From: a virus
Reading direction: 5' to 3' (one strand)
DNA length: 64,000 nucleotides
Virus record (IMG/VR): IMGVR_UViG_3300028536_000015
Coordinates: 1-64,000 of that record
Shown here: one piece after another, positions 1 to 64,000 of the stretch
Layout of the letters: each line of letters opens with the position of its first letter
How positions within the stretch are numbered: position 1 is the first letter of the stretch
The notes under the pieces: model-generated
The model's input: only the letters and a program-made list of their open reading frames with translations
Database searches by the model: none
Told to the model about the DNA's origin: nothing
Position numbers and translations under genes: made by a program

Positions 1-217
1 CCTGCAACAGAGGCAGCGCCTGAAGATCAACGGTCCATAGATTAGGCTGCTGATCAGACATGCGTGCCAGAAGAAGGTTGGCCTCCATCCTGGCGTCCAT
101 CAGATGCGTCTGCTCGATCTCGGTGCGTCTCACGCCAATCCTGGCAAAGGCATTCAGAACAACCTCGCCGAGAGAGGGTGAAAAGAGGTACGACCCTGAG
201 GTCACCTGTGGGCTCAT
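1..217 (-). CDS. Head-tail adaptor-like protein, N-terminal part
   Basis: This gene runs off the left edge; only about 72 N-terminal residues are present. Its ATG (215-217) overlaps the TGA of the gene before it as ATGA, which indicates translational coupling. The pattern of Ser-Leu-Gly-Glu-Val-Val, an Ile-Gly-Val turn, a helix rich in Glu/Met/Leu and then Asn-Leu-Trp-Thr-Val-Asp-Leu is typical of P22 gp4-like adaptor or tail accessory proteins of podovirus-type virions. The family call rests on remembered resemblance, and the C-terminus is not visible. Confidence 0.55.
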   Translation of the reverse strand, partial: MSPQVTSGSYLFSPSLGEVVLNAFARIGVRRTEIEQTHLMDARMEANLLLARMSDQQPNLWTVDLQALPLLQ

Positions 218-495
218 GGAGTGATAATCCTTAAATCGCCGTTAGCTGCTGCTGAGGTGGTTCCAATTGACGTGATGGCCCAGGTGGCAGTCCCAAGATC
301 AGAAACGCTCGATAGCCATGTCGCCGTGAAGAAAGAGTTCTGCTGGGTCATCGTGATGGCTGTCGAGACGCTGGTAAGCCCTACAGGATAGACGATCGTG
401 AGAGTTCCGCTGGCGGGAACCGTTATGTTGCCATTGGCATCAAGGAATTCAGCTACAAACTGTGCTGTGTTGCCTGATTTGACGTTGGTGGTCAT
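214..495 (-). CDS. Small Ser/Thr-rich virion-associated protein
   Basis: This 93-residue protein has no signal peptide or cysteines and consists mostly of alternating hydrophobic and Ser/Thr residues, as expected for a small beta-sandwich. A 'DANGN' turn near residue 19 resembles bacterial Ig-like modules. It overlaps both neighbours by one to four bases in the structural operon, so a tail or decoration role is inferred. No specific family is recognised. Confidence 0.6.
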   Translation of the reverse strand: MTTNVKSGNTAQFVAEFLDANGNITVPASGTLTIVYPVGLTSVSTAITMTQQNSFFTATWLSSVSDLGTATWAITSIGTTSAAANGDLRIITP

Positions 496-1223
496 TATGA
501 TCCCTGGACTATGATGGCAACTCTTGCTCCAGCGACAGACACGGGCGTCCCCGTCGCTGGGATAGCCTGCGGTTCGTTGATCGAGACTATAGCAGCCCTG
601 GCCATATTCTCAACAATGCCAACGTTACCCAGATGCCGGGGGTCATTCTCGATAATATCGACATAAGCGCTGACGGGAATGTTGAACTGATACAGAACCC
701 CCAGGAAGAAGTCCCTCCGCTCCGTGGCCCGCAACTGGGCTGAATAATTAATCGGAACAAACTCAGCTCGCGCCAGGATCGATTGGAGTTCCTTTTTTAA
801 GCCGCGCTTGAGCCTGATAGGCTCAGAAAGCCATGCAAACCAGTCAATAATAGTTGGGATTAGTGTGTTAACAAGGAACTGCTGGCGCGCCTCTAGAAGG
901 CGAGGCTTAAATCTCTTGGGTTCAGATAACGCGACAAACCAGTCGATCAGAATGGTCGGGAATAGCGTATCGACCAGGAACTGCTGACGCCCTTCAATCA
1001 GTCTAGGCTTAAACCGTTTTGGCTCCGATAGGCCTTCCATCCAGCTAAAAGAAACAAAGGGATGCTGGAAAGCCATGGTTTGCTGGTTACCAGTACGCAG
1101 ACCTGCCCGAAATCGCTTTGGCTCAGATAACGATACGAACCATTTATCAGCCGAGATGATCTCGGAGGTTTGGGTAACAACTTGCCCGATCGTAAACTGG
1201 CCGATGGTGCCAAGACCGAGCAT
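495..1223 (-). CDS. Four-fold LSEPxRxK repeat virion protein
   Basis: This 242-residue protein has an N-terminal half built from four tandem units of about 33 residues. Each contains Trp-(Phe/Met)-x-x-Leu-Ser-Glu-Pro followed by a basic (K/R)RF or RLK stretch and, in the first three, Gln-Gln about 10 residues later. Units begin near residues 28, 61, 95 and 128. The C-terminal part looks like a separate beta-rich domain with an RATERRDFFLG stretch. Similar LSEP repeats occur in phage structural proteins of unknown role. Its position implies a virion component, possibly one that sets length or valency through repeat number. Confidence 0.65.
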   Translation of the reverse strand: MLGLGTIGQFTIGQVVTQTSEIISADKWFVSLSEPKRFRAGLRTGNQQTMAFQHPFVSFSWMEGLSEPKRFKPRLIEGRQQFLVDTLFPTILIDWFVALSEPKRFKPRLLEARQQFLVNTLIPTIIDWFAWLSEPIRLKRGLKKELQSILARAEFVPINYSAQLRATERRDFFLGVLYQFNIPVSAYVDIIENDPRHLGNVGIVENMARAAIVSINEPQAIPATGTPVSVAGARVAIIVQGS

Positions 1224-1233
1224 GGATCATCCT

Positions 1234-1917
1234 TCAAACAGTATAATGCTCTTCGATCCAGATGCCGCCGGAACCGCCAAGGCCGCCAGCAAATCCGCCC
1301 GTTCCAGCGCCACCCGCCGTGCCGGCTGCGCCGATCGAGTAGGCATAGGATGTGGCGAGCGGCGCATTAATGATGGCATCCACAAATCCGCCAGCGCCAC
1401 CTCCTCCACCACTATTATCCGATGCTGTCGCAGCGGTTCCTGCACCACCGCCACCGCCACCACTATTCGCGATACCAGCGCCACCGACAGCATTAGCCGG
1501 GCCATTGTAACCAGCGCCGCCCAACGCAGAAGAACCTCCTGGAGCACCGATCGAAAATACCGCCCCCGATGTTACGCTGTTGCCGCCGCCTGATGCTCCG
1601 GTCAGCGTCAGTCCAATGGCTGGAGAAGCAATGGACCCCAAACCACCATCGATGCCCGGCGAACCGCCAATGACGGGACCACCCCCGCCGCCCTTGGCCA
1701 AAATAAGCGAAGTACCAAAAGTGGTATCACCGCCAGCACCACCAACAGTGCTTCCGGTCGTACCAGAACCACCGCCGCCCCCACCAGCTCCGACCGCGCG
1801 AACCCTGATCCATAGGCATCCAGGAGGAGGGAAATAGTTGCCGCTACCAGAAAGCCGCGAGGTAAACGTGATCTTGTGGCCCCTCTTGACGGCCCGCGAT
1901 CCTGGCATCCGAAACAT
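1234..1917 (-). CDS. Glycine-rich tail or adhesin protein
   Basis: This 227-residue protein begins with about 35 ordinary residues and then becomes strongly Gly/Ala/Ser-rich, with many GGGG runs interrupted by short hydrophobic beta strands. It ends in GGIWIEEHYTV. The layout resembles phage receptor-binding adhesins and glycine-rich tail tip proteins that fold into polyglycine type II sandwiches. The start ATG overlaps the preceding stop by one base. Function as an adhesin is an inference from composition and neighbourhood. Confidence 0.65.
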   Translation of the reverse strand: MFRMPGSRAVKRGHKITFTSRLSGSGNYFPPPGCLWIRVRAVGAGGGGGGSGTTGSTVGGAGGDTTFGTSLILAKGGGGGPVIGGSPGIDGGLGSIASPAIGLTLTGASGGGNSVTSGAVFSIGAPGGSSALGGAGYNGPANAVGGAGIANSGGGGGGAGTAATASDNSGGGGGAGGFVDAIINAPLATSYAYSIGAAGTAGGAGTGGFAGGLGGSGGIWIEEHYTV

Positions 1918-2333
1918 TAGAAGTCCGCCGCTGTTACGGTTACTGCCACAAAACCTCCAGTGGTTGGGATGCTGCTCGTAATGGTCACAGTGAGTGTCTG
2001 GGCGCTGGAGGCCAGAAACAAATATGGATTGCCATCACCATCAATAGCCTGAAATGAACCCATCAGGCTCCCTGGCGATGTCGTACCGTTGATGCCGGCG
2101 TTGGAGACAAGAGAAACCGCATTAAAGACAAAGTTGGTCGCCGCTGAGTTAATCGCACCCAAGAGGTTGATCGTCGAGGTCGAACTATTAACCGCCGAAA
2201 TCGCTGTAATCTTGGAACCGTTGGCGCCCCCGGTATAAGCAGTAACGAAGGTATTCGCCGCCGCTGTCGTCGTTAACTGTGTTACACCCACATTGGGTGT
2301 CTGAGGCAGTACCGGCGCGCTTTGAACGGCCAT
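1917..2333 (-). CDS. Ser/Thr-rich decoration or tail protein
   Basis: This 138-residue protein is very rich in Thr, Ser, Ala and Asn, with no cysteine and no transmembrane stretch. The repeating hydrophobic/Thr strands suggest a beta-sandwich. It overlaps its neighbours by one base, in line with co-translation in the virion operon. No named family is recognised. It is one of several Ser/Thr-rich products here that would make plausible O-glycan acceptors. Confidence 0.6.
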   Translation of the reverse strand: MAVQSAPVLPQTPNVGVTQLTTTAAANTFVTAYTGGANGSKITAISAVNSSTSTINLLGAINSAATNFVFNAVSLVSNAGINGTTSPGSLMGSFQAIDGDGNPYLFLASSAQTLTVTITSSIPTTGGFVAVTVTAADF

Positions 2334-2683
2334 TAGATGCCTCCATACATCGCGTGCTGATTAGTGTCGATCGCCCAGAGGTTCTGCGCAGATGGATCGC
2401 AGAAGACATTGCAGGATGATGAAAGCCCGGAAAGCACGATCGCCGCCCCTCCGTTCGTAGATGAGTATATTTTCTGTCTCGATAAAGTGGGTCCGGCAGA
2501 GTTGTATATTCCGGAACCCTTCTCACTGGCTGATCCATCGTTGATCGAATACTCGATACGATCGCCGTTGCTGGCTCCAGCCAGTGCAAAAGTCAGAAAT
2601 CCAGAAACCGCGCCGCCAAGCGTAGCTGTCCCAGTCCCAGCAGTTGTGCTGCCAACACGCACAAGATTGTAGACCTTGGACAT
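2333..2683 (-). CDS. Conserved phage structural protein
   Basis: This 116-residue protein contains a characteristic order: a strand with DRIEYSINDG, then Glu-x-Gly-x-Gly-Ile-Tyr, then TLSRQKIYSSTNGG and a hydrophobic Leu-Ser-Gly-Leu. That order recurs in small structural proteins of many tailed phages, usually annotated as hypothetical virion proteins. It sits in the same overlapping operon. Confidence 0.65.
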   Translation of the reverse strand: MSKVYNLVRVGSTTAGTGTATLGGAVSGFLTFALAGASNGDRIEYSINDGSASEKGSGIYNSAGPTLSRQKIYSSTNGGAAIVLSGLSSSCNVFCDPSAQNLWAIDTNQHAMYGGI

Positions 2684-2686
2684 TAA

Positions 2687-2947
2687 TTACTCTCCGTAAG
2701 ATCGTCTGGCTTCATAGGAAGCTTCTTGGCGTATGAGTTTTTTCTCGAAGGGATCGCAGAACCCTAAATCTACACATTTGGGACATACCATCTTTCTGCA
2801 AAGATTACACATGCCACCGAGGTCATAAGGATCGCACATGGGCTTGATGATAACGATTTTATTACAATGAAAACAGGTGATGGTATCCGTCTCTTGACGG
2901 AGACCATCTACGTCAAACGAGAATAAATACCCTCCAGGATTTCTCAT
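2687..2947 (-). CDS. Zinc-finger phage protein
   Basis: This 86-residue protein starts at the ATG at 2945-2947; a longer reading to 3004 would overlap the upstream gene, so the internal MRNPGG start is preferred. It carries three close CxxC-type pairs: Cys-Phe-His-Cys, Cys-Asn-Leu-Cys and Cys-Pro-Lys-Cys, followed by one more Cys, which probably bind one or two zinc ions. The MRNPGG start and ending with FEKKLIRQE are features of a small family found in structural operons of alphaproteobacterial and related phages. Its role is unknown. Confidence 0.75.
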   Translation of the reverse strand: MRNPGGYLFSFDVDGLRQETDTITCFHCNKIVIIKPMCDPYDLGGMCNLCRKMVCPKCVDLGFCDPFEKKLIRQEASYEARRSYGE

Positions 2948-2954
2948 TGTTAGG

Positions 2955-3437
2955 TCATTGCTCTTCGTAGTGGATCGTTCCAGTTGCCGTGCCCGTATAA
3001 CCACCCGACCGCGTGCGAAGTTGGAACCCAGCCGAAGAGGTTGCGGGAGATACCAATTCGCCTCCAGGAGCAGCCACCCAACGATAAGAAGCGCGTTGGT
3101 TGACGCCGATATAGAAGACGTTCGAGTTCGCCGTGATGGTGCCGAACTGAGAACTGTTGACCGTCGTGGTCGTCAGCGACGCGGCGTCGGCTTGATCCAG
3201 CGGCTGGGGTGTCGCCGTGGTCGATGTCGAGGCCGTGGTAACCCGGCTGATGTCCCACTCGATAAAGTTATCCGCCGGGGTTCCATTCGTGCCAATCAGG
3301 ACATCATAGACCTTGATACGGCGCGCTGTTGCGCCGGTACCCGTAAGACCAAGCAGAGCGCCAACATAAGTGGTCGTCATGTTTTGCTGAGTACCAGCGC
3401 CGCTGGTGCTGCCGTTCGTTATGCTATAACGCGCCAT
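2955..3437 (-). CDS. Thr/Ser-rich head or tail decoration protein
   Basis: This 160-residue protein has roughly a third Ser plus Thr, and segments such as 'FYIGVNQRASYRWVAAPGGELVSPA', here given only by position (about residues 106-130), that recall small decoration proteins. The start ATG overlaps the stop of the upstream glycosyltransferase-like gene. It is inferred to be a virion surface component. Confidence 0.6.
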   Translation of the reverse strand: MARYSITNGSTSGAGTQQNMTTTYVGALLGLTGTGATARRIKVYDVLIGTNGTPADNFIEWDISRVTTASTSTTATPQPLDQADAASLTTTTVNSSQFGTITANSNVFYIGVNQRASYRWVAAPGGELVSPATSSAGFQLRTRSGGYTGTATGTIHYEEQ

Positions 3438-4306
3438 TATGTTTGCACTCCTGACCAGATTGCCTTGGTATAATCGAGGTCCTCGACCGCCCCCTCAAGA
3501 AAAGTAATACCATGGATGAGTTTGTCGCGCTCAGCTTTCATCGCCTCAATCCTGGTCTTAAGCTCCTGTTCTCTCACATGGAGCTTGCGACCAAATGGCG
3601 TCGAGTCTGAGTACCCGTAAAGGGGCGGCGGTTGCGCAAGATCGCTCTCAAAGGGAATGCTGACCTTGATGCCGCGCCGGGCAGCCTCTTGGATGAAAAA
3701 ATAACCCCCTGCCCGTTGCATAATATACTCGCCCTTCGATGCCATATCGATGCCGAACAGGGCGATCTCAGCCGCGCCATACTTGATCGCCATGGCAATC
3801 ATGTAGGCAAAACTGGACGTGAAGAAATACTTTCCGTGCTCGTTAACAAGATCGGCAATCGGAATGGTGATCGCATTCGGAACCAAAGACTGGTCCTGCA
3901 TATAGATCGGGAATTTCTGCTGCTTGAGCCATTCAATATAGGGCTTGCCATAAGAGATACATTCCGGCCAGAGAAGGTTGCTATGGACTTCAAACCAAGC
4001 GTCCACACGAGGAAGGGTGCCGTGAGCATTGCCAGGAGAGCAGGACCAGATCGTCCAAGTCGGATCATTAAACGGGGCTAGATCGCGGGAAGAAGGCGCC
4101 GTGCCGATCATGGCTACCTTAAGCGGGGGTTTGGGAGCTTCAGCCGGCGAAACTGGAACTTCAGGAAGTGGCGCTGGATTGGGCTTTCCTTGAATAGTCG
4201 TCTTTCTCAACAAAGCTTCAGAACCGTTCATTTTGACGGCTCCATGACTTCTTTTGCTCTTGAGCAAATCAGTGTTTCTGGGAGTTAGTTTTGTGTGGGT
4301 ATCCAA
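3437..4306 (-). CDS. Rossmann-like protein resembling DUF115/Maf glycosyltransferases
   Basis: This 289-residue protein has a proline-rich N-terminus (1-60), then a nucleotide-binding-like strand-turn 'VAMIGTAPSS' (about 64-73) followed by an Asp-Ala-Trp-Phe-Glu-Val-His segment. A second core motif, 'GAAEIALFGIDMA' (about 185), and a C-terminal coiled coil follow. The order G-x-A/G-P-S-S near the start and Ala-rich helix plus Gly-Ala-x-x-I-x-L-x-G-x-D-(L/M)-A later is the pattern of the DUF115/MptE-like and Maf flagellin nonulosonate transferase group. Relatives are common in phage structural operons without assigned function. Glycosyltransferase activity is a hypothesis. Confidence 0.5.
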   Translation of the reverse strand: MDTHTKLTPRNTDLLKSKRSHGAVKMNGSEALLRKTTIQGKPNPAPLPEVPVSPAEAPKPPLKVAMIGTAPSSRDLAPFNDPTWTIWSCSPGNAHGTLPRVDAWFEVHSNLLWPECISYGKPYIEWLKQQKFPIYMQDQSLVPNAITIPIADLVNEHGKYFFTSSFAYMIAMAIKYGAAEIALFGIDMASKGEYIMQRAGGYFFIQEAARRGIKVSIPFESDLAQPPPLYGYSDSTPFGRKLHVREQELKTRIEAMKAERDKLIHGITFLEGAVEDLDYTKAIWSGVQT

Positions 4307-4309
4307 GTT

Positions 4310-4687
4310 CTAAACTCCGGTTATGGTGGCGAACGTAAGGGTTATGGCCTGTCCAGAGCTGACAAAAGGACTTGTCATGACGATATCAAAAGCTGTGGAC
4401 GGACCAACGGTTAGGCCAGACGCTACCACAAGACCCGTAGAATCCTCAATATCCGCTGTTACAATTTGTGTGCTTAAAAGGGTCAAAGGAGCAGCCAGCG
4501 GAAGCCCGGAAAATGTAAGAACCCCATTCGATACGGTGGCGCTGGGTTTCAATAATTTAATAACACCCACAGTTTGGATACCGATGCTTAGCAATCTCAT
4601 TTGGCCAAAGCTGGATCCAGCATCGATGTTGGAGATAACGACGTTCAGGCGTCCATTAATCGTTGTTGTATTATATGAGATGGACAC
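4310..4687 (-). CDS. Small virion beta-protein with GTG start
   Basis: The 125-residue reading starts at GTG (4685-4687), two bases after the preceding stop and with GGGGAAA just upstream. The longer ATG reading to 4786 would overlap the upstream gene by about 100 bases and is less likely. The product is a run of hydrophobic beta strands with Thr/Ser turns, without cysteine. No family is recognised; a virion role is inferred from the operon. Confidence 0.55.
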   Translation of the reverse strand: MSISYNTTTINGRLNVVISNIDAGSSFGQMRLLSIGIQTVGVIKLLKPSATVSNGVLTFSGLPLAAPLTLLSTQIVTADIEDSTGLVVASGLTVGPSTAFDIVMTSPFVSSGQAITLTFATITGV

Positions 4688-4688
4688 A

Positions 4689-5048
4689 TTATTTCCCCAA
4701 CGGTCTTGGGTACCCTGACCCGTGCGGTACCGGCGAGAAATTGAGACTGGTCCGATTGCCGCCAGTAAGGACGGCCGCGAGCACAAAAGCCCCGTTCACG
4801 CGCCCAAGATCACGGTCCAGCTTCATCACGCAGAGGGCGTCGAGTGCTGCGTTTGCAATCGGCAATGAAATGATGATCCAAAACCCGGTCAATGAGCTGA
4901 TGCCGTTCACAAGAGCCTGCGGAGTCGAGACGCTGATACCGGGGAAGACTTGGCTGGTGTCCCATGTAGCACCGTTCCAAAACGTGCCTACCGTCGAATC
5001 TGCTTGCGCGGCTGCAGCGTTCGCGAAGATGCAGAAATAATCGATCAC
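4689..5048 (-). CDS. Small virion-associated protein
   Basis: This 119-residue protein has a Trp-rich segment (FWNGATW near residue 23), a hydrophobic stretch around residues 55-70 and a basic C-terminus. It overlaps the lectin-like gene by four bases. It is not recognised, and a tail or decoration role is inferred only from the operon. Confidence 0.5.
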   Translation of the reverse strand: MIDYFCIFANAAAAQADSTVGTFWNGATWDTSQVFPGISVSTPQALVNGISSLTGFWIIISLPIANAALDALCVMKLDRDLGRVNGAFVLAAVLTGGNRTSLNFSPVPHGSGYPRPLGK

Positions 5049-6043
5049 GCCGTGTTGGCCTTTAATGTCGCATCAGGAAGGCGGGTGTTCCATGCGGTAA
5101 GCCTACTTATTACTCCATCGAGAGGAAAAGAACCGGCACTTCCGCCGATTCCCGCAGGAATGGTTCCTGTGGATGCTGTCGCATCCGATACGAGCGTACC
5201 ATTGTTGAACACGAGACTGCGTCCAGATGCGTTCCACGAAAAACCGCATTTATTCAAATTTGCCAGAGTAACTGTACCGACTGCGGTAAGAGACGGGGTG
5301 AAAGACGTAACTTGATTTCCATTATAAAAGAGGCCGACTGAGCCGACGCTTGCGTACATGGCGCGAACGCCCCCAAACGATGTGACGCCACTCGTCTGAG
5401 CAATAATTGATCCAGAAGTTGTTAGGACAAACGCGCCGGATGTCGTGACGCTATCCGCCGCCCGTGTCGCCGTCGCACCAGCCGTCACGATGAATGACGT
5501 TCCGAATGCACCCGATTCAAGCTGGAACGCATTCAGCAAACCGGTGACCGTGGCCGTGACCGTTCCGGCGACCGTGACCGTGAATGTGTTGGGAGAACCG
5601 TTGGTCGCGGGTGCAGCGCCCGTGATCGTTGCGGTGCCGCCGGATGCCAGCACCGATCCCGAACCGTTGCACCACAACGTGTAGGTGCCGGTGCCGAGCG
5701 ATGCCGTGGTCTGCGTGGCCGGCGCGTTGCTGTTGAGCAGCAAATTCGTCCGCGCTTCGAAGATCAGCAGTCCGAACGTCGGTGAAATCGCGAGGATGTT
5801 GCTTGAAAAGGTATTGTAGGCGTAGCCCGAGGCCGACGATGGCAGTAGATCGGTCGCGTTCGAAGCGCGGGTGATTGAAAGCAGGCTCGTCAGCGTGCCG
5901 CCGAAATAGCGGCCGTTGGCGAAATCCAGATCGACGGTAGCTCCTGGTAAAACCCAACCAGGGACTGAACTCCCTGTTCCAGTCAAATACTCACTGATAC
6001 TGTCATCCAGGTTACTGGCGATATAATTAGGTAAAGTTGGCAT
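5045..6043 (-). CDS. Lectin-like (LamG-type) tail protein
   Basis: This 332-residue protein matches a layout common in phage tail proteins: an initial 'DLDFANGRYFGG' strand, 'ITRASNAT', then 'FEARTNLLLNSN', a carbohydrate-binding-like beta sheet, and near residue 175 'AFQLESGAFGTSFI' followed by TRAAD. A LamG-like C-terminal half closes with a WNTRLPD stretch. These modules usually bind carbohydrate, so receptor binding is likely. The central bases (about 5400-5950) are clearly more GC-rich than the flanks, suggesting module exchange. Confidence 0.7.
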   Translation of the reverse strand: MPTLPNYIASNLDDSISEYLTGTGSSVPGWVLPGATVDLDFANGRYFGGTLTSLLSITRASNATDLLPSSASGYAYNTFSSNILAISPTFGLLIFEARTNLLLNSNAPATQTTASLGTGTYTLWCNGSGSVLASGGTATITGAAPATNGSPNTFTVTVAGTVTATVTGLLNAFQLESGAFGTSFIVTAGATATRAADSVTTSGAFVLTTSGSIIAQTSGVTSFGGVRAMYASVGSVGLFYNGNQVTSFTPSLTAVGTVTLANLNKCGFSWNASGRSLVFNNGTLVSDATASTGTIPAGIGGSAGSFPLDGVISRLTAWNTRLPDATLKANTA

Positions 6044-6044
6044 A

Positions 6045-6389
6045 TCACCAGCCTTCTCCCTGAATGACCTTGAAAGTCAGGGTTCCGGCAGTGAAGGTCG
6101 TGCTTGATATTCTTAATGCCGCCAGAGGGTATACAGACCCAATAGAAACCCCAGCATCAAAATTAGCACTGGAATAGTGCGTCGCAGATGAACCCGCGCT
6201 AGACCCAAATGATAGCCATGTCGGAGAAGTAGATAGCTGCACATCATCTAGCGTGTATTGAACCGTAAAGTCAGCCGCTACCGCCGTGCTGACAATCACC
6301 GTAGCCGTAATAGGCTTCCCGCCTCTCCAGTTCAGGTTAACAATCGGAGAAGTTCCAGCAGAAGACAGCGTTACGGTGGTATACGGCAT
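6045..6389 (-). CDS. Small beta-rich virion protein, paralogue of 6863-7207
   Basis: This 114-residue protein shares its layout with the product at 6863-7207: a YTLDD/FTLDD strand in the middle, then Trp, a Ser-Ser cluster, an aligned Tyr-x-Leu-x-x-Leu-Arg-x-Ser, and a final Gly-Thr-Leu/Ile-Thr-x-Lys-x-x-Gln. The two are probably an old duplication giving related decoration proteins. The start ATG overlaps the stop of the preceding gene by one base. Confidence 0.6.
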   Translation of the reverse strand: MPYTTVTLSSAGTSPIVNLNWRGGKPITATVIVSTAVAADFTVQYTLDDVQLSTSPTWLSFGSSAGSSATHYSSANFDAGVSIGSVYPLAALRISSTTFTAGTLTFKVIQGEGW

Positions 6390-6637
6390 TAATGATGGAA
6401 CCCCTTAAGCGTGTGCGCCAATCCCGCCATCTTGCGAACCCTGGCGCTGCCGGAATGCGACGCCTGAGACATCTTCTTTGCCGGTATCTTCTCTCCCTCA
6501 GGGACATGCAACGCTCTGTGCAAGGCGCCTGGGTGCTTAATCGCTCCGGCAATCCAATGCGTGCCGCCCCCGGAGGCCTTCTCTACGCGTCCCCGTTCGT
6601 GCTCACGTGGCTCGGCGCGAAAGGGGATTTGGTGCAA
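6389..6637 (-). CDS. Conserved phage protein with WIAGAIKxPGALHRAL motif
   Basis: This 82-residue protein contains from residue 27 the conserved core Trp-Ile-Ala-Gly-Ala-Ile-Lys-x-Pro-Gly-Ala-Leu-His-Arg-Ala-Leu, then Gly-Glu-Lys-Ile-Pro-Ala-Lys-Lys and a basic helix ending LAHTLKG. This is a small family in structural regions of alphaproteobacterial phages. No start codon lies between the upstream stop at 6583 and the core, so the gene must start at 6637 inside the previous gene (55-base overlap) or arise by a frameshift from it. Confidence 0.65.
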   Translation of the reverse strand: MHQIPFRAEPREHERGRVEKASGGGTHWIAGAIKHPGALHRALHVPEGEKIPAKKMSQASHSGSARVRKMAGLAHTLKGFHH

Positions 6638-6849
6638 TCGGCACCACCGCCTCCTGCCTTGCCAATCCGACCGCCACGGGCGCGCTTATCAAGGCGACCA
6701 TGGCCCTTCTTGCCATGAACCTTGCCGCCGTCCTTCTTTTCTTCAGCTTCCGATACGATCTTGTTCGGGCCGTCACCAGAGTAGTTCTTGCCACCCTTGA
6801 TGCCGCCGCTGACCTTGCCGCCGCCGGCTTTCTTATGACGATTAGCCAT
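6583..6849 (-). CDS. Lys/Gly-rich basic phage protein
   Basis: This 88-residue protein is very basic and glycine-rich: an N-terminal HKKAGGGKV stretch, 'GPNKIVSEAEEKKDGGKV' in the middle and 'RLDKRARGGRIGKAGGGGA' towards the end. Such basic, repetitive proteins accompany the WIAGAIK protein in related phage operons. A nucleic-acid or virion interior role is possible but not shown. It overlaps the downstream gene by 55 bases. Confidence 0.6.
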   Translation of the reverse strand: MANRHKKAGGGKVSGGIKGGKNYSGDGPNKIVSEAEEKKDGGKVHGKKGHGRLDKRARGGRIGKAGGGGADCTKSPFAPSHVSTNGDA

Positions 6850-6862
6850 GGTCTATATCTCC

Positions 6863-7207
6863 TTAAGCAGTAACCGACTGAAGGGCTTTGAGAGTGATCG
6901 TGCCAGATACTGCCACAGTCGATCCGGCAAGAGATAGGCGCAGTCCACCGAGAGGAGAAAGTACGGTGTAGATAACGCCACCGCCCGTGTCCATGGTAGT
7001 CGAATTAAGAGCCGAACTCAGGTTCGCCCAAGATACTGTCGGAGACGGAGTAACCGTTGGGTCATCCAAGGTAAATTGCACGAACCCCTGCGATCCAACT
7101 GCGCCAGAACTTGCCGTGACCTGGATCGTGGTAGTCTTGAATACCGGGTTAAGGATGATCGCCCCAGAAAAACTGGAAGTGGCGAGAGTAGTTACTTGTG
7201 CGCCCAT
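6863..7207 (-). CDS. Small beta-rich virion protein, paralogue of 6045-6389
   Basis: This 114-residue protein is equal in length and motif order to the product at 6045-6389: FTLDD near residue 46, Trp-Ala-Asn-Leu-Ser-Ser, PLGGLRLS and a closing GTITLKALQ. It is likely a decoration or tail protein that arose by duplication. It is preceded by GGAAAAC as a weak ribosome site. Confidence 0.6.
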   Translation of the reverse strand: MGAQVTTLATSSFSGAIILNPVFKTTTIQVTASSGAVGSQGFVQFTLDDPTVTPSPTVSWANLSSALNSTTMDTGGGVIYTVLSPLGGLRLSLAGSTVAVSGTITLKALQSVTA

Positions 7208-7218
7208 GATGTTTTCCT

Positions 7219-7356
7219 TTAACCGCCGGTCTCGATTTGCCAGTAGGTCTCGTTGGTATTCTCAATAGCAGCCGTAGACCCACGCTGCGTCATGGGATTT
7301 ATGGTTCCAGCGAAAGCACCCAGGGTAATCTGACCACTATTGAATACGCTGATCAT
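7219..7356 (-). CDS. 45-residue virion-operon protein
   Basis: This short gene was read directly from the sequence. Its ATG (7354-7356) overlaps the TGA of the HNH gene as ATGA, and its TAA ends 12 bases before the next ATG. The product begins MISVFNSGQITLGAF and ends in TYWQIETGG. The tight packing argues that it is real. Before the HNH gene arrived it would have followed the capsid gene closely. Function unknown. Confidence 0.6.
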   Translation of the reverse strand: MISVFNSGQITLGAFAGTINPMTQRGSTAAIENTNETYWQIETGG

Positions 7357-8159
7357 TGGATGTCATCCCTAGTTCTAATGCCATATTTTTCAATGGCAGT
7401 TTTTCTAGCTTCTATCGCGTCTTCCAAGGCGGCGAAACAGCCAAGGTCTATAGACTTACCCTCTATCTCAAGACGGGCACGGTATTTGTTACCATGCTTA
7501 CAGATACCGGAATAGCCAGTTTTGTTGCGAGGATTTAACCCCTTATTGTGGTTGTTCTCGCTCTTGGTAGCAACAATCAGATTTTCCCATCGGTTATCAT
7601 TGCGGATACCATTCTTATGGTCAATATCGTTTTCAGGCCACTGATCCGTCATGTAGAGAGATGCAAGTGTGTGCTCTAGATACTTCTTATAGTCGATGCC
7701 GATCGATCGATATCCGCCACCATGAGCACCACCAGCCCGTTCTCCAGGTTTGGCAACTGAATTGTGGACCCTCCAGGTGAAGTGGCCTGTCAGCGGCTCG
7801 TAATGGAGCAATGCTCGTAGGCGCTCTGCTGTCATCTCCTGAGACTTGATCTCATCCTGAGACTTGTCATGAACCCGGATATTGCTAATCCGATTATTGA
7901 GCTTATCCCCATCGATGTACTTGATGCGAGCGCACGGCCAATCACCATGGATGTAAGCCCATGCCACCTGCCCTGCGATATAGTTCACTCCATCAATCAT
8001 CAGCAGCACATATCCTAACTCGCTTATACGGCCAGCCCCTTGCCGACCATATTTACCATCTCGCCTACCACCACGACTGAGCCGTCTCGTAAAAATCCCG
8101 GTCTCGGGATCGTAGTGGAATAGCTCCTTAATCCGGTCTTGTGTTGGTCTTTCCTTCAT
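7353..8159 (-). CDS. HNH homing endonuclease with duplicated HNH/AP2 unit
   Basis: This 268-residue protein starts at the ATG at 8157-8159, preceded by GGAGAGGGAA; a GTG four codons upstream is less likely. It holds two successive HNH-type halves. The first (about 10-105) keeps the fold but has 'KYIDGDKLNNRISNI' in place of a proper HNH core. The second (about 115-268) has intact 'IDHKNGIRNDNRWENL' followed by Asn-His-Asn and an AP2-like DNA-binding region. Such free-standing enzymes cut phage DNA lacking the insertion and spread by repair. It lies directly after the capsid gene, a favoured insertion site. Confidence 0.85.
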   Translation of the reverse strand: MKERPTQDRIKELFHYDPETGIFTRRLSRGGRRDGKYGRQGAGRISELGYVLLMIDGVNYIAGQVAWAYIHGDWPCARIKYIDGDKLNNRISNIRVHDKSQDEIKSQEMTAERLRALLHYEPLTGHFTWRVHNSVAKPGERAGGAHGGGYRSIGIDYKKYLEHTLASLYMTDQWPENDIDHKNGIRNDNRWENLIVATKSENNHNKGLNPRNKTGYSGICKHGNKYRARLEIEGKSIDLGCFAALEDAIEARKTAIEKYGIRTRDDIQ

Positions 8160-8188
8160 TTCCCTCTCCACAGATTATCTATGAAGAG

Positions 8189-8217
8189 GTATTTAACTCC
8201 TAATGCATATATGTCAA
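8189..8217 (-). promoter_or_regulatory. Possible promoter of the HNH gene
   Basis: On the minus strand a perfect -35 hexamer TTGACA (8212-8217) is followed after 17 bases by AAATAC, about 30 bases before the HNH start. It lies between the capsid stop and the HNH gene. The -10 match is poor, so this is tentative. Confidence 0.35.
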
Positions 8218-8224
8218 GTACACA

Positions 8225-9139
8225 TCATGAAGTCGGGAAGGAGCCCCAAATGCTTCTCCAGTCGAAAAAGCCAAATGAGTAGCGCTGGTAACCCTTGACA
8301 AGGAGGTTATCTGTTGTAAATTCGACACTCATATCCATCTCATAAGGCTTGCGGTTCATGAAGATCAAGCCGTCGATGTTCGTAGTAATGAACCATGCGA
8401 ACGAGCTGGTCAGGTAGTCATTGACGATGAACCCTTCCTTGAAGGAGTCGTTCATGTCCTTGATAGCATTGATATCGTTCGTGGCAGTGCCGGGACGTAG
8501 CTCGCTGCGATAAAGACGGAGCGCAACGGGTTCCAATGCTACCGGGATGATGGTCTTCTTGGCGCGGGCGTAAATCTTCAGAGCCGCGTTGTCTCTCCAG
8601 GTAGACCTGATCTGAATACCCGCGTTCAGAAGTGAAGTCTCATTAAGATCGACCGCAACGCTCGGAGTGTTCGCAATCGTGGTTCCGTCGATCGGATGGT
8701 TTGGATCGAATAGGGCCTTGCCGTCGCCACCGACCGAAGGATTGTAAGTGGTGCCGCTATTCAGAACGTTCGCGGCGTAGATTTCTTCGGTCTGCGCAAA
8801 GGAGAACATCAGACCATCATTCGACGGTCCAAACTCTGACTTGTACAGATTGTCATCAATGGCCTTGCGTGTGATCGCGTAGCCAAGCCCGATCTCGTTG
8901 TGCTCTTGGTTGTAGACGAAGCGCTCACCAGCCGCATTGTCGAAGGAGGTCGGGCCGCCCTCCTGCTTCAACTGGGCAAGACCCAGATAACGCATAGAAG
9001 CGCGACGTTCGACCGCGTATTGCGAATTCGTCTGCTTGAAAATCTGAGGCCACTGACGCGGGATTTGATCGTATTTACCCGATATACCCCATAATCCTGG
9101 CAAAAGGAGGTCGCGGATTTGACTGAGTGCTACGGGCAT
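8225..9139 (-). CDS. Major capsid protein
   Basis: This 304-residue protein has the features of a capsid family related to the Mu gpT / HK97-fold group. An N-terminal arm is followed by 'YAVERRASMRYLGLA' and 'FDNAAGERFVYNQEH', then 'EIGLGYAITRKAIDDNLYK', 'FAQTEEIYAANVLN' and a 'GKALFDPNHP' loop, with the last 100 residues forming the A-domain-like region ending RSIWGSF. Length and place just after scaffold and decoration genes fit. It assembles into the icosahedral shell. Confidence 0.88.
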   Translation of the reverse strand: MPVALSQIRDLLLPGLWGISGKYDQIPRQWPQIFKQTNSQYAVERRASMRYLGLAQLKQEGGPTSFDNAAGERFVYNQEHNEIGLGYAITRKAIDDNLYKSEFGPSNDGLMFSFAQTEEIYAANVLNSGTTYNPSVGGDGKALFDPNHPIDGTTIANTPSVAVDLNETSLLNAGIQIRSTWRDNAALKIYARAKKTIIPVALEPVALRLYRSELRPGTATNDINAIKDMNDSFKEGFIVNDYLTSSFAWFITTNIDGLIFMNRKPYEMDMSVEFTTDNLLVKGYQRYSFGFFDWRSIWGSFPTS

Positions 9140-9152
9140 AGAGACCTACTCC

Positions 9153-9776
9153 TTAGATGCCGGTCAGGTTAGATCGGTCGAAGTTATTCGGAGCGACCAC
9201 AAGGATATTGCCGGCACTGGTGTTATCAGTGCCGTTAACGCCCGGAGGTGCGTAGTTCGAATAAAAATCGTAGATACGGAAGGGAAGAGAAGAGCCGGTA
9301 ACCACCACACCAGAGGAGGGGTTCAGAGATACGTTGGATACTCCGCTCAAAGTGTTCCCTAGCGAGGAAACAGCAGCAGTAAATCCAATGTTCAAACCAA
9401 TCTGGCTGGCCGAAAGAGTGGCGACCGTCGAGCACTGCGCAATGTAGAGCATCTCTGTATCAGTGCAGCACCAGCCCTTTACGTCGTTGGTGCCCGACGT
9501 GGTCGCGACCGATCCTGGGAAATATGGCGAGAACACAATGCGGTTCACAGACGCGTTGTAATATTCGCAGCCCATGAAGATGCCGCGAATTTGCTGAGTA
9601 CCGGAAGCCGGTAGGGTTACATAAGGACCGGTGGTCGAAGTCGCGATCGGATCACCAGTGAAGTACAAATTGGGATCGGACGACGCGATGACTACGGTCT
9701 CAAAGCCCGCAGTCGGGGCGCCACCGTCAAGGCGGCGAAGCTGACGAAAACCAAAGGGCGCTGGGGTATTTGCCAT
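9153..9776 (-). CDS. Head decoration or stabilisation protein
   Basis: This 207-residue protein begins MANTPAPFGF, the hallmark start of a group of phage head proteins encoded next to the major capsid gene. It continues with a 'YFTGDPI' strand, a central 'IRGIFMGCEYYN' segment and Ser/Thr-rich beta strands. Its place one step before the capsid gene suggests that it binds the outside of the shell or stabilises it. The exact role is inferred. Confidence 0.7.
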   Translation of the reverse strand: MANTPAPFGFRQLRRLDGGAPTAGFETVVIASSDPNLYFTGDPIATSTTGPYVTLPASGTQQIRGIFMGCEYYNASVNRIVFSPYFPGSVATTSGTNDVKGWCCTDTEMLYIAQCSTVATLSASQIGLNIGFTAAVSSLGNTLSGVSNVSLNPSSGVVVTGSSLPFRIYDFYSNYAPPGVNGTDNTSAGNILVVAPNNFDRSNLTGI

Positions 9777-9951
9777 TTTGCGATAGCTCCTTTTGCGTAT
9801 CCAGGACCATCCTGGTTACGTCAAACGTCAGAAAGCGATCAACGCTTTTCCGACAGAGCCATCACGGCGCGTGATGGTGGTGGTTTTGGCAGCGCGCCAA
9901 GCCCGATATCGAGCTGTAATTCGTCACACTTACGACAGAATTATATTACCG
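9777..9951 (-). promoter_or_regulatory. Hairpin-rich leader before the capsid genes
   Basis: This 175-base gap lies upstream of the decoration and capsid genes and contains four consecutive perfect inverted repeats: CCAGG/CCTGG (9801-9815), AAAGCG/CGCTTT (9834-9850), CCATCAC/GTGATGG (9860-9878) and TTGGC/GCCAA (9886-9900). It is by far the longest gap in the left structural operon. It may contain a promoter, a partial terminator or mRNA-stabilising hairpins that raise capsid expression. Confidence 0.55.
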
Positions 9952-10116
9952 TCAAGCCTTGTTGCGTTTAAATAGCTCGCACCAATAGCTTTTTTCGATC
10001 TCTCCAATAACTAACGTACACTTCCCTCCAGGGATATAATGAGCGCAGATACCGCAATGCGCCTTCCTCATTCCCTGGGAGTAATCAACATCATCCTTAT
10101 GATGGGTCGGCTTCAT
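9952..10116 (-). CDS. 54-residue four-cysteine phage protein
   Basis: This gene was read directly: ATG at 10114-10116, two bases after the preceding stop, and TGA at 9952-9954. The product has a 'HCGICAHYIPGGKCTLV' centre and a 'YWCELF' end, giving Cys spacing C-x2-C-x8-C-x12-C. The same spacing is seen in a small conserved phage family that resembles high-potential iron-sulfur or zinc-binding miniproteins. Metal binding is likely; the role is unknown. Confidence 0.7.
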   Translation of the reverse strand: MKPTHHKDDVDYSQGMRKAHCGICAHYIPGGKCTLVIGEIEKSYWCELFKRNKA

Positions 10117-10118
10117 TA

Positions 10119-10649
10119 TTATTCTTCAGGAACCCTCAAAAGAGGCTCATAGCTCTTGTTGATCTTATTGGAGTTGAGCGCAGTGCGATGCTGGCCATCT
10201 AGTGTTACGTTAACATCACCGCCACGAAGCTGCTGTTCCTTGATCCAGACCTGTTCGCGGGCCTTCTTCTTGTCGTGCGCCAGCGCCATTTTGGTATATT
10301 CAGCAGGTCGCTCCATCAGAACAAGACCCTCGACATTGATCTCGCCCTCATAGCCCTTGGGCATCCAAACGCCATCGTGGCGCCTGGATGGAACCGGCAT
10401 CCAGCCCTTGCGCTCGAACCGAGCCCGGCGCTGAGGTTGGTGCTGGCCGAAGATACTATCCGTGACCCACTGGTAGGTCATGCCGTCCGGGATCATCTCA
10501 GGACCAACCTTGAGCCGATCTTCATCTTCATCAACCACGTAAACGAAGTCATCCGGAAGACGAGAAGTGGCCTTCGGGCGAAGGTCGATCTTCTCCTTGT
10601 TCTTGGCTCCAGGAGGCCGACCGCGACGCTTGGGTTCTTCAGTTGTCAT
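10119..10649 (-). CDS. Conserved phage head-region protein
   Basis: This 176-residue protein opens with an AT-hook-like RRGRPPGAKNKEK and continues with 'YQWVTDSIFG', 'FERKGWMPVPSRRHDGVWMPKGYEG' (about residues 78-102) and 'GLVLMERPAEYTKMA'. This order (a Trp-Val helix, GW.PVP..RH.G, then L.ERP) recurs in proteins encoded between scaffold and capsid genes of related phages. It is probably a virion assembly factor. The gene overlaps the scaffold gene by 11 bases. Confidence 0.65.
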   Translation of the reverse strand: MTTEEPKRRGRPPGAKNKEKIDLRPKATSRLPDDFVYVVDEDEDRLKVGPEMIPDGMTYQWVTDSIFGQHQPQRRARFERKGWMPVPSRRHDGVWMPKGYEGEINVEGLVLMERPAEYTKMALAHDKKKAREQVWIKEQQLRGGDVNVTLDGQHRTALNSNKINKSYEPLLRVPEE

Positions 10650-11715
10650 AGTAGCCTTCTTCCTTCATCTCATTAAGGCGCATCAGGTTCCGGGCGTACT
10701 CTTGTGGAGAGATGCCTGAAATCGCCGCTGCTTCCTGCTGCTTGATGCTCAGCTTGATCTTCGAGGAACTGGGCTTGCCGCTATTGGTCGGAGCATCCCT
10801 GGATACTGGTGCTGACACTAGCGTTCTCCTTGCGGTCTGACGGCGGGAGACGGGCTCGCTCTCCTCCTCGTCATCTTCATCGATCTCTTCCTCAGTCTCT
10901 GAGTAGCCAAGGCGATCTTCCAAGTACTGAAAATACTTCTTCGACCCAGGAGTAAATCCCTTATCTTCCGCTTCCACATGGGCACCTTGAAGCCTCATAT
11001 TTTTGCGTTGATCGGTCCAGGCGTCTGGATGAGTTTTCAGCCATTCCTTCTGGCTTGGCAGCAAGGCTGAATTAGCGTCAATCTGTTGTTCCACGCTAAG
11101 ACGCTGCGCAGGAGGAGGATTGCGCTTTAGTTCCTCAGCCTTGGCGACAGCATTGGCTTTTCGTTGCTCAAGGATATTCTTGCCATCCTCAAGCTGGATG
11201 ATCTTGGCCTCAGCCCTGGCAATACGCTTCTGGGCATCCGTGGCGGCCCTATGATCACCATTTGTGAGGGCGCCCTCAAGATCGCGCTGTGCCCCTTCGG
11301 ACTCGCTCTCAGCCGCGCCCATGGCGGTCAGGACTGATTGATACTCCGCTTCTTCGGCGCGCGTGAGATAACCACTCGACTCGCGCTGGGCTTCCTGGAG
11401 ACGGGTCTGGGCTTCGGCCTGCTGCCTCTGGGTCTCGATCTGAACCTTGCGGCCTTCTTCGATCGCAGCCCGCATATCCTCAAGTTGCTTCTTGAGATCG
11501 CTGGTTTCGGCGACACGAGCTTCCTCTTCCGCCTTCTTATGACGGCGATACTCGCGAGCGGCTTCTTTCTTGGACTCTTTTTGAGCGTCCGTATCCGTAG
11601 CAAGTTCCGCAAAAGAGTCCGCAGGATTACTCTCTTCGGTAACTACGGGATCATAGTCGATCTCCACCTCAACATCCTGAGGCTCTTTGTCTCTCGGAGG
11701 CTTAATGCGGGGCAT
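10639..11715 (-). CDS. Capsid scaffolding-like coiled-coil protein
   Basis: This 358-residue protein is highly charged, with an acidic N-terminus, a long heptad-rich Glu/Ala/Gln/Arg coiled coil (about 55-210) and an acidic linker EEEIDEDDEEE. Its basic C-terminal helix, KQQEAAAISGISPQEYARN, is followed by LNEMKEEGYYDN. This design, with a coiled-coil body and a conserved C-terminal helix that could dock on the shell, is what internal scaffolds have. It lies between portal and capsid genes, the usual place for a scaffold. Confidence 0.7.
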   Translation of the reverse strand: MPRIKPPRDKEPQDVEVEIDYDPVVTEESNPADSFAELATDTDAQKESKKEAAREYRRHKKAEEEARVAETSDLKKQLEDMRAAIEEGRKVQIETQRQQAEAQTRLQEAQRESSGYLTRAEEAEYQSVLTAMGAAESESEGAQRDLEGALTNGDHRAATDAQKRIARAEAKIIQLEDGKNILEQRKANAVAKAEELKRNPPPAQRLSVEQQIDANSALLPSQKEWLKTHPDAWTDQRKNMRLQGAHVEAEDKGFTPGSKKYFQYLEDRLGYSETEEEIDEDDEEESEPVSRRQTARRTLVSAPVSRDAPTNSGKPSSSKIKLSIKQQEAAAISGISPQEYARNLMRLNEMKEEGYYDN

Positions 11716-12134
11716 TAGTAAACCATCTCCGGTCTGGGAATGATCAGTTTGACGCTGGTATCGACCAGCATTCTACAGGGGCGCTCACCGACTTTAAGCT
11801 GCCATCCATCCCCTGGACGGAAGACAACCCAATCGCCAATCTGGGCGCGCTGCTCGCCGAACTCCATGTCAGCGGTACTCACAAAAGCAGCGGGACCGCA
11901 TTTCAGGACCAATCCAACCTTGCCCTGATAGTCATCTTCCTTGCGGGTATTGTCCGTCAGAATGATGCCGCCCTTGGTCTTTTCGGGACGCTTCCAGATA
12001 CCTACGAGTATCTGATTATACATCACGTCAACTTCAGAGATGTCACCGACTTCATTGAATATCTGAAATTTATCTTCCTCATCGGGGTGATAAGGAGGAG
12101 GAGCGGCGGCGACCCAAGCTCTAACTTTCCCCAT
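11715..12134 (-). CDS. GroES-like (Cpn10) co-chaperonin
   Basis: This 139-residue protein carries the Cpn10 beta-barrel signature: 'RPEKTKGGIILTDNTRKEDDYQG' (about 49-71), a mobile-loop-like segment, then 'KVGLVLKCGP', 'IGDWVVFRPGDGW' and a closing 'CRMLVDTSVKLII'. Phage GroES homologues such as T4 gp31 cap host GroEL to fold the capsid protein. Placement between portal and scaffold genes supports such a role. The 30-residue N-terminal extension is not typical of host GroES. Confidence 0.75.
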   Translation of the reverse strand: MGKVRAWVAAAPPPYHPDEEDKFQIFNEVGDISEVDVMYNQILVGIWKRPEKTKGGIILTDNTRKEDDYQGKVGLVLKCGPAAFVSTADMEFGEQRAQIGDWVVFRPGDGWQLKVGERPCRMLVDTSVKLIIPRPEMVY

Positions 12135-12143
12135 TTTGTACCT

Positions 12144-12326
12144 TTACGTCCTCATGATCTCATCATCGATCTGTTCGCAGATAGCGATAACATCTCGGAT
12201 GCACTGAAAGTATCCCATCTGTCTCATATAATCATCTTGTGTCAAGACAGTCTGGGTAATAACTTCCGTTCTAGTTCTCTTTAACTCATCTAAACGTTTG
12301 AATAGCTCATTCTCAAAGTTGTTCAC
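12144..12326 (-). CDS. Small helical phage protein
   Basis: This 60-residue, probably all-helical protein has an initial 'NELFKRLDELKRTRTEV' helix and a C-terminal 'GYFQCIRDVIAICEQIDDEI' helix. Similar helical miniproteins accompany portal genes in related phages. Its start overlaps the preceding stop by four bases. Function unknown. Confidence 0.6.
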   Translation of the reverse strand: MNNFENELFKRLDELKRTRTEVITQTVLTQDDYMRQMGYFQCIRDVIAICEQIDDEIMRT

Positions 12327-12784
12327 TTTGACTTCTTCCCAGCCTGTTGAAGACGGGCAACTCCTGTTGCTTGACCAGCATCAGGAATGCGACCGCCAGA
12401 GGCACGCTTAATACCTCCTCCACGCTTCTGCATGGGCATCCCAGGCATGCCTCCTCCAGGAGGAGGAGCGCCCAGGGGAGATGCCGGGGCTGGCGAGGGG
12501 GAGGGCATACCAGCCCCGGCTTGCATCGCGGCCATATCGTCCGGAGAGGGAGTCGCCGGGGGAAGACCGCGAGCAATCGATGATTTATGCTTTCCACTAT
12601 GATGCTTGGCACGACCACCACGCGCCAAGGCATGAGGATGATCCTTGATCTCCATCACGTCGGAATGAGAACTGTCTACGTGACCGTATCCCTTCGTATC
12701 AAGATTCTTGACGGAGCCACCCTTATGGATGGAGCCCATCTTGCTCTTGCCAGATTTATGCGCTTGGTGCTTGAAGGGATGCAT
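12323..12784 (-). CDS. His/Lys/Pro-rich virion-region protein
   Basis: This 153-residue protein has a basic N-terminus rich in His, Lys and Ser (1-75), then a Pro/Met/Gly-rich linker (about 80-125) and a basic GGG tail ending QQAGKKSK. It looks largely disordered. Such low-complexity proteins lie near portals in this phage group. No enzymatic motif is seen. Confidence 0.55.
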   Translation of the reverse strand: MHPFKHQAHKSGKSKMGSIHKGGSVKNLDTKGYGHVDSSHSDVMEIKDHPHALARGGRAKHHSGKHKSSIARGLPPATPSPDDMAAMQAGAGMPSPSPAPASPLGAPPPGGGMPGMPMQKRGGGIKRASGGRIPDAGQATGVARLQQAGKKSK

Positions 12785-13001
12785 GTTTCATAACCTCTTT
12801 AACAGCGTTAATGGGTTGGCTATCGCCGTGCAGTTGATCCCCAACAAACCATTTCAGGTGAACTTCTTGTTGGTCGCAGCCTACAACCGTCATGTCAGGG
12901 CTGCCGCTTTTCAATTGGACTATATCACCAGCTTTATACCTTGGGGCGAATTTTGTAAAAACCAGAAGGTTAGTTCCCAGCACTTCTTTAACTTCGGCCA
13001 T
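12756..13001 (-). CDS. DUF2158-like small protein
   Basis: This 81-residue protein contains 'YKAGDIVQLKSGSPDMTVVGCD' (about 22-43) and then 'VHLKWFVGDQL', which follow the YodC/DUF2158 pattern (GD-x-V-x-LKSG-x-P-x-MTV, then WF). The family forms a small beta-barrel of unknown function. The 3' end overlaps the downstream gene by 29 bases. Confidence 0.7.
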   Translation of the reverse strand: MAEVKEVLGTNLLVFTKFAPRYKAGDIVQLKSGSPDMTVVGCDQQEVHLKWFVGDQLHGDSQPINAVKEVMKHASLQAPSA

Positions 13002-13003
13002 AA

Positions 13004-15631
13004 TCAGTCTCCCTTTGATGCAGGCTTAGGCTTGGCTTTAATTGCTTCTATCTTAGCGTCATTGTTCATGCCCGCAATGTGCGCTTTGTTGGCCTCTTGA
13101 AGCGTGGCCATATGCGCCTCATGGGCATGATCGCGCGCCTGCTGAATATGATCAGATTGAATGGATTGCAGATGTTGGTTCTGATCCGATTGTAATTCCT
13201 GCTGATGCTGATGATGTTGCATCAAGAGTTGGACCGCATTCTGCATGGTCTCCTGGCCACCGCTGTCATCCTGACTATGGATAAGGCGCTCTTCCAGAAG
13301 CTTAAGACGCTCCAGAACGATCTTCATCTGCTCTACACGCTCGCGTGAGGCACGATCAGCCGCCTTGTCCTGAGAGGACATCTTCTGGATTTCCATCTTG
13401 AGCTGCATCTGCATAATATTGGATTGCTGAGCTTGCTGATTGGCCTGCTGTTTGGCCTGCGCGGCAACCATGCCTGGATCAGGCGGGGCAGGTGCAGGCG
13501 TGGCGCGGAACAGTCCCTGTGGGTCTATGCCAGCAATCCGCATGGTGCGGACATCAACTGCAATCGGGTCATAAAGAGCTGGCTTGGCAGCAGAAAGAGT
13601 CTGGATGACCGCAGCCTTCGCGATCCTGTGCATGCTGGTTGGATTGTTCGGATCGGCTACGGGAACAAGATTAGCGTCATTGAGCGCTTTGAGGAATTGC
13701 TGCTTCTTCCACGGCATCGCCGGGTGGTTATTGAAACGCCAAAAGGCTTCCGGGTCTTCCTTAAAACGCTCCTTAAGAAGCTTGAACTCGCGCAATTGGG
13801 CGTCGTGTAACCTTTTGTGAACCGCATCCATTACTTTCGTTGCCTGCTCGATCAGAGCCAAGGTGGTTCCAACCGGAGCGTCTTGCTTGCCCTCACCGAT
13901 ATTCACATCAGCAGCGCCACCTGCCCGCTGTCCGACTTCTTCCACATGCTGAATGAACTGAACAAAGGCAGCACCGACATCCTTGTACGGCATCGGCATC
14001 ACGGCCTGACCGATCGGCATGCCGCCGGTATCCAAACCAATTCCAGTACCCGGAGCCACGCGGAATTGGTTGGTTAGCTGCCGTCCGAATTGCTTCTGAT
14101 AGACGAACCCAGGGAAGTTCGCGAACATGCCCGCATCGAGGATTTCTCGCCATGCTGCCGTCAAAGCCGCCGTGGTGTTACCCAGGATGTTGATAAGACC
14201 GATGCCATAGAAGCCCATGGCGTTTACGAAGGGGAAACTTACGAAGTACTCTTTCGCGATAGCGAGCTTGTCTTTTTCTTCCCAATTGCGCCGTACCTGA
14301 AGGACCTTGCGGCTTTCTTTGTGGATCGTGACCACATAGGGAACGTGTAGACCGGTCACCTTGCCTTTATTTTTGTGCTCGAAACCATCGATATCAAGCT
14401 CGCAATAGCACTCGTAAATCTCATGCTCGGCATCCTGGGGGCGCTGGGCCAGAGGCACGACACCCGTTATTTCGTTCTTGATCTGATCGACAGGAGAGGG
14501 CTGAAGATAAGAGGGAGCGGGCATGATATCCGTATCACGATAAGCTCCGACAATCTGCATCAGCTTAAGCGTTCTGGGACGCATCTTGATGATGTGCGTA
14601 ATGCGACCGCAGTTATCCAAATCAGTCGCTGAATTGTTAACGACAAGGTCTTCAGCATTAACACTTTCCGATACGGGTCTACGTCTCAAAGGACAGTTAT
14701 AGACCTTCTTAAATCCCTGGCCGCCAGCGCCAACCCAAAACAGCATGCGATCCGTATCGGGCACGTATTCAGTCGCGACCGCTGTCAGATAGTGATTGAA
14801 GTCTGTTTCGAGCGCCATGGCCAGTTCGTCCGCTGGGTCATTTTGACCATCGGGAATAGCCGGTGACGGGGGCTGCATCATGCCAGTCGGCGCCGCAGAC
14901 GGTGGGGACGGCGGCGCCGATCCTTCAGGGGCGGGCATGCTCGGTGGAGGTGCCGGGGGTCCCGGAGGTGCAGGAGGAGGGGGAGTCCCAGGCGCTGGCG
15001 GCCCTTGCACTGGCTGGCCTTGCAAGGGATTTCCCATCGGTGGACCGCCATTATGTCCCATTTGAGGCGGGGGAGCTGGTGGAGGCGTCGGAGGAGCTTG
15101 CGGCACTGCCTGCTTCGGTCCGAGCGTATTATCGTTCCGAACCTTAACAGGGCCGCCAGCAGGAAGCAGTTCGCCACGGGCATTTGCCTGAAATCTCAAT
15201 ACCGTATCGGCGAGAAGAGGATGCCTGACCTTGGAAATGCCGCCATCGGTACTCACCTCACCGGTCGGGATTTCGAGCTTAAACCCAAGCAGTTCGATCC
15301 CACGCGCGCGCGTTTCTAGCCAGTCCTTGCGTGATTGGATGTCGATTTCGACACCTTCAAGTATCTCGGTAGCGATGCGCTGAAGCTCGCCTTCATCGAT
15401 ATCATCTGCAAGGTTTCTATAAAAATCGTTCTTATCGTCCTCATTTTCGACAGATTTCGGTGCAAAATCGAAGGTAATGGAACCGTCTGAGTTCTTGGTT
15501 TGCTGAACGCCATTCGTAGGTTTCGACTGATCATCCTGGTTGAAATGACTCAAATCCAAAGTAATCGGAGAGGCAAAGGGATTGCCTCCAGGAGGTTGGG
15601 TAACATTTAGCGGGTCTAAGTGATTTGCCAT
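13004..15631 (-). CDS. Portal protein with proline-rich insertion
   Basis: This 875-residue protein has an acidic N-terminal helix, 'RKDWLETRARGIELLG' (about 101-116) and 'HPLLADTVLRFQANARGELLPAGG'. A 90-residue Pro/Gly/Met linker follows (about 172-262), then the clip/wing core with 'DFNHYLTAVATEYVPDTDRML' and 'GGQGFKKVYNCPLRRRPVSES'. The C-terminal third is a long coiled coil rich in Gln/His (about 750-850). It has the size and order of P22-like portals, whose dodecamer forms the DNA channel. The polyproline insertion is unusual. It lies ten bases from the terminase gene. Confidence 0.82.
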   Translation of the reverse strand: MANHLDPLNVTQPPGGNPFASPITLDLSHFNQDDQSKPTNGVQQTKNSDGSITFDFAPKSVENEDDKNDFYRNLADDIDEGELQRIATEILEGVEIDIQSRKDWLETRARGIELLGFKLEIPTGEVSTDGGISKVRHPLLADTVLRFQANARGELLPAGGPVKVRNDNTLGPKQAVPQAPPTPPPAPPPQMGHNGGPPMGNPLQGQPVQGPPAPGTPPPPAPPGPPAPPPSMPAPEGSAPPSPPSAAPTGMMQPPSPAIPDGQNDPADELAMALETDFNHYLTAVATEYVPDTDRMLFWVGAGGQGFKKVYNCPLRRRPVSESVNAEDLVVNNSATDLDNCGRITHIIKMRPRTLKLMQIVGAYRDTDIMPAPSYLQPSPVDQIKNEITGVVPLAQRPQDAEHEIYECYCELDIDGFEHKNKGKVTGLHVPYVVTIHKESRKVLQVRRNWEEKDKLAIAKEYFVSFPFVNAMGFYGIGLINILGNTTAALTAAWREILDAGMFANFPGFVYQKQFGRQLTNQFRVAPGTGIGLDTGGMPIGQAVMPMPYKDVGAAFVQFIQHVEEVGQRAGGAADVNIGEGKQDAPVGTTLALIEQATKVMDAVHKRLHDAQLREFKLLKERFKEDPEAFWRFNNHPAMPWKKQQFLKALNDANLVPVADPNNPTSMHRIAKAAVIQTLSAAKPALYDPIAVDVRTMRIAGIDPQGLFRATPAPAPPDPGMVAAQAKQQANQQAQQSNIMQMQLKMEIQKMSSQDKAADRASRERVEQMKIVLERLKLLEERLIHSQDDSGGQETMQNAVQLLMQHHQHQQELQSDQNQHLQSIQSDHIQQARDHAHEAHMATLQEANKAHIAGMNNDAKIEAIKAKPKPASKGD

Positions 15632-15640
15632 TAAATAGCC

Positions 15641-17245
15641 TTAGCAAGGATATAAAACTGGTAGTCTTCTTCGGTATTTTAGCAATTCTTCCTCTTCGTA
15701 CTCCGTCTCCTCCTTACGGAGCACAAATCCCATGTCGCGTAAATACCTTAGCGCCTGGGTAGTTGAATCAACCAAGTCATCGTGAGGTGCCTTTGGAAAC
15801 GTAGCACACTGATCGATTACTTTGGTGGCCCAGTCCACATCTGGCGCATAGACCATTCCTTCCGAGAAGATGTGCACAATACTATGGGCGCGAGCGACTT
15901 TATCTCCCTTGCGGGTGGGATTGATTAGCTCGACACCGAAGTTCCCAGAGAAGCCCACGATCTTTCTGATTTCCTGTGCTACCGAAATACCGCTGGCTTT
16001 GGCCTCGATGAGTAGCTTATCGACCGGATATCTTGGTTCGCCAAGGTCTATCTTCCGACTATCCCTAGTGCAGCAGTCTATAACACGTTGAACCAGTTCA
16101 GGAAACCCAAGGCGCTCTTCCCAGGCATAAAGCAGGATGACTCTGGGATTTCCGTACTGATCGCGGAAAACGCCCCAAATCGTCAGGGCTGAAGGATCGT
16201 TCTCTTCTTTTTCGGTATAGGCGCTGTCCAACGAGGCAATAATGAACTCGCAACGAGGGTATTCACCGCTTTCCCAGACTTTCCACCAATCCTGCTTGAT
16301 GATGGCGCCGCCGCGCGGTGTCGGGATTTGCTGGTACTGACCGGCCCACGCATAGGGTCCTTTTGCGTGCTCTAGAGCATCAACGCTCTCTTTAGAGAAC
16401 CTCTCTGGCCACGCCAACTCGCCGTCTTGAGTTCTGGGGTCTTCCCAGATGATCTCCTCGCCTTCGTGATTTGTACCAAGAACGGTAACACAGTGTCTGG
16501 TCTCATCATACCGCATAGGTATCATAAGATGGGTATAACCTAGCTCCCTTGAGATCGCGACACCAGACACATCTTCCGCATGAAGTCTCTGTTGAATAAC
16601 AACAATCGCGCTTTCCTGGGGATTATTCAGGCGGTCCGGGACGACTTCCGTGAACCACATATTGGTTGTGGCGCGAACGGCCTCCGACTCCATCAGCATG
16701 GTATTATTGGCATCATCGATGATGAACCTGTCACCACGCTCACCGACGCCGATACCACCGACCGACGTAGCCAACTTCCATCCGGTTTTATCGTTGGCGA
16801 ATTTTACTTTCGTAAATTGGTCGTTGGAGATGCCAAATCGAGACCCCCATAGGCGCTGGTATCGATCGCTCATGACAATATTTCTGCATCGCATATTGTC
16901 TCGTTCTGTCAAGTGGTTAGAATAAGATGCGCAGACGTATCGATACCATGGTTTATTCTGCGGTCCCCACTCATAGGCGGGCCACATGACATCCGTTAAC
17001 AGGGATTTTGTGAACCCAGGCGAGACGTTTATCAGGAGCCGCTTTATATCTCCACGCGTAACCGCTTCCAAATGCTCAGCAATTGCCGAAATAGCCCAGC
17101 CTTTTACGAAGGGGATCGCAGGTTCGACCACAGGCCAAACATACTCCACGAATGAAATGAGGCTTTTTTCGTATACCTCTGCCTCAAGTTTTTCACGAAG
17201 CTTAGCGGTGGCCTTTGCGATGTTGGCAATTCTTGATTGGTCCAT
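15641..17245 (-). CDS. terL: Terminase large subunit
   Basis: This 534-residue DNA-packaging motor has an N-terminal ATPase with a non-classical phosphate loop 'INVSPGFTKSLLTDV' (about 73-87), and Walker B 'DRFIIDDANN' (about 172). The C-terminal RNase H-like nuclease shows acidic residues in 'IIASLDSAYTEKEENDPSAL', 'DKLLIEAKASG' and 'PHDDLVDSTTQAL'. Gly-x-x-(T/S)-K-S in place of GxxGxGKS is typical of this branch of phage terminases. It is the first gene of the leftward structural operon, while its small partner lies 27 kb away. Confidence 0.9.
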   Translation of the reverse strand: MDQSRIANIAKATAKLREKLEAEVYEKSLISFVEYVWPVVEPAIPFVKGWAISAIAEHLEAVTRGDIKRLLINVSPGFTKSLLTDVMWPAYEWGPQNKPWYRYVCASYSNHLTERDNMRCRNIVMSDRYQRLWGSRFGISNDQFTKVKFANDKTGWKLATSVGGIGVGERGDRFIIDDANNTMLMESEAVRATTNMWFTEVVPDRLNNPQESAIVVIQQRLHAEDVSGVAISRELGYTHLMIPMRYDETRHCVTVLGTNHEGEEIIWEDPRTQDGELAWPERFSKESVDALEHAKGPYAWAGQYQQIPTPRGGAIIKQDWWKVWESGEYPRCEFIIASLDSAYTEKEENDPSALTIWGVFRDQYGNPRVILLYAWEERLGFPELVQRVIDCCTRDSRKIDLGEPRYPVDKLLIEAKASGISVAQEIRKIVGFSGNFGVELINPTRKGDKVARAHSIVHIFSEGMVYAPDVDWATKVIDQCATFPKAPHDDLVDSTTQALRYLRDMGFVLRKEETEYEEEELLKYRRRLPVLYPC

Positions 17246-17309
17246 AAGGGCTTAGCTCCTAAATGGCTAATATCATATTTGCGCCTTAATGTAATGAGAC
17301 AATTTGGGT

Positions 17310-17693
17310 ATGAGAAAGAACGCGCTTTGGCCCATGGGCATCGTTGGTCTCGGAATACTTGCGCTTGGGTTACTTGGGGCAGCGGGCTTCTTTCATGCGC
17401 CTAAATCATTCCTTCAAGCACCTGCGCTCTGGTCTGATGTCTGTGTCAAGACGGATGCCTGTAAGCCTTTGCAATCCCCCAAGATGGTGAGCCATGAAAA
17501 AACAGGAACTAGAAGCGCTGTACGAGCAGATCGAAGTGCTGGAGCGAGTACGAAAGGCACAGGGGGAATTCGACGCAAACTCAAAAACCATCCTCATGCT
17601 GTTATCGACGGTACGCGAACTTGTAATCCATGCCATCGAGGAACAAAGCCGGGTGTCAAAACTCATCCGGTCCAAACCCAAAGGCTAGAATAA
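17310..17693 (+). CDS. Possible small membrane protein
   Basis: The reading from ATG 17310 begins MRKNALWPMG and has one strong transmembrane stretch (about residues 9-28). It is followed by a short Cys-containing segment. From about residue 62 the frame overlaps the next gene entirely and looks like a shadow. A genuine N-terminal membrane part is plausible as the first gene of the rightward cassette, but the C-terminus may be artefactual. Confidence 0.35.
   Translation: MRKNALWPMGIVGLGILALGLLGAAGFFHAPKSFLQAPALWSDVCVKTDACKPLQSPKMVSHEKTGTRSAVRADRSAGASTKGTGGIRRKLKNHPHAVIDGTRTCNPCHRGTKPGVKTHPVQTQRLE
17494..17688 (+). CDS. Small coiled-coil protein
   Basis: This 64-residue helical protein has a heptad-like 'LEALYEQIEVLERVRKAQGEF' start (residues 5-25) and a basic end SKLIRSKPKG. 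It precedes the acetyltransferase by 18 bases. It is unrecognised and may be a small partner of the sugar cassette. Confidence 0.55.
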   Translation: MKKQELEALYEQIEVLERVRKAQGEFDANSKTILMLLSTVRELVIHAIEEQSRVSKLIRSKPKG

Positions 17694-17706
17694 CGAGAGG
17701 GAAACC

Positions 17707-18258
17707 ATGACGCCGATTGATGAATACGATCAGCCCGTTCTCGCAAAGAGAGCAAATTTTCTACAAACCAAGGGACTATCTCTGGTTCCGATCAATGAGA
17801 ATATTCGGGATTATTCCAGATGGCTCAATGATCCTGAGGTCGTTAAGTTCTCAGAACTTCGCCATCGTTCGCATACCCCTGAAAGCTGCATAGAGTACAT
17901 CAAGGGCTTTGATCAGATCGATAACTGCATGTGGGCGATCTATGCCATCGGTCCTGACATGCATATCGGGAATATCACCATCCACATCGATCCCAACAAC
18001 AACGTCGCTCAGATGGGCATGCTGATCGGTGAAAAGTGGGCATGGGGACGCAAATATGGCCGGGAAGCATGGGGGGCCGTAATGACCTGGGCGAAGACTC
18101 AGAAAATCCGCCAAGTCGAGGCTGGTTGTATGCTCAATAACGTTGGCATGCGCCGCATCATGATACTTTGCGAAATGTTGCATTGCGCAACCGTTGAAGG
18201 TCATTTCTTGCTTGATGGAGCCATTATCTCCAAAGCCATCCACCGGAAGATATTCTGA
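17707..18258 (+). CDS. GNAT N-acetyltransferase, possible PseH role
   Basis: This 183-residue GNAT enzyme has an N-terminal 'SLVPINENIRDYSRWLNDPEVV' (about 25-46), the usual strand-turn of the RimJ/PseH branch. A central 'MHIGNITIHIDPNNNVAQMGMLIGEK' follows, with the acetyl-CoA site around 'KYGREAWGAVMTWA'. In pseudaminic acid synthesis PseH acetylates the 4-amino group of the UDP-sugar made by PseB and PseC, both of which are present downstream. The assignment to that step is contextual. It overlaps the next gene by one base (TGATG). Confidence 0.75.
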   Translation: MTPIDEYDQPVLAKRANFLQTKGLSLVPINENIRDYSRWLNDPEVVKFSELRHRSHTPESCIEYIKGFDQIDNCMWAIYAIGPDMHIGNITIHIDPNNNVAQMGMLIGEKWAWGRKYGREAWGAVMTWAKTQKIRQVEAGCMLNNVGMRRIMILCEMLHCATVEGHFLLDGAIISKAIHRKIF

Positions 18259-19070
18259 TGCATAAAACGAAAGAGTTTTGGGACCAACAGGCTGAGAAGC
18301 ATGGCGCTGATCAAGCCGCGACAGCGCCAGACCATTTCTACCGCGATAACATCGAGATCAAGCGCATCGTTGAAGTCATGACGATCATGGAGCCGGAAGC
18401 TATCTTGGATATAGGCTGCGGTAATGGCTATTCCACGATCGAAATCGCCAAGAAGTTTCCGACATCGATGGTGATCGGGGTCGATACTAGCGAAAAGATG
18501 CTCGAAGAGGCCCGAGAGGCCGCCAAGGGCATCAATAACATCACCTTTTTCCAGGGTGATGTCCTTACTCTATCCTGGCATCCGAAATTGCAGCATCAAA
18601 AGTTCGATGTGGTGCTCAGTGTGCGCTGTTTGATCAATCTGGACAACTGGGAAGAGCAAAAACTCGCCATTTTGCAGATGCGAAAGCTTCTGACGCCGGA
18701 CGGTTCTCTGATTTTAGTCGAAAACACCAAAGAGGGACTGGATAAGCTCAATTTGCTCCGTCAGATCGTGGATTTGCCCCCGATCGAACAGCGATGGCAC
18801 AATAATTACATCCCGGAAGACAAATTGAAGCAGTTTGTCGCTGAAAACAACCGAAAACTGTTCCAACTCATGGCAATGGAGAACATCGGGAACCTCTACT
18901 ACATCATTTCGAGGGTGGTTTATGCCAAACTTGCGCAAATGGAGGGCAAAGAGCCATCCTATGATCACCCACTCAATGAAATAGCATCTCAACTGCCTAG
19001 CCTGGGCGATCATTACTCATGTTCACCGAACTATATGATGATCTTAGAGAACATCCCGGACGAAAGTTAA
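18258..19070 (+). CDS. SAM-dependent methyltransferase (class I)
   Basis: This 270-residue methyltransferase has motif I 'ILDIGCGNGYSTI' (about 50-62), an acidic 'GVDTSEKMLEEA' motif II and 'FDVVLSVRCLINLDNW' (motif IV region). It resembles small-molecule and sugar methyltransferases and not DNA enzymes. In this cassette it could methylate a nucleotide sugar or the finished glycan. The substrate cannot be read from the sequence. Confidence 0.8.
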   Translation: MHKTKEFWDQQAEKHGADQAATAPDHFYRDNIEIKRIVEVMTIMEPEAILDIGCGNGYSTIEIAKKFPTSMVIGVDTSEKMLEEAREAAKGINNITFFQGDVLTLSWHPKLQHQKFDVVLSVRCLINLDNWEEQKLAILQMRKLLTPDGSLILVENTKEGLDKLNLLRQIVDLPPIEQRWHNNYIPEDKLKQFVAENNRKLFQLMAMENIGNLYYIISRVVYAKLAQMEGKEPSYDHPLNEIASQLPSLGDHYSCSPNYMMILENIPDES

Positions 19071-19091
19071 TCAGCAACAAAGGAAAGAGAC

Positions 19092-19367
19092 ATGACACAG
19101 AAATTGGACGCGAAATTCTCTGGCGTAATTTTTAAGATCAAGGATGGATCGATTGTCAGCGACGACGAGTATGTGGTATTCTTGGCAAAGGATACCGCAT
19201 TCTATGAGACACTTCCGACCTATCGCCGTAAGTGCATTGAGCTTGGTGCCGATCAAGAACAGATCGCGGCAGTCGATCGCATGATCGCAAGAGCGACTGA
19301 TTGGCGGCATGCTAATCCCGATCGCTGCAAAGTTCCTGATGCTAAGGGTGAAAAGCTGGTTGGTTAA
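19092..19367 (+). CDS. Hypothetical cassette protein
   Basis: This 91-residue soluble protein begins MTQKLDAKFSGVIFKIKDGS and contains 'EYVVFLAKDTAFYETLPTYRR'. The order, a short beta hairpin followed by 'Lys-Asp' and two helices, recurs in uncharacterised small phage proteins. It is preceded by GGAAAGAG as a ribosome site and lies between the two methyltransferase genes. Confidence 0.6.
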   Translation: MTQKLDAKFSGVIFKIKDGSIVSDDEYVVFLAKDTAFYETLPTYRRKCIELGADQEQIAAVDRMIARATDWRHANPDRCKVPDAKGEKLVG

Positions 19368-19392
19368 TTAATCCCGCATCAAGAAGAAAGTA

Positions 19393-20037
19393 ATGGGCAA
19401 GCAGGAAGATATCTTTCTGGAGAGCGAGGGGGACGCGTGGTTTGAGCGAAATATATACAAAGTTCGTGAGGATGTCCACGCAGACCCCGTTATCCAGCTC
19501 GTTCTCAGGCATTTTAATACCGGCGAGCCATTGGGGGTCCTAGAGATAGGATGCTCCAATGGCTGGCGCTTGAGCGAACTCCATAAAATCTACCATTGGT
19601 TCTGTTACGGCATCGATCCTTCAGCCGAGGCCATCAAAAACGGCCTGATGAGGTTCGGCAACCTGGAGAAACTGAACCTTACCCGAGGTTCAGCGACGGC
19701 TCATCCTTATCATTCCGCAACCATGGATATGATCATCTATGGTTTTTGCCTCTATGTGTGCGATCCCGAAGAGCTGTTCGAGATCGTTACGCAGGCCGAC
19801 AATGCTCTAAAAGACGGCGGCTCAATCATCATCCATGATTTTGACGCAGAGTATCCTCATTCTGTCCCCAATCATCATGTAGAAGGATTGATATCTTACA
19901 AGATGGATTGGAGCAAGCTTTGGCTATGTCATCCGGCATATAGATTGGTCGAGAAGGTATCATTTGCAGACGGAACCGCTGTCTGGCTTCTTAGGAAATC
20001 TCAGGGAGATGCGTTTCCGTGCTCATCGGCATCTTAG
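19393..20037 (+). CDS. Second SAM-dependent methyltransferase
   Basis: This 214-residue protein has motif I 'GVLEIGCSNGWRLSEL' (about 51-66), 'CYGIDPSAEAIKNG' and a long 'HSATMDMIIYGFCLYVCDPEEL' segment. This is the architecture of class I methyltransferases found in flagellin and polysaccharide modification loci. It overlaps the start of the oxidoreductase by 19 bases, indicating coupling. The sugar or glycan acceptor is unknown. Confidence 0.78.
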   Translation: MGKQEDIFLESEGDAWFERNIYKVREDVHADPVIQLVLRHFNTGEPLGVLEIGCSNGWRLSELHKIYHWFCYGIDPSAEAIKNGLMRFGNLEKLNLTRGSATAHPYHSATMDMIIYGFCLYVCDPEELFEIVTQADNALKDGGSIIIHDFDAEYPHSVPNHHVEGLISYKMDWSKLWLCHPAYRLVEKVSFADGTAVWLLRKSQGDAFPCSSAS

Positions 20038-20888
20038 GGTTTGGTTCGATTGGAATGCGTCATGGGCGCAATCTCATGGATATCGGGCATCAGGTTGTTT
20101 TCCATGATCCTGGCGTTCTCGGCAGCATAGATCGTGATGTTCTAATCCGAGAGGCGGATGCGGTCATTATCTGCACGCCAACGATACGGCATGCTCTTGA
20201 TCTCTGCGATGTCTTGCAGGCAAGGAAGCATGTCCTGGTTGAGAAACCCATTGGTTATGACTGTCCTCCATATATCTCGGGCCTCATCATGGGCGCGCGG
20301 TCAGCAGCGAGAGATTTGGTAGTCGCTACTGGGTTCATGTGTCGGTTTCATCCTGAAGTTCAGAGAGCAAGGAGCATGATAGATTATGGCTACTTCAACA
20401 AAATCATCGATGTGCAATTCGATGTTTTACAAAAAAATAGCAAACCTGAATACTTGCGTGATGGTGTTATCCGAAATTGGGCTTCGCACGAACTCGACTT
20501 GGCTAGATATCTCTTGGGAAATCTCTGTCTAGAAAAAGCTGATGTTGGCGTTTCTCTCGATCACCAAGACATTTCTATGGTAGCTGATCTCTATAGCATA
20601 GAGCATGACTGTCCTGTGATTATACGAGCCGATTACATTACCAGTCCAGAGTTTAGAAGATTTTCTATTCAAGGCAATAAAGCTGTAGCCGTCGCGTTTA
20701 ATCTAGTGCGAGGAGAGGCCGTCTGGGACCAAACCTACGTGGATGAACTCAAGGCATTCATCAATGCGATCGATGGTAAGGACCCTGGACCGCTGGCAGA
20801 TGGTGCAGATGGTGTCGCGGCTCTTCAACTCGTCATGGACATAAGAGAGAAGGTTGGATTGGAAGATGAGCAAAAGAAGAACATTTAG
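20019..20888 (+). CDS. Gfo/Idh/MocA-family oxidoreductase
   Basis: This 289-residue NAD(P)-dependent sugar dehydrogenase starts at GTG, inside the previous gene. The N-terminal Rossmann fold shows 'IGILGFGSIGMRHGRNL' (GxGxxG), and 'VLVEKPIGYD' near residue 75 is the conserved EKP motif whose Lys takes part in hydride transfer. The C-terminal half is a short alpha/beta domain with 'WASHELDLARYLLG'. Enzymes of this family oxidise or reduce nucleotide-linked sugars, including steps in nonulosonic acid pathways. Confidence 0.85.
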   Translation: MLIGILGFGSIGMRHGRNLMDIGHQVVFHDPGVLGSIDRDVLIREADAVIICTPTIRHALDLCDVLQARKHVLVEKPIGYDCPPYISGLIMGARSAARDLVVATGFMCRFHPEVQRARSMIDYGYFNKIIDVQFDVLQKNSKPEYLRDGVIRNWASHELDLARYLLGNLCLEKADVGVSLDHQDISMVADLYSIEHDCPVIIRADYITSPEFRRFSIQGNKAVAVAFNLVRGEAVWDQTYVDELKAFINAIDGKDPGPLADGADGVAALQLVMDIREKVGLEDEQKKNI

Positions 20889-21072
20889 ATGCGAGTTATG
20901 TGAAATGAATTATCCGGTAGAACCGGGATGGACTGACGACATGGCAAAGGAGGAGTTTCGTCGTCTTTATCCAGGGCAGCCATTCAAGAATGTCGCCAAA
21001 ATCTGTGATGACTGCCATAAAATGGTCGAGATATGGCGCCAGGAGAATGAGGGAAAGAGGACGCTTCAATGA
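20866..21072 (+). CDS. Small zinc-ribbon protein
   Basis: This 68-residue protein starts at ATG 20866 inside the end of the oxidoreductase gene. It has two CxxC knuckles, 'FRCELCEMNYP' and 'KICDDCHKM', about 40 residues apart, as in zinc ribbons. Such proteins are frequent in phage accessory regions. Role unknown. Confidence 0.6.
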   Translation: MSKRRTFRCELCEMNYPVEPGWTDDMAKEEFRRLYPGQPFKNVAKICDDCHKMVEIWRQENEGKRTLQ

Positions 21073-21081
21073 GACTTCCTC

Positions 21082-21591
21082 ATGAAGCCAAAACACAAGA
21101 TATCTCAGACTACGCTCAAGCATCATCTAAAATATGATCCTGAAAGTGGAATATTCTACTGGAGACATTCCACCTATCGAACTGACCTAATTGGCAATCA
21201 AGCTGGGTACATTGATCGACGTGGGTATATCCGCATTAAGATTGGATCGATTACATATCTAGCTCATAGACTAGCCTACATCTACATGACCGGAACTAAT
21301 CCTCCAGAGCTTATCGACCATAAGGATAACAACCGACAGAATAATCGATGGATAAACATCCGTTCAGCTACACATGGGCAAAATGTCTCAAACTCCTCAG
21401 GATGGAAAAAGAGAAAAATAAAACTACCCAAAGGAGTGTACAAACATTCCATGTCAGCAGGATATTTTGCCATGATCGTAGTAGACAGAAAACGTCACTA
21501 TCTTGGCTCCTTCAAAACAATAGAAGAAGCGAAAGCTACCTACATTTCCGCCGCCATAAAATTCAAAGGCGAATTCGCGAGGGCTTCATGA
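21082..21591 (+). CDS. HNH homing endonuclease with AP2-like domain
   Basis: This 169-residue enzyme has an N-terminal helix-strand 'LKHHLKYDPESGIFYW', the HNH core 'PELIDHKDNNRQNNRWINIR' (about 73-92) with following 'GQNVSNSSG', and an AP2-like C-terminus 'YFAMIVVDRKRHYLGSF'. It is clearly related to the second half of the endonuclease at 7353-8159. The TGA overlaps the ATG of the cytidylyltransferase fusion, so it slipped into the sugar operon without breaking the downstream frame. Confidence 0.85.
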   Translation: MKPKHKISQTTLKHHLKYDPESGIFYWRHSTYRTDLIGNQAGYIDRRGYIRIKIGSITYLAHRLAYIYMTGTNPPELIDHKDNNRQNNRWINIRSATHGQNVSNSSGWKKRKIKLPKGVYKHSMSAGYFAMIVVDRKRHYLGSFKTIEEAKATYISAAIKFKGEFARAS

Positions 21592-23576
21592 CTAAAACCG
21601 TTGCCATATGCCAAGCTAGGATGTCCAGTACCCGCTTACCGGGAAAGGTTATGAAAGACCTTGCGGGAAGACCTGTAATAGATTGGGTGGTAGAGGCCGC
21701 CAAACACGCTCCCGGCGTTGACGAGGTCATAGTTGCCACCTCCATAGAACCTGCGGATGACGTGATTGCGGAGTGGGCTACACATAAGGGAGTAGCATTA
21801 TACCGAGGATCGTTAACTGATGTCATGAGCCGATTTGTAGGAGCGGCCAATCAAACCAACGCCGATATTATCGTTCGCTTGACCTGTGACTGTCCTCTGC
21901 TTGACCCGAATGTAATTGGAGAAGTGATCCAACTCAGGAAAATAAAAAATGCAGACTACGCCTCATGTACTGATCCTCCCTCGTATAGTGACGGTCTCGA
22001 TGTCGAGGTATTCACGCGGGGAACTCTGGAAAGCGCCAATCGGGAAGCAACGCGAGGAACTGACCGAGATACTGTTACTCGCTTTATGGTTCGCAATCGT
22101 CATAGGTTTCATGCTGTTAATTTGGTCTGCTCGCTTCCTAATCTCGCTCGTGAACGGTGGGTCCTCGATAGTCCAGAGGATTATGAATTCATCCTGGAGA
22201 TCGCAAAGAGGCTTGGCGGCGGCAGAAATCCACCGTCATACCTTCAGATTTTGTCGATCCTTGATAAGGAGCCATCACTCCGGGCGATAAACAACATGCA
22301 CTCTCGCAACGAGCGCTTCTATGAGGCGCTTGCTGCGGAAGGCTCTAGCAAACGATCATATCATAATTCCAAGATGATGCTAGCTAAGGCTGAGGCTTTG
22401 ATCCCCTTGGGAACGCAGACCTTCAGCAAGAGCAAGCTGATGTTCCCGGAAGGAGCAGCGCCACTGTTCGTAACCCATGGAGATGGGGCCTATGTCTTTG
22501 ACGTGGATGGCAATGATTATGTTGATTGCGTCGGAGGGCTTCTGCCTAATATCCTTGGCTACAGAGACCCCGATGTGGATAGCGCTATCCGCGATCAGCT
22601 ATCTAGCGGGATTAGCTTTAGCCTTGCGACCCCTTTAGAAGAGAAACTAGCGGCGCTGCTCCATAAGCATATTCCATCCGCTGAGATGGTGAAATTCGGC
22701 AAGAACGGCAGCGATGTCACGACTGCCGCTGTCCGTCTTGCGCGCCATGTCACCGGACGAGATATGGTCATGGTAGGTGGCTATCACGGCTGGCACGACT
22801 GGAGTATGGCGGTTAGTGAGCGCCATAATGGCATCCCCTGGGATGTCCAAAAGCTTTCCGATAGTCTGCACGCTGATAAAGAGCGGTTTAGCTCATACGC
22901 CGCCATGATCATTGAGCCTGAGTTCTATTCCAAGGAAGAGCTACAAGGCATCCAAAAACTATCCCTTGAATATGGGTTCCTCTTGATCTTTGACGAGATC
23001 ATCACTGGGTTCCGTTGCGGGTTGGGGGGTTTGCAGAAAGTCCATGGGGTGGCGCCTGATTTGTCTTGTTTTGGCAAATCCATGGCCAACGGCATGCCGA
23101 TATCTGCCTTGGTCGGACTTGAGAAATACATGAAACACATGCCTGAGATTGCTTATTCAGGCACGTTCTTTGGCGAAACACTATCGATCGCAGCGGCGAT
23201 TGCGACCATCGAAAAGTTGGAACGCGAGAGGGTCCCGGTTTGGTTACTGTCCCTTGGTATCTCTGTCTATGCCAATGTTACAACCCTGATCCAGAAGGCC
23301 AGATTGACTGAGTATATCTCATTGTATGGCCCTATGGAGCTAAATCGCATCAAGTTCAAGAACAATGGCGTCCAGAGCCTGTTCATTCAGGAGATGGCCA
23401 AGAACGGCGTGCTCATCATCGGTAGCCACAACCTCAGCTTTGCTCATGGTAAAACCGAGCTGGATATCATCACCAGAGCCTGGGAAAAGACACTGGACAA
23501 GCTTGCTGAAGCGGCGAGTTCCAATATCCTGGATCATCTCGATGGCGGTCTCGTCATGGCGAAAGGCGTCAGATGA
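21588..23576 (+). CDS. SpsF-like cytidylyltransferase fused to class III aminotransferase
   Basis: This 662-residue fusion starts at ATG 21588; longer readings overlap the HNH gene in another frame. Residues 1-240 form an SpsF/PseF-type nucleotidyltransferase: 'AICQARMSSTRLPGKVMKDLAGRP' (6-29) with the CTP-binding Arg/Lys, and later the 'RLTCDCPLLDP' metal-binding Asp. Residues 260-662 are a glutamate-1-semialdehyde aminotransferase-like, fold type I PLP enzyme. It shows 'LIFDEIITGFRCGLGGLQ' and the Schiff-base lysine in 'LSCFGKSMANGMP'. Fusing CMP-sugar activation with an amino-transfer step points to one sugar product handled in series. Confidence 0.85.
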   Translation: MTKTVAICQARMSSTRLPGKVMKDLAGRPVIDWVVEAAKHAPGVDEVIVATSIEPADDVIAEWATHKGVALYRGSLTDVMSRFVGAANQTNADIIVRLTCDCPLLDPNVIGEVIQLRKIKNADYASCTDPPSYSDGLDVEVFTRGTLESANREATRGTDRDTVTRFMVRNRHRFHAVNLVCSLPNLARERWVLDSPEDYEFILEIAKRLGGGRNPPSYLQILSILDKEPSLRAINNMHSRNERFYEALAAEGSSKRSYHNSKMMLAKAEALIPLGTQTFSKSKLMFPEGAAPLFVTHGDGAYVFDVDGNDYVDCVGGLLPNILGYRDPDVDSAIRDQLSSGISFSLATPLEEKLAALLHKHIPSAEMVKFGKNGSDVTTAAVRLARHVTGRDMVMVGGYHGWHDWSMAVSERHNGIPWDVQKLSDSLHADKERFSSYAAMIIEPEFYSKEELQGIQKLSLEYGFLLIFDEIITGFRCGLGGLQKVHGVAPDLSCFGKSMANGMPISALVGLEKYMKHMPEIAYSGTFFGETLSIAAAIATIEKLERERVPVWLLSLGISVYANVTTLIQKARLTEYISLYGPMELNRIKFKNNGVQSLFIQEMAKNGVLIIGSHNLSFAHGKTELDIITRAWEKTLDKLAEAASSNILDHLDGGLVMAKGVR

Positions 23577-23779
23577 GCACTGTTATCATGAAATTAACGG
23601 TGCCTTCTGATTGGGATGGCCAACAGTTGAAGCCAGCCGGCACTATTGGTTTAAGACAAATCTGTCTAAACCGAACTAACTGGATGGCCCATGATCAGCT
23701 AAGTTCGATCATCATACCTGATGGTGGCCAAATTATCATCAGACGCGATGGTCATACGATCTATATTGAGCGACCATGA
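23573..23779 (+). CDS. Hypothetical small cassette protein
   Basis: This 68-residue, probably beta-rich protein begins MSTVIMKLTVPSDWDG and ends 'IIIRRDGHTIYIERP'. It overlaps the fusion gene and pseB-like gene by four bases each (ATGA junctions), so it belongs to the operon. No family is recognised. Confidence 0.6.
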   Translation: MSTVIMKLTVPSDWDGQQLKPAGTIGLRQICLNRTNWMAHDQLSSIIIPDGGQIIIRRDGHTIYIERP

Positions 23780-24696
23780 AAGTCCTTATCACCGGAGGCT
23801 CAGGTAGCTGGGCGCAGGCTTGTGTTAAACGCCTCCTAGATGACAAGTTGGCTGACCGCATCGTTATATATTCTCGTGGTGAGCACCTTCAAGAGGAGAT
23901 GGCGCGACGCTTTAATCATGATGATCGCCTCAGGTTCGTCATAGGGGATGTTCGTGACCGTGATCGACTTGAGATGGCGATGTATGGGATTGACACAGTT
24001 CTCCATGCTGCGGCCCTTAAGATCGTTCCCACGGCTGAGTATAATCCTTACGAATGCGTGCAGACCAACATCGGAGGAGCTGAAAATGTTGCTAGAGCTA
24101 GTCTTGCTGCTGGCGTACAGCGCGTTATCGCTCTTTCTACTGATAAATCAGTCTCTCCTCTTAACCTCTATGGTGCGACAAAGCTTGCTGCTGAGAAGAT
24201 TTTCGTGGCAGCAAATAATATGTCTGCTGGTCGATGTAGCTATTCTGTCTGCCGCTATGGGAATGTCGTTAATAGTCGCGGGTCTGTGGTTCCGCTATTT
24301 AAACGACTTGCCAATGCTGGAGAACGTCTACCCATCACTGATCCACAGATGACCCGGTTCTGGATGACGCTGGATCAAGCTGTTGATCTCGTGCTGTCGT
24401 CTCTAGAGATGATGAAGGGTCGGGAAATCTTCATTCCAAAGATACCATCTGTGCGAATTGTTGATCTTGCCGCCGCTATTTCGCCAGAGTGTGGGACTAA
24501 GATTACCGGCATCAGACCGGGGGAGAAACTCCACGAAGTCTTGATGACACAAGAGGAAGCCAGAGGTGCTCTGGAGGCCTGGGATCGCTTTATCGTAAAT
24601 TCTGACGGCGTATCCAACATCAAAGAACCAAGGACCTATTCTAGTGATAGTAATGGCGATTATCTTAGTTTGGAAGAAATTAAGAGATATCTATAA
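23776..24696 (+). CDS. pseB: UDP-GlcNAc 4,6-dehydratase, PseB-like
   Basis: This 306-residue short-chain dehydrogenase begins 'KVLITGGSGSWAQACVKRLL', a nucleotide-binding motif with Ala in place of the last Gly. The decisive segment is 'IALSTDKSVSPLNLYGATKLAAEKIF' (about 118-143), which holds Thr-Asp-Lys and Tyr-x3-Lys as in PseB. It is followed by 'YGNVVNSRGSVVPLF' and a C-terminal 'GIRPGEKLHEVL'. PseB removes water from UDP-GlcNAc and inverts C5, the committed step to pseudaminic acid. PseC- and PseI-like genes follow. Confidence 0.88.
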   Translation: MKVLITGGSGSWAQACVKRLLDDKLADRIVIYSRGEHLQEEMARRFNHDDRLRFVIGDVRDRDRLEMAMYGIDTVLHAAALKIVPTAEYNPYECVQTNIGGAENVARASLAAGVQRVIALSTDKSVSPLNLYGATKLAAEKIFVAANNMSAGRCSYSVCRYGNVVNSRGSVVPLFKRLANAGERLPITDPQMTRFWMTLDQAVDLVLSSLEMMKGREIFIPKIPSVRIVDLAAAISPECGTKITGIRPGEKLHEVLMTQEEARGALEAWDRFIVNSDGVSNIKEPRTYSSDSNGDYLSLEEIKRYL

Positions 24697-24702
24697 GAGG
24701 GG

Positions 24703-25791
24703 ATGATGGTGAAACTATTCACGACCATAGGAAACGATGAAGAAGAAGCTGTCCTGAGGGTTCTACGCAGAAAGCAGCTCTCTGGATATATAGCCGGGAA
24801 GGATACCTCTGGTGTAGAAGTCAATCGACTAGAGACTAACTGGGCTGAGTTCTTCGGCGTCAATTACGCGATTGCGTGCAATTCAGCCACGTCTGGGTTG
24901 CTCGCGGCCTGCATGGCAATCGGCGTGGGTCCTGGCGATGAAGTTATCGTTCCCTTTTTGACCATGTCTGCCACAGCCTGCGCTCCGAATGTTCTTGGGG
25001 CGCAGATCGTGCTTGCGGACGTTGATGAGAACCTATGTATCGATGTCAACCATGTCGGTAAGCTCATCAATGAGAACACCAAGGCTGTCATCGCGACCAA
25101 CCTATTCGGCCATCCAGCGAAACTAGCACAGTTGCGCGGCATGTGCGACAGCGTCAACGTCTTCCTGATTGAAGACAATGCGCAGGCCATAGGCGCGAAA
25201 GAAGGAACCCGCTACACCGGGACCATAGGTCATATCGGCGTGTTCTCGCTGAACTACCATAAGCAAATCCAGGCTGGTGAAGGTGGCGTGTGCGTCACAG
25301 ATAATTATCTTTTGAACATGAAGCTGCGTGGCGCCATAAATCATGGCGAGCACATGAAGCTCGATTTCCCAGGGCTGAACCTGCGCATGACCGAGATCAC
25401 AGCCGCTATCGCCATAGAGCAACTTAAGAAATTACCAGATATTCTGGAAGCTAAAGAAGAAGTGGCACGCGCCATCATTGGTCATATGAAACGATGTAGT
25501 TACATCAATCCACCTCCGACCCGCGATAATTGCACGAACGTATATTACGCCCTGCCGTTTCAGGTTATTGAGGGCTTCAGCCTCATAAGCGTTATTGCTC
25601 ATTTTCAAAGTAAATCAGGTCTTAATCTCTCGCTGGGTTATAGCAATCTCATGAAACTTAGGATCGGTGATAAATGGGTAAAGGACAAATGCCATAAATA
25701 CCGAGATGTAAGTAGGTTAGTCCTTCTGGAGATGTACAGCGATGACATCACGATGGATAGCCTGAAGCATATGGAGAAGGTATTCACATGA
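24703..25791 (+). CDS. pseC: DegT/DnrJ/EryC1 aminotransferase, PseC-like
   Basis: This 362-residue PLP-dependent sugar aminotransferase has 'YAIACNSATSGLLAACMA' (about 52-69) and 'VIVPFLTMSATA' as the start of the cofactor site, then 'FLIEDNAQAIGA' with the ring-binding Asp. The Schiff-base lysine region is 'VFSLNYHKQIQAGEGG'. In PseC the enzyme adds an amino group to C4 of the PseB product, and its place directly after the PseB-like gene fits. A second ATG one codon downstream is an alternative start. Confidence 0.87.
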   Translation: MMVKLFTTIGNDEEEAVLRVLRRKQLSGYIAGKDTSGVEVNRLETNWAEFFGVNYAIACNSATSGLLAACMAIGVGPGDEVIVPFLTMSATACAPNVLGAQIVLADVDENLCIDVNHVGKLINENTKAVIATNLFGHPAKLAQLRGMCDSVNVFLIEDNAQAIGAKEGTRYTGTIGHIGVFSLNYHKQIQAGEGGVCVTDNYLLNMKLRGAINHGEHMKLDFPGLNLRMTEITAAIAIEQLKKLPDILEAKEEVARAIIGHMKRCSYINPPPTRDNCTNVYYALPFQVIEGFSLISVIAHFQSKSGLNLSLGYSNLMKLRIGDKWVKDKCHKYRDVSRLVLLEMYSDDITMDSLKHMEKVFT

Positions 25792-26003
25792 CCGACGAGG
25801 AACTGTTAGATCAGATCACCAGAGTTCGCGCGCAGAATAACGTCAATTGGGTGGAACTCTTAAGGATCGCATTACGCGCTGATCCCAAGGCCACCAAGGA
25901 GGTTCTTGGCAAGGTTCTTATCATGGACCTCCAAGTGAGTAGGCTCACCAGAGCCCTGTCCGCGACAGACTGGAAGCCCAGGGACCTGGAGGACAAGAAA
26001 TGA
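25788..26003 (+). CDS. Small helical cassette protein
   Basis: This 71-residue protein is likely all-helical: 'NNVNWVELLRIALRADPKATKEVLGKVLIMD' spans about residues 17-47 and is followed by a basic end. It overlaps both neighbours by four bases, so it is translationally coupled between the PseC- and PseI-like enzymes. Similar small helical proteins occur near NeuB-family genes. Role unknown. Confidence 0.6.
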   Translation: MTDEELLDQITRVRAQNNVNWVELLRIALRADPKATKEVLGKVLIMDLQVSRLTRALSATDWKPRDLEDKK

Positions 26004-27043
26004 AAATAGGCTCACGGGAGATCGGACCGGATCATCCTCCTTATATCGTGGCCGAATTATCTGCTTCGCATCTAGGAGACATCAATAACGTATTCAGGCT
26101 GATCGATGAGGCGAGACATGCTGGCGCTGATGCCGTCAAGCTACAGGCCTACACACCAGATACGATTACGATGGATAGCAAGAATGCTGACTTTCTCATC
26201 AAGGAAGGTCCCTGGAAAGGACGATATCTCTTTGACCTTTACGCAGAAGCTCACGTGCCTTTTTCGTGGATGGAACGTATATTTGATTATGCTCGCAACG
26301 TTCGTTGCATCGAGATATTTGCATCTGTTTTCGACGAGAGCGCGGTTGGTCTCATGGAAGAACTTTATGCCCGTGCTTACAAGATTGCGAGCTTCGAGTT
26401 ATCTCATCTCCCTCTCATCAGGAACGTAGCGGAGACCAATAAGCCGATTATCTTGTCTACTGGGATGGGTTCCACCAAGGAAATCCTGGACGCCATGAAC
26501 GTCATCAACAAGTTCTCTCTCAAGCCTGATATCGCCCTGCTTCATTGTGTCAGCGCCTATCCGACACCTGCCAGTCAGGCCAACTTGCCGGCGCTAGGGC
26601 CTTTGAGCGAACTCCTGGGAGGGAAACATGTGGTTGGTCTGTCTGACCATACTCTTGGTATTGCTGTGGCTGTATCTGCTGTTTGCTACGGTGCGACCAT
26701 CATTGAAAAGCATCTATGTCTTAGTAGGAGCGCAGGTGGCCCTGACGCTGATTTTAGTCTGGAACCTGATGAGTTCACAGCCCTGGTAAAATCATGCCGC
26801 GAGGCATGGGAGGCTACTCGGCCGTCGAAGTCTCCGGATCAGAAGGCAAATCTTCAATGGCGTCGGTCGATTTATGTAACGAATCCAATTTCCGAAGGCG
26901 AGCCTCTGTCCAAGGAGAATATCCGAGTGATACGGCCAGCGAACGGGCTTTTGCCGTCATTTTACCCGTCCGTTTTGGGGCGAAAGGCAAAGGTGGCCCT
27001 GCAACCTGGGACTCCATTATCTCTCGATCACTTACTCTCATAA
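26000..27043 (+). CDS. pseI: Pseudaminic acid synthase, PseI/NeuB family
   Basis: This 347-residue enzyme condenses phosphoenolpyruvate with a 6-carbon amino sugar to give a 9-carbon nonulosonic acid. The TIM barrel shows 'YIVAELSASHLGDINN' (about 14-29), 'GADAVKLQAYTPDTITMDS', 'FLIKEGPWKGRYLFDLYAEA' and 'AYKIASFELSHLPLI', the last two matching PseI better than sialic acid synthases. The C-terminal SAF antifreeze-like domain begins 'RRSIYVTNPISEGEPLS' and ends 'GTPLSLDHLLS'. The last 230 bases are overlapped on the other strand by an HTH gene. Confidence 0.9.
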   Translation: MKIGSREIGPDHPPYIVAELSASHLGDINNVFRLIDEARHAGADAVKLQAYTPDTITMDSKNADFLIKEGPWKGRYLFDLYAEAHVPFSWMERIFDYARNVRCIEIFASVFDESAVGLMEELYARAYKIASFELSHLPLIRNVAETNKPIILSTGMGSTKEILDAMNVINKFSLKPDIALLHCVSAYPTPASQANLPALGPLSELLGGKHVVGLSDHTLGIAVAVSAVCYGATIIEKHLCLSRSAGGPDADFSLEPDEFTALVKSCREAWEATRPSKSPDQKANLQWRRSIYVTNPISEGEPLSKENIRVIRPANGLLPSFYPSVLGRKAKVALQPGTPLSLDHLLS

Positions 27044-27281
27044 TCTTTACAGAAACCGTGCAACCTAGCGCGGCAGCTAGTTTCTTGATGGTCATGGTAC
27101 TCATGTGGACGATCTTGCCGGTTTCATAGGCGGCAATAAACGATTGGGATATCCCAGACGCATGAGCTAGCTGTTCCTGGGTCATATAGGGCGTCTGGGT
27201 CTGTCGAAGCCAGCGGAGGCGCTGGTGGAGCACTTGATGCTCGTTCGAAACCATGGCCCCCTTAGGGCGTCCGCGCGGCAT
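26814..27281 (-). CDS. HTH (XRE) regulator running antisense into pseI
   Basis: From its likely start at 27281 (MPRGRPKGAMV, an AT-hook-like arm) the protein carries a Cro/C1-type helix-turn-helix: 'LHQRLRWLRQTQTPYMTQEQLAHASGISQSFIAAYETGK'-like residues about 18-56, given here by position. The recognisable domain ends at base 27044, exactly where the pseI-like gene stops. The remaining 75 codons are pure antisense of pseI. This suggests that the native 3' end was lost when the sugar cassette was joined here. It may autoregulate the leftward operon. Confidence 0.65.
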   Translation of the reverse strand: MPRGRPKGAMVSNEHQVLHQRLRWLRQTQTPYMTQEQLAHASGISQSFIAAYETGKIVHMSTMTIKKLAAALGCTVSVKIMRVSDREIMESQVAGPPLPFAPKRTGKMTAKARSLAVSLGYSPWTEARLRKLDSLHKSTDAIEDLPSDPETSTAE

Positions 27282-27654
27282 CGCATTCTTCCATGATCTG
27301 TTCAGCCCGCATGATCTCCTCTTCGGAGAACTCAACCCTGGTATCGATGATTACGTAAGGCACATATGGGTCCAATGGCTGCGCTACGCCTCCTGAAGTA
27401 TACCCCCCTGATCCCGTTTGAATTAATACACCACCATATGGGTATGGAGTGAGAGTTCCGGTTCCGGCGCCGCCCATGACTGAGTGTGGGTATGATGTTA
27501 GTGTACCCGTTACCACATTAGAGCCAACATTAGAGTTCTGGGGGGAAATCACCCATCCTGGGTTTTGGTTATATTGGGCGCTATAGGCTTGGTTTGAGAC
27601 CGCGATCTGATCTGTGGCTACACTGTAGCCTGGGTGGGTGGTTTTACTTGCCAT
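27262..27654 (-). CDS. Gly/Tyr/Pro-rich protein with shared C-terminal motif
   Basis: The 130-residue reading starts at 27654 (MASKTTHPGYS); a longer frame upstream would cover the next gene. The body is low-complexity with repeated 'GTLTSYPHS' and 'GTLTPYPYGG' units near residues 49 and 64. It ends in 'EEEIMRAEQIMEECD', the motif found at the end of four other proteins in this operon. It overlaps the HTH gene by 20 bases. Function unknown. Confidence 0.6.
   Translation of the reverse strand: MASKTTHPGYSVATDQIAVSNQAYSAQYNQNPGWVISPQNSNVGSNVVTGTLTSYPHSVMGGAGTGTLTPYPYGGVLIQTGSGGYTSGGVAQPLDPYVPYVIIDTRVEFSEEEIMRAEQIMEECDAARTP
27280..27321 (-). repeat. C-terminal motif copy 1
   Basis: This 42-base unit encodes EEIMRAEQIMEECD at the end of the protein at 27262-27654. 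It resembles the four other copies at both base and residue level, including the bases for Met-Arg-Ala and Ile-Met-Glu-Glu. Confidence 0.55.
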
Positions 27655-27823
27655 AGGCCTGCTCCTCTTCGGTTTCCCTGAAGTTCGCCATGAAGCCGAT
27701 CGCGTTGGCTTCCTCCCGGCGCCTGAGGCGAGGGTTGATATAGCCATCCTCTTGCATTCTGGGAACGGTGTAGCGCTTGATCTCTCGATGCCGGATAGGC
27801 TTTCCAGAGGAATGAGGTCTCAT
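27644..27823 (-). CDS. 59-residue basic protein
   Basis: This gene was read directly: ATG 27821-27823 overlaps the upstream TGA as ATGA, and TAA lies at 27644-27646 inside the next gene. The product starts MRPHSSGKPIRHREIKRY and contains 'NPRLRRREEANAIGFMANF'. Tight overlaps on both sides support it. It is Arg/Glu-rich and probably helical. Role unknown. Confidence 0.6.
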   Translation of the reverse strand: MRPHSSGKPIRHREIKRYTVPRMQEDGYINPRLRRREEANAIGFMANFRETEEEQAYGK

Positions 27824-28206
27824 AGCTGCTTGCCTGTTTTTACGTCGAATAGAGGGTGCGCGGAAGTAATGGAGAGCTTAGGAGGCGATGCATCCGACGC
27901 GCTAGACGGAAACGTATTTTCCAGCGCCGGGCCTCCATTCCCGATCTGATCCATCTGCGCCATGAGCTTGTCGTACTCTTCGATCTTGCTCATGTTCTCG
28001 TGGTTCAGGGCGAGGCGCTGCTCAAATTTATCCATGATCGCCGAGTGCTTGCCAGCGTCCCTCGCCGCCCGGTCCGTAATGCCCTGGGCGCGCTTCATGT
28101 TCTCTACTAGCTTCTGAAGGTCAGAAAGCGCCATCCTGCCAATGCTCTCTATGTCTGCCACGTACAGTAAAAGCATAACGCATAGGAATAGGAAAATCCA
28201 GTCCAT
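27820..28206 (-). CDS. Membrane-anchored coiled-coil protein
   Basis: This 128-residue protein has an N-terminal transmembrane helix 'WIFLFLCVMLLLYVADI' (about 3-19) and a long charged coiled coil (about 25-90). A Ser/Pro-rich tail ends in FDVKTGKQL. Together with the next two genes it makes a trio of single-pass coiled-coil proteins. They may form a membrane complex, but no family is recognised. Confidence 0.6.
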   Translation of the reverse strand: MDWIFLFLCVMLLLYVADIESIGRMALSDLQKLVENMKRAQGITDRAARDAGKHSAIMDKFEQRLALNHENMSKIEEYDKLMAQMDQIGNGGPALENTFPSSASDASPPKLSITSAHPLFDVKTGKQL

Positions 28207-28458
28207 TCATCTTTTCGTCAGATTAGTAATCGGCAGGGACGTTGGCTTCTTCTGCTTGTTTTGATGCGTAATTAGCTTATCCAGCTTGGAGTTAGCTGAT
28301 TTGTACGAAGATTGGATGTCCTTGAGCATATTCGCCATAATCGAGTTATCAATTTTTAATTGATCCATACCTATCCTGAGTTCCATAACAGCGCTGTTCA
28401 GGCGCCAGATCATGAAACCCAGGACAAGGAGCGCAACGGCAAGCAGGGCTTCTTTCAC
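28207..28458 (-). CDS. Small membrane-anchored coiled-coil protein
   Basis: This 83-residue protein has a transmembrane helix at residues 4-18 (ALLAVALLVLGFMIW), an amphipathic coiled coil to residue 65 and a basic tail. It is directly adjacent to a similar gene and overlaps the upstream gene by four bases. Unknown function; a Bdr- or spanin-like shape is possible. Confidence 0.6.
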   Translation of the reverse strand: MKEALLAVALLVLGFMIWRLNSAVMELRIGMDQLKIDNSIMANMLKDIQSSYKSANSKLDKLITHQNKQKKPTSLPITNLTKR

Positions 28459-28973
28459 ATCCGGCCCGCCGCCTTGAGCATCCTGACCACCAGCTCGTCA
28501 GGGGACATTCCGGCGATGCGCATTTGATCGACGCTCTTCCTGGAGAAGATGAACTTGTCTACCTTCTGAAGACCCTCTTCCTGCTTGGTCGAGAGACTGG
28601 ATAGGAGCTGAGAAAAGGTTCCGGCATCACCAGACTTGAGCATCTGCTCAAACTCGCTCCGGGTTCCAGGGATGATCGTGTCCAGACTGGGATCGATGAT
28701 GATCTTGACCTCGTGCATTTCGCCTTCATGACGCCACTGAAACGTATGAACCTCGGGAGCGCGTGGAGCCATCTTCTCGACAACAGTCTCCTTGATGAGC
28801 TTGTTACCCTCTTCCGTGAGCTTGCTGATATAGTCTGAGAAGTTGGTTGCTTCTTCCTTCTTGGGTTCTTTGCGTTTCTTGAGTTGCTTCCTGAACTCCA
28901 TCACAATAGCGACGATTACCACCGCCCAGTAGAAGCAGGCGGTGACGTTAAGAAAGATTTCATTGCCGGTCAT
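28455..28973 (-). CDS. Single-pass membrane protein
   Basis: This 172-residue protein has a transmembrane helix near residues 9-26 (NVTACFYWAVVIVAIVMEF) followed by a Lys-rich stop-transfer segment. A soluble domain has 'HTFQWRHEGEMHEVKIIIDPS' (about 96-116) and a helical C-terminus with 'RIAGMSPDELVVRML'. It is unrecognised and belongs to the membrane trio of this operon. Confidence 0.6.
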   Translation of the reverse strand: MTGNEIFLNVTACFYWAVVIVAIVMEFRKQLKKRKEPKKEEATNFSDYISKLTEEGNKLIKETVVEKMAPRAPEVHTFQWRHEGEMHEVKIIIDPSLDTIIPGTRSEFEQMLKSGDAGTFSQLLSSLSTKQEEGLQKVDKFIFSRKSVDQMRIAGMSPDELVVRMLKAAGRM

Positions 28974-28977
28974 TTAG

Positions 28978-29361
28978 TTACCCTCCTTCTTTTTCAGATA
29001 TTTCCTTGAGTTCGTTGCCGCCACTCTTGCGGGCGATCATGGATATCTCCTCTCCGTCCTGTCTTTGCTCGTCCATCAGAGCCACGGTGCACGGGAGACA
29101 TACCAGGGTCAGGTTCTTCGGCATATTGTCGCGGAAGAAAATCTTACGATCGCAGAAGCTGCACTTATCGTACTTGATCTGATCAGCCCAGATATCCGGG
29201 ATGTTTCGGATGTTTTCCTCAGTCGCAGGAAGACAGGAGCCGAAGTCAGCGCTACTGATATGAGCATCCATCTCCGTGTCGTCTACTTCCTTCAGAGAGC
29301 CCTCGGCGACCATCTCGTCCAGAATTTCCAAGCTCTTCTTTAGTTTCTTAATATCCATCAT
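28978..29361 (-). CDS. Zinc-ribbon accessory protein
   Basis: This 127-residue protein has two CxxC knuckles, 'YDKCSFCDRKIFFR' and 'LVCLPCTVALMDEQ', about 27 residues apart, as in a zinc ribbon. The N-terminal 60 residues are acidic and helical. It overlaps the upstream gene by four bases; either of two adjacent ATGs could start it. Role unknown. Confidence 0.65.
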   Translation of the reverse strand: MMDIKKLKKSLEILDEMVAEGSLKEVDDTEMDAHISSADFGSCLPATEENIRNIPDIWADQIKYDKCSFCDRKIFFRDNMPKNLTLVCLPCTVALMDEQRQDGEEISMIARKSGGNELKEISEKEGG

Positions 29362-29621
29362 TGTCTTCCCTCCAGTTCATCCATGATTTGCATGGCGCGG
29401 AATGTCTCTTCGTATTCCTTGCAGAGACCTTCTACCCTATCCCGACTTACCTTTTGTTCCCGGTCCCGGTATAGTATTTCTTCCCTCATAGCTTCGAATT
29501 CTACGTAGTTATGTCTCGCTATGTTTTCTTTCTTCATACGCCATGCACTGAACATCATAATCAAACCAACCGACATCATAAAGATGAACACGGTACAAAA
29601 GAGCACAATCAAAACGCTCAT
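29358..29621 (-). CDS. Small membrane protein with shared C-terminal motif
   Basis: This 87-residue protein has a transmembrane helix at residues 2-24 (IVLFCTVFIFMMSVGLIMMF) and a charged helix. It ends with YEETFRAMQIMDELEGRQ, the motif shared by five proteins in this block. The final codons also supply the GGAGGGAAG ribosome site of the downstream gene. Confidence 0.65.
   Translation of the reverse strand: MSVLIVLFCTVFIFMMSVGLIMMFSAWRMKKENIARHNYVEFEAMREEILYRDREQKVSRDRVEGLCKEYEETFRAMQIMDELEGRQ
29373..29414 (-). repeat. C-terminal motif copy 2
   Basis: This 42-base unit encodes YEETFRAMQIMDEL at the end of the protein at 29358-29621. On the plus strand it reads close to copy 4 (TTCxTCCATGATTT, then AT-G-CGCG). 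Confidence 0.65.
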
Positions 29622-30055
29622 AGCAGGTTCAAGCTCCTCTTGATCGCCATGATATCAGCGCCGAGCTTGCCTTTCGCCAGCTCTTTCACGCGCTCGATAG
29701 AACTGACGATCGTTGAACGGTCACGGCCTCCTAAGCGGGAAGCAATCTGAGGTATCGACAGGCTGGTATGCTGACTGGCAATGTAGGCAATAACATGACG
29801 GGCGCAGACGATCTTCACACCACGACGCGCTGAGATAATATCCAGCATGGACACTTTATAATATTTGCACACTTTCCGAAAGATGTCCTTGAACGTGATG
29901 GACTTCGGATCGATCAGGAAATCATAGTCGTCTTCTTCGATCTGGATCGGTGGGGGCGCAGGCTCTTCCTGAGGGACCAGCTTGGCTGCATCGGCAATCC
30001 TCCCGCGCCGCTCCTTGTGTTCTCTCTGAAGCTTTTGCAGGTACGTCTCGGTCAT
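29618..30055 (-). CDS. DnaA domain IV-like DNA-binding protein
   Basis: The C-terminal half of this 145-residue protein matches DnaA domain IV: 'ITFKDIFRKVCKYYKVSMLDIISARRG' (about 53-79), 'VCARHVIAYIASQHTSLSIPQIASRLGGRDRSTIVSSIERV' by position (about 82-122), including the GGRDRST signature that contacts DnaA boxes. There is no AAA+ ATPase domain. It could bind host oriC-like boxes to redirect or block host initiation, or recognise phage boxes. Confidence 0.8.
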   Translation of the reverse strand: MTETYLQKLQREHKERRGRIADAAKLVPQEEPAPPPIQIEEDDYDFLIDPKSITFKDIFRKVCKYYKVSMLDIISARRGVKIVCARHVIAYIASQHTSLSIPQIASRLGGRDRSTIVSSIERVKELAKGKLGADIMAIKRSLNLL

Positions 30056-30339
30056 TGGATAAACTGCTGTTCGCCCCCTTCGAAGGCCGGCTTGTCGAAG
30101 TTAATCAGCTTGGTGACAACCTCCGTCATCTCCTGAAGGGCTCCGCGTTTATCATCGTTGCAGTCGATGATATAAGCCGCAAGAAATGACAGAGCGCACA
30201 TCACATCTCTTGCGCTCATCCCCTCTACCATCTCGATAAGATTAGCCGTGATCTCTCCGACTTTTTGATCGTCGTCGTGGAACATCTTGCTGACCGACTT
30301 GATGAACTCTGCCCTGTTATTGAAATCGAACTTAGCCAT
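30052..30339 (-). CDS. Helical protein, paralogue of 30809-31132
   Basis: The 95-residue reading starts at 30339 (MAKFDFNNRAEF); upstream codons belong to another gene in a different frame. 'MSARDVMCALSFLAAYIIDC' (about 44-63) aligns with 'TPADVALALSLGLAYVLYC' of the gene at 30809-31132, followed by similar helices. The two are diverged copies. The hydrophobic core helix looks buried and does not look like a membrane segment. Function unknown. Confidence 0.62.
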   Translation of the reverse strand: MAKFDFNNRAEFIKSVSKMFHDDDQKVGEITANLIEMVEGMSARDVMCALSFLAAYIIDCNDDKRGALQEMTEVVTKLINFDKPAFEGGEQQFIQ

Positions 30340-30460
30340 TGAGTTTCTCCAGACTTCCCACAAAGGTTCCACCGATTTCCGCACCTTTGGTATCAAGTTC
30401 GTTGAACGGCGATAGAAAAACTTCACCACCCTCAGGTCGATTGATGACATACTGGCCCAT
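30332..30460 (-). CDS. 42-residue hypothetical protein
   Basis: The likely start is ATG 30460 with GGTGACAAGCGT before it. The product begins MGQYVINRPEGGEVFLSPF and ends GSLEKLNG. Longer upstream reading is an off-frame shadow of the next gene. It overlaps the downstream gene by eight bases. Unknown. Confidence 0.5.
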   Translation of the reverse strand: MGQYVINRPEGGEVFLSPFNELDTKGAEIGGTFVGSLEKLNG

Positions 30461-30482
30461 ACGCTTGTCACCCTTGCGGTCT

Positions 30483-30812
30483 TCAGCAGTAATCTGGGAT
30501 GACTTCGATGCGGTCGGGACATTCGCTAGGCATGACGCCTGACAAGTAATCGTCGCGCCCACGCGTGACACCCCAGGCTTCAGCCATGAAGCCGACGACA
30601 TGAGCATCGACTTCCTTGGCCTTCGCCTGGATGAACTTGAAGAGTTCCTGCTTCTCACCGGGAGTACCCGAAAACTGGGTGATAACGGGAATGATCTCCT
30701 TGTCGCTGACGATGATCCACATCGGCATGACTTCACCATTTTTATCGAAGCAGTCCTTGGAGAATTCAGCCAGATGCTTCAGCATCTCCTCTGCGTTCTT
30801 GATGTCGCTCAT
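30483..30812 (-). CDS. Conserved hypothetical phage protein
   Basis: This 109-residue alpha/beta protein has a hydrophobic strand 'MPMWIIVSDKEIIPVIT' (about 29-45) and, towards the end, 'VVGFMAEAWGV' followed by 'PSECPDRIEVI'. The pairing of a (S/A)EAW strand and a PS-x-x-PDR loop appears in several uncharacterised phage proteins. It overlaps the upstream gene by four bases. Confidence 0.62.
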   Translation of the reverse strand: MSDIKNAEEMLKHLAEFSKDCFDKNGEVMPMWIIVSDKEIIPVITQFSGTPGEKQELFKFIQAKAKEVDAHVVGFMAEAWGVTRGRDDYLSGVMPSECPDRIEVIPDYC

Positions 30813-31132
30813 TTCAGGTTCTCCTTCATCTTCTCAAAAAAGACCGCACCGGCACCCTTCTGCAAATCTCCGGTGTCCCTTTCGGATACCTTCTCGGAAA
30901 TCTTGGTCGCGGCGGCTAGCATGATCGCAAGCGTCTTCTCGGGATTACTGGAGCAATAGAGCACGTAGGCAAGTCCCAAGGACAGCGCCAAGGCGACATC
31001 GGCTGGCGTCGTGCTGGTCGTGATCATGCTGGACATCTGATCGAGCGCAGTCCTGGCGGATTGCGGGAACTTGCCCATGTATTCCGGATCAAGCGCATCA
31101 TGCATGACCTTCTTCATTTCATCTGATTTCAT
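30809..31132 (-). CDS. Helical protein, paralogue of 30052-30339
   Basis: This 107-residue protein shares 'ADVALALSLGLAYVLYC' and the following helix with the product at 30052-30339. It is likely a soluble helical bundle. It is coupled to both neighbours by four-base overlaps. Unknown. Confidence 0.62.
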   Translation of the reverse strand: MKSDEMKKVMHDALDPEYMGKFPQSARTALDQMSSMITTSTTPADVALALSLGLAYVLYCSSNPEKTLAIMLAAATKISEKVSERDTGDLQKGAGAVFFEKMKENLK

Positions 31133-31443
31133 TTTCCTTTTCCCTCTTGTACAAGATTTTCATAAAGTTCGATAGATTGCATCGTGTCTTCGTATTCGAA
31201 GGCGGCTCTGTCCATATTGGAATTGGACTTGCCGATCATGCCTTTTTCAAGCGCGAGTATCTCACTGATGATTGCTGCTTGTTGCCCTGGGGTTGGCATA
31301 TTATACAGGTCATTCATCTTCTGATGATACGTATCTTTGCCCCATTCAGTATGAAACAGACTTGAAATAGGTGCAACCGATGAGGAGCCTTTGGCGCCCA
31401 CGTTAATTGAGCCTCTCGTCCTTGGTCGAGCTTGCTTCATCAA
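31129..31443 (-). CDS. Hypothetical protein with shared C-terminal motif
   Basis: This 104-residue protein has a basic N-terminal tail, a helical middle 'MPTPGQQAAIISEILALEKGM' by position (49-69), and an ending with YEDTMQSIELYENL followed by VQEGKGK. The end codons supply the GAGGGAAAAGG ribosome site of the next gene. It overlaps the upstream gene by 41 bases, so the exact start is uncertain. Confidence 0.55.
   Translation of the reverse strand: MMKQARPRTRGSINVGAKGSSSVAPISSLFHTEWGKDTYHQKMNDLYNMPTPGQQAAIISEILALEKGMIGKSNSNMDRAAFEYEDTMQSIELYENLVQEGKGK
31153..31194 (-). repeat. C-terminal motif copy 3
   Basis: This 42-base unit encodes YEDTMQSIELYENL at the end of the protein at 31129-31443. 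It is the most diverged copy, but keeps Tyr, Glu/Asp, Thr, hydrophobic and Leu positions. Confidence 0.55.
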
Positions 31444-31681
31444 GGAAGTCCACGTCCTCAGCGCCGGCTTCGATGATCTGTTCGTAGATGTATTCGGCGA
31501 TCGCCCTGGAGGCGTTGAACAAGCCCTCCTGGCTTTCCTCCTTCATGTCTTCGAGGCACTCGCGAGGAGATTTACCCTTTGGGCGCGCGGTTCCTGTGAG
31601 ACCCTCGACGATCCGGATCGCCATCTCGGCTTGATCCAGCTTGATCGCGATGATCTTCTTCTCTTTGGTTTCCTTGGTCAT
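31403..31681 (-). CDS. Conserved hypothetical phage protein
   Basis: This 92-residue protein begins with a Lys-rich end and 'KIIAIKLDQAEMAIRIVEGLTG' (about 8-29), then a Gly-Pro-Lys linker and an acidic helix with 'RAIAEYIYEQIIEA'. It is probably a regulator of small size. It is not recognised further. Confidence 0.6.
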   Translation of the reverse strand: MTKETKEKKIIAIKLDQAEMAIRIVEGLTGTARPKGKSPRECLEDMKEESQEGLFNASRAIAEYIYEQIIEAGAEDVDFLDEASSTKDERLN

Positions 31682-31741
31682 TAGCTTTTCCCTCTGAGAC
31701 TAGACGTGGATACTAGACACAGAATGTGGTTATTTAAGGAT

Positions 31742-32071
31742 TTAATATCCCAGTTCTTCTGCAAGATTTGCATATATATCATACTCGGCGTCGTCGGCCG
31801 CGAACTTCTTGCTGAGCTTCTTCAGGCGAAGGGCATGCTTACGACCGGCGGCAAAGCCACTATTCCAAGATGCATGGCGTCCATTTTTCCGGCACGCTTT
31901 CTGAAATTCATCCGAAGTGTAGTAATCGTAACGTGCGATGATATCACCCATGCTGGGCCTATCCAGCATCTTATAGGGATTTTCTTTTGGCATCTTACAG
32001 GGATTGGTCCCGGAGTTATATCCGCGCTGCCAAGCCTTTGATCTAGGAATAGGTTTTCTTGCGGACTTCAT
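31742..32071 (-). CDS. Conserved phage protein with AWxxGY and NPY motifs
   Basis: This protein has about 109 residues; two starts (32077 and 32071) are possible. The pattern 'SKAWQRGYNSGTNPCKMPKENPYKM' (about 11-35) and later 'ASWNSGFAAGRKHAL' recurs in small phage proteins of unknown function. It is basic and may bind nucleic acid. It overlaps the upstream gene by about 30 bases. Confidence 0.6.
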   Translation of the reverse strand: MKSARKPIPRSKAWQRGYNSGTNPCKMPKENPYKMLDRPSMGDIIARYDYYTSDEFQKACRKNGRHASWNSGFAAGRKHALRLKKLSKKFAADDAEYDIYANLAEELGY

Positions 32072-32324
32072 CGACAACCCACTGACGGTTCTTTTGCGCG
32101 GCGAGCACTCTTTCGTCGCCAGCTATTTCATGCATCTCACTCGATGTCAGATGACGTAGACCATAGTCTTCGAACGCAGCGATATTGCCGCAATAGACAC
32201 AGACCGAGATATCTCCAGGGACAGGCATGGCATGTTCGGCCGTGGTGCTGGTTGCCATGTCCAAGTCTTTGCCGCAATCAAGGCACTTGATCTCAGTTAT
32301 CTTTGTAGTGTTCCCGACTTTCAT
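32043..32324 (-). CDS. Zinc-finger phage protein
   Basis: This 93-residue protein starts at 32324 (MKVGNTTKITEIK). It has two knuckles, 'IKCLDCGKDLDMAT' and 'VCVYCGNIAAFED', separated by about 28 residues with 'PVPGDISV' between them. It ends in a helical 'LTSSEMHEI' region. The layout matches a small zinc-ribbon family frequent in phage accessory operons. Function unknown. Confidence 0.7.
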   Translation of the reverse strand: MKVGNTTKITEIKCLDCGKDLDMATSTTAEHAMPVPGDISVCVYCGNIAAFEDYGLRHLTSSEMHEIAGDERVLAAQKNRQWVVDEVRKKTYS

Positions 32325-32487
32325 ATGCCCTCCTATCTTGCTCCAATTCATTGGTCTCTACCAGCCGGCTCTTGATATCTCGTCTTACGGCCTGTCTCTC
32401 GCCTTTCCAGAAAGGTCGTTTGACCCACTTAAGATGCTTCCACCATTCCGGCGATGAGGTCAGAATTCCCTTCTTCTTGGTTGCCAT
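32293..32487 (-). CDS. Small basic phage protein (KRPFWKxER motif)
   Basis: This 64-residue very basic protein contains 'SSPEWWKHLKWVKRPFWKGERQA' by position (11-33), a motif typical of a small phage family with T-S-x-E-W-W-K-H-L-R and R-F-W-K-x-x-R. It overlaps both neighbours by 30-60 bases. Role unknown; nucleic acid binding is plausible. Confidence 0.65.
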   Translation of the reverse strand: MATKKKGILTSSPEWWKHLKWVKRPFWKGERQAVRRDIKSRLVETNELEQDRRAYESREHYKDN

Positions 32488-32737
32488 TTAGTTCCTCCAT
32501 GATTTCGATAGCGCGCATGGTTTCATCATATCCAGAGCTATCCATAACGAGAGGATAGCAGATATGACCTTCAGCGATATCAAGAGCTTTATTGAGAAAC
32601 ATCGCATCCTCATCGCCTTGTTCAAGGCAGCCGTGTTCTTTAGCTTGGTTCCAAAACTCCAGGTAAATCTTTTGGGCTTGACGCTGTTCTGGTGAGCGAC
32701 GCCAACGAGCAAGGGCATCATCATATAACTTACCCAT
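32429..32737 (-). CDS. Hypothetical protein with internal copy of the shared motif
   Basis: This 102-residue protein begins with a basic helix 'YDDALARWRRSPEQRQAQKI' and carries YDETMRAIEIMEELNG followed by an extra 15-residue acidic tail. The Met-Glu-Glu-Leu codons contain the GGAGGAAC ribosome site of the gene at 32293. It overlaps that gene by 59 bases. Confidence 0.6.
   Translation of the reverse strand: MGKLYDDALARWRRSPEQRQAQKIYLEFWNQAKEHGCLEQGDEDAMFLNKALDIAEGHICYPLVMDSSGYDETMRAIEIMEELNGNQEEGNSDLIAGMVEAS
32489..32530 (-). repeat. C-terminal motif copy 4
   Basis: This 42-base unit encodes YDETMRAIEIMEEL. Base-level agreement with copies 2 and 5 is high around the Met-Arg-Ala and Glu-Glu-Leu codons. 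Confidence 0.65.
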
Positions 32738-32951
32738 TGGATATCTCCTCGATCAGTTGATTGATCATGTCTTGCTCTTGATCCCATTCGGTCATGCCGC
32801 GAATTTGGGTATCGGCGCATTCCCAACCATGATCCCAACGGCGCCATTTGTGTATAGACCTTGTGCGGCGTGGATTAGCATCACGCGGCTTGCCGTTGTG
32901 GCGAGCGCGGTAGCCATCGTACCACCATCGATTATGTCCCTCGGTCGGCAT
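32730..32951 (-). CDS. Trp/Arg-rich small protein
   Basis: This 73-residue basic protein has 'GHNRWWYDGYRARHNGKPRDANP' by position (5-27), then 'IHKWRRWDHGWECAD' and an acidic C-terminal helix. It resembles the AWxxGY-type protein at 31742 in composition. It overlaps the next gene by eight bases. Unknown. Confidence 0.6.
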   Translation of the reverse strand: MPTEGHNRWWYDGYRARHNGKPRDANPRRTRSIHKWRRWDHGWECADTQIRGMTEWDQEQDMINQLIEEISNG

Positions 32952-32955
32952 GGTC

Positions 32956-33165
32956 TCATCTCAAGAAGTCGTCTATGGCTGCGATCAGGTCCTCGACGTA
33001 GGAGCTGCCCCAGTCTTTCGCGATGGTTCTGGACTTCAGCAGCACGAGGAACTCAGAAAGCATCGCGCGGCTTTTGGCAGTAGGCGAAGTTACCAGCGCA
33101 TGGAAATTAGCCTCGTTGCCTCCAGCGGCGACGTGAGGCATTTGCTGTTTGGCGGGAGTTACCAT
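32956..33165 (-). CDS. Small helical protein
   Basis: This 69-residue protein has a low-complexity start and a C-terminal 'LSEFLVLLKSRTIAKDW' helix ending VEDLIAAIDDFLR. It overlaps the phosphoesterase gene by seven bases. Unknown. Confidence 0.55.
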   Translation of the reverse strand: MVTPAKQQMPHVAAGGNEANFHALVTSPTAKSRAMLSEFLVLLKSRTIAKDWGSSYVEDLIAAIDDFLR

Positions 33166-33773
33166 TGCAGGTCCTTCATTTCGAGTTCAGCTAGACACAC
33201 AAATCTTGTTCCTTCGATGACCGCATCAAAAGACTTATGGTGGTGACCGTAGACCCAGAGTTTTGGTTTATGGACTTCCCAGAGTTTCTGTAAAGAAATT
33301 TGCGTGATGGATTTATCGTCCCAATGGTGCGAGTGCATCATGGGGATAATGCTCAAGGGGCAGTCGTGGGTGACCATGACGGTTGGCTTATAAGAGTTAT
33401 ATCTCGCCATGAGAGTTTCGAACTGCTCGGAAGACAACTCTTCGTTTTTCCACCAGGAGAAGTCTTCGACGCGGTACATATGGTCGATTGAGAACGCGCC
33501 GCCGATAAGCATAACTCCGTCGTCGTAAGTTCCGTCAGGTATCCACTGGGTGTGACGTGCGCAGACATCGGGGTTATCGTGGTTGCCTCGGATAAATCTT
33601 GCGTTGGTTTCGACCATGAGGTCATAAGGCGGGTTTGTTTGGAACTCGCCATGGGGCCAGCGCCGGAACCCGATGCCCATGTCACCGACCTGAATGGTGC
33701 TCGGGGAAGACCTTATGAGTTTCTTATACTGTTGGTACTTTCCATGGACATCGCCGATGAAGGTGGCTTGCAT
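33159..33773 (-). CDS. Calcineurin-type metallophosphoesterase
   Basis: This 204-residue phosphoesterase has all core metal-binding motifs in order: 'FIGDVHGKY' (5-13), 'QVGDMGIGF' (28-36), 'FIRGNHDNPD' (59-68), 'VMVTHDCP' (about 132) and 'WVYGHHHKSF' (about 174). It belongs to the bacterial/phage protein phosphatase and nucleotidase group (lambda PP type). Substrate could be a phosphoprotein or a small nucleotide. The genes around it suggest an early host-takeover role. Confidence 0.88.
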   Translation of the reverse strand: MQATFIGDVHGKYQQYKKLIRSSPSTIQVGDMGIGFRRWPHGEFQTNPPYDLMVETNARFIRGNHDNPDVCARHTQWIPDGTYDDGVMLIGGAFSIDHMYRVEDFSWWKNEELSSEQFETLMARYNSYKPTVMVTHDCPLSIIPMMHSHHWDDKSITQISLQKLWEVHKPKLWVYGHHHKSFDAVIEGTRFVCLAELEMKDLQW

Positions 33774-33781
33774 GGTAGTCC

Positions 33782-34636
33782 CTAGAGGATGGGGCGTTGG
33801 AAGAGATAAGGTTCTTTGGGGATGACGAGGTTGGCGCGTTGGGTCAGGGGCTTGGCGAGGATTTCCATGGGAAGTAGTTTTTCTTGGGAGACCAAGAAAC
33901 TCTCACCCAAGAGTTTGCGCAGCTTGGTGGGGTCGCTGGTGCCGTGGGTCTGGATCAGATGGCGCATGGTGAGATATCGGCTGTTGAAGTACATGTAGTG
34001 GGTTCCTTCTTCGAGCGCGAAGGGTTTGAAACCAGCACCAATGAAGGAGCCTCCGCTGAAACCCAGGTTGGGGTTGATGAACGTGAATAGGATTTTTGTA
34101 GAAAAGTTTTTTATGAGATGACTTGAAAGGCGTTTGGTAAAGTGACTGAAGGTATTTGCGGGAGCCCATCGGAACGCAAAGAAGCGCGTGTAGGTGAAGG
34201 CTTCTGCTGGAACTATTTTATCTTTGATCTTGTCTATGACGTGAGCGAGATCACACAGAGCTACACTACCGATGCAGACGATCTTGCCGCTGGTTTTATC
34301 GAGGTAGCCAAAATGGAACCCGGGTCGATAGGACCCAATATAGTGGAAGTTTTCGTGGAGTTTTTTTGCTATGGTTTCATCTAACTTAATGAACTCCAGA
34401 TGGTCGAGGGTCAGTTCAGTTCGCGGGGGTGCTAGGTGATGCGCATAGTTCTTGGTTCGTGCTTGCAGCAAAGCCGCTAGGCGGAACATCTCGTCTCTGA
34501 AATCGCCTGGGCCGGGGACCCCGCCATCGGCAGAAAGACGGGGGATGTGGAGTAAGGTTTGGGAACGCAGCGCAAGAGGATCGATATTGTGCATTGCGGC
34601 ACATTCGTCTACCTCGTGCTGATCTAAGACAGTCAT
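33782..34636 (-). CDS. GNAT/Mom-like acyltransferase
   Basis: This 284-residue protein starts at 34636, where ATG overlaps the previous TGA. The core from about residue 105 reads 'FHYIGSYRPGFHFGYLD' (by position), then 'TRFFAFRWAPANTFSHFTKRL' and 'FINPNLGFSGGSFIGAGFKPF'. This order (an HYxGS strand, an R-(F/V)-x-F-x-x-x-P-x-N-x-x-S segment and a NPN-x-GF-x-G-x-S-(F/Y) segment) is seen in GNAT-fold proteins related to the Mu Mom DNA-modifying enzyme. Adenine modification is possible but unproven. Confidence 0.55.
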   Translation of the reverse strand: MTVLDQHEVDECAAMHNIDPLALRSQTLLHIPRLSADGGVPGPGDFRDEMFRLAALLQARTKNYAHHLAPPRTELTLDHLEFIKLDETIAKKLHENFHYIGSYRPGFHFGYLDKTSGKIVCIGSVALCDLAHVIDKIKDKIVPAEAFTYTRFFAFRWAPANTFSHFTKRLSSHLIKNFSTKILFTFINPNLGFSGGSFIGAGFKPFALEEGTHYMYFNSRYLTMRHLIQTHGTSDPTKLRKLLGESFLVSQEKLLPMEILAKPLTQRANLVIPKEPYLFQRPIL

Positions 34637-34893
34637 AACAGTTCCTCCCACAGTTCCATGGCGCGCAATGTCTCCTGATACTCATCTGCTGCCTCCCTGA
34701 ATACGTCCTTCCCCACTCCTAGATGCTCGTTATAACAGTGCCAGAGCAGCTCGTGGTTGAGCCTGTCATACCATTCAGTCGTGTCCTTAAGCTCTTGGAA
34801 CCTCTGAAAAATAGCGGTGTGATCCAGAAGCGGCAGCGCCAGGATCAAGTTGTAAATCTCTTCAAACGCCGCGCTCTCAGATGTTCGTGACAT
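34633..34893 (-). CDS. Hypothetical protein ending in the shared motif
   Basis: This 86-residue helical protein has a Glu/Leu-rich first half, 'LNHELLWHCYNEHLGVGK' in the middle and a final YQETLRAMELWEELL. The last codons give the GGGAGGAAC ribosome site of the Mom-like gene, and the stop overlaps its ATG. Confidence 0.62.
   Translation of the reverse strand: MSRTSESAAFEEIYNLILALPLLDHTAIFQRFQELKDTTEWYDRLNHELLWHCYNEHLGVGKDVFREAADEYQETLRAMELWEELL
34639..34680 (-). repeat. C-terminal motif copy 5
   Basis: This 42-base unit encodes YQETLRAMELWEEL, ending one codon before the stop of the host gene. Confidence 0.65.
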
Positions 34894-34937
34894 CAGGGTT
34901 CCCTCTCATAGGATTGTGGCACAATAAGGGTGAGTGG

Positions 34938-35183
34938 TCATTCATCCAAAAATCTGATACTCTCATCGTCAATCACAACCGGACACACTGCGGGTTTCAA
35001 TCGGGTTTTCTTCCGCAATCGATACGCCTTCATGTAAGCCGCCCTTGCCCGCTTCCGCGATGGCTTCGGGAAACTCCCGTCCGCAAGCCGGTCCAGGAAC
35101 TCCTGGCATAGCCGCTTGATCCTGGGGACTAAGCTAGTATCCCTGAAGAACTCAGCCTCTCTCCTAATCTCTTCATTCGTCAT
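34938..35183 (-). CDS. First gene of the leftward accessory block; basic helical protein
   Basis: The 81-residue reading starts at 35183 (MTNEEIRREAEFF). A charged helix is followed by a strongly basic 'KPSRKRARAAYMKAYRLRKKTRLK' segment by position (about 45-68) and a hydrophobic end. A small DNA-binding protein is plausible. As the first gene next to the non-coding region it is probably transcribed early. Confidence 0.6.
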   Translation of the reverse strand: MTNEEIRREAEFFRDTSLVPRIKRLCQEFLDRLADGSFPKPSRKRARAAYMKAYRLRKKTRLKPAVCPVVIDDESIRFLDE

Positions 35184-35198
35184 TCTGTAACCCATCAC

Positions 35199-35779
35199 TC
35201 ATGTTGCTGTAGCCAGTTACATATCGTCTGGCGCAGGTACAACAAGGGTTCAATAGAATTTTTTATAAAGAGTCGGGAGACCAAAGAAGTCTCAGACCCC
35301 GCCGGCCCTTTCCCTAGCGGCCCTGCCCCCGGCCTGGGTCCCTTTCCCATATCATACTACCTCACCCTATAGCCCTAGGGGCGCCCCAGTGCATAGGCAC
35401 ATCACACATGCAAGCCATTGATATCATTGATGTATCGCAACGTAGTTCCATAATAGATGTTATGCGAACTGTGATGTGGACACGTGTGGGTGCGTGGAGA
35501 TGGGGAAGAGCGCGGACAGACTACGTATTGCCCTATCTTCCTGCTCGATAGTCTTGGATATCTTATCTGTGCCTAGGGAGGCACGAGAGAGCGGGACAAC
35601 AGGTCTTATGCATCTATTGTGCATCTCTAGCACACCCTCTGTAGGGGCTTTGCAGGGGTAGGTGTGCGGGGAAAATGTTGCGCTGGGGTCTAAGCTCGGG
35701 AGAGCGTTGCGCGCCCTGGTGCGCCTGGAGACATGCACAAATGCATTGCTGCTATGCGTCAGGCAATTATACCCGGATA
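35199..35779. other. Non-coding stretch between divergent blocks, left part
   Basis: No convincing gene is present. Several short perfect hairpins occur (GTGCCT/AGGCAC at 35569-35584; TGTGC/GCACA at 35619-35635), together with many 'ATGCAT/CTATGC' words. On the minus strand TTGTTG (35240-35245) and TATGTA (35218-35223), 16 bases apart, could be a promoter for the leftward operon. The stretch at 35281-35340 is C-rich. Confidence 0.45.
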
Positions 35780-36440
35780 GCTTAGCAGCTCTGGTGACTG
35801 TGAACATTGTTCACTCATAGCTCCTATGCAATTATGCATGGATTGCTTGCACTTAGCAAGAGCTATGTTTGTTTGCATACCTGCTATGCGTTTGCCCCAC
35901 TAACCCAATTTGTACAAAGGCGTATGTACATCGGGTGAGGCGAGGGCTTGGTGCTCTCGCGGAGATACCCGATACCCTTGGATTGAGCCTCCCGCCTGAT
36001 TGGCGCGGGACACCAGCGAGGTGCAGCTAGCACCATATCGCGGCCAAGTGGCGAACTATAAGCCACAGCGCTCCAGCCCTTACGGTTTCGCACTTGCGAT
36101 AACCCTGGCGACACTAGCGACCAACAGTCCGTTAGTGACTGTGTTAGAGTAGGGGCATGTTCTACATGCTGGCGAGGGCTTTCGAGCTAGTAGCCAACCG
36201 AGGGTAGCACGGCGGGACCGAAAATCGGGTAGCACTCCATTGCGAGTGTGTGGCGCGGCCACAATACCTAAAAGTCCTCTCAAGGCAGCGCCTCTCGACC
36301 GTGGCCTATTCCTTGAGATGATACCAAGTTTTGCATTGCACTTAACATGGTCACAATGAGCTTGGAACGCAGGCTAGCGCTTGCGAAAGGTAAACAGCCG
36401 CTTCTCACGAGCCTGACGCTTTCGCCGCACTGCTGGCGCT
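35780..36440 (+). ncRNA. Candidate large structured non-coding RNA
   Basis: About 660 bases hold at least eleven perfect helices in tandem and nested order. Examples are CATAGCT/AGCTATG (35816-35822 with 35861-35867) enclosing two stem-loops, and ATCGGGT/ACCCGAT (35930-35973) enclosing GCGAGGGC/GCTCTCGC. Others are TCCCGC/GCGGGA (35990-36010), GCGA-GGTGC/GCACC-TCGC (36016-36041), CCAG-GGTT-CGC/GCG-AACC-CTGG (36073-36108) and TCTCAAGG/CCTTGAGA (36278-36318). A G:U pair in the second favours the plus strand. No open frame with sensible composition covers it. It may be an ornate RNA of the GOLLD/ROOL kind or an operon leader. Confidence 0.55.
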
Positions 36441-36473
36441 TACAAGCTCTTCCCTTTTCCTCTTAGACTACCG

Positions 36474-36600
36474 CTAATGTTACCTAGTGGGGCTAGCTCG
36501 GAACTACATTCCAGGCTGGCCTTACTGCGAAGCATTACGCTTCAGACATGAGAAAGCAAGAAAATGCATTCTCATGCTTTTTCTTGAGAGGGAAAACTAT
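36474..36600 (+). promoter_or_regulatory. Tripartite hairpin element 1, with extra hairpin
   Basis: First copy of the recurring element. AATGT pairs loosely across a GCTAGC-GGAA/TTCC-GGCTGGC stem with GCGAAGCATT, and the same GAAGC can instead pair with GCTTC (36531-36543). A second structure, CATGAGAA/TTCTCATG, with alternative AGAAAGCA/TGCTTTTTCT pairing, precedes the GAGAGGGAAA ribosome site. Confidence 0.6.
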
Positions 36601-36603
36601 ACC

Positions 36604-36783
36604 ATGGTCGCAGATCAACGCAAAGGTGCGCGTGCTCGTGCTCGGAACCGTATCAACACCATGTTGGACAATATGGTTGCCGCCAGCGAAACACCGCAAA
36701 CCGCCACGTTCTCTAACGCCGCATGTTCCTCCGATATGGAGCATATGCGTTGGGCCGATGATGGCGGGCGACATCACGACTAA
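36604..36783 (+). CDS. 59-residue basic protein
   Basis: This gene starts at ATG 36604 after GAGAGGGAAAACTATACC and ends at the TAA that begins the next hairpin element. The product begins MVADQRKGARARARNRINT, a basic helix, and ends DMEHMRWADDGGRHHD. Unknown function; the basic arm suggests nucleic acid binding. Confidence 0.6.
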   Translation: MVADQRKGARARARNRINTMLDNMVAASETPQTATFSNAACSSDMEHMRWADDGGRHHD

Positions 36784-36838
36784 TGTTTCGGCATGGGCAG
36801 GGAATTATACCTGCCCATTGCGAAGCATTATCGCTTCA
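36781..36838 (+). promoter_or_regulatory. Tripartite hairpin element 2
   Basis: AATGTTTCG (arm A) can pair over nine positions with CGAAGCATT (arm B), enclosing a perfect ATGGGCAGG/CCTGCCCAT stem. Arm B can instead pair its GAAGC with GCTTC (arm C) next to the AGAGGGAAA ribosome site. The element begins at the stop codon of the previous gene. Confidence 0.7.
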
Positions 36839-36854
36839 CAAGAGGGAAATTACC

Positions 36855-37043
36855 ATGACTGACAAAGGGATGCACACCGCAAGCGCCGGACATGGCCAGG
36901 ATTGGGGGATTGATAATCTCTCAACTGCCCATGATCACGGGCGCGTTGTTCCGCCCATCGCCTATCAGACGCCGGATGTGACTGTCTATGATATCGGTCA
37001 CGAAAACGACGACCTGATCACGTCAGGTGATACCAATGTCTGA
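36855..37043 (+). CDS. 62-residue hypothetical protein
   Basis: This gene starts at ATG 36855 after AGAGGGAAATTACC. The product has 'GMHTASAGHGQDWGIDNLST' (residues 5-24) and an acidic Asp-rich end. It is probably small and soluble. Its stop lies inside the next mini-gene. Unknown. Confidence 0.55.
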   Translation: MTDKGMHTASAGHGQDWGIDNLSTAHDHGRVVPPIAYQTPDVTVYDIGHENDDLITSGDTNV

Positions 37044-37107
37044 TGAAGGTACTGCGCTTCTGGCGCTGATGATCCTCATCGCCTTTACATTCGTTGTCTT
37101 GCTCTAA
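37036..37107 (+). CDS. 23-residue membrane mini-protein
   Basis: The reading from ATG 37036 overlaps the previous TGA by eight bases and ends at the TAA that opens hairpin element 3. The product is MSDEGTALLALMILIAFTFV followed by VLL, a short polar start and one transmembrane helix. A ribosome site (AGGTGA) lies upstream. Position and composition support translation, but it needs experimental proof. Confidence 0.5.
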   Translation: MSDEGTALLALMILIAFTFVVLL

Positions 37108-37157
37108 TGTTTCGGCATGCAGCATTCGTGCTGCATAGCGAAGCATTACGCTTCAAG
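37105..37157 (+). promoter_or_regulatory. Tripartite hairpin element 3
   Basis: Same layout as element 2: AATGTTTCG, inner stem ATGCAGC/GCTGCAT, CGAAGCATT, then GCTTC and AAGAGGGAAA. The inner stem sequence differs from element 2 but stays perfectly paired. Confidence 0.7.
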
Positions 37158-37168
37158 AGGGAAAGACT

Positions 37169-37732
37169 ATGCCAACAATCGAGTTTAGCAATGCATTCGA
37201 CGCGACAAACAAGCGCGTTCTGTCCGAAGTGTTCGCTATCGTCATCAAGAAACTTGATCTCACTGAAGATTTCAAGGTCAAGGTCTCGATGGAGTTTATG
37301 GATAACAGAAGCCTTTATGCGCGGGTTGCGCGGGGAGGCGAAAAGCTGTTCCTGATGGAAATGAACAGCAACGGCTTCAACCTATTCGACGCAACTGCCG
37401 CGTTTGGACACGAGCTGATCCACGTGCAGCAGCACATCAAGGGTTGGTTGCGCGTCAAGAATACAGGCAAGGTTTGGTCCGATGGGCTCTATTGGAAGGG
37501 CGAATTCTATTCCGCTCTTCATCTGATGCTCAACGGCTCCAGCAACTGCGTTCCTTGGGAAATCGACGCTTGGAAACGCATGGGTGAGCTGCACAAATAC
37601 GTGGTCTCTCATTTGCCGCCGGCTGATGCCGCGCTGATCGATATCACCAAATCGACCGGCCTTAAAGATACTTGGAATGCAGACTATGCATCTTGGAAAG
37701 AGTGCGAAGAGATTTTTTCTCTTAAACACTAA
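37169..37732 (+). CDS. Zincin-like metallopeptidase
   Basis: This 187-residue protein has a HEXXH zinc-protease motif in 'FGHELIHVQQHIKGW' (about 81-95) flanked by an N-terminal alpha/beta part and a helical C-terminus. The 'GHELIHVQQ' form is close to SprT/DUF4157-like zincins. It might cleave a host or phage protein. The operon also encodes a MoxR-type ATPase and a second, degenerate zincin/VWA protein. Confidence 0.7.
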   Translation: MPTIEFSNAFDATNKRVLSEVFAIVIKKLDLTEDFKVKVSMEFMDNRSLYARVARGGEKLFLMEMNSNGFNLFDATAAFGHELIHVQQHIKGWLRVKNTGKVWSDGLYWKGEFYSALHLMLNGSSNCVPWEIDAWKRMGELHKYVVSHLPPADAALIDITKSTGLKDTWNADYASWKECEEIFSLKH

Positions 37733-37823
37733 ATCGCTTCTGTCCTGCCGCGTACCTAATAAGCCTTGAGGAAGGCTTCTCAGGCTTTCTCAAGTACGCG
37801 GCAGTGAGAAGCGATTAAGCTTC
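37732..37823 (+). promoter_or_regulatory. Tripartite hairpin element 4, longest copy
   Basis: Arm A AATCGCTTC (37732-37740) pairs perfectly with arm B GAAGCGATT (37808-37816). The inner stem CTGCCGCGTAC/GTACGCGGCAG (37745-37755 with 37794-37804) is perfect over 11 pairs and carries an apical GCCTTGAG/CTCAGGC hairpin. GAAGC of arm B can instead pair with GCTTC (37819-37823). The sequence of arms A and B differs from element 2 yet pairing is kept. Confidence 0.75.
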
Positions 37824-37842
37824 ATGAAGAGGGAAACTTCAA

Positions 37843-38064
37843 ATGACCAAAGCAACAAGCAAGTCTTGGGATGAGGTTCATGCCGAGCGCGTGGCCTATC
37901 GGCGCGCTCACAATAACCAGCCCAATGGCTACCGGCCTGTTACGGAAGCGGAATTGCAGACGCAACGGAAAGAACTGTTTAGCGAATTGGAACCGGATAT
38001 CAATCCGGAAACCAAAATCGTGAGCATTCTCGATCCGAATTTCGGCAAGGTCAAAGCGGCTTAG
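37843..38064 (+). CDS. 73-residue hypothetical protein
   Basis: This gene starts at ATG 37843 after GAGGGAAACTTCAA. It is a charged, likely helical protein with 'EVHAERVAYRRAHNNQPNGY' (residues 11-30) and an ending of LDPNFGKVKAA. Unknown. Confidence 0.6.
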   Translation: MTKATSKSWDEVHAERVAYRRAHNNQPNGYRPVTEAELQTQRKELFSELEPDINPETKIVSILDPNFGKVKAA

Positions 38065-38113
38065 CTTTTCGACACTGCGGAGTTTAATCTCCGCAGCACG
38101 AAGCGCTGATGCT
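38062..38113 (+). promoter_or_regulatory. Tripartite hairpin element 5
   Basis: AGCTTTTCG faces CGAAGCGCT (one mismatch, one G:U) around a perfect CTGCGGAG/CTCCGCAG stem; GAAGC can alternatively pair with GCTTC. AGAGGGAAAG follows. Confidence 0.65.
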
Positions 38114-38138
38114 TCAAAAGAGGGAAAGAAATTCTACC

Positions 38139-38294
38139 ATGCAAATCTTCAGTGACAGTGACGACTTGCCGATGAAGGCTGAAAAACGTGCCGAGACTTC
38201 ATTGCTCAAATCCTTGTTTTACGAGGATGTTGCAATGAGCGCCGGCTGGGTCTTCATCATCCTGTGCGTTCTCGTGATTGCGGAGTGGGGCTGA
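38139..38294 (+). CDS. 51-residue membrane protein
   Basis: This gene starts at ATG 38139. The product has a charged N-terminal half and one C-terminal transmembrane helix (AGWVFIILCVLVIAEWG), so it is likely tail-anchored. Its TGA overlaps the next ATG. Confidence 0.6.
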   Translation: MQIFSDSDDLPMKAEKRAETSLLKSLFYEDVAMSAGWVFIILCVLVIAEWG

Positions 38295-38488
38295 TGAAAA
38301 AGATCAAAATCCCTCACCCTGTGCTCCAATGCCCAAAGGTCAGGAAGCGCCGCGTAGAAGCGGGTATTCTGATCGTTGTGTGCGTGGCGCTGGGCGCGCA
38401 TTACATCATTCCGGACTACGAAGCTGTGATGAATTTCGCAGCCAGTTTTCTGTTCTGGCTTGAACCGAAAATTGCGGTTGAAGTCTAA
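38294..38488 (+). CDS. 64-residue membrane protein
   Basis: This gene starts at ATG 38294, overlapping the previous stop (TGATG). A basic N-terminus 'KIKIPHPVLQCPKVRKRRVEAG' by position (3-24) leads into a transmembrane helix 'ILIVVCVALGAHYII', and a second hydrophobic stretch ends the protein. It probably forms a pair with the preceding tail-anchored protein. Confidence 0.6.
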   Translation: MKKIKIPHPVLQCPKVRKRRVEAGILIVVCVALGAHYIIPDYEAVMNFAASFLFWLEPKIAVEV

Positions 38489-38590
38489 GCGTTTCGGCAT
38501 GGGCTGGTTTATCCAGCCCATAGCGAAGCTCTTGAAGCTTTACATGAAAATGGTTGAGAAACCATCCTCATGGTTTATCAATGGAGAGGG
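38486..38590 (+). promoter_or_regulatory. Tripartite hairpin element 6, with extra hairpin
   Basis: Perfect inner stem ATGGGCTGG/CCAGCCCAT, arms AAGCGTTTCG and CGAAGCTCTT (one mismatch) and a following AAGC/GCTT alternative. As in element 1, an added structure follows: ATGGTT, AACCAT, ATGGTT, in which the middle block can pair with either side. GGAGAGGGAAA comes next. Confidence 0.65.
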
Positions 38591-38598
38591 AAATACAA

Positions 38599-38754
38599 AT
38601 GGCTAAATGTGTTAAGAGCAAGCGTAACGGCAACATCATCAGGGTTTCTGATGAGGAAGCCGCGCGGCTTGTGAAAGAAAGCGATTTCGCATATGCGCCC
38701 AAGAGCGAGTATCGGGCATATATCGCCAAGACTGCCGAGGTGACCCATGCCTGA
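38599..38754 (+). CDS. 51-residue hypothetical protein
   Basis: This gene starts at ATG 38599. The product 'MAKCVKSKRNGNIIRVSDEE' (1-20) with 'AARLVKESDFAYAPKSEY' resembles small phage proteins in which a basic hairpin leads to a helix 'DEEAARLV'. It overlaps the next gene by eight bases. Confidence 0.6.
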   Translation: MAKCVKSKRNGNIIRVSDEEAARLVKESDFAYAPKSEYRAYIAKTAEVTHA

Positions 38755-38914
38755 TATCAATGATATGATGGCCTGGGAAAACGGCGAAATGAATGAAGAC
38801 CGCGAGGACAAGCTGTTCCAACAGCTTGTTGATAGCGGCTTGGCTTGGACGCTCCAGGGTATGTATGGGCGTCGGGCATCGCAGCTATTGAGAGAACGGA
38901 GAATTCACCGTTAA
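38747..38914 (+). CDS. 55-residue conserved phage protein
   Basis: This gene starts at ATG 38747 inside the previous gene. It carries 'DKLFQQLVDSGLAWTLQGMYGRRASQLL' by position (23-50), a motif seen in many small phage proteins (LFQ-x-L-(I/V)-D-(S/T)-G-x-AW-x-LQG-x-YGR-x-A). Function unknown, but the conservation makes the gene credible. Confidence 0.68.
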   Translation: MPDINDMMAWENGEMNEDREDKLFQQLVDSGLAWTLQGMYGRRASQLLRERRIHR

Positions 38915-38961
38915 TGTTCATGTCCTGCCGCGTAAGCGCGGTAGTGATGAGCATTTGCTCA
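38912..38961 (+). promoter_or_regulatory. Tripartite hairpin element 7, covarying
   Basis: Arms changed to AATGTTCAT and ATGAGCATT, still pairing over nine positions, and the alternative stem changed to TGAGC/GCTCA. The inner stem is CCGCG/CGCGG. These compensatory changes relative to elements 2-5 support both competing helices. Confidence 0.75.
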
Positions 38962-38976
38962 AAGAGGGAGAGACCT

Positions 38977-39390
38977 ATGTCTAAACACAATGTGAGAATG
39001 TTGAAAATGGATATCCATGAGACGCCCAAAGCGTTCAATATCAATGGTATCACATTTTCCAAAAAACGCCTTACTGAACTGTTCCCCGGCTGTGGATGCG
39101 ACATCAAGACGTTCTATCGGCTAATGATTATCATGCCGTTCTTTGCGTCTCAAAAGAGCGTGGAAGAAGCCCCAACGGTTACAGGCAAATACGCCATCGC
39201 CAAGGCCAAACGGATTTTCGAAAACATCGGCCTGGATGACGCGTCTATTCTGCCGTTCATGCAGATTGCGGCGCAACTCGGCGAGCTTCAAATCCCGGAA
39301 TGCCTGGATGATATCACAGAACAGTGCCACGATCAGATTTGCGGCTGTGGCGCGAAGGTTTCACCGGGTACCAAAAATACCCTTCATTAA
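38977..39390 (+). CDS. 137-residue hypothetical protein
   Basis: The start at 38977 (MSKHNVRMLKMDIHE) follows GAGGGAGAGACCT. The protein has a Cys-rich patch 'FPGCGCDIKTFYR', a helical centre 'AIAKAKRIFENIGLDDASILPF' by position and another Cys cluster 'CHDQICGCGAKV' near the end, possibly binding metal. It is directly followed by the DUF3150-like gene. Confidence 0.6.
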   Translation: MSKHNVRMLKMDIHETPKAFNINGITFSKKRLTELFPGCGCDIKTFYRLMIIMPFFASQKSVEEAPTVTGKYAIAKAKRIFENIGLDDASILPFMQIAAQLGELQIPECLDDITEQCHDQICGCGAKVSPGTKNTLH

Positions 39391-39401
39391 CGGAGGGTAT
39401 G

Positions 39402-40331
39402 ATGGACTTAGCTAAGAGCGCGATGCTAGTAAGCGTCAATATCGTGAATGGCGGATTGCTGGGAGAACGTAAAAACGCAAAAGCAACGGCCCTGATCCAC
39501 AAGACCTATTCTATTGCTGATAAGCGTGCCAAAGCCAGCACGTTCTTGATTGACCGTAAGCATCCTAAAGTCAAAGCGGTTGTCGCAGCCTCACAACGCG
39601 TGCGCGAAGTCCTATATAAGTATACGCTATCATGGGGCGACGACAAAACGAGGCTTCTTTCGATTTCCGTGCATGAGCTTTTCAGCAAGAAAATATCCGA
39701 AGCAGAGGCTGAATTGCGGGAGGCGTGGGATGAGTATCTCCATGTTTATCCGTCGTTGGTTGCCGATAGCGAGCGCAAGGAAAGCGGCTTAGGCGGCCTG
39801 TTTGATGCGTCTCAATATCCAAGCGTCAAGAAGGCCAGAGAGCTTTTTGCTTTTAAGCTCACCTATTGGCCGGTTCCTAGCTCGGGTAACTTTGTTGCGG
39901 ACATCGCCACGGAAGCAGCGGCAAAAGCCAAAGCTGATATGGCGCTGGAGATCGAGACCCGGCTCAAGACAAGCGCGCAAGAACTTGTCAATCGAGGGCG
40001 TGAAGCCGTTGCTACCTTGATGGAGCGGCTTCAGTCTTTCAATAAAAAGGCTGACGGCAAGATTATTAAGGATAGCTTGATCAAAAACCTGGAAGAGGTT
40101 GCCCATCTGATCGAAGACATGAATATCACGGGAAATTCTGAGATTTATACCATGGCTCATAGGATCAGGCGGCTTTCTAAGGTCAGCGCCGTAGGGTATC
40201 GAATGAGCCCTCAGTTTAGGGCTAATGGACTTTCTCTCGGGGAAGCCATCCTTAAAGAACAGATCGACTTGGATACGCTCGATTTGGAAGTATCTGAAAT
40301 GGTTGCAGAAGCAGGTGAATACGAGTTTTGA
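39402..40331 (+). CDS. DUF3150-like helical protein
   Basis: The start at 39402 has GGAGGG at the right distance; the adjacent ATG at 39399 is too close. This 309-residue protein is all-helical with 'DKRAKASTFLIDRKHPKVKAV' by position, 'WGDDKTRLLSISVHELFSKKI', a mid-region AFKLTYWPVPSSGNF and a long Ala/Lys/Glu helix. Proteins of this type (DUF3150) lie next to MoxR-ATPase and VWA genes in phages, as here, so it is probably the third part of that machine. Confidence 0.6.
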   Translation: MDLAKSAMLVSVNIVNGGLLGERKNAKATALIHKTYSIADKRAKASTFLIDRKHPKVKAVVAASQRVREVLYKYTLSWGDDKTRLLSISVHELFSKKISEAEAELREAWDEYLHVYPSLVADSERKESGLGGLFDASQYPSVKKARELFAFKLTYWPVPSSGNFVADIATEAAAKAKADMALEIETRLKTSAQELVNRGREAVATLMERLQSFNKKADGKIIKDSLIKNLEEVAHLIEDMNITGNSEIYTMAHRIRRLSKVSAVGYRMSPQFRANGLSLGEAILKEQIDLDTLDLEVSEMVAEAGEYEF

Positions 40332-40387
40332 GTGCCTTAAAACTACCACATTATTATGGTTTACAGAAAGCTTGAACGAGAGGGAAT

Positions 40388-40483
40388 ATGGAAATCTTCT
40401 TTATGCTCTACGCCTTAGGACAGGCGATGTTACTTGTTTTGTCCACAAGACGACTAGCGAAAAACCCCCATCAGAAGGAATAG
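40388..40483 (+). CDS. 31-residue membrane mini-protein
   Basis: The reading ATG 40388 to TAG 40483 is preceded by GAGAGGGAAT at ribosome-site distance. The product is MEIFFMLYALGQAMLLVLST followed by a basic tail RRLAKNPHQKE, i.e. one transmembrane helix with a positive C-terminus. It ends three bases before the next ATG. Confidence 0.5.
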   Translation: MEIFFMLYALGQAMLLVLSTRRLAKNPHQKE

Positions 40484-40485
40484 CA

Positions 40486-40665
40486 ATGCCAGCACCGTTA
40501 CCGGATGATATCACGATTGATATCAAACTTTCTGTAGCCCGCGTCGCATGTGAGTTAGCCAAAAACTATATCATAATGATGCAGGGTGATCCACGCGATA
40601 ATCCGCACGGCGATAAGGTTTTAGCGGCCGTTTTGGATCAATTGGACGAAGCGTTGAAAGAATAA
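40486..40665 (+). CDS. 59-residue hypothetical protein
   Basis: This gene starts at ATG 40486 with AAGGAA just upstream. The product 'MPAPLPDDITIDIKLSVARV' (1-20) continues with 'ACELAKNYIIMMQGD' and an acidic helix. It is probably a small alpha/beta protein. Unknown. Confidence 0.6.
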   Translation: MPAPLPDDITIDIKLSVARVACELAKNYIIMMQGDPRDNPHGDKVLAAVLDQLDEALKE

Positions 40666-40715
40666 GCTTTCATGTCCACTGGCTTACGAGCCAGTGAGAT
40701 GAGCGCTTATGCTCA
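40664..40715 (+). promoter_or_regulatory. Tripartite hairpin element 8
   Basis: AAGCTTTCAT faces ATGAGCGCTT (one mismatch, one G:U) around a perfect CACTGGCT/AGCCAGTG stem; TGAGC can pair with GCTCA. The inner loop CTtacgAG is shared with elements 9 and 10. AGAGGGAGA follows. Confidence 0.72.
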
Positions 40716-40731
40716 AAGAGGGAGACCTTAA

Positions 40732-41769
40732 ATGCTGAAATGCAAAATTACACAGCTTGCTGACGTTGTGTATCCTTTGATCCACGCGAATATTCCCGTG
40801 ATGATCAAAGGACCTACCGGGGTCGGCAAGTCTGCGGTGATCAATACGGAGATCATGTCCCGTATCCGCACGGATTTCGGACAGGCTTCGAGGCTGCATG
40901 ATATCAGGCTTTCCACAAAAGATATTGTGGATGGCACTGGCATGCCGCTGATCGATCGCGAGAAGATGGCCACCTATTGGACGCGGCCCGCGTTTGTTCC
41001 GGAAGATGACGGCGAAATGCATGTCATGTTCCTTGACGAGTTCGGCCATGCGAATGTTCAACTCCAGCAGATGTCTTATCAGTTGGTGTTGGATCGTTCG
41101 TGCGGCGGATATCCATTGCCCAAAAAGAACCGCATTATCCTTGGCTCGAACACCAGGGAAGACGGCGGCGGCGACAACAAGATGTTGAAGCCGCTGGAAA
41201 ATCGTATGGCACATATCCAGGTGGAAGTCGATGAGATGGGCTTCATTGAGTTGATCAAGAAGTGGGGATGGGACAAGCGTCTGATTGCTTTCCTCAACCT
41301 GCGCCCTGAGTTGATCCATAAGGTGGACCCGAACCATCCGTCCTTTCCGACGCCGCGCTCTCTTGAGAACTTCAACAAAGTCCTTCAGGACCCGGCGCTG
41401 GCTCATTTGGACCCCAAGCCGCTCAAGTCTGTCCTGGAAAGCGCCGCGAGGTCTATCTTGGGCGAGGGGTTTGCGCATCAGTTCAGCACGTTCCTGGATC
41501 GTATCACCGCTGGTCTGCCCAAGATCGCAGATATCCTGGCGGACCCGACCAAGGCCAAGATGCCCGCTGATGCCCATTTCCAGTGGCTGATTGCCGGCAC
41601 CATCTCGCGCAACATGAACGCCAAGAATGCCCCGGCGTTCGCCAAGTACTTGGCTCGCATGTCGCCTGACATTGCGTCCATGTGTGTTCATGATGCAATC
41701 TCGCGGGATCGTGCTTTGGGCGATGTTGTTTCGCTCAAGGCGCTGTTGTTGGAAGGATCGGGGAAGTAA
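40732..41769 (+). CDS. MoxR/CbbQ-type AAA+ ATPase
   Basis: This 345-residue AAA+ protein has Walker A 'VMIKGPTGVGKSAVI' (about 23-37), Walker B 'HVMFLDEFGHANVQ' (about 97-110), sensor-1 region 'NRIILGSNTRED' and 'KPLENRMAHI' with the arginine. This is the MoxR/dynein-like class that works with VWA proteins as a chaperone or remodelling machine. The partner VWA gene follows at 42115. In phages such pairs have no established role. Confidence 0.85.
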   Translation: MLKCKITQLADVVYPLIHANIPVMIKGPTGVGKSAVINTEIMSRIRTDFGQASRLHDIRLSTKDIVDGTGMPLIDREKMATYWTRPAFVPEDDGEMHVMFLDEFGHANVQLQQMSYQLVLDRSCGGYPLPKKNRIILGSNTREDGGGDNKMLKPLENRMAHIQVEVDEMGFIELIKKWGWDKRLIAFLNLRPELIHKVDPNHPSFPTPRSLENFNKVLQDPALAHLDPKPLKSVLESAARSILGEGFAHQFSTFLDRITAGLPKIADILADPTKAKMPADAHFQWLIAGTISRNMNAKNAPAFAKYLARMSPDIASMCVHDAISRDRALGDVVSLKALLLEGSGK

Positions 41770-41770
41770 G

Positions 41771-42007
41771 ATGCAGGATTTATTTTATCTTCTTGCATCG
41801 ATCTTTCTAATCTTGATGATGGCGTGGATGTTTAGCCGCTCAGGATTTGACGATAGCGACAAGAGCCGTAGCGAGCGTTCTGGTTTGATGATCTTCACGG
41901 ATCACAAGACTGGTTGCCAATACGTTGGAACTATCCTTGGAGGTATTACTCCGCGCCTTACCTCGCAAGGTACTATTCTCTGTGTTTCCGAAGAGAAAAA
42001 AGATTGA
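41771..42007 (+). CDS. Membrane-anchored DUF6440-like protein
   Basis: The 78-residue product starts at 41771 with one N-terminal transmembrane helix (FYLLASIFLILMMAWMF), followed by a Ser/Arg-rich linker and 'LMIFTDHKTGCQYVGTILGGITPRL' by position (40-64). The D-x-x-TG-x-x-Y-x ... GG-x-TP order resembles DUF6440 proteins. Function unknown. Confidence 0.6.
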   Translation: MQDLFYLLASIFLILMMAWMFSRSGFDDSDKSRSERSGLMIFTDHKTGCQYVGTILGGITPRLTSQGTILCVSEEKKD

Positions 42008-42090
42008 CGTTTCCACTCATGGGCTTACGAGCCCATGCAGGAAGCGCCTAATGCTTTACATAAGAAAGCTTGAGTAAGCATTCTTATGGT
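42006..42090 (+). promoter_or_regulatory. Tripartite hairpin element 9, with extra hairpin
   Basis: GTTTCC pairs with GGAAGC around a perfect CATGGGCT/AGCCCATG stem; AAGC can pair with GCTT. The arms covary again relative to TTTCG/CGAAG. A second hairpin CATAAGAA-GCTT/AAGC-TTCTTATG follows, then AGAGGGAGA. Confidence 0.7.
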
Positions 42091-42114
42091 TCATCAAGAA
42101 AGAGGGAGATATTA

Positions 42115-43344
42115 ATGTTTGGAATGAAACCGAATGCAATGCGGCGGATGCTTCTGGCGCGGGAGCGGATCGCGAGAAAGAACCCGTTCTTTGCATCCAT
42201 CTTGTTCGGCGCCAATATCATCGAGAGCAAAAAGCATCAGACGATTTGGAGCGATGGATTGAACATCCTTTTCAATAAAGACTATGTTGAAGAGGGGAAC
42301 AATGACAAATACATTGAGGGAGATGTCCTTCACTCCGTTCTACACTGTGCCTTGCTGCATCATCCTCGCAAGCGCTATCGCGATCCCAAGAGATGGAATG
42401 AAGCCTGCGACTATCCTGTCAACGCCGTGGTCAAGGACTACTTTCCTTTGTCCCCGGATGCCTTGACCAGCCAGAAGTATGGCGCCTTGGCACCGGAAGC
42501 TGTCTATGAACTGCTTCAGAGACAAGAAGAAAAGCAGCAAGGCAAAGGCAAGCCTCAGAAGTCCAAGGGTAAGCCTGAGAAGGGCGACAAAGGAGACGAC
42601 AGTGGGCAGGGCGAGAACGATGAGAATGATCAGGACGATGGTGAGGGGCAGGAAAAAGAACAGCCCGGCACCATGTTTGAGCCTGACCCTGAGGATCAGG
42701 AACAGGATAGCGAGGAAAACGAGCGTCAGTGGAAAAGAGTTCTCACCGGCGCGATCGAGAAATCGCCTCCTGGGACCATGCCGGGAAGTCTCCAGCGCCT
42801 GATCCTGGATATCTTTCCAAAAGACAAGATCGATTGGAAGGACCTGATCCGGGATATGTCACGGGATGCCAAATCGAAGGCTACCAGAACGTGGCATCGG
42901 CCTAATCGGCGCCGCCTTGGCAATGATGAGTATATGCCGGGCTATGGCAACGATAACGTCTACAAGCTTGTCATGTGCCTGGATGTCTCGGGTTCGGTCA
43001 GTCAGCAAATGATCCAGGAAATGTGCGATGAGGCCGCAAGCCTTCTCGATCAGGACCTGGTCACGAATGTTACGCTGATCTCCGTCGATACGCGCATTCA
43101 GAATGTCTTGGAGGCAACAACCGGCGAGGATATCAAGGGTTGGAACGCAGGGGGCGGGGGAGGAACAGACTTCCGCAGCGCCATGGATACTATCGGCAAG
43201 ATGGAGGATGTCATTGGCTGTATCTTTCTGACAGACATGGCCACGAGTTCCTTTGGTACCGAGCCCCCGTTTGGGGTAGTATGGGTCGATTGGAGCGGTG
43301 GTGGCAGCAAGGCGCCTTATGGGCGCACTGTTTCTTACCGCTGA
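42115..43344 (+). CDS. VWA protein with degenerate metallopeptidase domain
   Basis: This 409-residue protein starts at 42115 (MFGMKPNAMRR). Residues 1-140 form a DUF2201-type metallopeptidase-like domain, but the zinc motif reads His-Ser-Val-Leu-His, lacking the catalytic Glu of HExxH. A Lys/Glu/Gly-rich low-complexity linker (about 143-195) separates it from the VWA domain, with the MIDAS motif 'CLDVSGSVSQQ' (about 287) and 'GGGGGTDFRSAM'. It is the presumed partner of the MoxR ATPase at 40732. Confidence 0.82.
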   Translation: MFGMKPNAMRRMLLARERIARKNPFFASILFGANIIESKKHQTIWSDGLNILFNKDYVEEGNNDKYIEGDVLHSVLHCALLHHPRKRYRDPKRWNEACDYPVNAVVKDYFPLSPDALTSQKYGALAPEAVYELLQRQEEKQQGKGKPQKSKGKPEKGDKGDDSGQGENDENDQDDGEGQEKEQPGTMFEPDPEDQEQDSEENERQWKRVLTGAIEKSPPGTMPGSLQRLILDIFPKDKIDWKDLIRDMSRDAKSKATRTWHRPNRRRLGNDEYMPGYGNDNVYKLVMCLDVSGSVSQQMIQEMCDEAASLLDQDLVTNVTLISVDTRIQNVLEATTGEDIKGWNAGGGGGTDFRSAMDTIGKMEDVIGCIFLTDMATSSFGTEPPFGVVWVDWSGGGSKAPYGRTVSYR

Positions 43345-43386
43345 TGCTTAAACACAGAGGCTTACAAGCCTCTGCATTAAGCACCA
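43342..43386 (+). promoter_or_regulatory. Tripartite hairpin element 10, lacking the third arm
   Basis: TGCTTAA pairs with TTAAGCA around a perfect CAGAGGCT/AGCCTCTG stem with the shared CTtacaAG loop. No downstream GCTT is present, so only the enclosing helix can form. GGAGGGAAAC follows. Confidence 0.65.
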
Positions 43387-43399
43387 TTAGGAGGGAAAC

Positions 43400-43696
43400 A
43401 TGAGAGATTACGTAGAACGTTCCTTGCTGATCAAGGGCCCATGGAATTTAGACGGAACAGAAGATTTGAGTCATTGGGGTAATGCCACCTTCATAAGGCA
43501 TATTACACCAAAGGGACCTGTAATAGAAATGAACCAAGGGGACCAATGGCATACCAGCATTCATAAAGTTCCGGGGCTCAATATTCCATATTGGCTATCC
43601 GGAAGACTACCTGAGGAATATAAGCAGATAAGATATTTTCCAGACGCTGATCCGTTTGATGACGTGGTATGTCTGGAGGGAGGAAATGATGCGTGA
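43400..43696 (+). CDS. Hypothetical protein, tandem paralogue A
   Basis: This 98-residue protein begins MRDYVERSLLIKGPWNL and continues DGTEDLSHWGN, then beta strands and an acidic end. It shares MRD, WNL-x-G-x-EDL-x-x-W with the next gene, so the two are a tandem duplication. Function unknown; the fold looks like a small beta-barrel. Confidence 0.6.
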   Translation: MRDYVERSLLIKGPWNLDGTEDLSHWGNATFIRHITPKGPVIEMNQGDQWHTSIHKVPGLNIPYWLSGRLPEEYKQIRYFPDADPFDDVVCLEGGNDA

Positions 43697-43997
43697 TATA
43701 TTCGATGAGTATACCTGGAACCTGACAGGGCAAGAAGACCTGAACAGTTGGCGCCATCAAACTCAAAAATGGTACAAGACAAAAAGAGGGTGGTTTCTAA
43801 CCACTACGGAAGACTACGGTTCAGTAATTCAACATTGGTTCTCTACGAATTCTGATAGTGATCTTCTTCCTGTATGGAACTTATGGGATGGAGCGATACT
43901 GCCTTATGATATCCTCGATGCTGAAGCTAACTGGGATCATAGTTTCGATTTGATCGATATCGAGCTGGCTGAGATGATCATGAAGGGGGAGCTTTAG
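43689..43997 (+). CDS. Hypothetical protein, tandem paralogue B
   Basis: The 102-residue reading starts at 43689 (MRDIFDEYTWNLTGQEDLNSW), eight bases inside the previous gene and with GGAGGGAGGAA upstream. It is rich in Trp and acidic residues, with a C-terminal amphipathic helix. It shares its N-terminal pattern with the product at 43400. Confidence 0.6.
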   Translation: MRDIFDEYTWNLTGQEDLNSWRHQTQKWYKTKRGWFLTTTEDYGSVIQHWFSTNSDSDLLPVWNLWDGAILPYDILDAEANWDHSFDLIDIELAEMIMKGEL

Positions 43998-43999
43998 AG

Positions 44000-44407
44000 G
44001 GAGGCAAGAGCACGGCTTGGTTATCATCATCAATCTTTACACCAAGTTTCCATAGCCGCTCCCCGCTCTCTCCCGGCTAGGTAAAGCCAGAGCAGTGGGA
44101 GCCAGCTAGCGCGTATCCCTGAGGTACCCGATATCGGGGGGTCAGCCGCCCGGCCTGCATTTGAGTTGCAGAACTGCCGTACATGCCTCAGGTACAGGCA
44201 TAGCCTTGGCGGCATTTGCCTGGGTCGGGGTTTACCCCGCGCTTCGTCCTTGGAATTCCGCCAAGCCGCCTTAGGAGATGGGATTTCGACCTGCTCAGAC
44301 GGCTAAAAGCCGGGCTGTGGGACTTTTTCGGGTTGATTAACTGTTACACTATGACTATAAGAAGCCTGTGCACAATTTCTGGATCGTCCTCAAAGTCAAT
44401 CCAGCCC
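44000..44407 (+). ncRNA. Structured non-coding stretch after the plus-strand block
   Basis: There is no gene in these roughly 400 bases, but there are many perfect helices: CTTGGCGG/CCGCCAAG (44205-44265) enclosing CGGGG/CCCCG (44226-44239), ATGCCT/AGGCAT (44183-44201) and CTGCA/TGCAG (44155-44171). GGCT/AGCC (44075-44088) and CGGCT/AGCCG (44300-44312) are also present. A plus-strand terminator follows directly. It could be a structured 3' untranslated region or a separate small RNA. Confidence 0.5.
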
Positions 44408-44408
44408 G

Positions 44409-44440
44409 AAGCCGTCCTGCTCCTACAGGGCGGCTTTTGT
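44409..44440 (+). terminator. Rho-independent terminator of the plus-strand block
   Basis: AAGCCGTCCTG/CAGGGCGGCTT pairs over eleven positions with one U:G pair that is only valid on the plus strand, a CTCCTA loop and then TTTTGT. It sits 30 bases before the end of the opposing small-terminase gene. Confidence 0.8.
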
Positions 44441-44470
44441 GGTTCTGCACTAAGATGTTGCGTATGTCAA

Positions 44471-44977
44471 TTAGTTGCCAGATTTTTCATCAGTCGGTGG
44501 TATTAGAATATTCCCGTCCTCCAGCTTGACGCCCAACGTATTTTCTATCGTTTTAGCATCCATTCCCAGTTCCTTGAGTTCCCCTTTAATGTAGCTGAGC
44601 AGTTGTTCCGGCGATTGATTATCAAAATCCCCAGGACCGCCAACCTCTTTGCGATCCAAAAACATGCGGAACATCTCGCCGCCAAGAAGCTTCGCGTTAG
44701 TGGCAGCCGCCGCCATCTGGCCTAGCTTTCGGCTCAGTTCCCAATCATCGAAAACGCGCTGTAGGATTTGCGAGCGGGAGAGCTGAGCCCTCCTAGCGTT
44801 GACATCCATTAGCTCATTGACGCGCCTCCTAATGACCTTGCGGGCCATCCTGCGGGAGGCGGCCAGTGGCGGGTTACCAGAAGTTCCACCTGTCTCCAGG
44901 TAGGCATCAGCGGGTTCCTTGCCGGCGACCACCATCTGGCAGAACCGCTCGTCTTCTAGGTTTCTTAGAACTCCCAT
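44471..44977 (-). CDS. terS: Terminase small subunit
   Basis: This 168-residue protein follows the layout of phage small terminases. An N-terminal helix-turn-helix has 'LEDERFCQMVVAGKEPADAYLETGG' by position (7-31) and 'RKVIRRRVNELMD', followed by a helical oligomerisation core and a C-terminal 'GGEMFRMFLDRKEVGGPGDFDNQSPEQLLSYI' region. It recognises the packaging site and loads the large subunit. It stands alone 27 kb from terL. Confidence 0.8.
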   Translation of the reverse strand: MGVLRNLEDERFCQMVVAGKEPADAYLETGGTSGNPPLAASRRMARKVIRRRVNELMDVNARRAQLSRSQILQRVFDDWELSRKLGQMAAAATNAKLLGGEMFRMFLDRKEVGGPGDFDNQSPEQLLSYIKGELKELGMDAKTIENTLGVKLEDGNILIPPTDEKSGN

Positions 44978-45005
44978 GCAAATCCTCTTAATCCTCTTGA
45001 GAGAG

Positions 45006-45041
45006 TAAAAAAGACCCCCTGAGAGTTATCCCAGAGGGTCT
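45006..45041 (-). terminator. Rho-independent terminator of the ATPase-replication operon
   Basis: On the minus strand AGACCCTCT pairs with AGGGGGTCT (one G:U) and is followed by TTTTTT. It lies 32 bases after the stop of the AAA ATPase gene, and separates it from the terS gene. Confidence 0.85.
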
Positions 45042-45072
45042 AAGAAAAAGCAACATATCGGATGGGGGAGGA

Positions 45073-46896
45073 TTAGATGCTACTTCCTTCCGACCTTTCA
45101 CGGTCGAAAGCCGTCATAAGGCCAATAACCCTTCGTAAGACTGCGGTATCGACCTTCTTGTTTTCGGACTTTGCCAACGTCTGGCTCAGCCTGATGGCGT
45201 TCTTGATCTGGCGACCATTGATGTCGAGCGGGATAAGCTGGGCAACGTCGATGCCCGTGATGCCCGCGCTCTCCAACAGGTTATTCCAGATTTTCTCTCG
45301 CTTGTCATCCGCACCCTTCGTAAAGTGCAGCGCCACCGAAATACGCGAATAGAACGCAGTGTCGATGTTCTTGACGCGGTTGGTGGTCAGGAACAAAACA
45401 CCATGATGGTATTCGAGTAGTCTGAGGAACACACCGACCATGGCATTGCGCGTGATATCGTGCTCGTCCCTGGCCTCCAGGTAAATATCCGCCTCATCGA
45501 GGAGGATCACCGCGTTCCATACCGTAGCAACGTCTAGGATGACCCGTAGGCGCTCTTCGAGCTGGTCGGGCGTCACCCCTAGCTCTCCGACCGAAATCGC
45601 ATACAGGGGCCTCTTAAGCAGTTCTGCGATGGTCTCAGCCGTCAGGGTCTTGCCTTGGCCGGGCGGACCATGCAGCAGGAAGATGCAACCGCCGCCCTTG
45701 CCCTCGATCAGGTCCGAGAAGGAACCGTCGTTGTGTTCGACCAGCGCCCGCACCAGCTTCTTCTCGTCGTCGGCCAGCACCAGCTTATCAAAACTATCTG
45801 ACCGCCATGCGATTTCCGACAATCCCTTGATCGCCATCCGGCCCCAGCGCTTGGCTCTGAAACTAAAACCATAGACATAAGGGAAGGTTCTCCAGAGATC
45901 GTTTTCCGTGGGCGTATAGGCGACAACCTTGTGAACCGCGTTATCCCCGTCACGAACGCCAGCCAAATGGGTACTTCGCATTTCGCTGGTGAACTGATCG
46001 TTATCCACGCGCTTGAACGAATGAACGTCGATCATCACGCGGCCATCTGCGCGGAACGTCTCGTTGCTCCACCAGCTAGAACGCGTGAGCTGTCCAGTGT
46101 ACGAAAGATACGTCGCACCTTTCGCGCACTTGACGTAGAGCTTGCCGTATTCCGAAAGCTTTTTCTTCACTTCCGGCGTGACTGTCTTGATGTGAAGGTC
46201 CTCGATCTTTTTGAGACCTTCGTAGGAGCCCAGCGACGCAACATATTTTCCGGGAACCAAATCACCCTGCACCGCGTGGATGATATCCATGGTGACGGCC
46301 AGAAACTGACTGCCAAACCAAGTCGATTGGACGCCGGCATTTGAAACAACCCCGGCAATGGTGTTGCCGTCGTCGTCGCTGAAGTAGACTTCCTTGCCGG
46401 TCGAAAAGTAAAACGGCAGATCGTCAAAAGCAACGGCGCCTTGGAGAACCTGACGTGCGACCGCTTCTTCGATATCCTTGATCCTGGTTTCCAGGACTTT
46501 CAGGATCATCGCGATCTCTGCCGACTGGTTTTCGATGCCAATCGGATCACCCTCGTCATCCGTGGGCCCCCAGTGATAACCATATTGGGAAAGTCCGGGA
46601 ACCCACTTGTTCTTGGTCCGAGCCAATTCACCCAACGGAAACACGCTGTTCATGCGGCTCATGCGGGCATGACCGAAAACATCCTGAAGCTGGCGAGTAA
46701 ACGCTGCGTTGAAGTGCTTATTGGGAGAACGCGAGAAGTCCAGGAACTCCTCACCAAACTTATCTCGCTCGAAAGAGAAAAAATCGGCGAGGTTATTTTT
46801 CGCGAGCAGTTCCTTGACGCCCTTGGGGGTCAGAAGCTGGTCGGTCTTGACCGCCTCGCTGAGATAAGCGGCGGCGGTGGTTTCTTTTGGTGTCAT
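45073..46896 (-). CDS. DUF7025-like AAA+ ATPase (fungal-type architecture)
   Basis: This 607-residue protein has an N-terminal region of about 330 residues with 'GLKKIEDLHIKTVTPEVKKKL', 'TGQLTRSSWWSNE' and 'GRVMIDVHSFKR', which follows the DUF7025 pattern. The AAA domain shows Walker A 'FLLHGPPGQGKTLTAET' (about 414-430), Walker B 'AVILLDEADIYLEARDEH' and the second region 'LFLTTNRVKNIDTAFYSRISVAL'. This domain pair is best known from fungal proteins of unknown role. It is followed by a strong terminator. Confidence 0.75.
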   Translation of the reverse strand: MTPKETTAAAYLSEAVKTDQLLTPKGVKELLAKNNLADFFSFERDKFGEEFLDFSRSPNKHFNAAFTRQLQDVFGHARMSRMNSVFPLGELARTKNKWVPGLSQYGYHWGPTDDEGDPIGIENQSAEIAMILKVLETRIKDIEEAVARQVLQGAVAFDDLPFYFSTGKEVYFSDDDGNTIAGVVSNAGVQSTWFGSQFLAVTMDIIHAVQGDLVPGKYVASLGSYEGLKKIEDLHIKTVTPEVKKKLSEYGKLYVKCAKGATYLSYTGQLTRSSWWSNETFRADGRVMIDVHSFKRVDNDQFTSEMRSTHLAGVRDGDNAVHKVVAYTPTENDLWRTFPYVYGFSFRAKRWGRMAIKGLSEIAWRSDSFDKLVLADDEKKLVRALVEHNDGSFSDLIEGKGGGCIFLLHGPPGQGKTLTAETIAELLKRPLYAISVGELGVTPDQLEERLRVILDVATVWNAVILLDEADIYLEARDEHDITRNAMVGVFLRLLEYHHGVLFLTTNRVKNIDTAFYSRISVALHFTKGADDKREKIWNNLLESAGITGIDVAQLIPLDINGRQIKNAIRLSQTLAKSENKKVDTAVLRRVIGLMTAFDRERSEGSSI

Positions 46897-46950
46897 GTTG
46901 TTTCCCTCTGGTTACTCAAGAGTACCCAAGTTGGGTCAGGCTTTGCGGCT

Positions 46951-47139
46951 TTACAAGTCCTCGAATGGATTTTTTTCCAGCCTTTCCTCGATCCGCTTAA
47001 CGATATCTCCCAATTGCTGCCATTCCCATTCGTCGGCAATATCGATGCCGGTGGATTTTTTGAACGCGCGCTCATTGTCTACGATTTCGTCTAGCGTGGC
47101 TTTCGTAGAGCGCCGTATGAAATCTTTGTAGTCCGTCAT
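46951..47139 (-). CDS. 62-residue hypothetical protein
   Basis: This small, charged helical protein begins MTDYKDFIRRSTKATLDEIV and ends RLEKNPFEDL. It overlaps the helicase gene by four bases, suggesting coupling. It may be a helicase accessory. Unknown. Confidence 0.6.
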   Translation of the reverse strand: MTDYKDFIRRSTKATLDEIVDNERAFKKSTGIDIADEWEWQQLGDIVKRIEERLEKNPFEDL

Positions 47140-47981
47140 AGGATTTGGCCGCCTCCAACTTGTTCCCTGAAAACCCCAGTCTGCGGATCAACAAGAAAAA
47201 TGCAGTGACCGAGATGTCCTGCTTGAGGCTGTTGGCGCACCTTCGCGCTGAATACTATAGTATCTAGAGGATTGCGTTTAACGATAAGTCCATTATCGCA
47301 CTTATTGAACCAGTTCATAGAACCTTCGATATCCGCGAGTGTTACTTCGCGACCATTTGCGGCCTTTGTAGGGTGCGCAACCATAAACACCGTACATCCA
47401 GTAGTTTTAGCAAACATCTTCACGCGCATCAAGCAACGACCAATGTAATCCGTGAGAAGTTCGTCCTTTTGCTTTGCGCGTTCCAATTCATTCCAAGGAT
47501 CGATCATCACAAAATCTATTTTATCTTTCTGCCAAGATGTATAAGCCCTCTCTAAAATCCATTCGATATCACGAGGATCATCATTGTAATGTTCGTAGTT
47601 AGATGATTGCACAAAACACATCTGGCTTGCGAATTTGCTGAATTCATTTTTGCTCGCAAACAATCCTTCCATTTTTTCTACAATATTTATCTCATTCTCT
47701 GGAATATAAAGCCACGAACGTTTACCGCCATTCGCTGGATTAGTGCAGAGACGGATAAGCAGGTTATACAAGAACGTGCTCTTGCCGCTCCCGGCACTGC
47801 CAGTAACGACGACAAGTTGGGTTGGGTAGATTTTTAGAATTTTATCCATCTCATCCCAGCCTGTGGACATCGCATCCTTGAGGATGTTGGCTTGGTCAGG
47901 CAGATCGCTGAGCGCGTAATAGCCAGGGAGAGCATGGCGCGGAAACGGAACGGTAGTGCCAAACGGGATGGTCGTGTTCAT
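47136..47981 (-). CDS. DnaB/Twinkle-type replicative helicase domain
   Basis: This 281-residue RecA-fold helicase lacks a primase or DnaB N-terminal part. It has 'LVVVTGSAGSGKSTFLYNLL' (Walker A, about 56-75), 'DFVMIDPWNELE' (Walker B), 'TGCTVFMVAHPTKA' (motif 3) and 'EGSMNWFNKCDNGLIVKR' (motif 4). This matches the helicase part of DnaB and T7 gp4/Twinkle. It overlaps the initiator gene by four bases, as in many phage replication operons. Confidence 0.82.
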   Translation of the reverse strand: MNTTIPFGTTVPFPRHALPGYYALSDLPDQANILKDAMSTGWDEMDKILKIYPTQLVVVTGSAGSGKSTFLYNLLIRLCTNPANGGKRSWLYIPENEINIVEKMEGLFASKNEFSKFASQMCFVQSSNYEHYNDDPRDIEWILERAYTSWQKDKIDFVMIDPWNELERAKQKDELLTDYIGRCLMRVKMFAKTTGCTVFMVAHPTKAANGREVTLADIEGSMNWFNKCDNGLIVKRNPLDTIVFSAKVRQQPQAGHLGHCIFLVDPQTGVFREQVGGGQIL

Positions 47982-48598
47982 GCGAGATGTTTCCTGACGT
48001 CATAGGAGGGGGGGGCAGTAGGGAGGCGGTAATCGGATGAGGGCTGGTCTTCCCAGCGCCGCTTGTTCAGCCATGTGGCCGGCAGTGGCACGTACTGGAC
48101 CTCGTCGGAGAATGTGAATTTTTTAAGGCCGGTCACAATTGTTTCGAGCGGAACTTTTTCTTTCATCGCCCTCGAAAAAGCTTTGAACGCATCGGGCTTG
48201 GCGGCCTTCCTGGGATACAGGTTCCAGAACGTTTCAAAATCTGTGGTATAATCTTTCTTACTTTCTTTCTTTCTTCCTATTACTCTCTTACTATATATAT
48301 CCTCGTTTTTTGAGAACGTTACAGAAACGCCGTTTTCATGTGTTAAATCAACACTGTTCGTCAGAATGACGCTGTTTACGGATTTCGCGTTTTCATGTGT
48401 TAAATCAATGCCATTCGTCATTCTGACGTTTGAAGCGTCATTCTGACGTTTTACGCGGTGGTAACGGCGCTGTCTTTCGCAATGCAGCATGCGACTGCGT
48501 TCCTCTTTCGCTTGCTCCTCGGCAAGACGCAAAAGTTCCATTTTCATGTCGTCGGGGGACAGTTTGGCAATACGAAATAGTTTATCCGAAATGCCCAT
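47978..48598 (-). CDS. Replication initiator / helicase loader-like protein
   Basis: The protein has about 206 residues from ATG 48598; a GTG at 48625 is an alternative. The N-terminal half is a charged helix. The middle (about 60-105) comprises two copies of a 19-residue unit containing DLTHEN, encoded by tandem 57-base repeats. The C-terminal domain, 'FWNLYPRKAAKPDAFKAFSRAM', then 'VPLPATWLNKRRWED', is the conserved end of phage replisome proteins. Gene order loader-helicase mirrors lambda O-P. Confidence 0.75.
   Translation of the reverse strand: MGISDKLFRIAKLSPDDMKMELLRLAEEQAKEERSRMLHCERQRRYHRVKRQNDASNVRMTNGIDLTHENAKSVNSVILTNSVDLTHENGVSVTFSKNEDIYSKRVIGRKKESKKDYTTDFETFWNLYPRKAAKPDAFKAFSRAMKEKVPLETIVTGLKKFTFSDEVQYVPLPATWLNKRRWEDQPSSDYRLPTAPPSYDVRKHLA
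48236..48310. other. AT-rich candidate unwinding region
   Basis: This stretch inside the initiator gene is AT-rich with a long pyrimidine tract (CTTTCTTACTTTCTTTC) and TATATATA. It lies downstream, in gene direction, of the iteron-like repeats, as in the lambda origin. Confidence 0.5.
48331..48448. repeat. Tandem 57-base repeats with palindromic iterons (candidate origin)
   Basis: CGTTTTCATGTGTTAAATCAA occurs at 48331-48351 and 48388-48408. The palindrome CGTCA-NNN-TGACG occurs at 48359-48371, 48416-48428 and 48436-48448; the first two are 57 bases apart and the last two 20. All lie within the initiator gene. Confidence 0.65.
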
Positions 48599-48693
48599 GC
48601 GTTCAACGCATGCCTTGCGGAACACAAGCAGATGCTATATGTTGGGATTTGGTCATTGGCGCAGGTCCTCAGAAGTTGCGACTGTGGCTTTTA

Positions 48694-48727
48694 GGCCCCG
48701 GTGTGCGTTCCCTCTCGCACCGGGGCC
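48694..48727. other. Strong GC hairpin before the initiator gene
   Basis: GGCCCCGGTG-GCG/CGC-CACCGGGGCC forms a long stem in the gap between the methyltransferase and initiator genes. No T-run follows on the minus strand, so it is not a clear terminator. A smaller GCATAGC/GCTATGC hairpin lies at 48738-48752. Confidence 0.6.
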
Positions 48728-48765
48728 GTTCTATTCTGCATAGCTGCTATGCGCTGTCAATGCCA

Positions 48766-49329
48766 CTAGCACTGGTAGCTCGAACCAGACCACTGCATAG
48801 CCATAGCTTCGGCTATGCCTTGATACGTTCGCGATCTAAATCGCCATCGATCCGGACCAGGGCTGGCAAAATGAACCTTTGGTTCCCTGCCGTCCACGAT
48901 GTTCGTTGGAACTAAGTCGGGAAGATTTTTTAACCATAGGCAAGTAGCCTTGGTTTCTCCATGGCCATATTGCCAAGGTTGTATTATTTGATTCGGTTTC
49001 CTTATTCTCGAACTAATAATCGATATTGGATTTTCCAAGGCTATAAACTCGATTGGAGAGTCAAGCAGTTTTCTTACAAAATCAATGGCTTGATCTTGTT
49101 CGTCCCCTTTATTCTTGAACCAGCGCGCGCCTGATACGGCGAGATGTGTACAAGGAGGATGGGCAATCATCATATCCCATCCATGATTAAGATACTTAAG
49201 CACATCGTCTTGAATATGTGGTCCAACTCGCTCGCTTGGCAGTAGATCGCAGCTTACTGCTTCATGCCCTTGTTTTATGAAGGCATCCCGCACTATTCCG
49301 CTGAATTCACAAGCAATTAGAATTTTCAT
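48766..49329 (-). CDS. DNA cytosine methyltransferase-like protein
   Basis: This 187-residue Rossmann-fold protein begins 'MKILIACEFSGIVRDAFIKQG', given here by position (1-21). It shows the catalytic-type 'AHPPCTHLAVSGARWF' (about 56-71), 'IALENPISIISSRIRKP' and 'WRFRSRTYQGIAEAMA'. The PPCT and ENP motifs match C5-cytosine methyltransferases, and a short phage-specific subfamily has exactly this size. It may protect phage DNA or act on a modified base. It overlaps the RusA gene by 23 bases. Confidence 0.75.
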   Translation of the reverse strand: MKILIACEFSGIVRDAFIKQGHEAVSCDLLPSERVGPHIQDDVLKYLNHGWDMMIAHPPCTHLAVSGARWFKNKGDEQDQAIDFVRKLLDSPIEFIALENPISIISSRIRKPNQIIQPWQYGHGETKATCLWLKNLPDLVPTNIVDGREPKVHFASPGPDRWRFRSRTYQGIAEAMAMQWSGSSYQC

Positions 49330-49693
49330 TCTTAGCAGCAGCTCTGATGGTTACCCGACAATCCACATCTAGTTTTTCATCCCAGAGCATTAGAATCTTC
49401 CTGCAAAGCCGATCGTTCTCGATCAAGCCATGCGCCTGAAGAAGGTCTGGGATGGCTTTAAGGAAATTATCGAGATCGGCCGCTGGCTGGCGTGGCCTCA
49501 GCCTCACAATGAGGCTGTACGGGCCTGGGATGGCCCTCAGGAGGAGTTGCGGTCTCTGGCTGATGATGTGCAGGCCGGCTTGCTTAATCCATCCTAGGTA
49601 CACTGGAGAGCGATGGACGCGCCCCCAGTGAGATCGCCACATGCGGTTGACGCTTGGAGGTTGAGGCAGGGTCAGGGTGATGGAACTTTTCAT
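49307..49693 (-). CDS. RusA-like Holliday junction resolvase
   Basis: This 128-residue protein has 'ITLTLPQPPSVNRMWRSHWG' (5-24) and the catalytic 'RQPAADLDNFLKAIPDLLQAHG' with the acidic DLDN, then 'LIENDRLCRKILMLW', as in RusA. It cuts branched DNA during recombination or before packaging. The catalytic Asp residues are present. Confidence 0.85.
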   Translation of the reverse strand: MKSSITLTLPQPPSVNRMWRSHWGRVHRSPVYLGWIKQAGLHIISQRPQLLLRAIPGPYSLIVRLRPRQPAADLDNFLKAIPDLLQAHGLIENDRLCRKILMLWDEKLDVDCRVTIRAAAKNENSNCL

Positions 49694-49731
49694 GGGATTA
49701 ACGACTTGTAACCAAGCAAGGAGTGAACGCC

Positions 49732-49977
49732 ATGGGATGCTTCACGCTAAGTTGGCTGGAGGCCATGCTGATCTGGCTGATTATCGCCAGCGCCGTGGTT
49801 GCGATCCTCAGACTGCTCATTCCTTGGATCACCTCGATTACGTTTCCCATCGTAGGTCAGGTGCTGGAGATTATCCTCTGGGCTGTCCTGGCCATCATCG
49901 CGGTCTATATCATCTTTGCCCTCTTGAGCTGCCTGATCGGTATGGGAGGTGGCCTACACTTTCCCCCCATCCGATAG
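49732..49977 (+). CDS. Small three-helix membrane protein
   Basis: The 81-residue product starts at ATG 49732 with AGGAG upstream. It begins MGCFTLSWLEAMLIWLIIAS and is almost entirely hydrophobic, with about three transmembrane helices. Similar MGC-(F/L)-x-LSW proteins are common in phage genomes. It could be a holin-like or pore protein, but it lies far from the lysis genes. It diverges from rusA and converges on gcrA. Confidence 0.65.
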   Translation: MGCFTLSWLEAMLIWLIIASAVVAILRLLIPWITSITFPIVGQVLEIILWAVLAIIAVYIIFALLSCLIGMGGGLHFPPIR

Positions 49978-50043
49978 TCAGGTCGATCCTTTACCGCCGT
50001 ATCCTCCAGCGCCGCCAGATATTTGTAAATCGTGTTAAGCTTG

Positions 50044-50568
50044 TTAGCGCCTAACGCGATACTCCGCCGGGCGGTAATAGATTGCCGCATGCGCCGCACA
50101 AAAAGATTTATTAGGGCCTTCGACTGGGTTCCCGCAATATGTAGCAAGATTATAGCGGTTGCCGTCCTTAATAATCGCGTGGCACGTCTGGCTGGTCAGC
50201 TCGACAATCTGGATACCGGGATTGTCGGGATCAAGCATCCTGGTAGGGATATGCGTCGGAAGCTTGGTTTGACGCTGTTTACGCAAAACCAAGGGCGCAA
50301 GAGTGTGCGTGGCGGGAACAACAATCCGCTTGCGGGGCTGGCTCTGTCTTGCCTTTGGGGAATTACCCCGAGGCGGTTGTTTGATGTTCATTCGGAATGC
50401 CTTACCGATAACTGCGTTCCGGGTAATAGCGTACCCTTCACTTCTTAGTCTGCATGCGATCTCTGTTGAGGTCTTTCCGTTTTCCCACATGTCAGTAAGA
50501 GTTTTTACGTTTTCGTCGTTCCATGGAGTAGTCCCATAAAATCTACCGCAGCCCTTTTTTAGCGCCAT
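50044..50568 (-). CDS. gcrA: GcrA-family cell-cycle regulator homologue
   Basis: This 174-residue protein has the N-terminal GcrA helix-turn-helix 'TTPWNDENVKTLTDMWENGKTSTEIACRL' by position (13-41) followed by 'ITRNAVIGKAFRM', then a basic linker. A C-terminal zinc-like region has 'CHAIIKDGNRYNLATYCGNP' and 'FCAAHAAIYY'. GcrA binds sigma70 and methylated GANTC promoters in Alphaproteobacteria. A phage copy could rewire host cell-cycle transcription. Its presence is the best pointer to the host class. Confidence 0.85.
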   Translation of the reverse strand: MALKKGCGRFYGTTPWNDENVKTLTDMWENGKTSTEIACRLRSEGYAITRNAVIGKAFRMNIKQPPRGNSPKARQSQPRKRIVVPATHTLAPLVLRKQRQTKLPTHIPTRMLDPDNPGIQIVELTSQTCHAIIKDGNRYNLATYCGNPVEGPNKSFCAAHAAIYYRPAEYRVRR

Positions 50569-50766
50569 CTAACTTACCCAATCATTTGGTTGAACGGCGC
50601 CATCTGTGAACTCTCTGATCCTAGCTTGCATCGCCGGTCTCGGCGTTCTACCGTCTTTTTGGCCGCAGCGTAACCACTTCTTTACGGTGTGAGGAGAAAC
50701 CTCAAGTTTCTTTGCTATCGCGAGGATATCAAAGCTTTTTTGATGCATCCATTGTCTCAAAAGCAC
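50569..50766 (-). CDS. HTH repressor-like protein (YdaS/Cro type)
   Basis: This 65-residue protein has a GTG start preceded by GGAGA. It carries a helix-turn-helix 'SFDILAIAKKLEVSPHTVKKWLRCG' by position (11-35) and a C-terminal 'TPRPAMQARIREFTDG', the pattern of YdaS/Cro repressors. It diverges from the recombination operon and has palindromes in its upstream region, so it likely controls both directions. Confidence 0.72.
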   Translation of the reverse strand: MLLRQWMHQKSFDILAIAKKLEVSPHTVKKWLRCGQKDGRTPRPAMQARIREFTDGAVQPNDWVS

Positions 50767-50776
50767 TGATGTTCTC

Positions 50777-50791
50777 CAAGGTTAAACCTTG
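50777..50791. promoter_or_regulatory. Perfect 15-base palindrome, probable operator
   Basis: CAAGGTTAAACCTTG is fully palindromic around its centre and sits about ten bases upstream of the HTH gene start, overlapping its leader. It is likely an autoregulatory operator. Confidence 0.55.
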
Positions 50792-50822
50792 CCTTATTAG
50801 TTAACAAACAAAAATTTCCATG

Positions 50823-50876
50823 TCAACCCAAAATGTGCTTGACTGTGTAAAACACAAATAGTATCTTCTGGGTTGA
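50823..50876 (+). promoter_or_regulatory. Rightward promoter with inverted repeats
   Basis: TTGACT (50839-50844) and TATCTT (50862-50867), 17 bases apart, form a plausible promoter for the rightward operon. Between the hexamers lies GTGTAAAACAC (50845-50855), and the whole promoter is flanked by TCAACCCA (50823-50830) and its exact inverse TGGGTTGA (50869-50876). Confidence 0.6.
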
Positions 50877-50909
50877 TCGAGGTTCCTTAGCAAAAGGATG
50901 GAAATTGAA

Positions 50910-51359
50910 ATGATGAGAAGTGTTAGGAAGATCGAGGGCCTTCCGATTGCAGATGCATCCAATCGCATTGTGATCGAAATCAGCCGTCAAGATATCTCAT
51001 CTGGAATGAACAAAGACCCTTCGGCATGTGCCGCTGCTAAAGCCTGCTTACGGCAAATTCCCAAGTGTACTGCGGTCCGTGTTTATAAGAGCCGCACTTT
51101 CCTGAAGATGGGAAAAAGATGGCTGCGGTATCACACTCCACTTGGAATGCGGACCGAGATCGTTGCGTTTGATCGCGGTGCGAACTTTCTCCCAGGTGTT
51201 TATGTTTTGACGCCATTACAGCCATCGCATAAAGCGACGGGAAAGTCGCTTAGCAAAACTCCAGCACCACCCAAAAAGAAGAAACCTGACGGCGGCAAAG
51301 GCAAGAAACGCAGACCGTATCACGTCATCGAGGGCGTGAGGGAATTCAACAAAGGATAA
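50910..51359 (+). CDS. Conserved phage protein with basic tail
   Basis: The start is uncertain between 50898 and 50910; AAAGGA favours 50910. The first 80 residues show 'IVIEISRQDISSGMNKDPSACAAAKACLR' by position (about 20-48). This is the layout of a small phage family (V-x-x-x-DI-x-x-G-x-x-x-D-x-x-x-CP-x-A-x-A) with here Ala in place of the usual Pro after Cys. A Lys/Pro/Gly-rich tail follows. It is the first gene of the recombination operon. Confidence 0.65.
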   Translation: MMRSVRKIEGLPIADASNRIVIEISRQDISSGMNKDPSACAAAKACLRQIPKCTAVRVYKSRTFLKMGKRWLRYHTPLGMRTEIVAFDRGANFLPGVYVLTPLQPSHKATGKSLSKTPAPPKKKKPDGGKGKKRRPYHVIEGVREFNKG

Positions 51360-51390
51360 CTAATCTATCCTAAATACAGAGGGAAATCAC

Positions 51391-52548
51391 ATGGCAAAGA
51401 CAGAGCGAGAAATCATCGCTGTCCGTCTTCAGAATGCTGCGCTTGACGACAAAGACAAGGATACGATCGTCGCGCACGGCTGGCTTGATCTATCTGCCCT
51501 GCTTGAATTGAGGGTAGGAGACTATCAGCGAGAAGTCCTTGAGACCCACAAGTCCAAGAAGTCCAAACTATACACGGCGATCGAAAACGGCGAACGCATT
51601 CCCGATATCACATTGGGTATGCGCGGTCAGCGTTTTACAACGCGCGCCGGAACCTTCTATCTGGAGGATGATGTTTACATCATCGATGGCCTCCAGCGTG
51701 TCAGCAATCTTCGTAAGTTTGCCGTTCAGTATCCTGACCGGATAGATGAAATCAGGATCGGCGCGGAAGTGCGTTTTAATACCAATCGTGAAAGCGAAAA
51801 AGCGCTGTTCACGGCGATGAACCTGAACCGTACTGCCATGTCACCCAATGTGATCTTGCGCAATGCGCGCGAGGAGAGCAATGGGTTGCTGACGCTTTAC
51901 GGTCTCTCACATAACGATCCCAGCTTCGTGCTGTATAATCGTGTTTGCTGGAACCAAAAGATGAGCCGCAACGAACTATTGACGGCGCTGAATTACTGTA
52001 AGTCGGCCATCGCTCTACACCGCATCATGGTGTCGGGCCCGACCACTTCCGTCTCTCTTGTGCCTCCGCAGCTTCAGCGCTTGGGCGACGATCTGGGTAT
52101 TCAGGCCATGCGCGAAAACGTCTATCGCTTTTTCGAAGTGATCGATGAAATATGGGGCATCAAGGGCGTCAAATACGTGGACATCAACACCCATCTGCGA
52201 AGCAACTTCCTGAATATCTTGGCGCGGCTGTTTGCCTCACATGAGAATTTCTGGGATGATAAGAAATTGATCGTTGATGCGCGGTGTCGGCAGAAGCTGA
52301 AGTCGTTTCCGCTCGATGATCCGCAAGTCCAGAAGCTGTCTGGCGCCGGTAATGCGGCTTCTGATCTGCTCTATCGGTTGCTGCTGGATCACATGGATAA
52401 AGGCCAGAAAATCAATCGGCTTATCCCGCGCGAAATCCCTGATCTCCGTAGAGGACCTTATGCTAAAAAAGCTCAGGCCCGACGCCGGGAAACCATGCTG
52501 AAGCAAAAAGCAAAAGAGGTAGAGAATGCTTCGAGGAGGAAAAAGTGA
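51391..52548 (+). CDS. DGQHR-domain (DndB-like) protein
   Basis: The N-terminal half of this 385-residue protein carries 'VYIIDGLQRVSNLRKF' (about 91-106), a variant of the DGQHR motif that names a ParB/Srx-fold group including DndB, and 'EVRFNTNRESEKALFTAMNLNRTAMSP' by position. The C-terminal third is helical and basic. DndB regulates phosphorothioate DNA modification; phage members are uncharacterised. The end overlaps the next gene. Confidence 0.68.
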   Translation: MAKTEREIIAVRLQNAALDDKDKDTIVAHGWLDLSALLELRVGDYQREVLETHKSKKSKLYTAIENGERIPDITLGMRGQRFTTRAGTFYLEDDVYIIDGLQRVSNLRKFAVQYPDRIDEIRIGAEVRFNTNRESEKALFTAMNLNRTAMSPNVILRNAREESNGLLTLYGLSHNDPSFVLYNRVCWNQKMSRNELLTALNYCKSAIALHRIMVSGPTTSVSLVPPQLQRLGDDLGIQAMRENVYRFFEVIDEIWGIKGVKYVDINTHLRSNFLNILARLFASHENFWDDKKLIVDARCRQKLKSFPLDDPQVQKLSGAGNAASDLLYRLLLDHMDKGQKINRLIPREIPDLRRGPYAKKAQARRRETMLKQKAKEVENASRRKK

Positions 52549-53021
52549 AGAATATCTTCTCGAATCTTTACGCACTTGATGACAAGTGCGTAAAGATGGT
52601 GAATGACGCGTATCTATGGGCGCTAGATTGGACCGGTATCTATGTCGGGACGATCCTACTCATCAATTGCGCGCCGGGCTTTGCGTTCTTATGGTATAAG
52701 TTGCCGGCATGGATGAGCCTGTTCTTTCTTACCTGTGTATTGATCATGGCTTGCCAGATGTACTGGCTGCAAAATTCTGGTAATAAAATCCAGTTCAATG
52801 CTTATGCCGAGATGGTGAGGGGCGCCATGTATAGATGGTGCTTTCTTGGCCTTAATATCGGCTCATTGATGGCTGATATCTTTCTCAATCATCTAACGCT
52901 GTTGCAGGTGTTGGGGGATATTGATGCTATCTTGTTCTGGTACATCATCTGTATCAAGATCAGAGACCGCGAAAAGAAGAAGTTCCTCCTGCCAAAGATG
53001 GCCTATGGCATTAACACCTGA
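52545..53021 (+). CDS. Four-helix integral membrane protein
   Basis: The 158-residue product starts at GTG with GAGGAGGA upstream. Hydrophobic stretches near residues 28-50, 56-74, 95-112 and 120-138 predict four transmembrane helices. The C-terminus is basic (KIRDREKKKF). It is unusual inside a recombination operon; superinfection exclusion or membrane sensing is possible but unsupported. Confidence 0.62.
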   Translation: MKNIFSNLYALDDKCVKMVNDAYLWALDWTGIYVGTILLINCAPGFAFLWYKLPAWMSLFFLTCVLIMACQMYWLQNSGNKIQFNAYAEMVRGAMYRWCFLGLNIGSLMADIFLNHLTLLQVLGDIDAILFWYIICIKIRDREKKKFLLPKMAYGINT

Positions 53022-53808
53022 GCAAGTAAAAGCGAGAGCTGGGAAACTAACCGCGTCCCGCGTCGGAGCGCTAGTCAGTGGCGATAAAGAAAAGGTTCTT
53101 GATGTTTGGAAAGAGCTTGTTGGCGACCCTAGTTGGATAGAGCCTGATTTTTCGGATAATTGGCCAGTCCAACTCGGGGAGGCTACTGAAGCTCTCAATT
53201 TGAGATGGTACTCGAAGAGGACCGGCAACATCTTGACTAGACAAGGCGATGTCGTGATACACCCTGATTATGATTGGGCAGCGGCGACCTTGGACGGTTA
53301 TGATGCCGTTCTCGCGTGTCCCGTTGAAACCAAATGCGTTGGCGGGTGGGAAAAAACTGAGACGGTTATCCAGAGATATATGCCTCAGCTTCAATGGCAA
53401 TGTGAGGTGACTCAGTCGAAGAAGTGCGCGATCTCCATCATCGCGGGCTCTGCCGAGCCCTATATCGAGTACATCAAATACGACAAAGATTACGCCGACG
53501 AACTGATGGCGCGCGCGCACCGGTTCATGAATCATGTCTGGATGATGGCGCCGCCCGTTGTTATCGAGAAGGCTGTTCCTGTATATGTTGCGCACGATAA
53601 AATGCGGGAAATAAATGCCTATGGCAACAATACGTTTGCCGCAATGGCGTCACAATATATCGACAATAAGAAGAACGCAGCGGACTTCAAAGAAGCTGAG
53701 ACAAAACTAAAAGAACTGATGCCGCCAGATGCCAAGCGAATGTTTGGCTACTTTCTCCAATTGAAGCGAGCCAAAAATGGAACCATCCGTATTAGCGCCT
53801 TGGATTGA
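53005..53808 (+). CDS. YqaJ-type viral recombinase (exonuclease)
   Basis: The 267-residue product starts at ATG 53005, 17 bases inside the previous gene. It shows 'RAGKLTASRVGALVSGDKEKV' by position (10-30), a lambda-exonuclease-like core with 'LGEATEALNLRWYSKRTG', then 'DWAAATLDGYD' and 'ACPVETKCVGGWEK' containing the catalytic Asp, Glu and Lys. It resects double-strand ends for the annealing protein encoded next. Confidence 0.85.
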   Translation: MALTPEQVKARAGKLTASRVGALVSGDKEKVLDVWKELVGDPSWIEPDFSDNWPVQLGEATEALNLRWYSKRTGNILTRQGDVVIHPDYDWAAATLDGYDAVLACPVETKCVGGWEKTETVIQRYMPQLQWQCEVTQSKKCAISIIAGSAEPYIEYIKYDKDYADELMARAHRFMNHVWMMAPPVVIEKAVPVYVAHDKMREINAYGNNTFAAMASQYIDNKKNAADFKEAETKLKELMPPDAKRMFGYFLQLKRAKNGTIRISALD

Positions 53809-54523
53809 TACTACCCGTTCTGAAAACATTGATGCGTTGGTAGATGCGCTATCTAAGGCTCAAGCCAAGATCACCGCGCCAGATCGCAATCGCTCGGTTC
53901 ACGTAGATATGAAAGGTGGCGGGACTTACGATTTCTCGTATGCTACGCTTTCTCATATCATCGAAAAGATACGTGGTCCGCTGACCGAGAATGGTCTGTG
54001 GTTTACACAAATCATGAAAGAGGACCAGGGGACATACATCCTGGATACGCGCCTGATGCATTCAAGTGGCCAATGGATCGCTTGTCAGATGCCATTGATC
54101 TGGGATGGCATGGGCGGCAATCAGAAATTCGGTTCGGCGCTGACATTCATGCGGCGCTATGCCCTGACAAGCCTCTTGGGGATCGCAGCCGAAGAAGATG
54201 ACGACGCTAATGCGGCTGACGGCAACCAGATGACCGACCGTAAGCCGAACGCGCCTAAGCCTGATGTGATGAGCGACGCCGCTACCACCCAGCCGAAGAA
54301 ACTAACGGTGCCGGTCCCACTCCATCCCCTGTCGGGAGATTGGGCACTCTTTGGTCGCGCTCTTATTACCTACGTGAAGGATTCCAAAGACTATAAGGAG
54401 GCCGAACAGTGGATTTCTCATAATCAGGAAATCATGGATACCATGAAGACTGCGGCACCCAAGATGTGGACCAACCTGACTACCTCGCTGACCAAAGTCA
54501 TGGATGACAAAGGAGCGCAATAA
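53777..54523 (+). CDS. erf: ERF-family single-strand annealing protein
   Basis: This 248-residue protein has the ERF signature: an N-terminal helix 'IDALVDALSKAQAKITAPDRN', then 'GTYDFSYATLSHIIEKIRGPLTENGLWFTQ' by position (49-78), and 'GMGGNQKFGSALTFMRRYALTSLLGI' (about 110-135) before an acidic 'EEDDDAN'. ERF proteins anneal single strands in phage recombination. It overlaps the YqaJ gene by 32 bases. Confidence 0.88.
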   Translation: MEPSVLAPWIDTTRSENIDALVDALSKAQAKITAPDRNRSVHVDMKGGGTYDFSYATLSHIIEKIRGPLTENGLWFTQIMKEDQGTYILDTRLMHSSGQWIACQMPLIWDGMGGNQKFGSALTFMRRYALTSLLGIAAEEDDDANAADGNQMTDRKPNAPKPDVMSDAATTQPKKLTVPVPLHPLSGDWALFGRALITYVKDSKDYKEAEQWISHNQEIMDTMKTAAPKMWTNLTTSLTKVMDDKGAQ

Positions 54524-54828
54524 TGCCTGGGCCGTATCGAATTAGTGGCGCGATCTTTCCTAAAGAGATACCCAATGGTCCTGCGTTCGGTGGAACGATC
54601 GAGATCGAGGGCGTGAAATATAACATCTCACTCTGGGAGAAGACATCCAAAGCCGGTAACAGCTATCTACAAATATCGGAAGACAAACGAGCGGGTAATC
54701 TCCAAGGTAGCAGCGTCGGAACTAGTTCGGTGGCTAACAAGTTCAGGCGTCCTGCGGTAACGCCAGCACCAAGCCCCATAAACGACTTGGACGACGAAGA
54801 TATTCCGTTCGCCCCAGAGTTTAGATGA
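54523..54828 (+). CDS. SSB-like protein with acidic tail
   Basis: This 101-residue protein has a beta-rich core 'GGTIEIEGVKYNISLWEKTSKAGNSYLQISEDK' by position (22-55). Its ending includes 'NDLDDEDIPF', the acidic tip typical of single-strand-binding proteins and their phage analogues. Place next to ERF and YqaJ supports this. Sequence evidence for an OB fold is only suggestive. Confidence 0.6.
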   Translation: MPGPYRISGAIFPKEIPNGPAFGGTIEIEGVKYNISLWEKTSKAGNSYLQISEDKRAGNLQGSSVGTSSVANKFRRPAVTPAPSPINDLDDEDIPFAPEFR

Positions 54829-55154
54829 CCGACAACCGACCGACATCCGAGCGTTATCACGAAGCAGCCACAACATGGGTCGAGGCTGATGCTGCCGCGT
54901 CTCTTCTAGAGGAAACGCGGAGCGCGGTATTATCCGATATGGTCACGGAGATGCTATCCAAGAACATCAGTATGGCGGTTAACCGCGCTGAGGCCTTAGT
55001 TAAGTCATCTTCCAGGTGGAGAGCATTCGTCACCGAAATGGTCGAACTAAGACGCAAAGCCAATATGGCCAAGATTACCACGGAATATATTCGCATGCGG
55101 CATTCAGAAGAGATGTCGCAAGAAGCAACACATAGAGCGGCGAGCAGAATATGA
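54825..55154 (+). CDS. Helical recombination-operon protein
   Basis: This 109-residue all-helical protein has an Ala/Glu-rich body and 'YHEAATTWVEADAAASLLEETRSAVL' by position (11-36). Similar helical proteins follow ERF genes in related phages. It is coupled to both neighbours by four-base overlaps. Confidence 0.6.
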   Translation: MTDNRPTSERYHEAATTWVEADAAASLLEETRSAVLSDMVTEMLSKNISMAVNRAEALVKSSSRWRAFVTEMVELRRKANMAKITTEYIRMRHSEEMSQEATHRAASRI

Positions 55155-55462
55155 GTGATATCATGAAACTTCTAGATGAAATTAGCGACCGTGAGCGCGA
55201 GATCAATGATTATGCCAAAGAGCATCGCCTGAAAATCGTCTCCGATCTTATCCAGTACGCATGCGCGCCATATGGCGGAAGTGCTGAAGGGGGCCTTGAT
55301 ATTGACGGCCTGATTAAGGATGCCGTCAAGCTTTCTCGGTTCGTTGAGCGCGGAGAAGCCAAAACCACTCATGCGCCCGAGATCACGATGAGGCCTTCTG
55401 GTAAAAAGCCCAAAGCAAAGCGTCCCTATGTCAAGCGGAGCAAGTTTTGGAAGAAGAAGTAG
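55151..55462 (+). CDS. Hypothetical helical protein with basic tail
   Basis: This 103-residue protein has a helical charged N-terminus, 'YGGSAEGGLDIDGLIKDAVKLSRFV' by position (41-65) and a strongly basic Lys/Pro-rich tail. It overlaps the next gene by 16 bases. Unknown. Confidence 0.6.
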   Translation: MSDIMKLLDEISDREREINDYAKEHRLKIVSDLIQYACAPYGGSAEGGLDIDGLIKDAVKLSRFVERGEAKTTHAPEITMRPSGKKPKAKRPYVKRSKFWKKK

Positions 55463-55647
55463 ACTATCTCAAGATAAAACTAACGGAGACTCAAAAGAAG
55501 GTCCTCCTGGCTTTGTATGGAGACTCTGATCATCATCCATGTCTTAAGGTGTCAGAGATCGCGAAAAGAACCGATCTCTCGTTTGATGAAGTCCTCAAGG
55601 CTATTGGATTTCTGGAGCATGTTGGTTTTGCGGCTCAAAAAGATTGA
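55447..55647 (+). CDS. Winged-helix-like small protein
   Basis: The 66-residue product starts at TTG 55447. It has 'LTETQKKVLLALYGDSDHHPCLKVSEIAKRTDLSFDEVLKAIGFLEHVGF' by position (13-62), a typical MarR-like winged-helix layout. The small size suggests a transcription factor or antirepressor. It overlaps both neighbours. Confidence 0.55.
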   Translation: MEEEVDYLKIKLTETQKKVLLALYGDSDHHPCLKVSEIAKRTDLSFDEVLKAIGFLEHVGFAAQKD

Positions 55648-56009
55648 TGCGTAAGGAATTCTCACGTCGAGTAAAGTTCCAAGCGTTCAAGCGATGCTGC
55701 AATGACAAGGGCGTGCCATATTGCGAGATATGCGGCATTCCCTTGTCCGCAGGTAACCTGACTTACGATCATCGGGTACCTGACGGTCTTGGCGGCGACC
55801 CAACGTTAGAGAATTGCCAAGTAATCTGTATCAAGATTTGCCACAGAAAGAAAACCCACGAAGAAGATAACCTTGTCATGAAAAAAGCAGATAGGGTCCT
55901 AAAGAAGACGTTTGGTATCTCTACCCGTAAAGGGCGCCCCATTCCGGGCTCCAAGGCTAGCGGCTTCAAGAGGAAGTTCGACGGAACAGTCGTGAAGAGG
56001 GAAAGATGA
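55647..56009 (+). CDS. HNH endonuclease (small, phage type)
   Basis: This 120-residue protein has a zinc knuckle 'YCEICGIPLSAGNLTYDHRVPDGLGGDPTLENCQVICIKICH' by position (26-67). It contains the HNH core 'YDHRVPDGLGGDPTLEN' and the C-x2-C / C-x-x-x-C zinc ligands. Unlike the two homing enzymes it has no AP2 part and sits in the recombination operon, so a resolvase-like or packaging nuclease role is possible. Confidence 0.8.
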   Translation: MRKEFSRRVKFQAFKRCCNDKGVPYCEICGIPLSAGNLTYDHRVPDGLGGDPTLENCQVICIKICHRKKTHEEDNLVMKKADRVLKKTFGISTRKGRPIPGSKASGFKRKFDGTVVKRER

Positions 56010-56266
56010 CAGAGGAAGATATCAAGAAGTTTGTCGCGGAGCGCGATGAGGTGCTGCTCTCTGGCGATCTGGAGCGCGTTCTAGCTTTCCACAAGAAGCA
56101 TAACCCAAGCCTTATTGCGGTCGCTCAACCAGATAATATGGTCTTGGAGGCGTCCATGCATAAGGCTAGGACCGCAGCCAAGAGCTTGCCGATTGAGGCA
56201 CGCAAAGTATCCAAGGCGTGGCTTCTGGAGCATGGCTTCACGTCGCTGGATGATGGTGATCTATGA
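56006..56266 (+). CDS. Small helical conserved protein
   Basis: This 86-residue protein has a helical acidic start 'DIKKFVAERDEVLLSGDLER' (5-24), then 'FHKKHNP' and a helix 'MHKARTAAKSLP', followed by 'KAWLLEHGFTSLDDGDL'. A similar order is seen in small phage proteins downstream of HNH genes. Unknown. Confidence 0.6.
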   Translation: MTEEDIKKFVAERDEVLLSGDLERVLAFHKKHNPSLIAVAQPDNMVLEASMHKARTAAKSLPIEARKVSKAWLLEHGFTSLDDGDL

Positions 56267-56937
56267 GAAGTCTTGTTCCGGTAACCCCACGCGAGAGATG
56301 GGTTCATTACAGCAGCCGTCCTGATCAGATCGTGTTCTATGATACTGATTATTCGAAGGCCAAGGGTGAGCATGGGCATTTCAAACCTATTGGCCTATGG
56401 ATAACGCCTTATAGCCAAGAGGATAATTGGTTCGAATGGTCTATGGGGGAAGAGTTTCGGATCAGTGAGCTGAACTACGTTCATGACGTAGAGCTTGCCG
56501 CTTGTGCTAATATCCTAAGGATAGCTAGCGTAGAGGGCTTGGATGCGTTCTCTCAGGAGTATGCGATAGACCTGTTCTCTAATAATCAAAAAGCTATAAG
56601 CCCCACTACGGGCGAGCGGCTAGAGAGTTGGATGTACTGCGATTGGCCGCGTCTGGCCCAGAGTTACGATGGGATCATGATCAGTCCGTATCAGAAGTCT
56701 CGCAGGCTAATGACCCATAATGGGAGCAGGACGGATTGGTACTATTCGTGGGACTGTGCTTCCGGGTGCATATGGAACGCAAGGGCGATCGAGAGTATTA
56801 ATCTGCGCTCTACTGTCTCTGCGGGCTATGTTGAGAAACCAAGACGTAGTATAACGGAGATGATGAGTGAACTTAAATCTGCCGTGGATGAGATCGCTGA
56901 TGTCACCAATCCATCACAAGTACGTACAGCACCTTAG
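56263..56937 (+). CDS. Conserved phage protein of unknown function
   Basis: This 224-residue protein has a distinctive layout: 'VHYSSRPDQIVFYD' near the start, 'KPIGLWITPYSQEDNWFEW' (about 41-59), then a helical part. A C-terminal half has 'YDGIMISPYQKSRR', 'DWYYSWDCASGCIWN' and an acidic end. The KPxGLW and Y-DGI-x-x-x-PY ... W-D-x-x-SGCIW order recurs in phage proteins of unknown role. A distant ADP-ribosyltransferase-like fold was considered but is not supported. Confidence 0.6.
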   Translation: MRSLVPVTPRERWVHYSSRPDQIVFYDTDYSKAKGEHGHFKPIGLWITPYSQEDNWFEWSMGEEFRISELNYVHDVELAACANILRIASVEGLDAFSQEYAIDLFSNNQKAISPTTGERLESWMYCDWPRLAQSYDGIMISPYQKSRRLMTHNGSRTDWYYSWDCASGCIWNARAIESINLRSTVSAGYVEKPRRSITEMMSELKSAVDEIADVTNPSQVRTAP

Positions 56938-57034
56938 CTGTATTATGCTTGTCGTAGATGTGCGGTATGATCGCCACCATAGGCATCATGATCGACACTA
57001 CGAAATCTTTCTAACCCCAAACAGGAGAAGCAAA

Positions 57035-57352
57035 TTGGCAAATGTAACTGTAAGTGTAGGCCACACCGTTGACTTCGCTCTGGTGTTCCTTGACCAGAAC
57101 GGCAACCCGATGCTCGTAACCCCAACCCCGGACACCCCGCCGACCTGGACCGATACCACGCCTGCTACCGGCACTCTGACGCCGGCTGCGAGCGGCCTGA
57201 CTGCTCAGGAAAGCGCTCTTGCTGTGGGAACGGACACTGTAAGTGTCACGCTCACGGTGGGAGGCGTTTCGTTTTCCGCCTCGATCGACCTGACCGTACA
57301 GGCAGCGCCACAAGTGCTGACCAGTGTACAGATCACAGGTACCGCTAATTAA
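57035..57352 (+). CDS. Ig-like (BIG-type) domain protein
   Basis: The 105-residue product starts at TTG 57035 with AGGAGA eight bases upstream. It is Thr/Ser/Pro-rich with 'VGHTVDFALVFLDQNGNP' (8-25) and repeated beta strands ending 'VQITGTAN', matching bacterial Ig-like modules on phage surfaces. It lies alone on the plus strand between the recombination operon and the lysis genes, and is terminated at 57386. Confidence 0.65.
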   Translation: MANVTVSVGHTVDFALVFLDQNGNPMLVTPTPDTPPTWTDTTPATGTLTPAASGLTAQESALAVGTDTVSVTLTVGGVSFSASIDLTVQAAPQVLTSVQITGTAN

Positions 57353-57385
57353 TGGGAAGGTCGAGGGTCTAAACCTGAAGCGTCC

Positions 57386-57425
57386 AAATATGCAGGGAGC
57401 TTCAAAAACTTCCTGCATATTTTTT
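57386..57425. terminator. Bidirectional rho-independent terminator
   Basis: AAATATGCAGG/CCTGCATATTT stem with a GAG-CTTCAAAAA-CTT interior, followed by a T-run on the plus strand. The half-stem at 57412-57422 forms the last codons of the opposing gene, so it serves two convergent operons. Confidence 0.8.
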
Positions 57426-57911
57426 ATGATGATATGAGACAACTTGATTAGGGTTCACGATCACATAGCCAGAGATATGTCTTTCGTGCACCAGGGTTCT
57501 ATGCCCATAATTTGAGTCGTGGACCAGCCAGACATCCCCGCCCCGATGTTCCATCAGCACCATCACATGATGCCTCCTGGCTGCGGCCATGCCCGGTGAG
57601 GCTATGGCCCTGGGGAACCTGTCGATCCACTCAGCAGCGCGGTTCAGGGGCTCTATGATACGCCCAAACAGATACAGAGAGGCTCCGCAGCCACAGAACG
57701 CATGGGGGCATCCCTCTGGGCGTCCACCGATGACCGTTCCAGCGTCGTAGCTGGCAGTAGCATAGTGTCTATGATGCCGGGAATGGTGGTGAGCATGATG
57801 AACGCCATGGCGAGCGCCATGGTGGCGCTGATGATGATGCCTAGCCTCTGCGGGAGAGATAGAGAGAGTAAAAGCGATGATCGAGAGTAGGATACATACT
57901 GTTCTAGCCAC
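57402..57911 (-). CDS. Secreted His-rich protein, possible cell-wall enzyme
   Basis: The 169-residue product starts at GTG with a clear signal peptide (about 1-23, 'ILLSIIAFTLSISPAEA'). It is followed by a His/Arg-rich linker of 25 residues. The rest, 'GGRPEGCPHAFCGCGASLYLFG' by position (62-83), 'FPRAIASPGMAAARRHHVMVLMEHRGGDVWLVHDSN' (about 98-133) and 'SGYVIVNP', matches a family common in Alphaproteobacteria and their phages. Cys plus His placement resembles NlpC/P60-type peptidases, suggesting wall cleavage, but activity is not established. Confidence 0.6.
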   Translation of the reverse strand: MARTVCILLSIIAFTLSISPAEARHHHQRHHGARHGVHHAHHHSRHHRHYATASYDAGTVIGGRPEGCPHAFCGCGASLYLFGRIIEPLNRAAEWIDRFPRAIASPGMAAARRHHVMVLMEHRGGDVWLVHDSNYGHRTLVHERHISGYVIVNPNQVVSYHHKKYAGSF

Positions 57912-58252
57912 TACGGATATTCCCCATCTATTCCCGGTTTTCTCTCCCCCGGCCTTTTGGTAATCCAGCCGTTTCCCCTGCGCAAATCCTCTACTATTCG
58001 ATGTAGAAGGATATAATTATCGCTTAGCGAGTCTAGTTTAGTGGTCTGGATCGCTTGCAGGACGATGATCTCGGATAGCTTTTTGATCTCTGCCTGCATG
58101 CCAGCAATGTCCTTGGCTTGGTTCAAAAGAGATAGCTCGACCCGCGAGGTTGATCGGCCTACCGTAAACAAACCTATGCCGACGCTACCAACAATAGCGA
58201 TGATCTCGCCAACCTTTAGTGCAACATCCAACGTACTGGCGCTGGCGTCCAT
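57911..58252 (-). CDS. Membrane-anchored coiled-coil lysis-region protein
   Basis: This 113-residue protein has a transmembrane helix near residues 16-33 (IIAIVGSVGIGLFTVG) and a coiled coil from 38 to 75, followed by a basic Gly/Pro end. Such proteins (Mu gp25-like or phage DUF2730-like) accompany lysis genes. Unknown role. Confidence 0.6.
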   Translation of the reverse strand: MDASASTLDVALKVGEIIAIVGSVGIGLFTVGRSTSRVELSLLNQAKDIAGMQAEIKKLSEIIVLQAIQTTKLDSLSDNYILLHRIVEDLRRGNGWITKRPGERKPGIDGEYP

Positions 58253-58262
58253 CGCTTACCTC

Positions 58263-58469
58263 TTAAGTCTTAGGGCAGTTGTCTACATAGAACTGTTCGT
58301 TCTCAAGCAGGCGTCTTTTTACGCCAATAGGGGCAATGATCTTTGAGTCCCCTTTTTCAACGATTACCTTGTTGTAAATCAGACAGAAGGAATCGATCTC
58401 ATCCTGAGTGCAGCTACTTTGGCTCAAGGCCAGTAAGCTGAGCATCAACAGCATCAGAAGTGAGCGCAT
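58263..58469 (-). CDS. Possible outer-membrane spanin (lipoprotein-like)
   Basis: This 68-residue protein begins with an N-terminal hydrophobic helix 'RSLLMLLMLSLLALSQSSC', in which the Cys could be a lipobox, though Gln at -3 is atypical. A short periplasmic part with Cys pairs 'FCLIYNK' and 'VDNCPKT' follows. Its start lies inside the upstream gene, the nested layout of Rz/Rz1 pairs. Confidence 0.5.
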   Translation of the reverse strand: MRSLLMLLMLSLLALSQSSCTQDEIDSFCLIYNKVIVEKGDSKIIAPIGVKRRLLENEQFYVDNCPKT

Positions 58470-58641
58470 TGATTTGGTCCTTCAGGGTCTTCATCGTGGC
58501 GGTCTTTGTTAGAATAGATGCGGAGACCTTGGCGATCTCCGCATCCGTCCCAGCCTGGAATGATTTTGCATCATGAGCTTCACTCATGAGATTATTCACG
58601 AGCTTCAGAACCAACAAAATAATCTCAGGCCAAGTAAACAA
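58414..58641 (-). CDS. Possible inner-membrane spanin or holin partner
   Basis: The 75-residue product starts at TTG 58641 with AAGGA upstream. The longer ATG frame overlaps the holin gene and is less likely. A hydrophobic amphipathic N-terminus 'FTWPEIILLVLKLVNNLM' is followed by a charged helical coiled coil. With the nested lipoprotein-like gene it forms a candidate two-component spanin. Confidence 0.5.
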   Translation of the reverse strand: MFTWPEIILLVLKLVNNLMSEAHDAKSFQAGTDAEIAKVSASILTKTATMKTLKDQINALTSDAVDAQLTGLEPK

Positions 58642-58642
58642 A

Positions 58643-58813
58643 TCACGAGTCCTTCGGGAGGTTAGGAACCAAGAAAACAAGGATAGGCGTAAGAACACCA
58701 ACGATGCCATTGACCATGGACTCTGAGAGACCGAAGTGAAGGCCAAACAAGTTGGCAAGCGTTACCCCGCCCATGATGACACCGACGATGGCTTTGTCGA
58801 ACGTCGTATACAT
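58643..58813 (-). CDS. Holin-like membrane protein
   Basis: The 56-residue reading starts at 58813 (MYTTFDKAIVGVIMGGV), two bases before the end of the endolysin gene. It has two hydrophobic stretches, 'AIVGVIMGGVTLANLFG' and 'VNGIVGVLTPILVFLVP', the size and shape of small holins. Confidence 0.7.
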   Translation of the reverse strand: MYTTFDKAIVGVIMGGVTLANLFGLHFGLSESMVNGIVGVLTPILVFLVPNLPKDS

Positions 58814-58814
58814 T

Positions 58815-59486
58815 TTATGTTCTCCTGAAGATTGACGATAGAGAAGACATGATACTTGCGAATAACGAAGGGGGAGGCTGTACTTTTTGTACGAGAGGCG
58901 ATGCGGGAGGTTTTGCCCCATTAGACAAGACTGAAGGGTCGATCGACTTCATGGCCAACAGTAACCCGGCGCACCCCAATTGTCTATCGACAACATCGGG
59001 GTCGAATACCCCATCCCTGATATATTTGCCGCTGGTATATTGGTTGGTGCCAGACCAGACGTAAGGAGAAGCGATTCCTCTGTTCGCGTAACCGAGCCCA
59101 TTGTACTCTTCCAGCATTGTTAGAGTGCCGCCAATGCTCCAATCCTTGTTTCTGGCAGCAAATGGAGCGCAATTGACCAAGGCATCTACGGCGGCTTCTT
59201 CCCATGAGCTAAATGGCCCGCGACCGGCAGGAACATGAACCGATACTTCATTCCAGGGATCGCCTTGAGCAAGAGAGCTATGCCAGTTCTGACTGGCCTC
59301 TCGTTCGTGCACCACAGCGATAAACCACCAGGGGACGCCAGTCTGGACAGATACTTGCTGGTAACTAGCTTTGGCGCTGATTAGGCGACGCGCGACATCA
59401 AGAAACTGCGTGCCGTGATCGGGGTTGATCCTGGCTTTCAGCCATCTTGCCGTATTGAGGCTTTTGAGCTTACTGAGATCAGCCAT
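58815..59486 (-). CDS. Endolysin (lysozyme-like)
   Basis: This 223-residue lysin has 'VPWWFIAVVHEREASQNWHSSLAQGDPW' by position (51-78), with a catalytic-type His-Glu-Arg-Glu, then 'TLTMLEEYNGLGYANRGIASPYVWSGTNQYTSGKYI' (about 122-157), 'DPDVVDRQLGCAG' and a Pro-rich end. This is a widespread phage lysozyme-family protein of Gram-negative phages; the Glu in 'HEREAS' is likely catalytic. It overlaps or abuts the holin gene. Confidence 0.82.
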   Translation of the reverse strand: MADLSKLKSLNTARWLKARINPDHGTQFLDVARRLISAKASYQQVSVQTGVPWWFIAVVHEREASQNWHSSLAQGDPWNEVSVHVPAGRGPFSSWEEAAVDALVNCAPFAARNKDWSIGGTLTMLEEYNGLGYANRGIASPYVWSGTNQYTSGKYIRDGVFDPDVVDRQLGCAGLLLAMKSIDPSVLSNGAKPPASPLVQKVQPPPSLFASIMSSLSSIFRRT

Positions 59487-59487
59487 G

Positions 59488-60453
59488 TCAAGCGGCGCGA
59501 ATCATGGTTATTCCCCCTGCATATCCTGGTATCGGACTAGCAACAATGGCCTGAGAACCATTTGTATACGTGAGTGAATTAACCCCAGAAGCAAAGAATG
59601 ATTGACCCCATACGTTATTAATGGCGGCAAGAATATTGCCGCTACCACCAGGATTGCCGATGTTAAAGTTTGAGTTAAATGTATTGCCGGAATTACTAAC
59701 AGGAGCAAAAATAGAACTGCTCCCATTAGGAAAAACCGTAACAGTCCCGGTCGCGGTAAGAGAGGGTATCTGGCTTGATCCAAGATTAATACCGTTACTA
59801 CCGCCTGAAGCAAACAACGTATTTCCGTCAATGCCAGCGCCAGCAGTTGTAAGATTGCTGGTTCCCTGATTTAGGGCAAATCTGGATTTTCCCCGAGTAT
59901 CAGGAAGGGTATTGCCTCCAAGCAAATTAGCAAGAATCGGATATGTCGCAGAACTAAAGGTGGCTCCAGTACAATTGAGATATGGGGCTTTAGTACATGC
60001 ACCGATCCATGAAGGAACTTGAGTTCCAGCATAGTCCCAATACTGACCTATGTTGCCCAGATTACGGAAGTTTACGGTGGTTCCATCATAGAAAACATCT
60101 TGTGTTCCTGGAGGAAGTCCAATGCCTTGGCCGGATGCGCCGGTAGAAATAAGAACGGCACAAAAGCTTGAAGGAGAATTGAGTAACTGATTGTCCACCG
60201 TCCAGAATTTATAGATACTAGGGAGAAATATCTGAACAATTCCAAGAAGCGTACCCGTCAATCGAATGACGGAGTTTTGTGCTTGTGATGCAGTTAGAGT
60301 AACTGGGGTGCTGCTCAGCGCCAAGGTTGTTACGCTGCCAAAGGCCTGATCGATAATCCCCGTATTTCCATTGACGGGGATGTCCCATACGCCCGTATCA
60401 GTACCTCTGATAGGCTGAGCAAGGACTAGGTTTGGGGTCGTCGGATCGGGCAT
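59488..60453 (-). CDS. Tail fibre protein with collar domain
   Basis: This 321-residue protein has an N-terminal virion-binding beta region. The centre holds a phage tail-collar module: 'ATYPILANLLGG' (about 168), then 'TLPDTRGKSRFAL'. The C-terminal part is Gly/Asn/Ser-rich. Collar domains occur near the distal tips of tail fibres, so receptor contact is likely. It ends two bases before the endolysin gene. Confidence 0.78.
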   Translation of the reverse strand: MPDPTTPNLVLAQPIRGTDTGVWDIPVNGNTGIIDQAFGSVTTLALSSTPVTLTASQAQNSVIRLTGTLLGIVQIFLPSIYKFWTVDNQLLNSPSSFCAVLISTGASGQGIGLPPGTQDVFYDGTTVNFRNLGNIGQYWDYAGTQVPSWIGACTKAPYLNCTGATFSSATYPILANLLGGNTLPDTRGKSRFALNQGTSNLTTAGAGIDGNTLFASGGSNGINLGSSQIPSLTATGTVTVFPNGSSSIFAPVSNSGNTFNSNFNIGNPGGSGNILAAINNVWGQSFFASGVNSLTYTNGSQAIVASPIPGYAGGITMIRAA

Positions 60454-62508
60454 CTATTTACTCCACAGCGGAGTGGCGGAAGTGAACGCGCTCACCATCT
60501 TGTCTTTATCAAGTCCTGTGGAATTTGAAAGAGAGATGGCGAAGTTACGGGCTGCCGTCTCGACGGCCCTGGGGACCTTGCCGGCGGTCCAGAGCGCGGG
60601 GTTATGGATGTATCGCTCCATGGCACGCGAAAAGGCCGTTGCCGATCTGGCCGTTGCAGGACGCGCCAGAATAGAAGCCAATATGGCTCCCGTTCCAAGC
60701 TCCCCTGCCGTATTCAAGTAATTACCTTCTTTGTAATCATTATAGAGACCCAAAGCCGCGCCAGCCCCCATCAGATAGGGTCCTGTGCGGGAAGTGTTTC
60801 GGAACTGATTTACGTTAGTCACAGCTCTTCCCAGGTTCAGGATCGCATCATAGGCATCGCGTCTTGGATTGCCGGCTACGCCAAACATGGCATCGCGACC
60901 CGCATTGGACATCTTACCATCCGCCGAAAGAAGCCGCTGAATACTAAAGTCACCCGCATCATTGGCGCCCATGCGACCTAAAACAGACCCCTGAATTCTC
61001 TCCCAGTCGGCGGGACGCATGGTATTTCTCAGTGCCGCGATAGCACCCACGTTGGGTCTGGGAGAGTTGATATTTCTGAATATCGTATCTGCCGCAGAGG
61101 TATCGCCAGTACCCTTACCGATCGCCGTCGTGATCTGATCGGAGATGTCTTTCCCAATAGAATGCTGAGCATTAGCCCGCTGCCAGAGGCTCACAGCCCG
61201 CTGGCCGCCCTGAGCCCTGACGATGTCCTCCATGTCTTTGGTGATCGCAGAAATAGTCCCGACATAATCCGCGTATTGCGTGTCAGCTTTGCCCTGCATG
61301 CTTCTCCACTTTGTATAAAGATTGGTACGCAGGTCTTTGAGGGCTGGGTAACTTAGACCTCCGGCATGGTTAACCGCTTCCATGGCTTGTGTCAGGATAG
61401 GTCCTGGGTTCCCGCCATACTGACCTAGGCGGTTCATCTGATTGGCCGTTTCCTGCCATAGCGCCATAGGGATTTGCTGGGCATGCGGGTTCGGCAGCGC
61501 ATTGGTAACGGCATTATAGTTTTGCTCGGATATTCGCTTGCTAGCCGTCGTGAAGTCGTTCTTAGCTTGATTGGCGGCTTGCGAAGCCGAAGTCCTTAAT
61601 TCGGTAGGCGTTCCAGGACCTACAAATCGATCCCGGATACCCCTGATGCCTTCAATCGCGCGTTCGCCTGCCGCGTGAAGGCTGGTTCCTACTCCAGGAA
61701 GGTGGCTCAGGTTCTCGCCCGCTGCCTGCAAAATCGGACTATCGGTCACCATGTAATGCGGTAACTGGACTCCATAACGATTGGCGGCGTCAATAATAGC
61801 CTGTCTGGCAGCAGTAGCCACACGAGGGCCGAACGCAGCATTCGTGGGGGCACCCAGAGTAGCGCCAAAGGCAGCGCCTTCCCCTGCGCTCTTGGGAATA
61901 TCAGACGCCTCAGGAGCCTCGCCAGCGCCACGGAGAGCCCCTTGAAGTGCGCCCATGCCAGCGCCTCTTAACGCCCGCGCTCCCATCGTCGCGCCACGGA
62001 AAGCTGAACCTCCAGGTATCGCCATAGAACCCGCAATATCAGAGCCTGTAGCAATCGCAGGATGTTGGGCAGCGGACTCTTCCAGAGCTTTTCGGTGCTC
62101 ATCTCGCGCCTTTGTGTACGCTTCGGACGCGTCTTTATCTCCACTGATAAGCTTCTGGTAGCCCATTCGTGCCAAGCCACGAATGGCTTGCTCTGGCAAA
62201 ATGGGCATCCACTCCGGAGAACCTTCCGCTATGCCGGAAGCCGCCTTAAGACCTGCCATCTCATCGCTGAAGCCAGAAGTCAGCCCATGAACACCATGGA
62301 GCGCAGCGGACTCTAATGAGCCGTATTCTTTTGTGGGAGGCGTCTTATTAATGGGCTCATCCAGAGAACCAAAGAATGCTGCCGGACCAACCTTAGAGGG
62401 CGGCGGTTCACCCTGATAAACGTCAATGCGGCCACCTCCACTAGGAGGGGCAGGCGTCGCATCATTGCTATCTAGAGAGTTAAAGAAATCTCCGGGGCCA
62501 GCCATCAC
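60454..62508 (-). CDS. Internal virion (ejection) protein
   Basis: This 684-residue protein begins with a Pro/Gly-rich N-terminus and 'LHGVHGLTSGFSDEMAGLKAA' (about 69-89), a motif seen in phage internal proteins. An Ala/Gly-rich hydrophobic section with possible membrane-active helices (about 165-200) follows, then long helices with 'RDKFVGPGTP'-like linkers. Such proteins are ejected into the host envelope to help DNA pass. It overlaps the next gene by four bases. Confidence 0.68.
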   Translation of the reverse strand: MMAGPGDFFNSLDSNDATPAPPSGGGRIDVYQGEPPPSKVGPAAFFGSLDEPINKTPPTKEYGSLESAALHGVHGLTSGFSDEMAGLKAASGIAEGSPEWMPILPEQAIRGLARMGYQKLISGDKDASEAYTKARDEHRKALEESAAQHPAIATGSDIAGSMAIPGGSAFRGATMGARALRGAGMGALQGALRGAGEAPEASDIPKSAGEGAAFGATLGAPTNAAFGPRVATAARQAIIDAANRYGVQLPHYMVTDSPILQAAGENLSHLPGVGTSLHAAGERAIEGIRGIRDRFVGPGTPTELRTSASQAANQAKNDFTTASKRISEQNYNAVTNALPNPHAQQIPMALWQETANQMNRLGQYGGNPGPILTQAMEAVNHAGGLSYPALKDLRTNLYTKWRSMQGKADTQYADYVGTISAITKDMEDIVRAQGGQRAVSLWQRANAQHSIGKDISDQITTAIGKGTGDTSAADTIFRNINSPRPNVGAIAALRNTMRPADWERIQGSVLGRMGANDAGDFSIQRLLSADGKMSNAGRDAMFGVAGNPRRDAYDAILNLGRAVTNVNQFRNTSRTGPYLMGAGAALGLYNDYKEGNYLNTAGELGTGAILASILARPATARSATAFSRAMERYIHNPALWTAGKVPRAVETAARNFAISLSNSTGLDKDKMVSAFTSATPLWSK

Positions 62509-64000
62509 TGCGCACCCAGCATATCAAGATGCCCAGTAAGCCAATAGCTAGCAGTGTTTCCGTAATGTTTATTAAATCCAGCAACAACCGCAGGATCATG
62601 AGGATGCTCTTTCAGGATTTTAACGGCTTCAGGTAGCTGCTCGGAAGCTTTCCTGTTCGGCAGGTTCTCCATCATGGAGCGCACAATATAACGATCGACA
62701 GGATTTTGTTTCTGGAATGCTTGTTCCCATCCAGTCGGAATGCCTTTGTTCTCTTTGATGTAATTTTCATAAAAAGCATGCTTGTCGCGGGTGTACTGTA
62801 ACTGAGAGTCATAACCAGCCAGAAGTCTCAGCATGCCAAGTGGGCTTTGCGTCAAGCCAGGAGTGGACTCGATGCCGACTTGCTGACCCGCAAAAGCCTC
62901 GCGAGAACTCAGGTTAGACGCAAACAGCATACCAAGGGTGCGCTGATCCTTTGAGATCACTTCCATGGCTGCAAGTTTCTCAGGATCGATCGCAGGAGGC
63001 TTTCCAGCAGCGCGAGCCGCTTCGTTGAGCGATCGCGCATAACGAATACGCTCATCGACGTTATTGCCGCGCATGGTAGCTATCTTGGTCAAGAACCCAT
63101 CAGAGTCCGCGTCCTTCATAAGTTTGCCGAACTGCTGTTTGCTCTGCTGAACAAGAATATCTTCGTTGCCCATGTTGTTGGCTTCTTTGGTATGAAGCGT
63201 TGTTACATGGTTATTCTCAGCGTTAGCTTGCGTAAGCGCGGGAGAGCCTTTGCGATAGTTCGAAGTGTCTACTTTAGGCGGAACAAGATTGCTGGCCAGT
63301 TGAGGTTCTCTCATCGGAGAGACTTCGGCAGGTGTAGATATCCCACTTGGTGTATTGTCTGGAGATATCTTGCTGGTACTGTCAGAAGGCTTTCCAGGAT
63401 CAGTAAGAGAGCCGTTTGCAACGGTACCGTCAGGATTGACAACCTTTGTTTCACCAGTGGTCTTATTGTAGAGCGTCTTGCTGCCATCCACGGGATTCTC
63501 ATTGATGGTCATCCATCCGCGTAGACCCAAAAGCTGGGCCTGCATCTGAATTTGTTGTTTGCGGACATCGATTTCTTGTTTCTGGTATGGCGTCATCCTT
63601 TCGTATTGATCGCGATGGAACTGGGCCTGCTGAGCAAGCTGCTTGGCTTTCTGATTAACGCCTTCTTCGGTCGCAAGGTCCTTGCGCTGTTGTTCAAGTG
63701 TCTGCACGCCAGCCTGTAGACCCTTGCCGATATTCACGCCAGCAAACGGAGACGTGCCGGCCATCATCGCAAAGCCCGCATTCATCAGCGCCGTCCAAGG
63801 ACTTTTTGCAAAGTTCCTAGATGTATCGTGAACCTGATCCAGATCAGGGTAAGGTAACTTTTGATCGAGGCTTGTGGTGGTATCTTGAGGAGGAGGCGGC
63901 GGTGGTGGGGCTCTCATAGGTCCGCCAGCGCCAGGAGCGCCCATTCCCGGTCCACCAGCGACTTCCTGCGGAGGAGGCAACGGTGGCGCTTGCTGAGGCG
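62505..64000 (-). CDS. Large virion protein, N-terminus off the right edge
   Basis: This frame is open to the edge and a Gln/Pro-rich stretch continues beyond it, so the true start is not in the window. The visible 498 residues have a Pro/Gly N-terminus, a helical 'NFAKSPWTALMNAGFAMMAGTSPFAG' by position, a long Gln-rich coiled coil and a helical C-terminal half. This design resembles other ejection or tail-tip proteins; its function is inferred. Confidence 0.6.
   Translation of the reverse strand, partial: PQQAPPLPPPQEVAGGPGMGAPGAGGPMRAPPPPPPPQDTTTSLDQKLPYPDLDQVHDTSRNFAKSPWTALMNAGFAMMAGTSPFAGVNIGKGLQAGVQTLEQQRKDLATEEGVNQKAKQLAQQAQFHRDQYERMTPYQKQEIDVRKQQIQMQAQLLGLRGWMTINENPVDGSKTLYNKTTGETKVVNPDGTVANGSLTDPGKPSDSTSKISPDNTPSGISTPAEVSPMREPQLASNLVPPKVDTSNYRKGSPALTQANAENNHVTTLHTKEANNMGNEDILVQQSKQQFGKLMKDADSDGFLTKIATMRGNNVDERIRYARSLNEAARAAGKPPAIDPEKLAAMEVISKDQRTLGMLFASNLSSREAFAGQQVGIESTPGLTQSPLGMLRLLAGYDSQLQYTRDKHAFYENYIKENKGIPTGWEQAFQKQNPVDRYIVRSMMENLPNRKASEQLPEAVKILKEHPHDPAVVAGFNKHYGNTASYWLTGHLDMLGAQ

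Follow-up and report, generated by a model that had tools for sequence, protein, structure and literature searches.

A pseudaminic-acid-type sugar operon inherited with the virion genes of a soil phage lineage, and its possible use in particle glycosylation

The viral record IMGVR_UViG_3300028536_000015, of which we analysed positions 1–64,000 (the window, 64,000 nucleotides), carries most of a pseudaminic-acid-type pathway in one operon. The cassette was found again in dozens of related phages with an essentially constant gene order and is therefore not a matter of chance. Its carriers form a family of soil phages. In eight long relatives the cassette is found no less consistently than the capsid genes, whereas much of the replication region is less widely shared. 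The presence of a transferase-shaped protein among the virion gene products, alongside this core pathway, suggests that these phages may put a sugar coat on their own virions. We propose, with a probability of about 0.52, that the phage makes a CMP-activated nonulosonic acid (NulO) of the pseudaminic type, which its own candidate transferase, GTc, would attach to serine and threonine residues of virion proteins.

Organization of the cassette

The cassette genes lie on a single strand (+), with neighbours that overlap by 1–23 bp or are spaced by less than 26 bp, bearing out an initial annotation that described a coupled operon at 17707–27043. The two methyltransferases and the Gfo/Idh/MocA dehydrogenase named there likewise match their families (PF13847, PF13649 and PF01408). 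Fractions below refer to the eight long relatives.

15641–17245, −, terminase large subunit (TerL), the scan anchor (phrog_38, E 8e-83)
17707–18258, +, GNAT acetyltransferase (PF13302, E 4e-16; 8/8)
18258–19070, +, SAM-dependent methyltransferase MT1 (PF13847, E 3e-21; 4/8)
19092–19367, +, 91-aa ORF, no family in Pfam, NCBIfam or PHROGs
19393–20037, +, SAM-dependent methyltransferase MT2, lineage core (PF13649, E 6e-11; 8/8)
20019–20888, +, Gfo/Idh/MocA-type dehydrogenase, lineage core (PF01408, E 3e-7; 8/8)
20866–21072, +, small CxxC ORF (sequence reading; homologue in the nearest relative)
21082–21591, +, HNH/AP2 endonuclease inside the operon (PF13392, E 6e-11; phrog_99, E 1e-54)
21588–23576, +, fusion of a cytidylyltransferase and a GSA-type class-III aminotransferase, lineage core (PF02348, PF00202, alignment; 8/8)
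23573–23779, +, small ORF (sequence reading)
23776–24696, +, PseB-like UDP-GlcNAc 4,6-dehydratase (TIGR03589, 400 bits; 8/8)
24703–25791, +, PseC-like DegT/DnrJ/EryC1/StrS aminotransferase (PF01041, E 9e-64; 8/8)
25788–26003, +, small conserved ORF (homologues in 6/8)
26000–27043, +, PseI pseudaminic acid synthase (TIGR03586, 384 bits; 8/8)

The operon houses several small ORFs besides the HNH/AP2 endonuclease, which is probably of the homing type and inserted into the operon; its position differs from relative to relative. MT1 is carried by only part of the lineage. The Gfo/Idh/MocA protein matches the NCBIfam UDP-GlcNAc 3-dehydrogenase model at 68 bits below its cut-off.

Pathway enzymes and the absent PseG

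The PseB-, PseC- and PseI-like enzymes reported initially differ in how firmly they can be named. PseI exceeds the curated NCBIfam cut-off (384 versus 340 bits for TIGR03586), and its nearest match is C. jejuni PseI (E 5e-70). The PseB-like protein falls slightly short (400.4 bits versus 407.75 for TIGR03589); it has H. pylori FlaA1 as its best solved match (E 3e-97) and contains the STDK and YxxxK motifs. The third enzyme has TIGR03588 as its best NCBIfam match, yet at 162 bits against a cut-off of 423 it can be called PseC-like and no more. The cytidylyltransferase, earlier described as PseF/SpsF-like, does belong to PF02348 (E 6e-28, best stretch residues 5–127) but is not free-standing: it occupies the N-terminal half of a fusion protein of 662 aa. 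Behind it lies a class III, glutamate-1-semialdehyde-aminomutase-like aminotransferase (PF00202, E 3.4e-41), a half that the first reading overlooked. Judged by family, the step that would yield a CMP sugar appears to be present.

PseG (TIGR03590) was found in none of 23 viral records, the present one and 22 others, with a search that gave signal in 4 of 5 bacterial genomes serving as positive control; a PseG hidden within the phage was rejected on this result. PseG is, however, not the only enzyme unseen, as had been supposed, since a PseH-type gene is also absent. The acetyltransferase first called PseH-like is a GNAT protein with no TIGR03585 match at E ≤ 0.1, and a PseH-type identity was rejected: it is kin to a GNAT that stands alone in bacterial clusters (E 6e-19), whereas the PseG-fused PseH-type domain matches it at E 0.38. 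The missing piece is the counterpart of the bacterial PseG::PseH gene. Because no lineage record searched contains PseG, completing the pathway would require a host, and dependence on hosts that make pseudaminic-type sugars themselves is predicted. PseG scored above its cut-off in 38 of 289 sampled Alphaproteobacteria. Apart from the acetyltransferase, assignment to a pseudaminic-acid-type pathway is well supported.

Inheritance across the phage lineage

A TerL scan, in which contigs were found by their terminase and thus blind to the cassette, placed cassette genes next to TerL in all 21 informative contigs (those reaching 1.5 kb or more upstream of TerL). The same 21 contigs rule out a stray moron or an assembly chimera, and the patchy presence among close relatives expected of a sporadic moron or auxiliary metabolic gene was not seen. 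Where at least 9.8 kb upstream of TerL was available (n = 9), the GNAT, MT2, Gfo, fusion, PseB and PseC genes were present in every contig and PseI in eight. Genes common to all eight long genomes are mainly those for structure and packaging, the cassette (counted as GNAT, MT2, Gfo, fusion, PseB, PseC and PseI) and GTc; much of the content of the 27–60 kb region has homologues in only one to four of them. Mantel correlations with TerL were 0.70 for the portal, 0.57 for the fusion, 0.55 for PseC, 0.50 for Gfo and 0.30 for PseI. Purifying selection acts on the genes for which dN/dS could be tested (0.04–0.21 for PseB, Gfo, fusion, GNAT and GTc, where measurable). Against a virion role, the structural genes and the cassette lie on opposite strands.

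A candidate transferase in the virion module

GTc lies outside the interval that the initial annotation covered, and completes the picture.

2955–3437, −, Ser/Thr-rich (28%) conserved all-beta protein, after GTc (alignment, composition)
3437–4306, −, GTc, candidate CMP-nonulosonic-acid transferase, lineage core (predicted fold, context; 8/8 long relatives)
4310–4786, −, Ser/Thr-rich (25%) conserved protein, before GTc (composition, conservation)

A Foldseek search with an AF2 model of GTc returned six PDB matches at E ≤ 0.001, all GT42 sialyltransferases, the best being CstII (E 1.7e-5). VIA Z scores for the model were 10.9 with Maf, 10.3 with CstI and 10.0 with CstII. The predicted fold thus appears GT42/Maf-like, although MptE (Z 9.9) and thiamine pyrophosphokinases (Z 9.6, over a shorter alignment) score nearly as high, which counts against the assignment. 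This likening of a protein in the virion module to GT42/Maf, which draws on a predicted model, appears to be new here. At the sequence level, five members had no PF06002 or PF01973 match in Pfam at E ≤ 10, and similarity to two alphaproteobacterial Maf sequences was not significant. PF06002 also had no match in 190 Alphaproteobacteria, where the control was silent too, so that result is uninformative. Across 88 sequences, residues W84, H108, G185, E193, G212, Y230 and G272 vary little or not at all. The 15 Pfam families found elsewhere in the phage at E ≤ 1e-4 include no known glycosyltransferase family.

Divergent GTc homologues in other phages often adjoin nonulosonic-acid genes, Ser/Thr-rich small proteins and terminases. 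Two records (L323 and L327) have the order PseI, Ser/Thr-rich protein, GTc, terminase-like ORF, and others are partly alike. Among divergent viruses reached through GTc alone, 5 of 7 records of at least 20 kb contain NeuB; a search with the PseI of this phage found 3 of 50,697 cultured-phage records, by a less sensitive method that gives a rough baseline only. Two findings count against the association: a GTc homologue occurs in a cultured Microcystis phage that gave no NeuB match, and of 32 virus records beyond the lineage that bear NulO or aminosugar genes, only 6 contain GTc.

Ranked by Ser/Thr content, the top six conserved genes of the phage all lie at 214–7207, surrounding GTc. The products of 4310–4786 and 2955–3437 are possible acceptors, a role suggested by composition and position; the latter protein weakly matched viral jelly-roll coats. 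Ser/Thr richness is, however, common among virion proteins, which counts against the acceptor argument.

Proposed mechanism and alternatives

By family assignment, PseB and the PseC-like enzyme would convert UDP-GlcNAc to a UDP-4-amino-6-deoxy sugar, PseI would condense the free sugar with PEP, and the cytidylyltransferase half of the fusion would form the CMP sugar. A host PseG presumably frees the sugar before the PseI step, as the lack of the gene in the phage suggests. The GSA-type aminotransferase, Gfo dehydrogenase, GNAT and methyltransferases may change amino, acyl or methyl groups. From its fold and context, GTc would then move the NulO onto nearby Ser/Thr-rich particle proteins. We put at somewhat under even odds the wider claim that virions of the whole lineage and of several other phage groups are coated with a sialic-acid-like sugar, made mostly by their own pathway, with GTc as a new phage branch of GT42/Maf.

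Use of the sugar on the virion, one of the roles initially suggested, gains support from co-inheritance with the virion module and from the GT42/Maf-like fold predicted inside it, but a host-surface role is a serious rival. There, the CMP-NulO, as is or altered (for example methylated), would pass to host flagellin, LPS or capsule through host or phage transferases; the changed surface would block superinfection or receptor-binding competitors, and the target of GTc would be a host protein or glycan. An absent PseG fits a cassette that plugs into a host pathway, the tailoring genes vary from phage to phage, the bacterial relatives are Pse-type clusters (one near FlgK- and FlgL-like genes), and in Acinetobacter phage-encoded enzymes alter host pseudaminic acid (PMC12053666). 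The cassette nevertheless shares its inheritance with the virion genes and not with the genome's variable portion, and GTc sits among structural genes, adjoining Ser/Thr-rich proteins. Moreover, a tyrosine integrase was found in only 2 of 15 records, this one not among them, which makes stable lysogenic conversion less than obvious. We consider the host-surface role unlikely, at roughly one chance in four.

It is more doubtful still that the product is some other modified sugar or NulO-like acid, its structure set by the GSA-type aminotransferase and Gfo. Such a product would suit the missing PseG and PseH-type genes, a PseC-like enzyme far under the PseC cut-off and a fusion aminotransferase with no assigned sugar substrate; a PseI that passes its cut-off and has C. 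jejuni PseI as nearest match, a PseB nearest to FlaA1, and bacterial clusters that hold the full PseB-C-G-I set with the same fusion all speak against it. Supply of a phage DNA modification, also suggested at the outset, is very improbable, and the analysis turned up nothing in its favour beyond general considerations. Phages do glycosylate DNA and the cassette adjoins the terminase, but no DNA-base hypermodification gene was recognised among the families identified elsewhere in the phage, and NulOs are not known to occur on DNA.

If virion glycosylation is correct, these phages would have their own NulO particle glycosylation, so far linked with bacterial flagella and capsules. This would account for the retention of a ~9-kb sugar operon with the same stringency as capsid genes, assign a role to a protein family that lacks a Pfam entry, and offer new kinds of transferase and donor enzyme.

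Comparison with known systems

Bacterial Pse-type clusters with the fusion, in Alphaproteobacteria, Acidobacteria and Verrucomicrobia, share with the phage PseB, a PseC-like enzyme, Gfo or AKR, and the fusion itself (38–50% identity), often alongside GNAT, formyltransferase, PIG-L and PseI. In ten alphaproteobacterial clusters a PseG-like gene lies directly beside the fusion (eight), one gene off (one) or further off in the cluster (one), and is often fused to a GNAT, whereas the phage cassette lacks PseG.

Searches of the open-access PMC literature, several of them poorly specific, found no precedent for a phage NulO pathway or for NulO virion glycosylation beyond host-capsule tailoring. EpaA, EpaB and O-acetyltransferases (PMC12053666, PMC6586298) are likewise phage products acting on pseudaminic-type sugars, but they tailor a host-made capsule sugar, while here almost the entire pathway belongs to the phage core. 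Mycobacteriophage glycosyltransferases, such as that of Maravista, have likewise been proposed to glycosylate particles (PMC11256854). The present case appears to differ in that donor synthesis is largely phage-encoded as well and the candidate transferase has a predicted GT42/Maf-like fold.

Maf enzymes O-glycosylate Ser/Thr with NulO, and the Maf central domain resembles CstII (PMC11339370). GTc differs from Maf (PF01973) and GT42 (CstI/CstII, PF06002) in having no Pfam match, in being shorter than Maf and in its setting among phage structural genes; it resembles them in its predicted core fold, in GPS-like and GxD-like motifs and in its Ser/Thr-rich neighbours.

Cassette organization and enzyme identities

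The virus record that contains the window is 73,364 bp long in full. Its pseudaminic-acid-type sugar genes are tightly packed, with 1–23 bp overlaps and gaps below 26 bp, between the terminase gene (TerL) on one side and further minus-strand genes on the other.

Features of the window
3437–4306, minus strand, candidate CMP-nonulosonic-acid (CMP-NulO) transferase gene (GTc)
15641–17245, minus strand, TerL
17707–27043, plus strand, sugar cassette; first half, in order: GNAT, SAM-dependent methyltransferase MT1, 91-aa ORF, methyltransferase MT2, Gfo/Idh/MocA-type dehydrogenase (Gfo), small CxxC ORF, HNH/AP2 endonuclease (21082–21591); second half: 662-aa fusion (21588–23576), small ORF, PseB, PseC-like, small ORF, PseI

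The family names are based on profile scores: PseI exceeds its curated NCBIfam cut-off, PseB falls 7 bits under, and the PseC-like protein lies far under the PseC cut-off. The best solved relatives of PseI and PseB are Campylobacter jejuni PseI and Helicobacter pylori FlaA1, respectively; many sugar aminotransferases match the PseC-like enzyme, none clearly preferred. The cytidylyltransferase named in the initial annotation is present, but it is one half of a 662-aa fusion whose glutamate-1-semialdehyde (GSA)-type aminotransferase half had been overlooked. Alignment shows the fusion motifs QARMxSTRxPGK and, in the PLP-lysine region, FGKxMxNG kept in ten phages. Genes for HNH/AP2 endonucleases also occur in loci L033, L159 and L039, and their varying cassette positions are those expected of homing endonucleases. 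A close relative's cassette includes an ORF judged by eye to be YspA/SLOG-like (L145, 12177–12521).

Conservation across the phage lineage

Scanning IMG/VR with TerL only, blind to the cassette, returned 32 loci. All 21 loci whose sequence extends 1.5 kb or more beyond the upstream side of TerL carried cassette genes; where at least 9.8 kb was available, GNAT, MT2, Gfo, the fusion, PseB and PseC were present in 9/9 and PseI, by the unchanged criterion, in 8/9. A scan with the fusion as query found further phages sharing the layout. Cassette-type genes are absent around the terminase of MW202675, the nearest cultured-phage terminase (46% identity), and the window PseI matched only three of 50,697 cultured-phage records.

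The gene set shared by all eight long relatives (73–77 kb) consists chiefly of packaging, capsid and tail genes, of GTc and, from the cassette, of GNAT, MT2, Gfo, fusion, PseB, PseC and PseI; many genes of the 27–60 kb region have homologues in only one to four of the eight. The virus records come from metagenomes and could be partial, the relatives' genes were called mechanically, and homologue counts depend on each scan's query patterns. Correlations of cassette-gene distances with TerL distances were 0.57 (fusion), 0.55 (PseC), 0.50 (Gfo) and 0.30 (PseI), with portal as yardstick at 0.70. Where measurable, dN/dS was 0.04–0.21, from few pairs and genes other than MT2, PseC and PseI. The PseI of phage locus L041 shows 26% identity, and PseI looks to have been exchanged in at least this one phage. 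Also kept in 8/8 are a GroES-like co-chaperonin near the capsid genes (11715–12134) and a second GNAT-like acetyltransferase in the tail-gene region (L209, 2548–3102; record 66047–66601, past the window end).

A candidate transferase among the virion genes

GTc was picked from the genes kept in 8/8 relatives while seeking the missing last step. It carries VAMIGTAPSSR near its start and FFTSSFAYMIAMAIKYGAAEIALFGIDM further along, which we take to be reminiscent of GT42 and Maf enzymes. No relevant family came up in Pfam or PHROGs, and GTc showed no significant similarity to the two Maf sequences it was compared with. In the AlphaFold2 model (whole-chain mean pLDDT 74) a core of approximately residues 60–190 is mostly confident. 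All six Foldseek matches in the PDB at E ≤ 0.001 are GT42 sialyltransferases (1.7e-5 to 8.4e-4), and VIA-align placed Maf first (Z 10.9), followed by CstI and CstII (10.3–9.8). MptE (9.9) and thiamine pyrophosphokinase (9.6, fewer residues aligned) score close behind, and therefore the fold alone is no proof of a transferase. Matches among predicted viral structures include a mimivirus DUF115 protein (E 1.3e-4).

Scanning viral records with GTc as query returned 79 loci. NeuB occurs in 8 of the 22 divergent records found via GTc alone, and in 5/7 of those of at least 20 kb. Two loci (L323, L327) share the order PseI, small Ser/Thr-rich protein (27–29%), GTc, terminase-like ORF, which L324, L325 and L326 partly resemble. 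Of the conserved genes in the window, the six richest in Ser/Thr (25–31%; median 11.5% over 50 genes) lie at 214–7207, around GTc, and a homologue of the neighbouring gene 2955–3437 adjoins GTc in a virus outside the lineage (L319). In the reverse test, GTc occurred in 6/32 other virus records bearing NulO or aminosugar genes; the link is therefore a frequent but not a general one. In a cultured Microcystis phage, which gave no NeuB match, a GTc homologue lies immediately before the terminase genes; this homologue's annotation as 'type 11 methyltransferase' (PP496355.1, 34781–35584; L342) is probably erroneous. Some virus records hold two GTc copies (L005, 14952–16267, in tandem; L333; the records of L014, L016 and L022).

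Bacterial clusters and the PseG step

A scan of bacteria located the fusion as well, in clusters that also contain PseB, PseC, Gfo or AKR, PseG::GNAT and PseI. The Alphaproteobacteria sample, reached via locus L091, gave 27 matches among 385 genomes (best 49–50% identity). By blastp to reference PseG, a PseG-like gene directly adjoins the fusion in eight of ten clusters (L221, L222, L223, L225, L227, L228, L229, L230), is one gene away in L224, and lies some genes off in the same cluster in L226. FlgK- and FlgL-like genes, read by eye, lie near the L221 cluster.

In the fused protein of bacteria, PseG (236 bits; cut-off 154) is joined to a weak PseH-type domain. The window GNAT, initially called PseH-like, has no PseH match in NCBIfam; it matches GNATs that stand alone in bacterial clusters (E 6e-19 to 2e-11), as against a best E of only 0.38 to the GNAT domain fused to PseG. 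Extra GNATs in some relatives are PseH-type. The phage thus goes without the activities that bacteria encode in the PseG::PseH gene. PseG exceeded the cut-off in 38/289 Alphaproteobacteria genomes, and a host PseG would fill the phage's gap. The window encodes a GcrA-like cell-cycle regulator (PF07750) and a DnaA C-terminal domain protein (PF08299, probably 29618–30055), which suggest an alphaproteobacterial host.

Proposed function

The simplest account covering all these observations, to which we give slightly better than even odds (about 0.5), is that the phage makes CMP-NulO aided by host PseG and glycosylates its own particle. The methyltransferases and GNAT would vary the sugar, much as sugars vary on bacterial surfaces; in relatives, genes judged by eye to be formyltransferase-like, PIG-L and ATP-grasp would do likewise. 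The observations themselves concern sequence, its conservation, the order of genes and a predicted fold, from which we infer chemistry, donor, acceptor and purpose. The main rival, that CMP-NulO alters the host surface rather than the particle, has an Acinetobacter prophage precedent (PMC12053666), and we consider it less likely but serious. PseB-like, cytidylyltransferase and GSA-type aminotransferase genes also occur together in many other viruses (L186–L208; records of ∼14–40 kb), often with no PseI match nearby; this set is possibly a different aminosugar pathway.

Among known systems, Maf enzymes O-glycosylate flagellin Ser/Thr with NulO (PMC11339370).

Follow-up and report, generated by a model that had tools for sequence, protein, structure and literature searches.

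The analysed window comprises bases 1-64000 of an IMG/VR record of 73,364 bases and belongs to a phage in which portal, terminase and head proteins were identifiable. The best terminase match in the phage collection was 46% identical, and no close relative of this phage was found in that collection. The locus under study is a non-coding gap of 1.35 kb between leftward genes, the last of which starts at 35198, and a rightward operon whose first ATG is at 36605 and which encodes a 335-aa protein, a MoxR-like ATPase and a VWA-type protein. The last of these is presumed to be of VWA type from its position beside the MoxR-like ATPase, its PHROGs family name being HNH endonuclease. An earlier sequence-only reading had proposed a large ornate non-coding RNA at 35780-36440, directly upstream of the operon and lacking any credible gene. 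The location was correct, and the lack of genes was borne out for 35200-36600: open reading frames of the gap gave no Pfam matches, and tblastx between homologs lit up many frames on both strands and favored none. Elsewhere in the window, positions 17304-27043 carry genes of sugar or surface-polysaccharide type (NeuB-like, aminotransferase, SDR epimerase and methyltransferase; translations judged by eye).

Relatives were retrieved from IMG/VR with the MoxR-like ATPase and the 335-aa protein of the downstream operon as anchors. Five syntenic relatives were obtained (L002, L007, L008, L009, and L022), all with a homologous non-coding block and a common layout: the leftward genes are followed by a GC-rich hairpin that ends in CCCTT or a near variant of it, then by TATGC/GCATA palindromes, the RNA block and the operon. 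The first genes of the operon were not the same between relatives. Short islands of identity were found in the RNA block: CCCACTAAC..ATT.GTAC just upstream of the start in three genomes including the window, GGACYRTGGCTAGG in three genomes, and CGARAGUA in most. A second non-coding element, at window positions 35236-35352, was conserved in all six relatives; it consists of an AT-rich stretch followed by GC-rich hairpins ending CCCTTT or a close variant and may be a small RNA with a terminator or a leftward control region. The following features, all on the plus strand, were assigned.

35883 to 35928: promoter-like element GCTATGC-N8-CACTAAC-N18-TATGTA, with the same spacing in six homologs.
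35930 to 35973: 5' hairpin AUCGGGU...ACCCGAU with inner arms GCGAGGGC/GCUCUCGC, from sequence and fold; specific to the window and absent from the homologs.
35935 to 36466: conserved structured RNA, with homologous blocks in L002, L007, L008, L009, and L022; putative start, with the pyrimidine tract as its end.
35991 to 36009: hairpin P1, CCCGC-CUGAUUGGC-GCGGG, with the conserved loop GAU(N)(A/G)GG.
36016 to 36041: hairpin P2, GCGA[GGUGC AGCUA GCACC]AUA UCGC, with the loop AGCNA.
36048 to 36066: hairpin P3, GUGGC-GAACUAUAA-GCCAC; the loop in relatives is GACAGAYAA.
36126 to 36224: P4/P5 domain with the motif UAGNNNNNCGARAGUA, matched by a hold-out model.
36278 to 36318: helix P6, UCUCAAGG (36278-36285) with CCUUGAGA (36311-36318); counterpart helices in other letters in all six genomes.
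36326 to 36343: hairpin P7, AAGU...GCAUUGC...ACUU, with the motif GCATTGCA(Y)CTT.
36358 to 36449: terminal helix P8, GAGCUUG (36358-36364) with CAAGCUC (36443-36449); counterparts in different letters.
36449 to 36466: pyrimidine tract CUUCCCUUUUCCUCUUAG, complementary to the Shine-Dalgarno (SD) region of the first gene.
36584 to 36597: SD region of the first operon gene, UUGAGAGGGAAAAC, assigned from the sequence, ahead of the ATG at 36605.

The conserved unit therefore differs in extent from the 35780-36440 first proposed; it covers ~530 bases in the window and ~460-780 nt across homologs. Its shape is kept in at least four phages and traceable in all six while the letters change. The central evidence came from P1, P2b, and P3, for which covariation was computed on sequence-only alignments with shuffle and slide controls. 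P1 was paired in 25 of 25 cells across five homologs, with two-sided changes at three of its five pairs and a covariation score reached by 2 of 500 shuffles. For P2b (95% paired) and P3 (100% paired), each across four homologs, two-sided changes affected four of five pairs and none of 500 shuffles reached the observed score. All three scores exceeded every slid control, and G-U changes of RNA style were present in P2b and P3. These three hairpins are thus kept through two-sided changes across homologs, as is expected of a conserved structured RNA. With six sequences the covariation events are few, and the alignment is uncertain outside P1-P5. The global MAFFT alignment of the whole RNA was poor and RNAalifold z scores (−0.8 to −4) were similar on both strands, and for this reason local helices were relied upon. 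A candidate pseudoknot between the P1 loop and CCUAA was dropped as it was unsupported in L009.

The P4/P5 domain, in which 36139-36146 pairs with 36191-36194 and 36209-36212, was examined with a covariance model (R1) trained on L002, L007, and L008 only, the window being held out. The best match outside the training set was window 36126-36224, at 19.2 bits with no nonstandard pair and an E value of 0.0086 in 148 kb, such values being rough owing to short calibration. R1 failed to recover L009 and L022, and the domain is therefore deduced to have diverged there. Covariation of the P4 helix was weak, with arms interchangeable between phages. For P6, comparison with a fair null gave strong support in L009 and L022 and marginal support in the window and L002, whereas L007 and L008 did not reach significance. 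The GCATTGCA(Y)CTT motif of P7 lay near the RNA 3' end in five of six homologs, L022 having GCATCTT. Counterparts of P8 were clear in L002, L007, and L009, less regular in L008, and absent from L022. When the arms of seven helices were swapped between phages, pairing was 59%, compared to 98% for own arms, a difference overstated by the choice of arms by eye. Beyond the retrieved relatives, a blastn search of the phage collection with the window region returned a single weak match of 50 bases (E 0.1), and neither the L007 and L008 RNAs against phages nor the L007 RNA against plasmids gave any. A scan of genome assemblies for the GGCATARCGTYCC... motif gave zero matches; a motif-scan match in L005 was rejected as a chance match inside a coding region.

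The sequence-only reading had rested on perfect helices, many of which are indeed present, and on their density. Measured against dinucleotide shuffles, region 35780-36440 did fold better (z = −4.8), but this was not discriminating: its reverse complement gave z = −4.7, coding controls of the same length ranged from +0.8 to −4.2, and the homologous RNAs at the same locus ranged from 0 to −2.1, with one homolog at 0. Because the antisense strand and coding DNA score similarly and the homologs score so low, folding energy was concluded to be no evidence here. The case shows that folding energy alone would have misled and that comparison decides. It was the comparative folding with related phages, as the earlier reading had suggested, that supported a real structured RNA, through the covariation of P1, P2b, and P3 and the hold-out model match. 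Among the individual elements first described, the stem at 36016-36041 (P2) proved conserved with two-sided changes, but the hairpin at 35930-35973 is window specific. The conserved RNA does not include the proposed three-way junction (35816-35867), which is found among short TATGC/GCATA palindromes upstream of the promoter-like element, and the long stem at 36073-36108 lacked covariation support and shared only an invariant CCA.../...TGG core. The assignment to the plus strand, originally drawn from a G:U pair, held: z scores of the P1-P3 domain in four homologs were −1.5 to −4.0 for the plus strand against +0.8 to −1.3 for the minus strand, so that it is chiefly the plus-strand fold that is better than chance. 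Sequence comparison thus supports a large structured RNA, non-coding and read from the plus strand, at this locus. That an mRNA leader might be at issue had not been considered.

Just ahead of the RNA, the pattern G[C/T][C/T]ATGC-N8-7mer-N18-TANNNN was found with exact spacing in all six genomes, where its last part reads TATGTA, TATGTT, TATCTT, TAGGTA, TATGTC, or TAGGGA; it is the sole match in the window, and a constant 40-nt architecture precedes the RNA in every genome. In the window, CACTAAC occupies the −35 position and TATGTA (35923-35928) is −10-like. The element is not a good sigma-70 match. Since this promoter-like spacing is fixed in all six, 35883-35928 is presumed to combine a promoter and a binding site upstream of it, and transcription would begin near 35935. 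A left boundary at the beginning of this upstream zone fits with L009, in which a 115-codon open reading frame on the minus strand overlaps it. Upstream of the RNA in L002 (4128-4475) and L007 (4305-4490), two to three repeats were seen of nearly perfect hairpins whose loops measure 3 nt, e.g., ATGCGAA-TGG-TTCGCAT. Such hairpins resemble the promoters of the N4 virion RNA polymerase; use of N4-like hairpin promoters was rejected, as no frame that could hold such a polymerase was found in the window or the last 10 kb of the record.

At the other end of the RNA, the MFE fold of the window's leader has the tract CUUCCCUUUUCCUCUUAG base-paired to GAGAGGGAAAA. The MFE fold from tract to ATG contained a tract-SD helix in all six genomes, each thus having a segment complementary to the first SD and predicted to pair with it, as in an SD-masking leader. 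In full-length ensembles, the expected number of tract-SD pairs was 10.3 for the window, 9.1 for L002, 7.0 for L007, and 5.8 for L009; pairing was thus strong in four of six, weak in L022 (3.2), and lost in L008 (0.1). The window value of 10.3 compares to 6.6 for shuffled tracts. Shuffling of the tract only lowered pairing with p values of 0.017, 0.083, 0.35, 0.10, 0.083, and 0.033 in the six genomes, roughly 0.002 when combined by Fisher's method. It was concluded that the order of the tract probably matters beyond its composition, with a modest combined effect; the evidence is modest because pyrimidine tracts in general pair fairly well with purine-rich SD sequences. L022 has neither a hairpin before the tract nor a run of four U, so that a normal terminator is unlikely there, and its tract-SD pairing can run over eight continuous bases. 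In four relatives, a hairpin preceding the SD changes by compensation (GGCA/UGCC, GGC/GCC, GUCC/GGAC, and GACC/GGUC; aligned, with pairing judged by eye).

From these data, the RNA is hypothesized to be a long cis-regulatory, SD-masking leader, a reading given about an even chance of being right and favored because of the 3' tract and of structure that runs on into the first SD. The promoter-like element at 35883-35928 would drive transcription, and the RNA would form the first part of a ~670-nt leader of the operon beginning at 36605. The P1-P6 body may be a sensing or protein-binding part; the tract at 36449-36466 would close the first gene's SD by pairing with it, and a change in the body, or the binding of a factor, could open or close translation of that gene. 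The existence of the RNA is well supported by sequence comparison, and the start, co-transcription with the operon, switching, and a sensed factor are proposals of this model. Against the leader stand the weak terminator-like character of P8 and CCCUUUUCC, the modest tract evidence, and the weak or lost ensemble pairing in L022 and L008. First genes that differ between phages are, moreover, unusual for a dedicated riboswitch.

A possible but doubtful alternative is a free-standing, trans-acting phage RNA of ~530 nt ending at P8 and CCCUUUUCC, which might bind protein, pair with the operon's many AAGAGGGAAA SD sites, or form GOLLD- or ROOL-like multimers. Its size class, ornate multi-hairpin body, and own promoter-like element would suit such an RNA. 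P8 and the pyrimidine tract form the 3' end in most relatives and resemble a weak terminator in the window and several of these, with one flagged in L002, and the same hairpin-plus-CCCTTT form recurs near 35345. The U runs of the tails, however, are interrupted and no longer than four, L022 lacks the hairpin altogether, and structure continues as far as the first SD. No plus-strand promoter-like site was found from 36466 to the first gene, in a scan that likewise fails to detect the element ahead of the RNA. In each operon region, 11-16 SD sites are complementary to the tract, and on this basis a new class could be envisaged of large stand-alone, possibly multimeric phage RNAs whose tail controls the whole operon via AAGAGGGAAA ribosome-binding sites, a proposal regarded as unlikely. 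The leader was placed first and the free RNA second because of the tract-SD pairing, the anti-SD sequence of L022 without P8, and the compensating hairpin before the SD. Ahead of many operon genes, a repeated intercistronic hairpin GAAGC(4-7 nt)GCTTC directly precedes the unusually uniform SD AAGAGGGAAA (window 36823, 37141, 37809, 38101, and others; also L002, L007, L008, L009, and L022); the loop of this hairpin is similar to that of P7, AUUGC.

It is improbable that the 1.35-kb divergent gap is a DNA-level element, i.e., a replication origin or regulatory hub with hairpins acting as DNA and possibly a primer RNA. The divergent position, the AT-rich stretch at 35250-35275, the GCATA/TATGC palindromes upstream in relatives, and replication initiator-like and helicase-like genes in the genome would fit an origin. 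The conserved hairpins, however, show a plus-strand fold preference and RNA-style G-U changes, GC skew has no turning point at the locus, and the palindromes lie upstream of the RNA rather than inside it and show no enrichment in the window itself. That a non-coding spacer merely folds by chance, as the failure of whole-region energy to separate the region from coding DNA might suggest, is very improbable and was already disfavored by the compensatory changes, conserved loops, and hold-out model match.

The earlier likeness to GOLLD, ROOL, OLE, and HEARO was not upheld by an Rfam covariance-model scan: at the gathering threshold no family matched the window RNA region or the L002, L007, L008, and L009 RNA blocks, and a permissive scan (E up to 10) of the window region and L007 did not list these four. 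The sub-threshold matches in the RNA region were mostly of microRNA type and were rejected as chance. GOLLD, ROOL, and OLE are large RNAs that form homo-oligomers by cryo-EM, and GOLLD and ROOL are encoded in phages and prophages near tRNA islands (PMC12286853). No tRNA array adjoins the present RNA, no tRNA was found in the window or L012, and the tRNAs of relatives are single isolated ones in L002 and L008 only; that of L008 is a tRNA-Gly(TCC) at 3048-3121, in the strand-switch gap ~0.8 kb ahead of the RNA. With GOLLD, the RNA shares phage encoding, many hairpins over several hundred nucleotides, and a variable 5' part (PMC12286853), but it lacks a covariance-model match and a tRNA array and heads an operon. 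With ROOL, it shares phage encoding, a length of ~530-660 nt, and elaborate helices, but not model match or tRNA islands, and it has a 3' anti-SD tract. OLE and HEARO share the size class only, also without a covariance-model match. Like SD-masking riboswitch or protein-responsive leaders, it is a structured leader with a last element that should, by prediction, base-pair with the first SD, but its body is far larger than usual, without a known ligand domain, and its first gene is unconserved. In a separate observation, L002 6648-6755, within a phage operon, significantly matched Rfam RF02496 Atu_At1 (83.4 bits, E 1.9e-12), and a long hairpin at window 37740-37805 is similar to this region. 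Atu_At1 is a Rhizobiales sRNA, and the match points to a host in that order and to an sRNA that arose in, or was captured by, phages.

The RNA is most fittingly described as new and unclassified, conserved within a single phage lineage and so far unique to these ~73-kb uncultivated phages. To our knowledge, large structured phage RNAs are few and their functions unknown. Homologs of the present RNA occur in six genomes; it occupies a defined position heading an operon and, in the proposed pairing of tract and SD, offers a testable mechanism of a kind that is lacking for GOLLD and ROOL.
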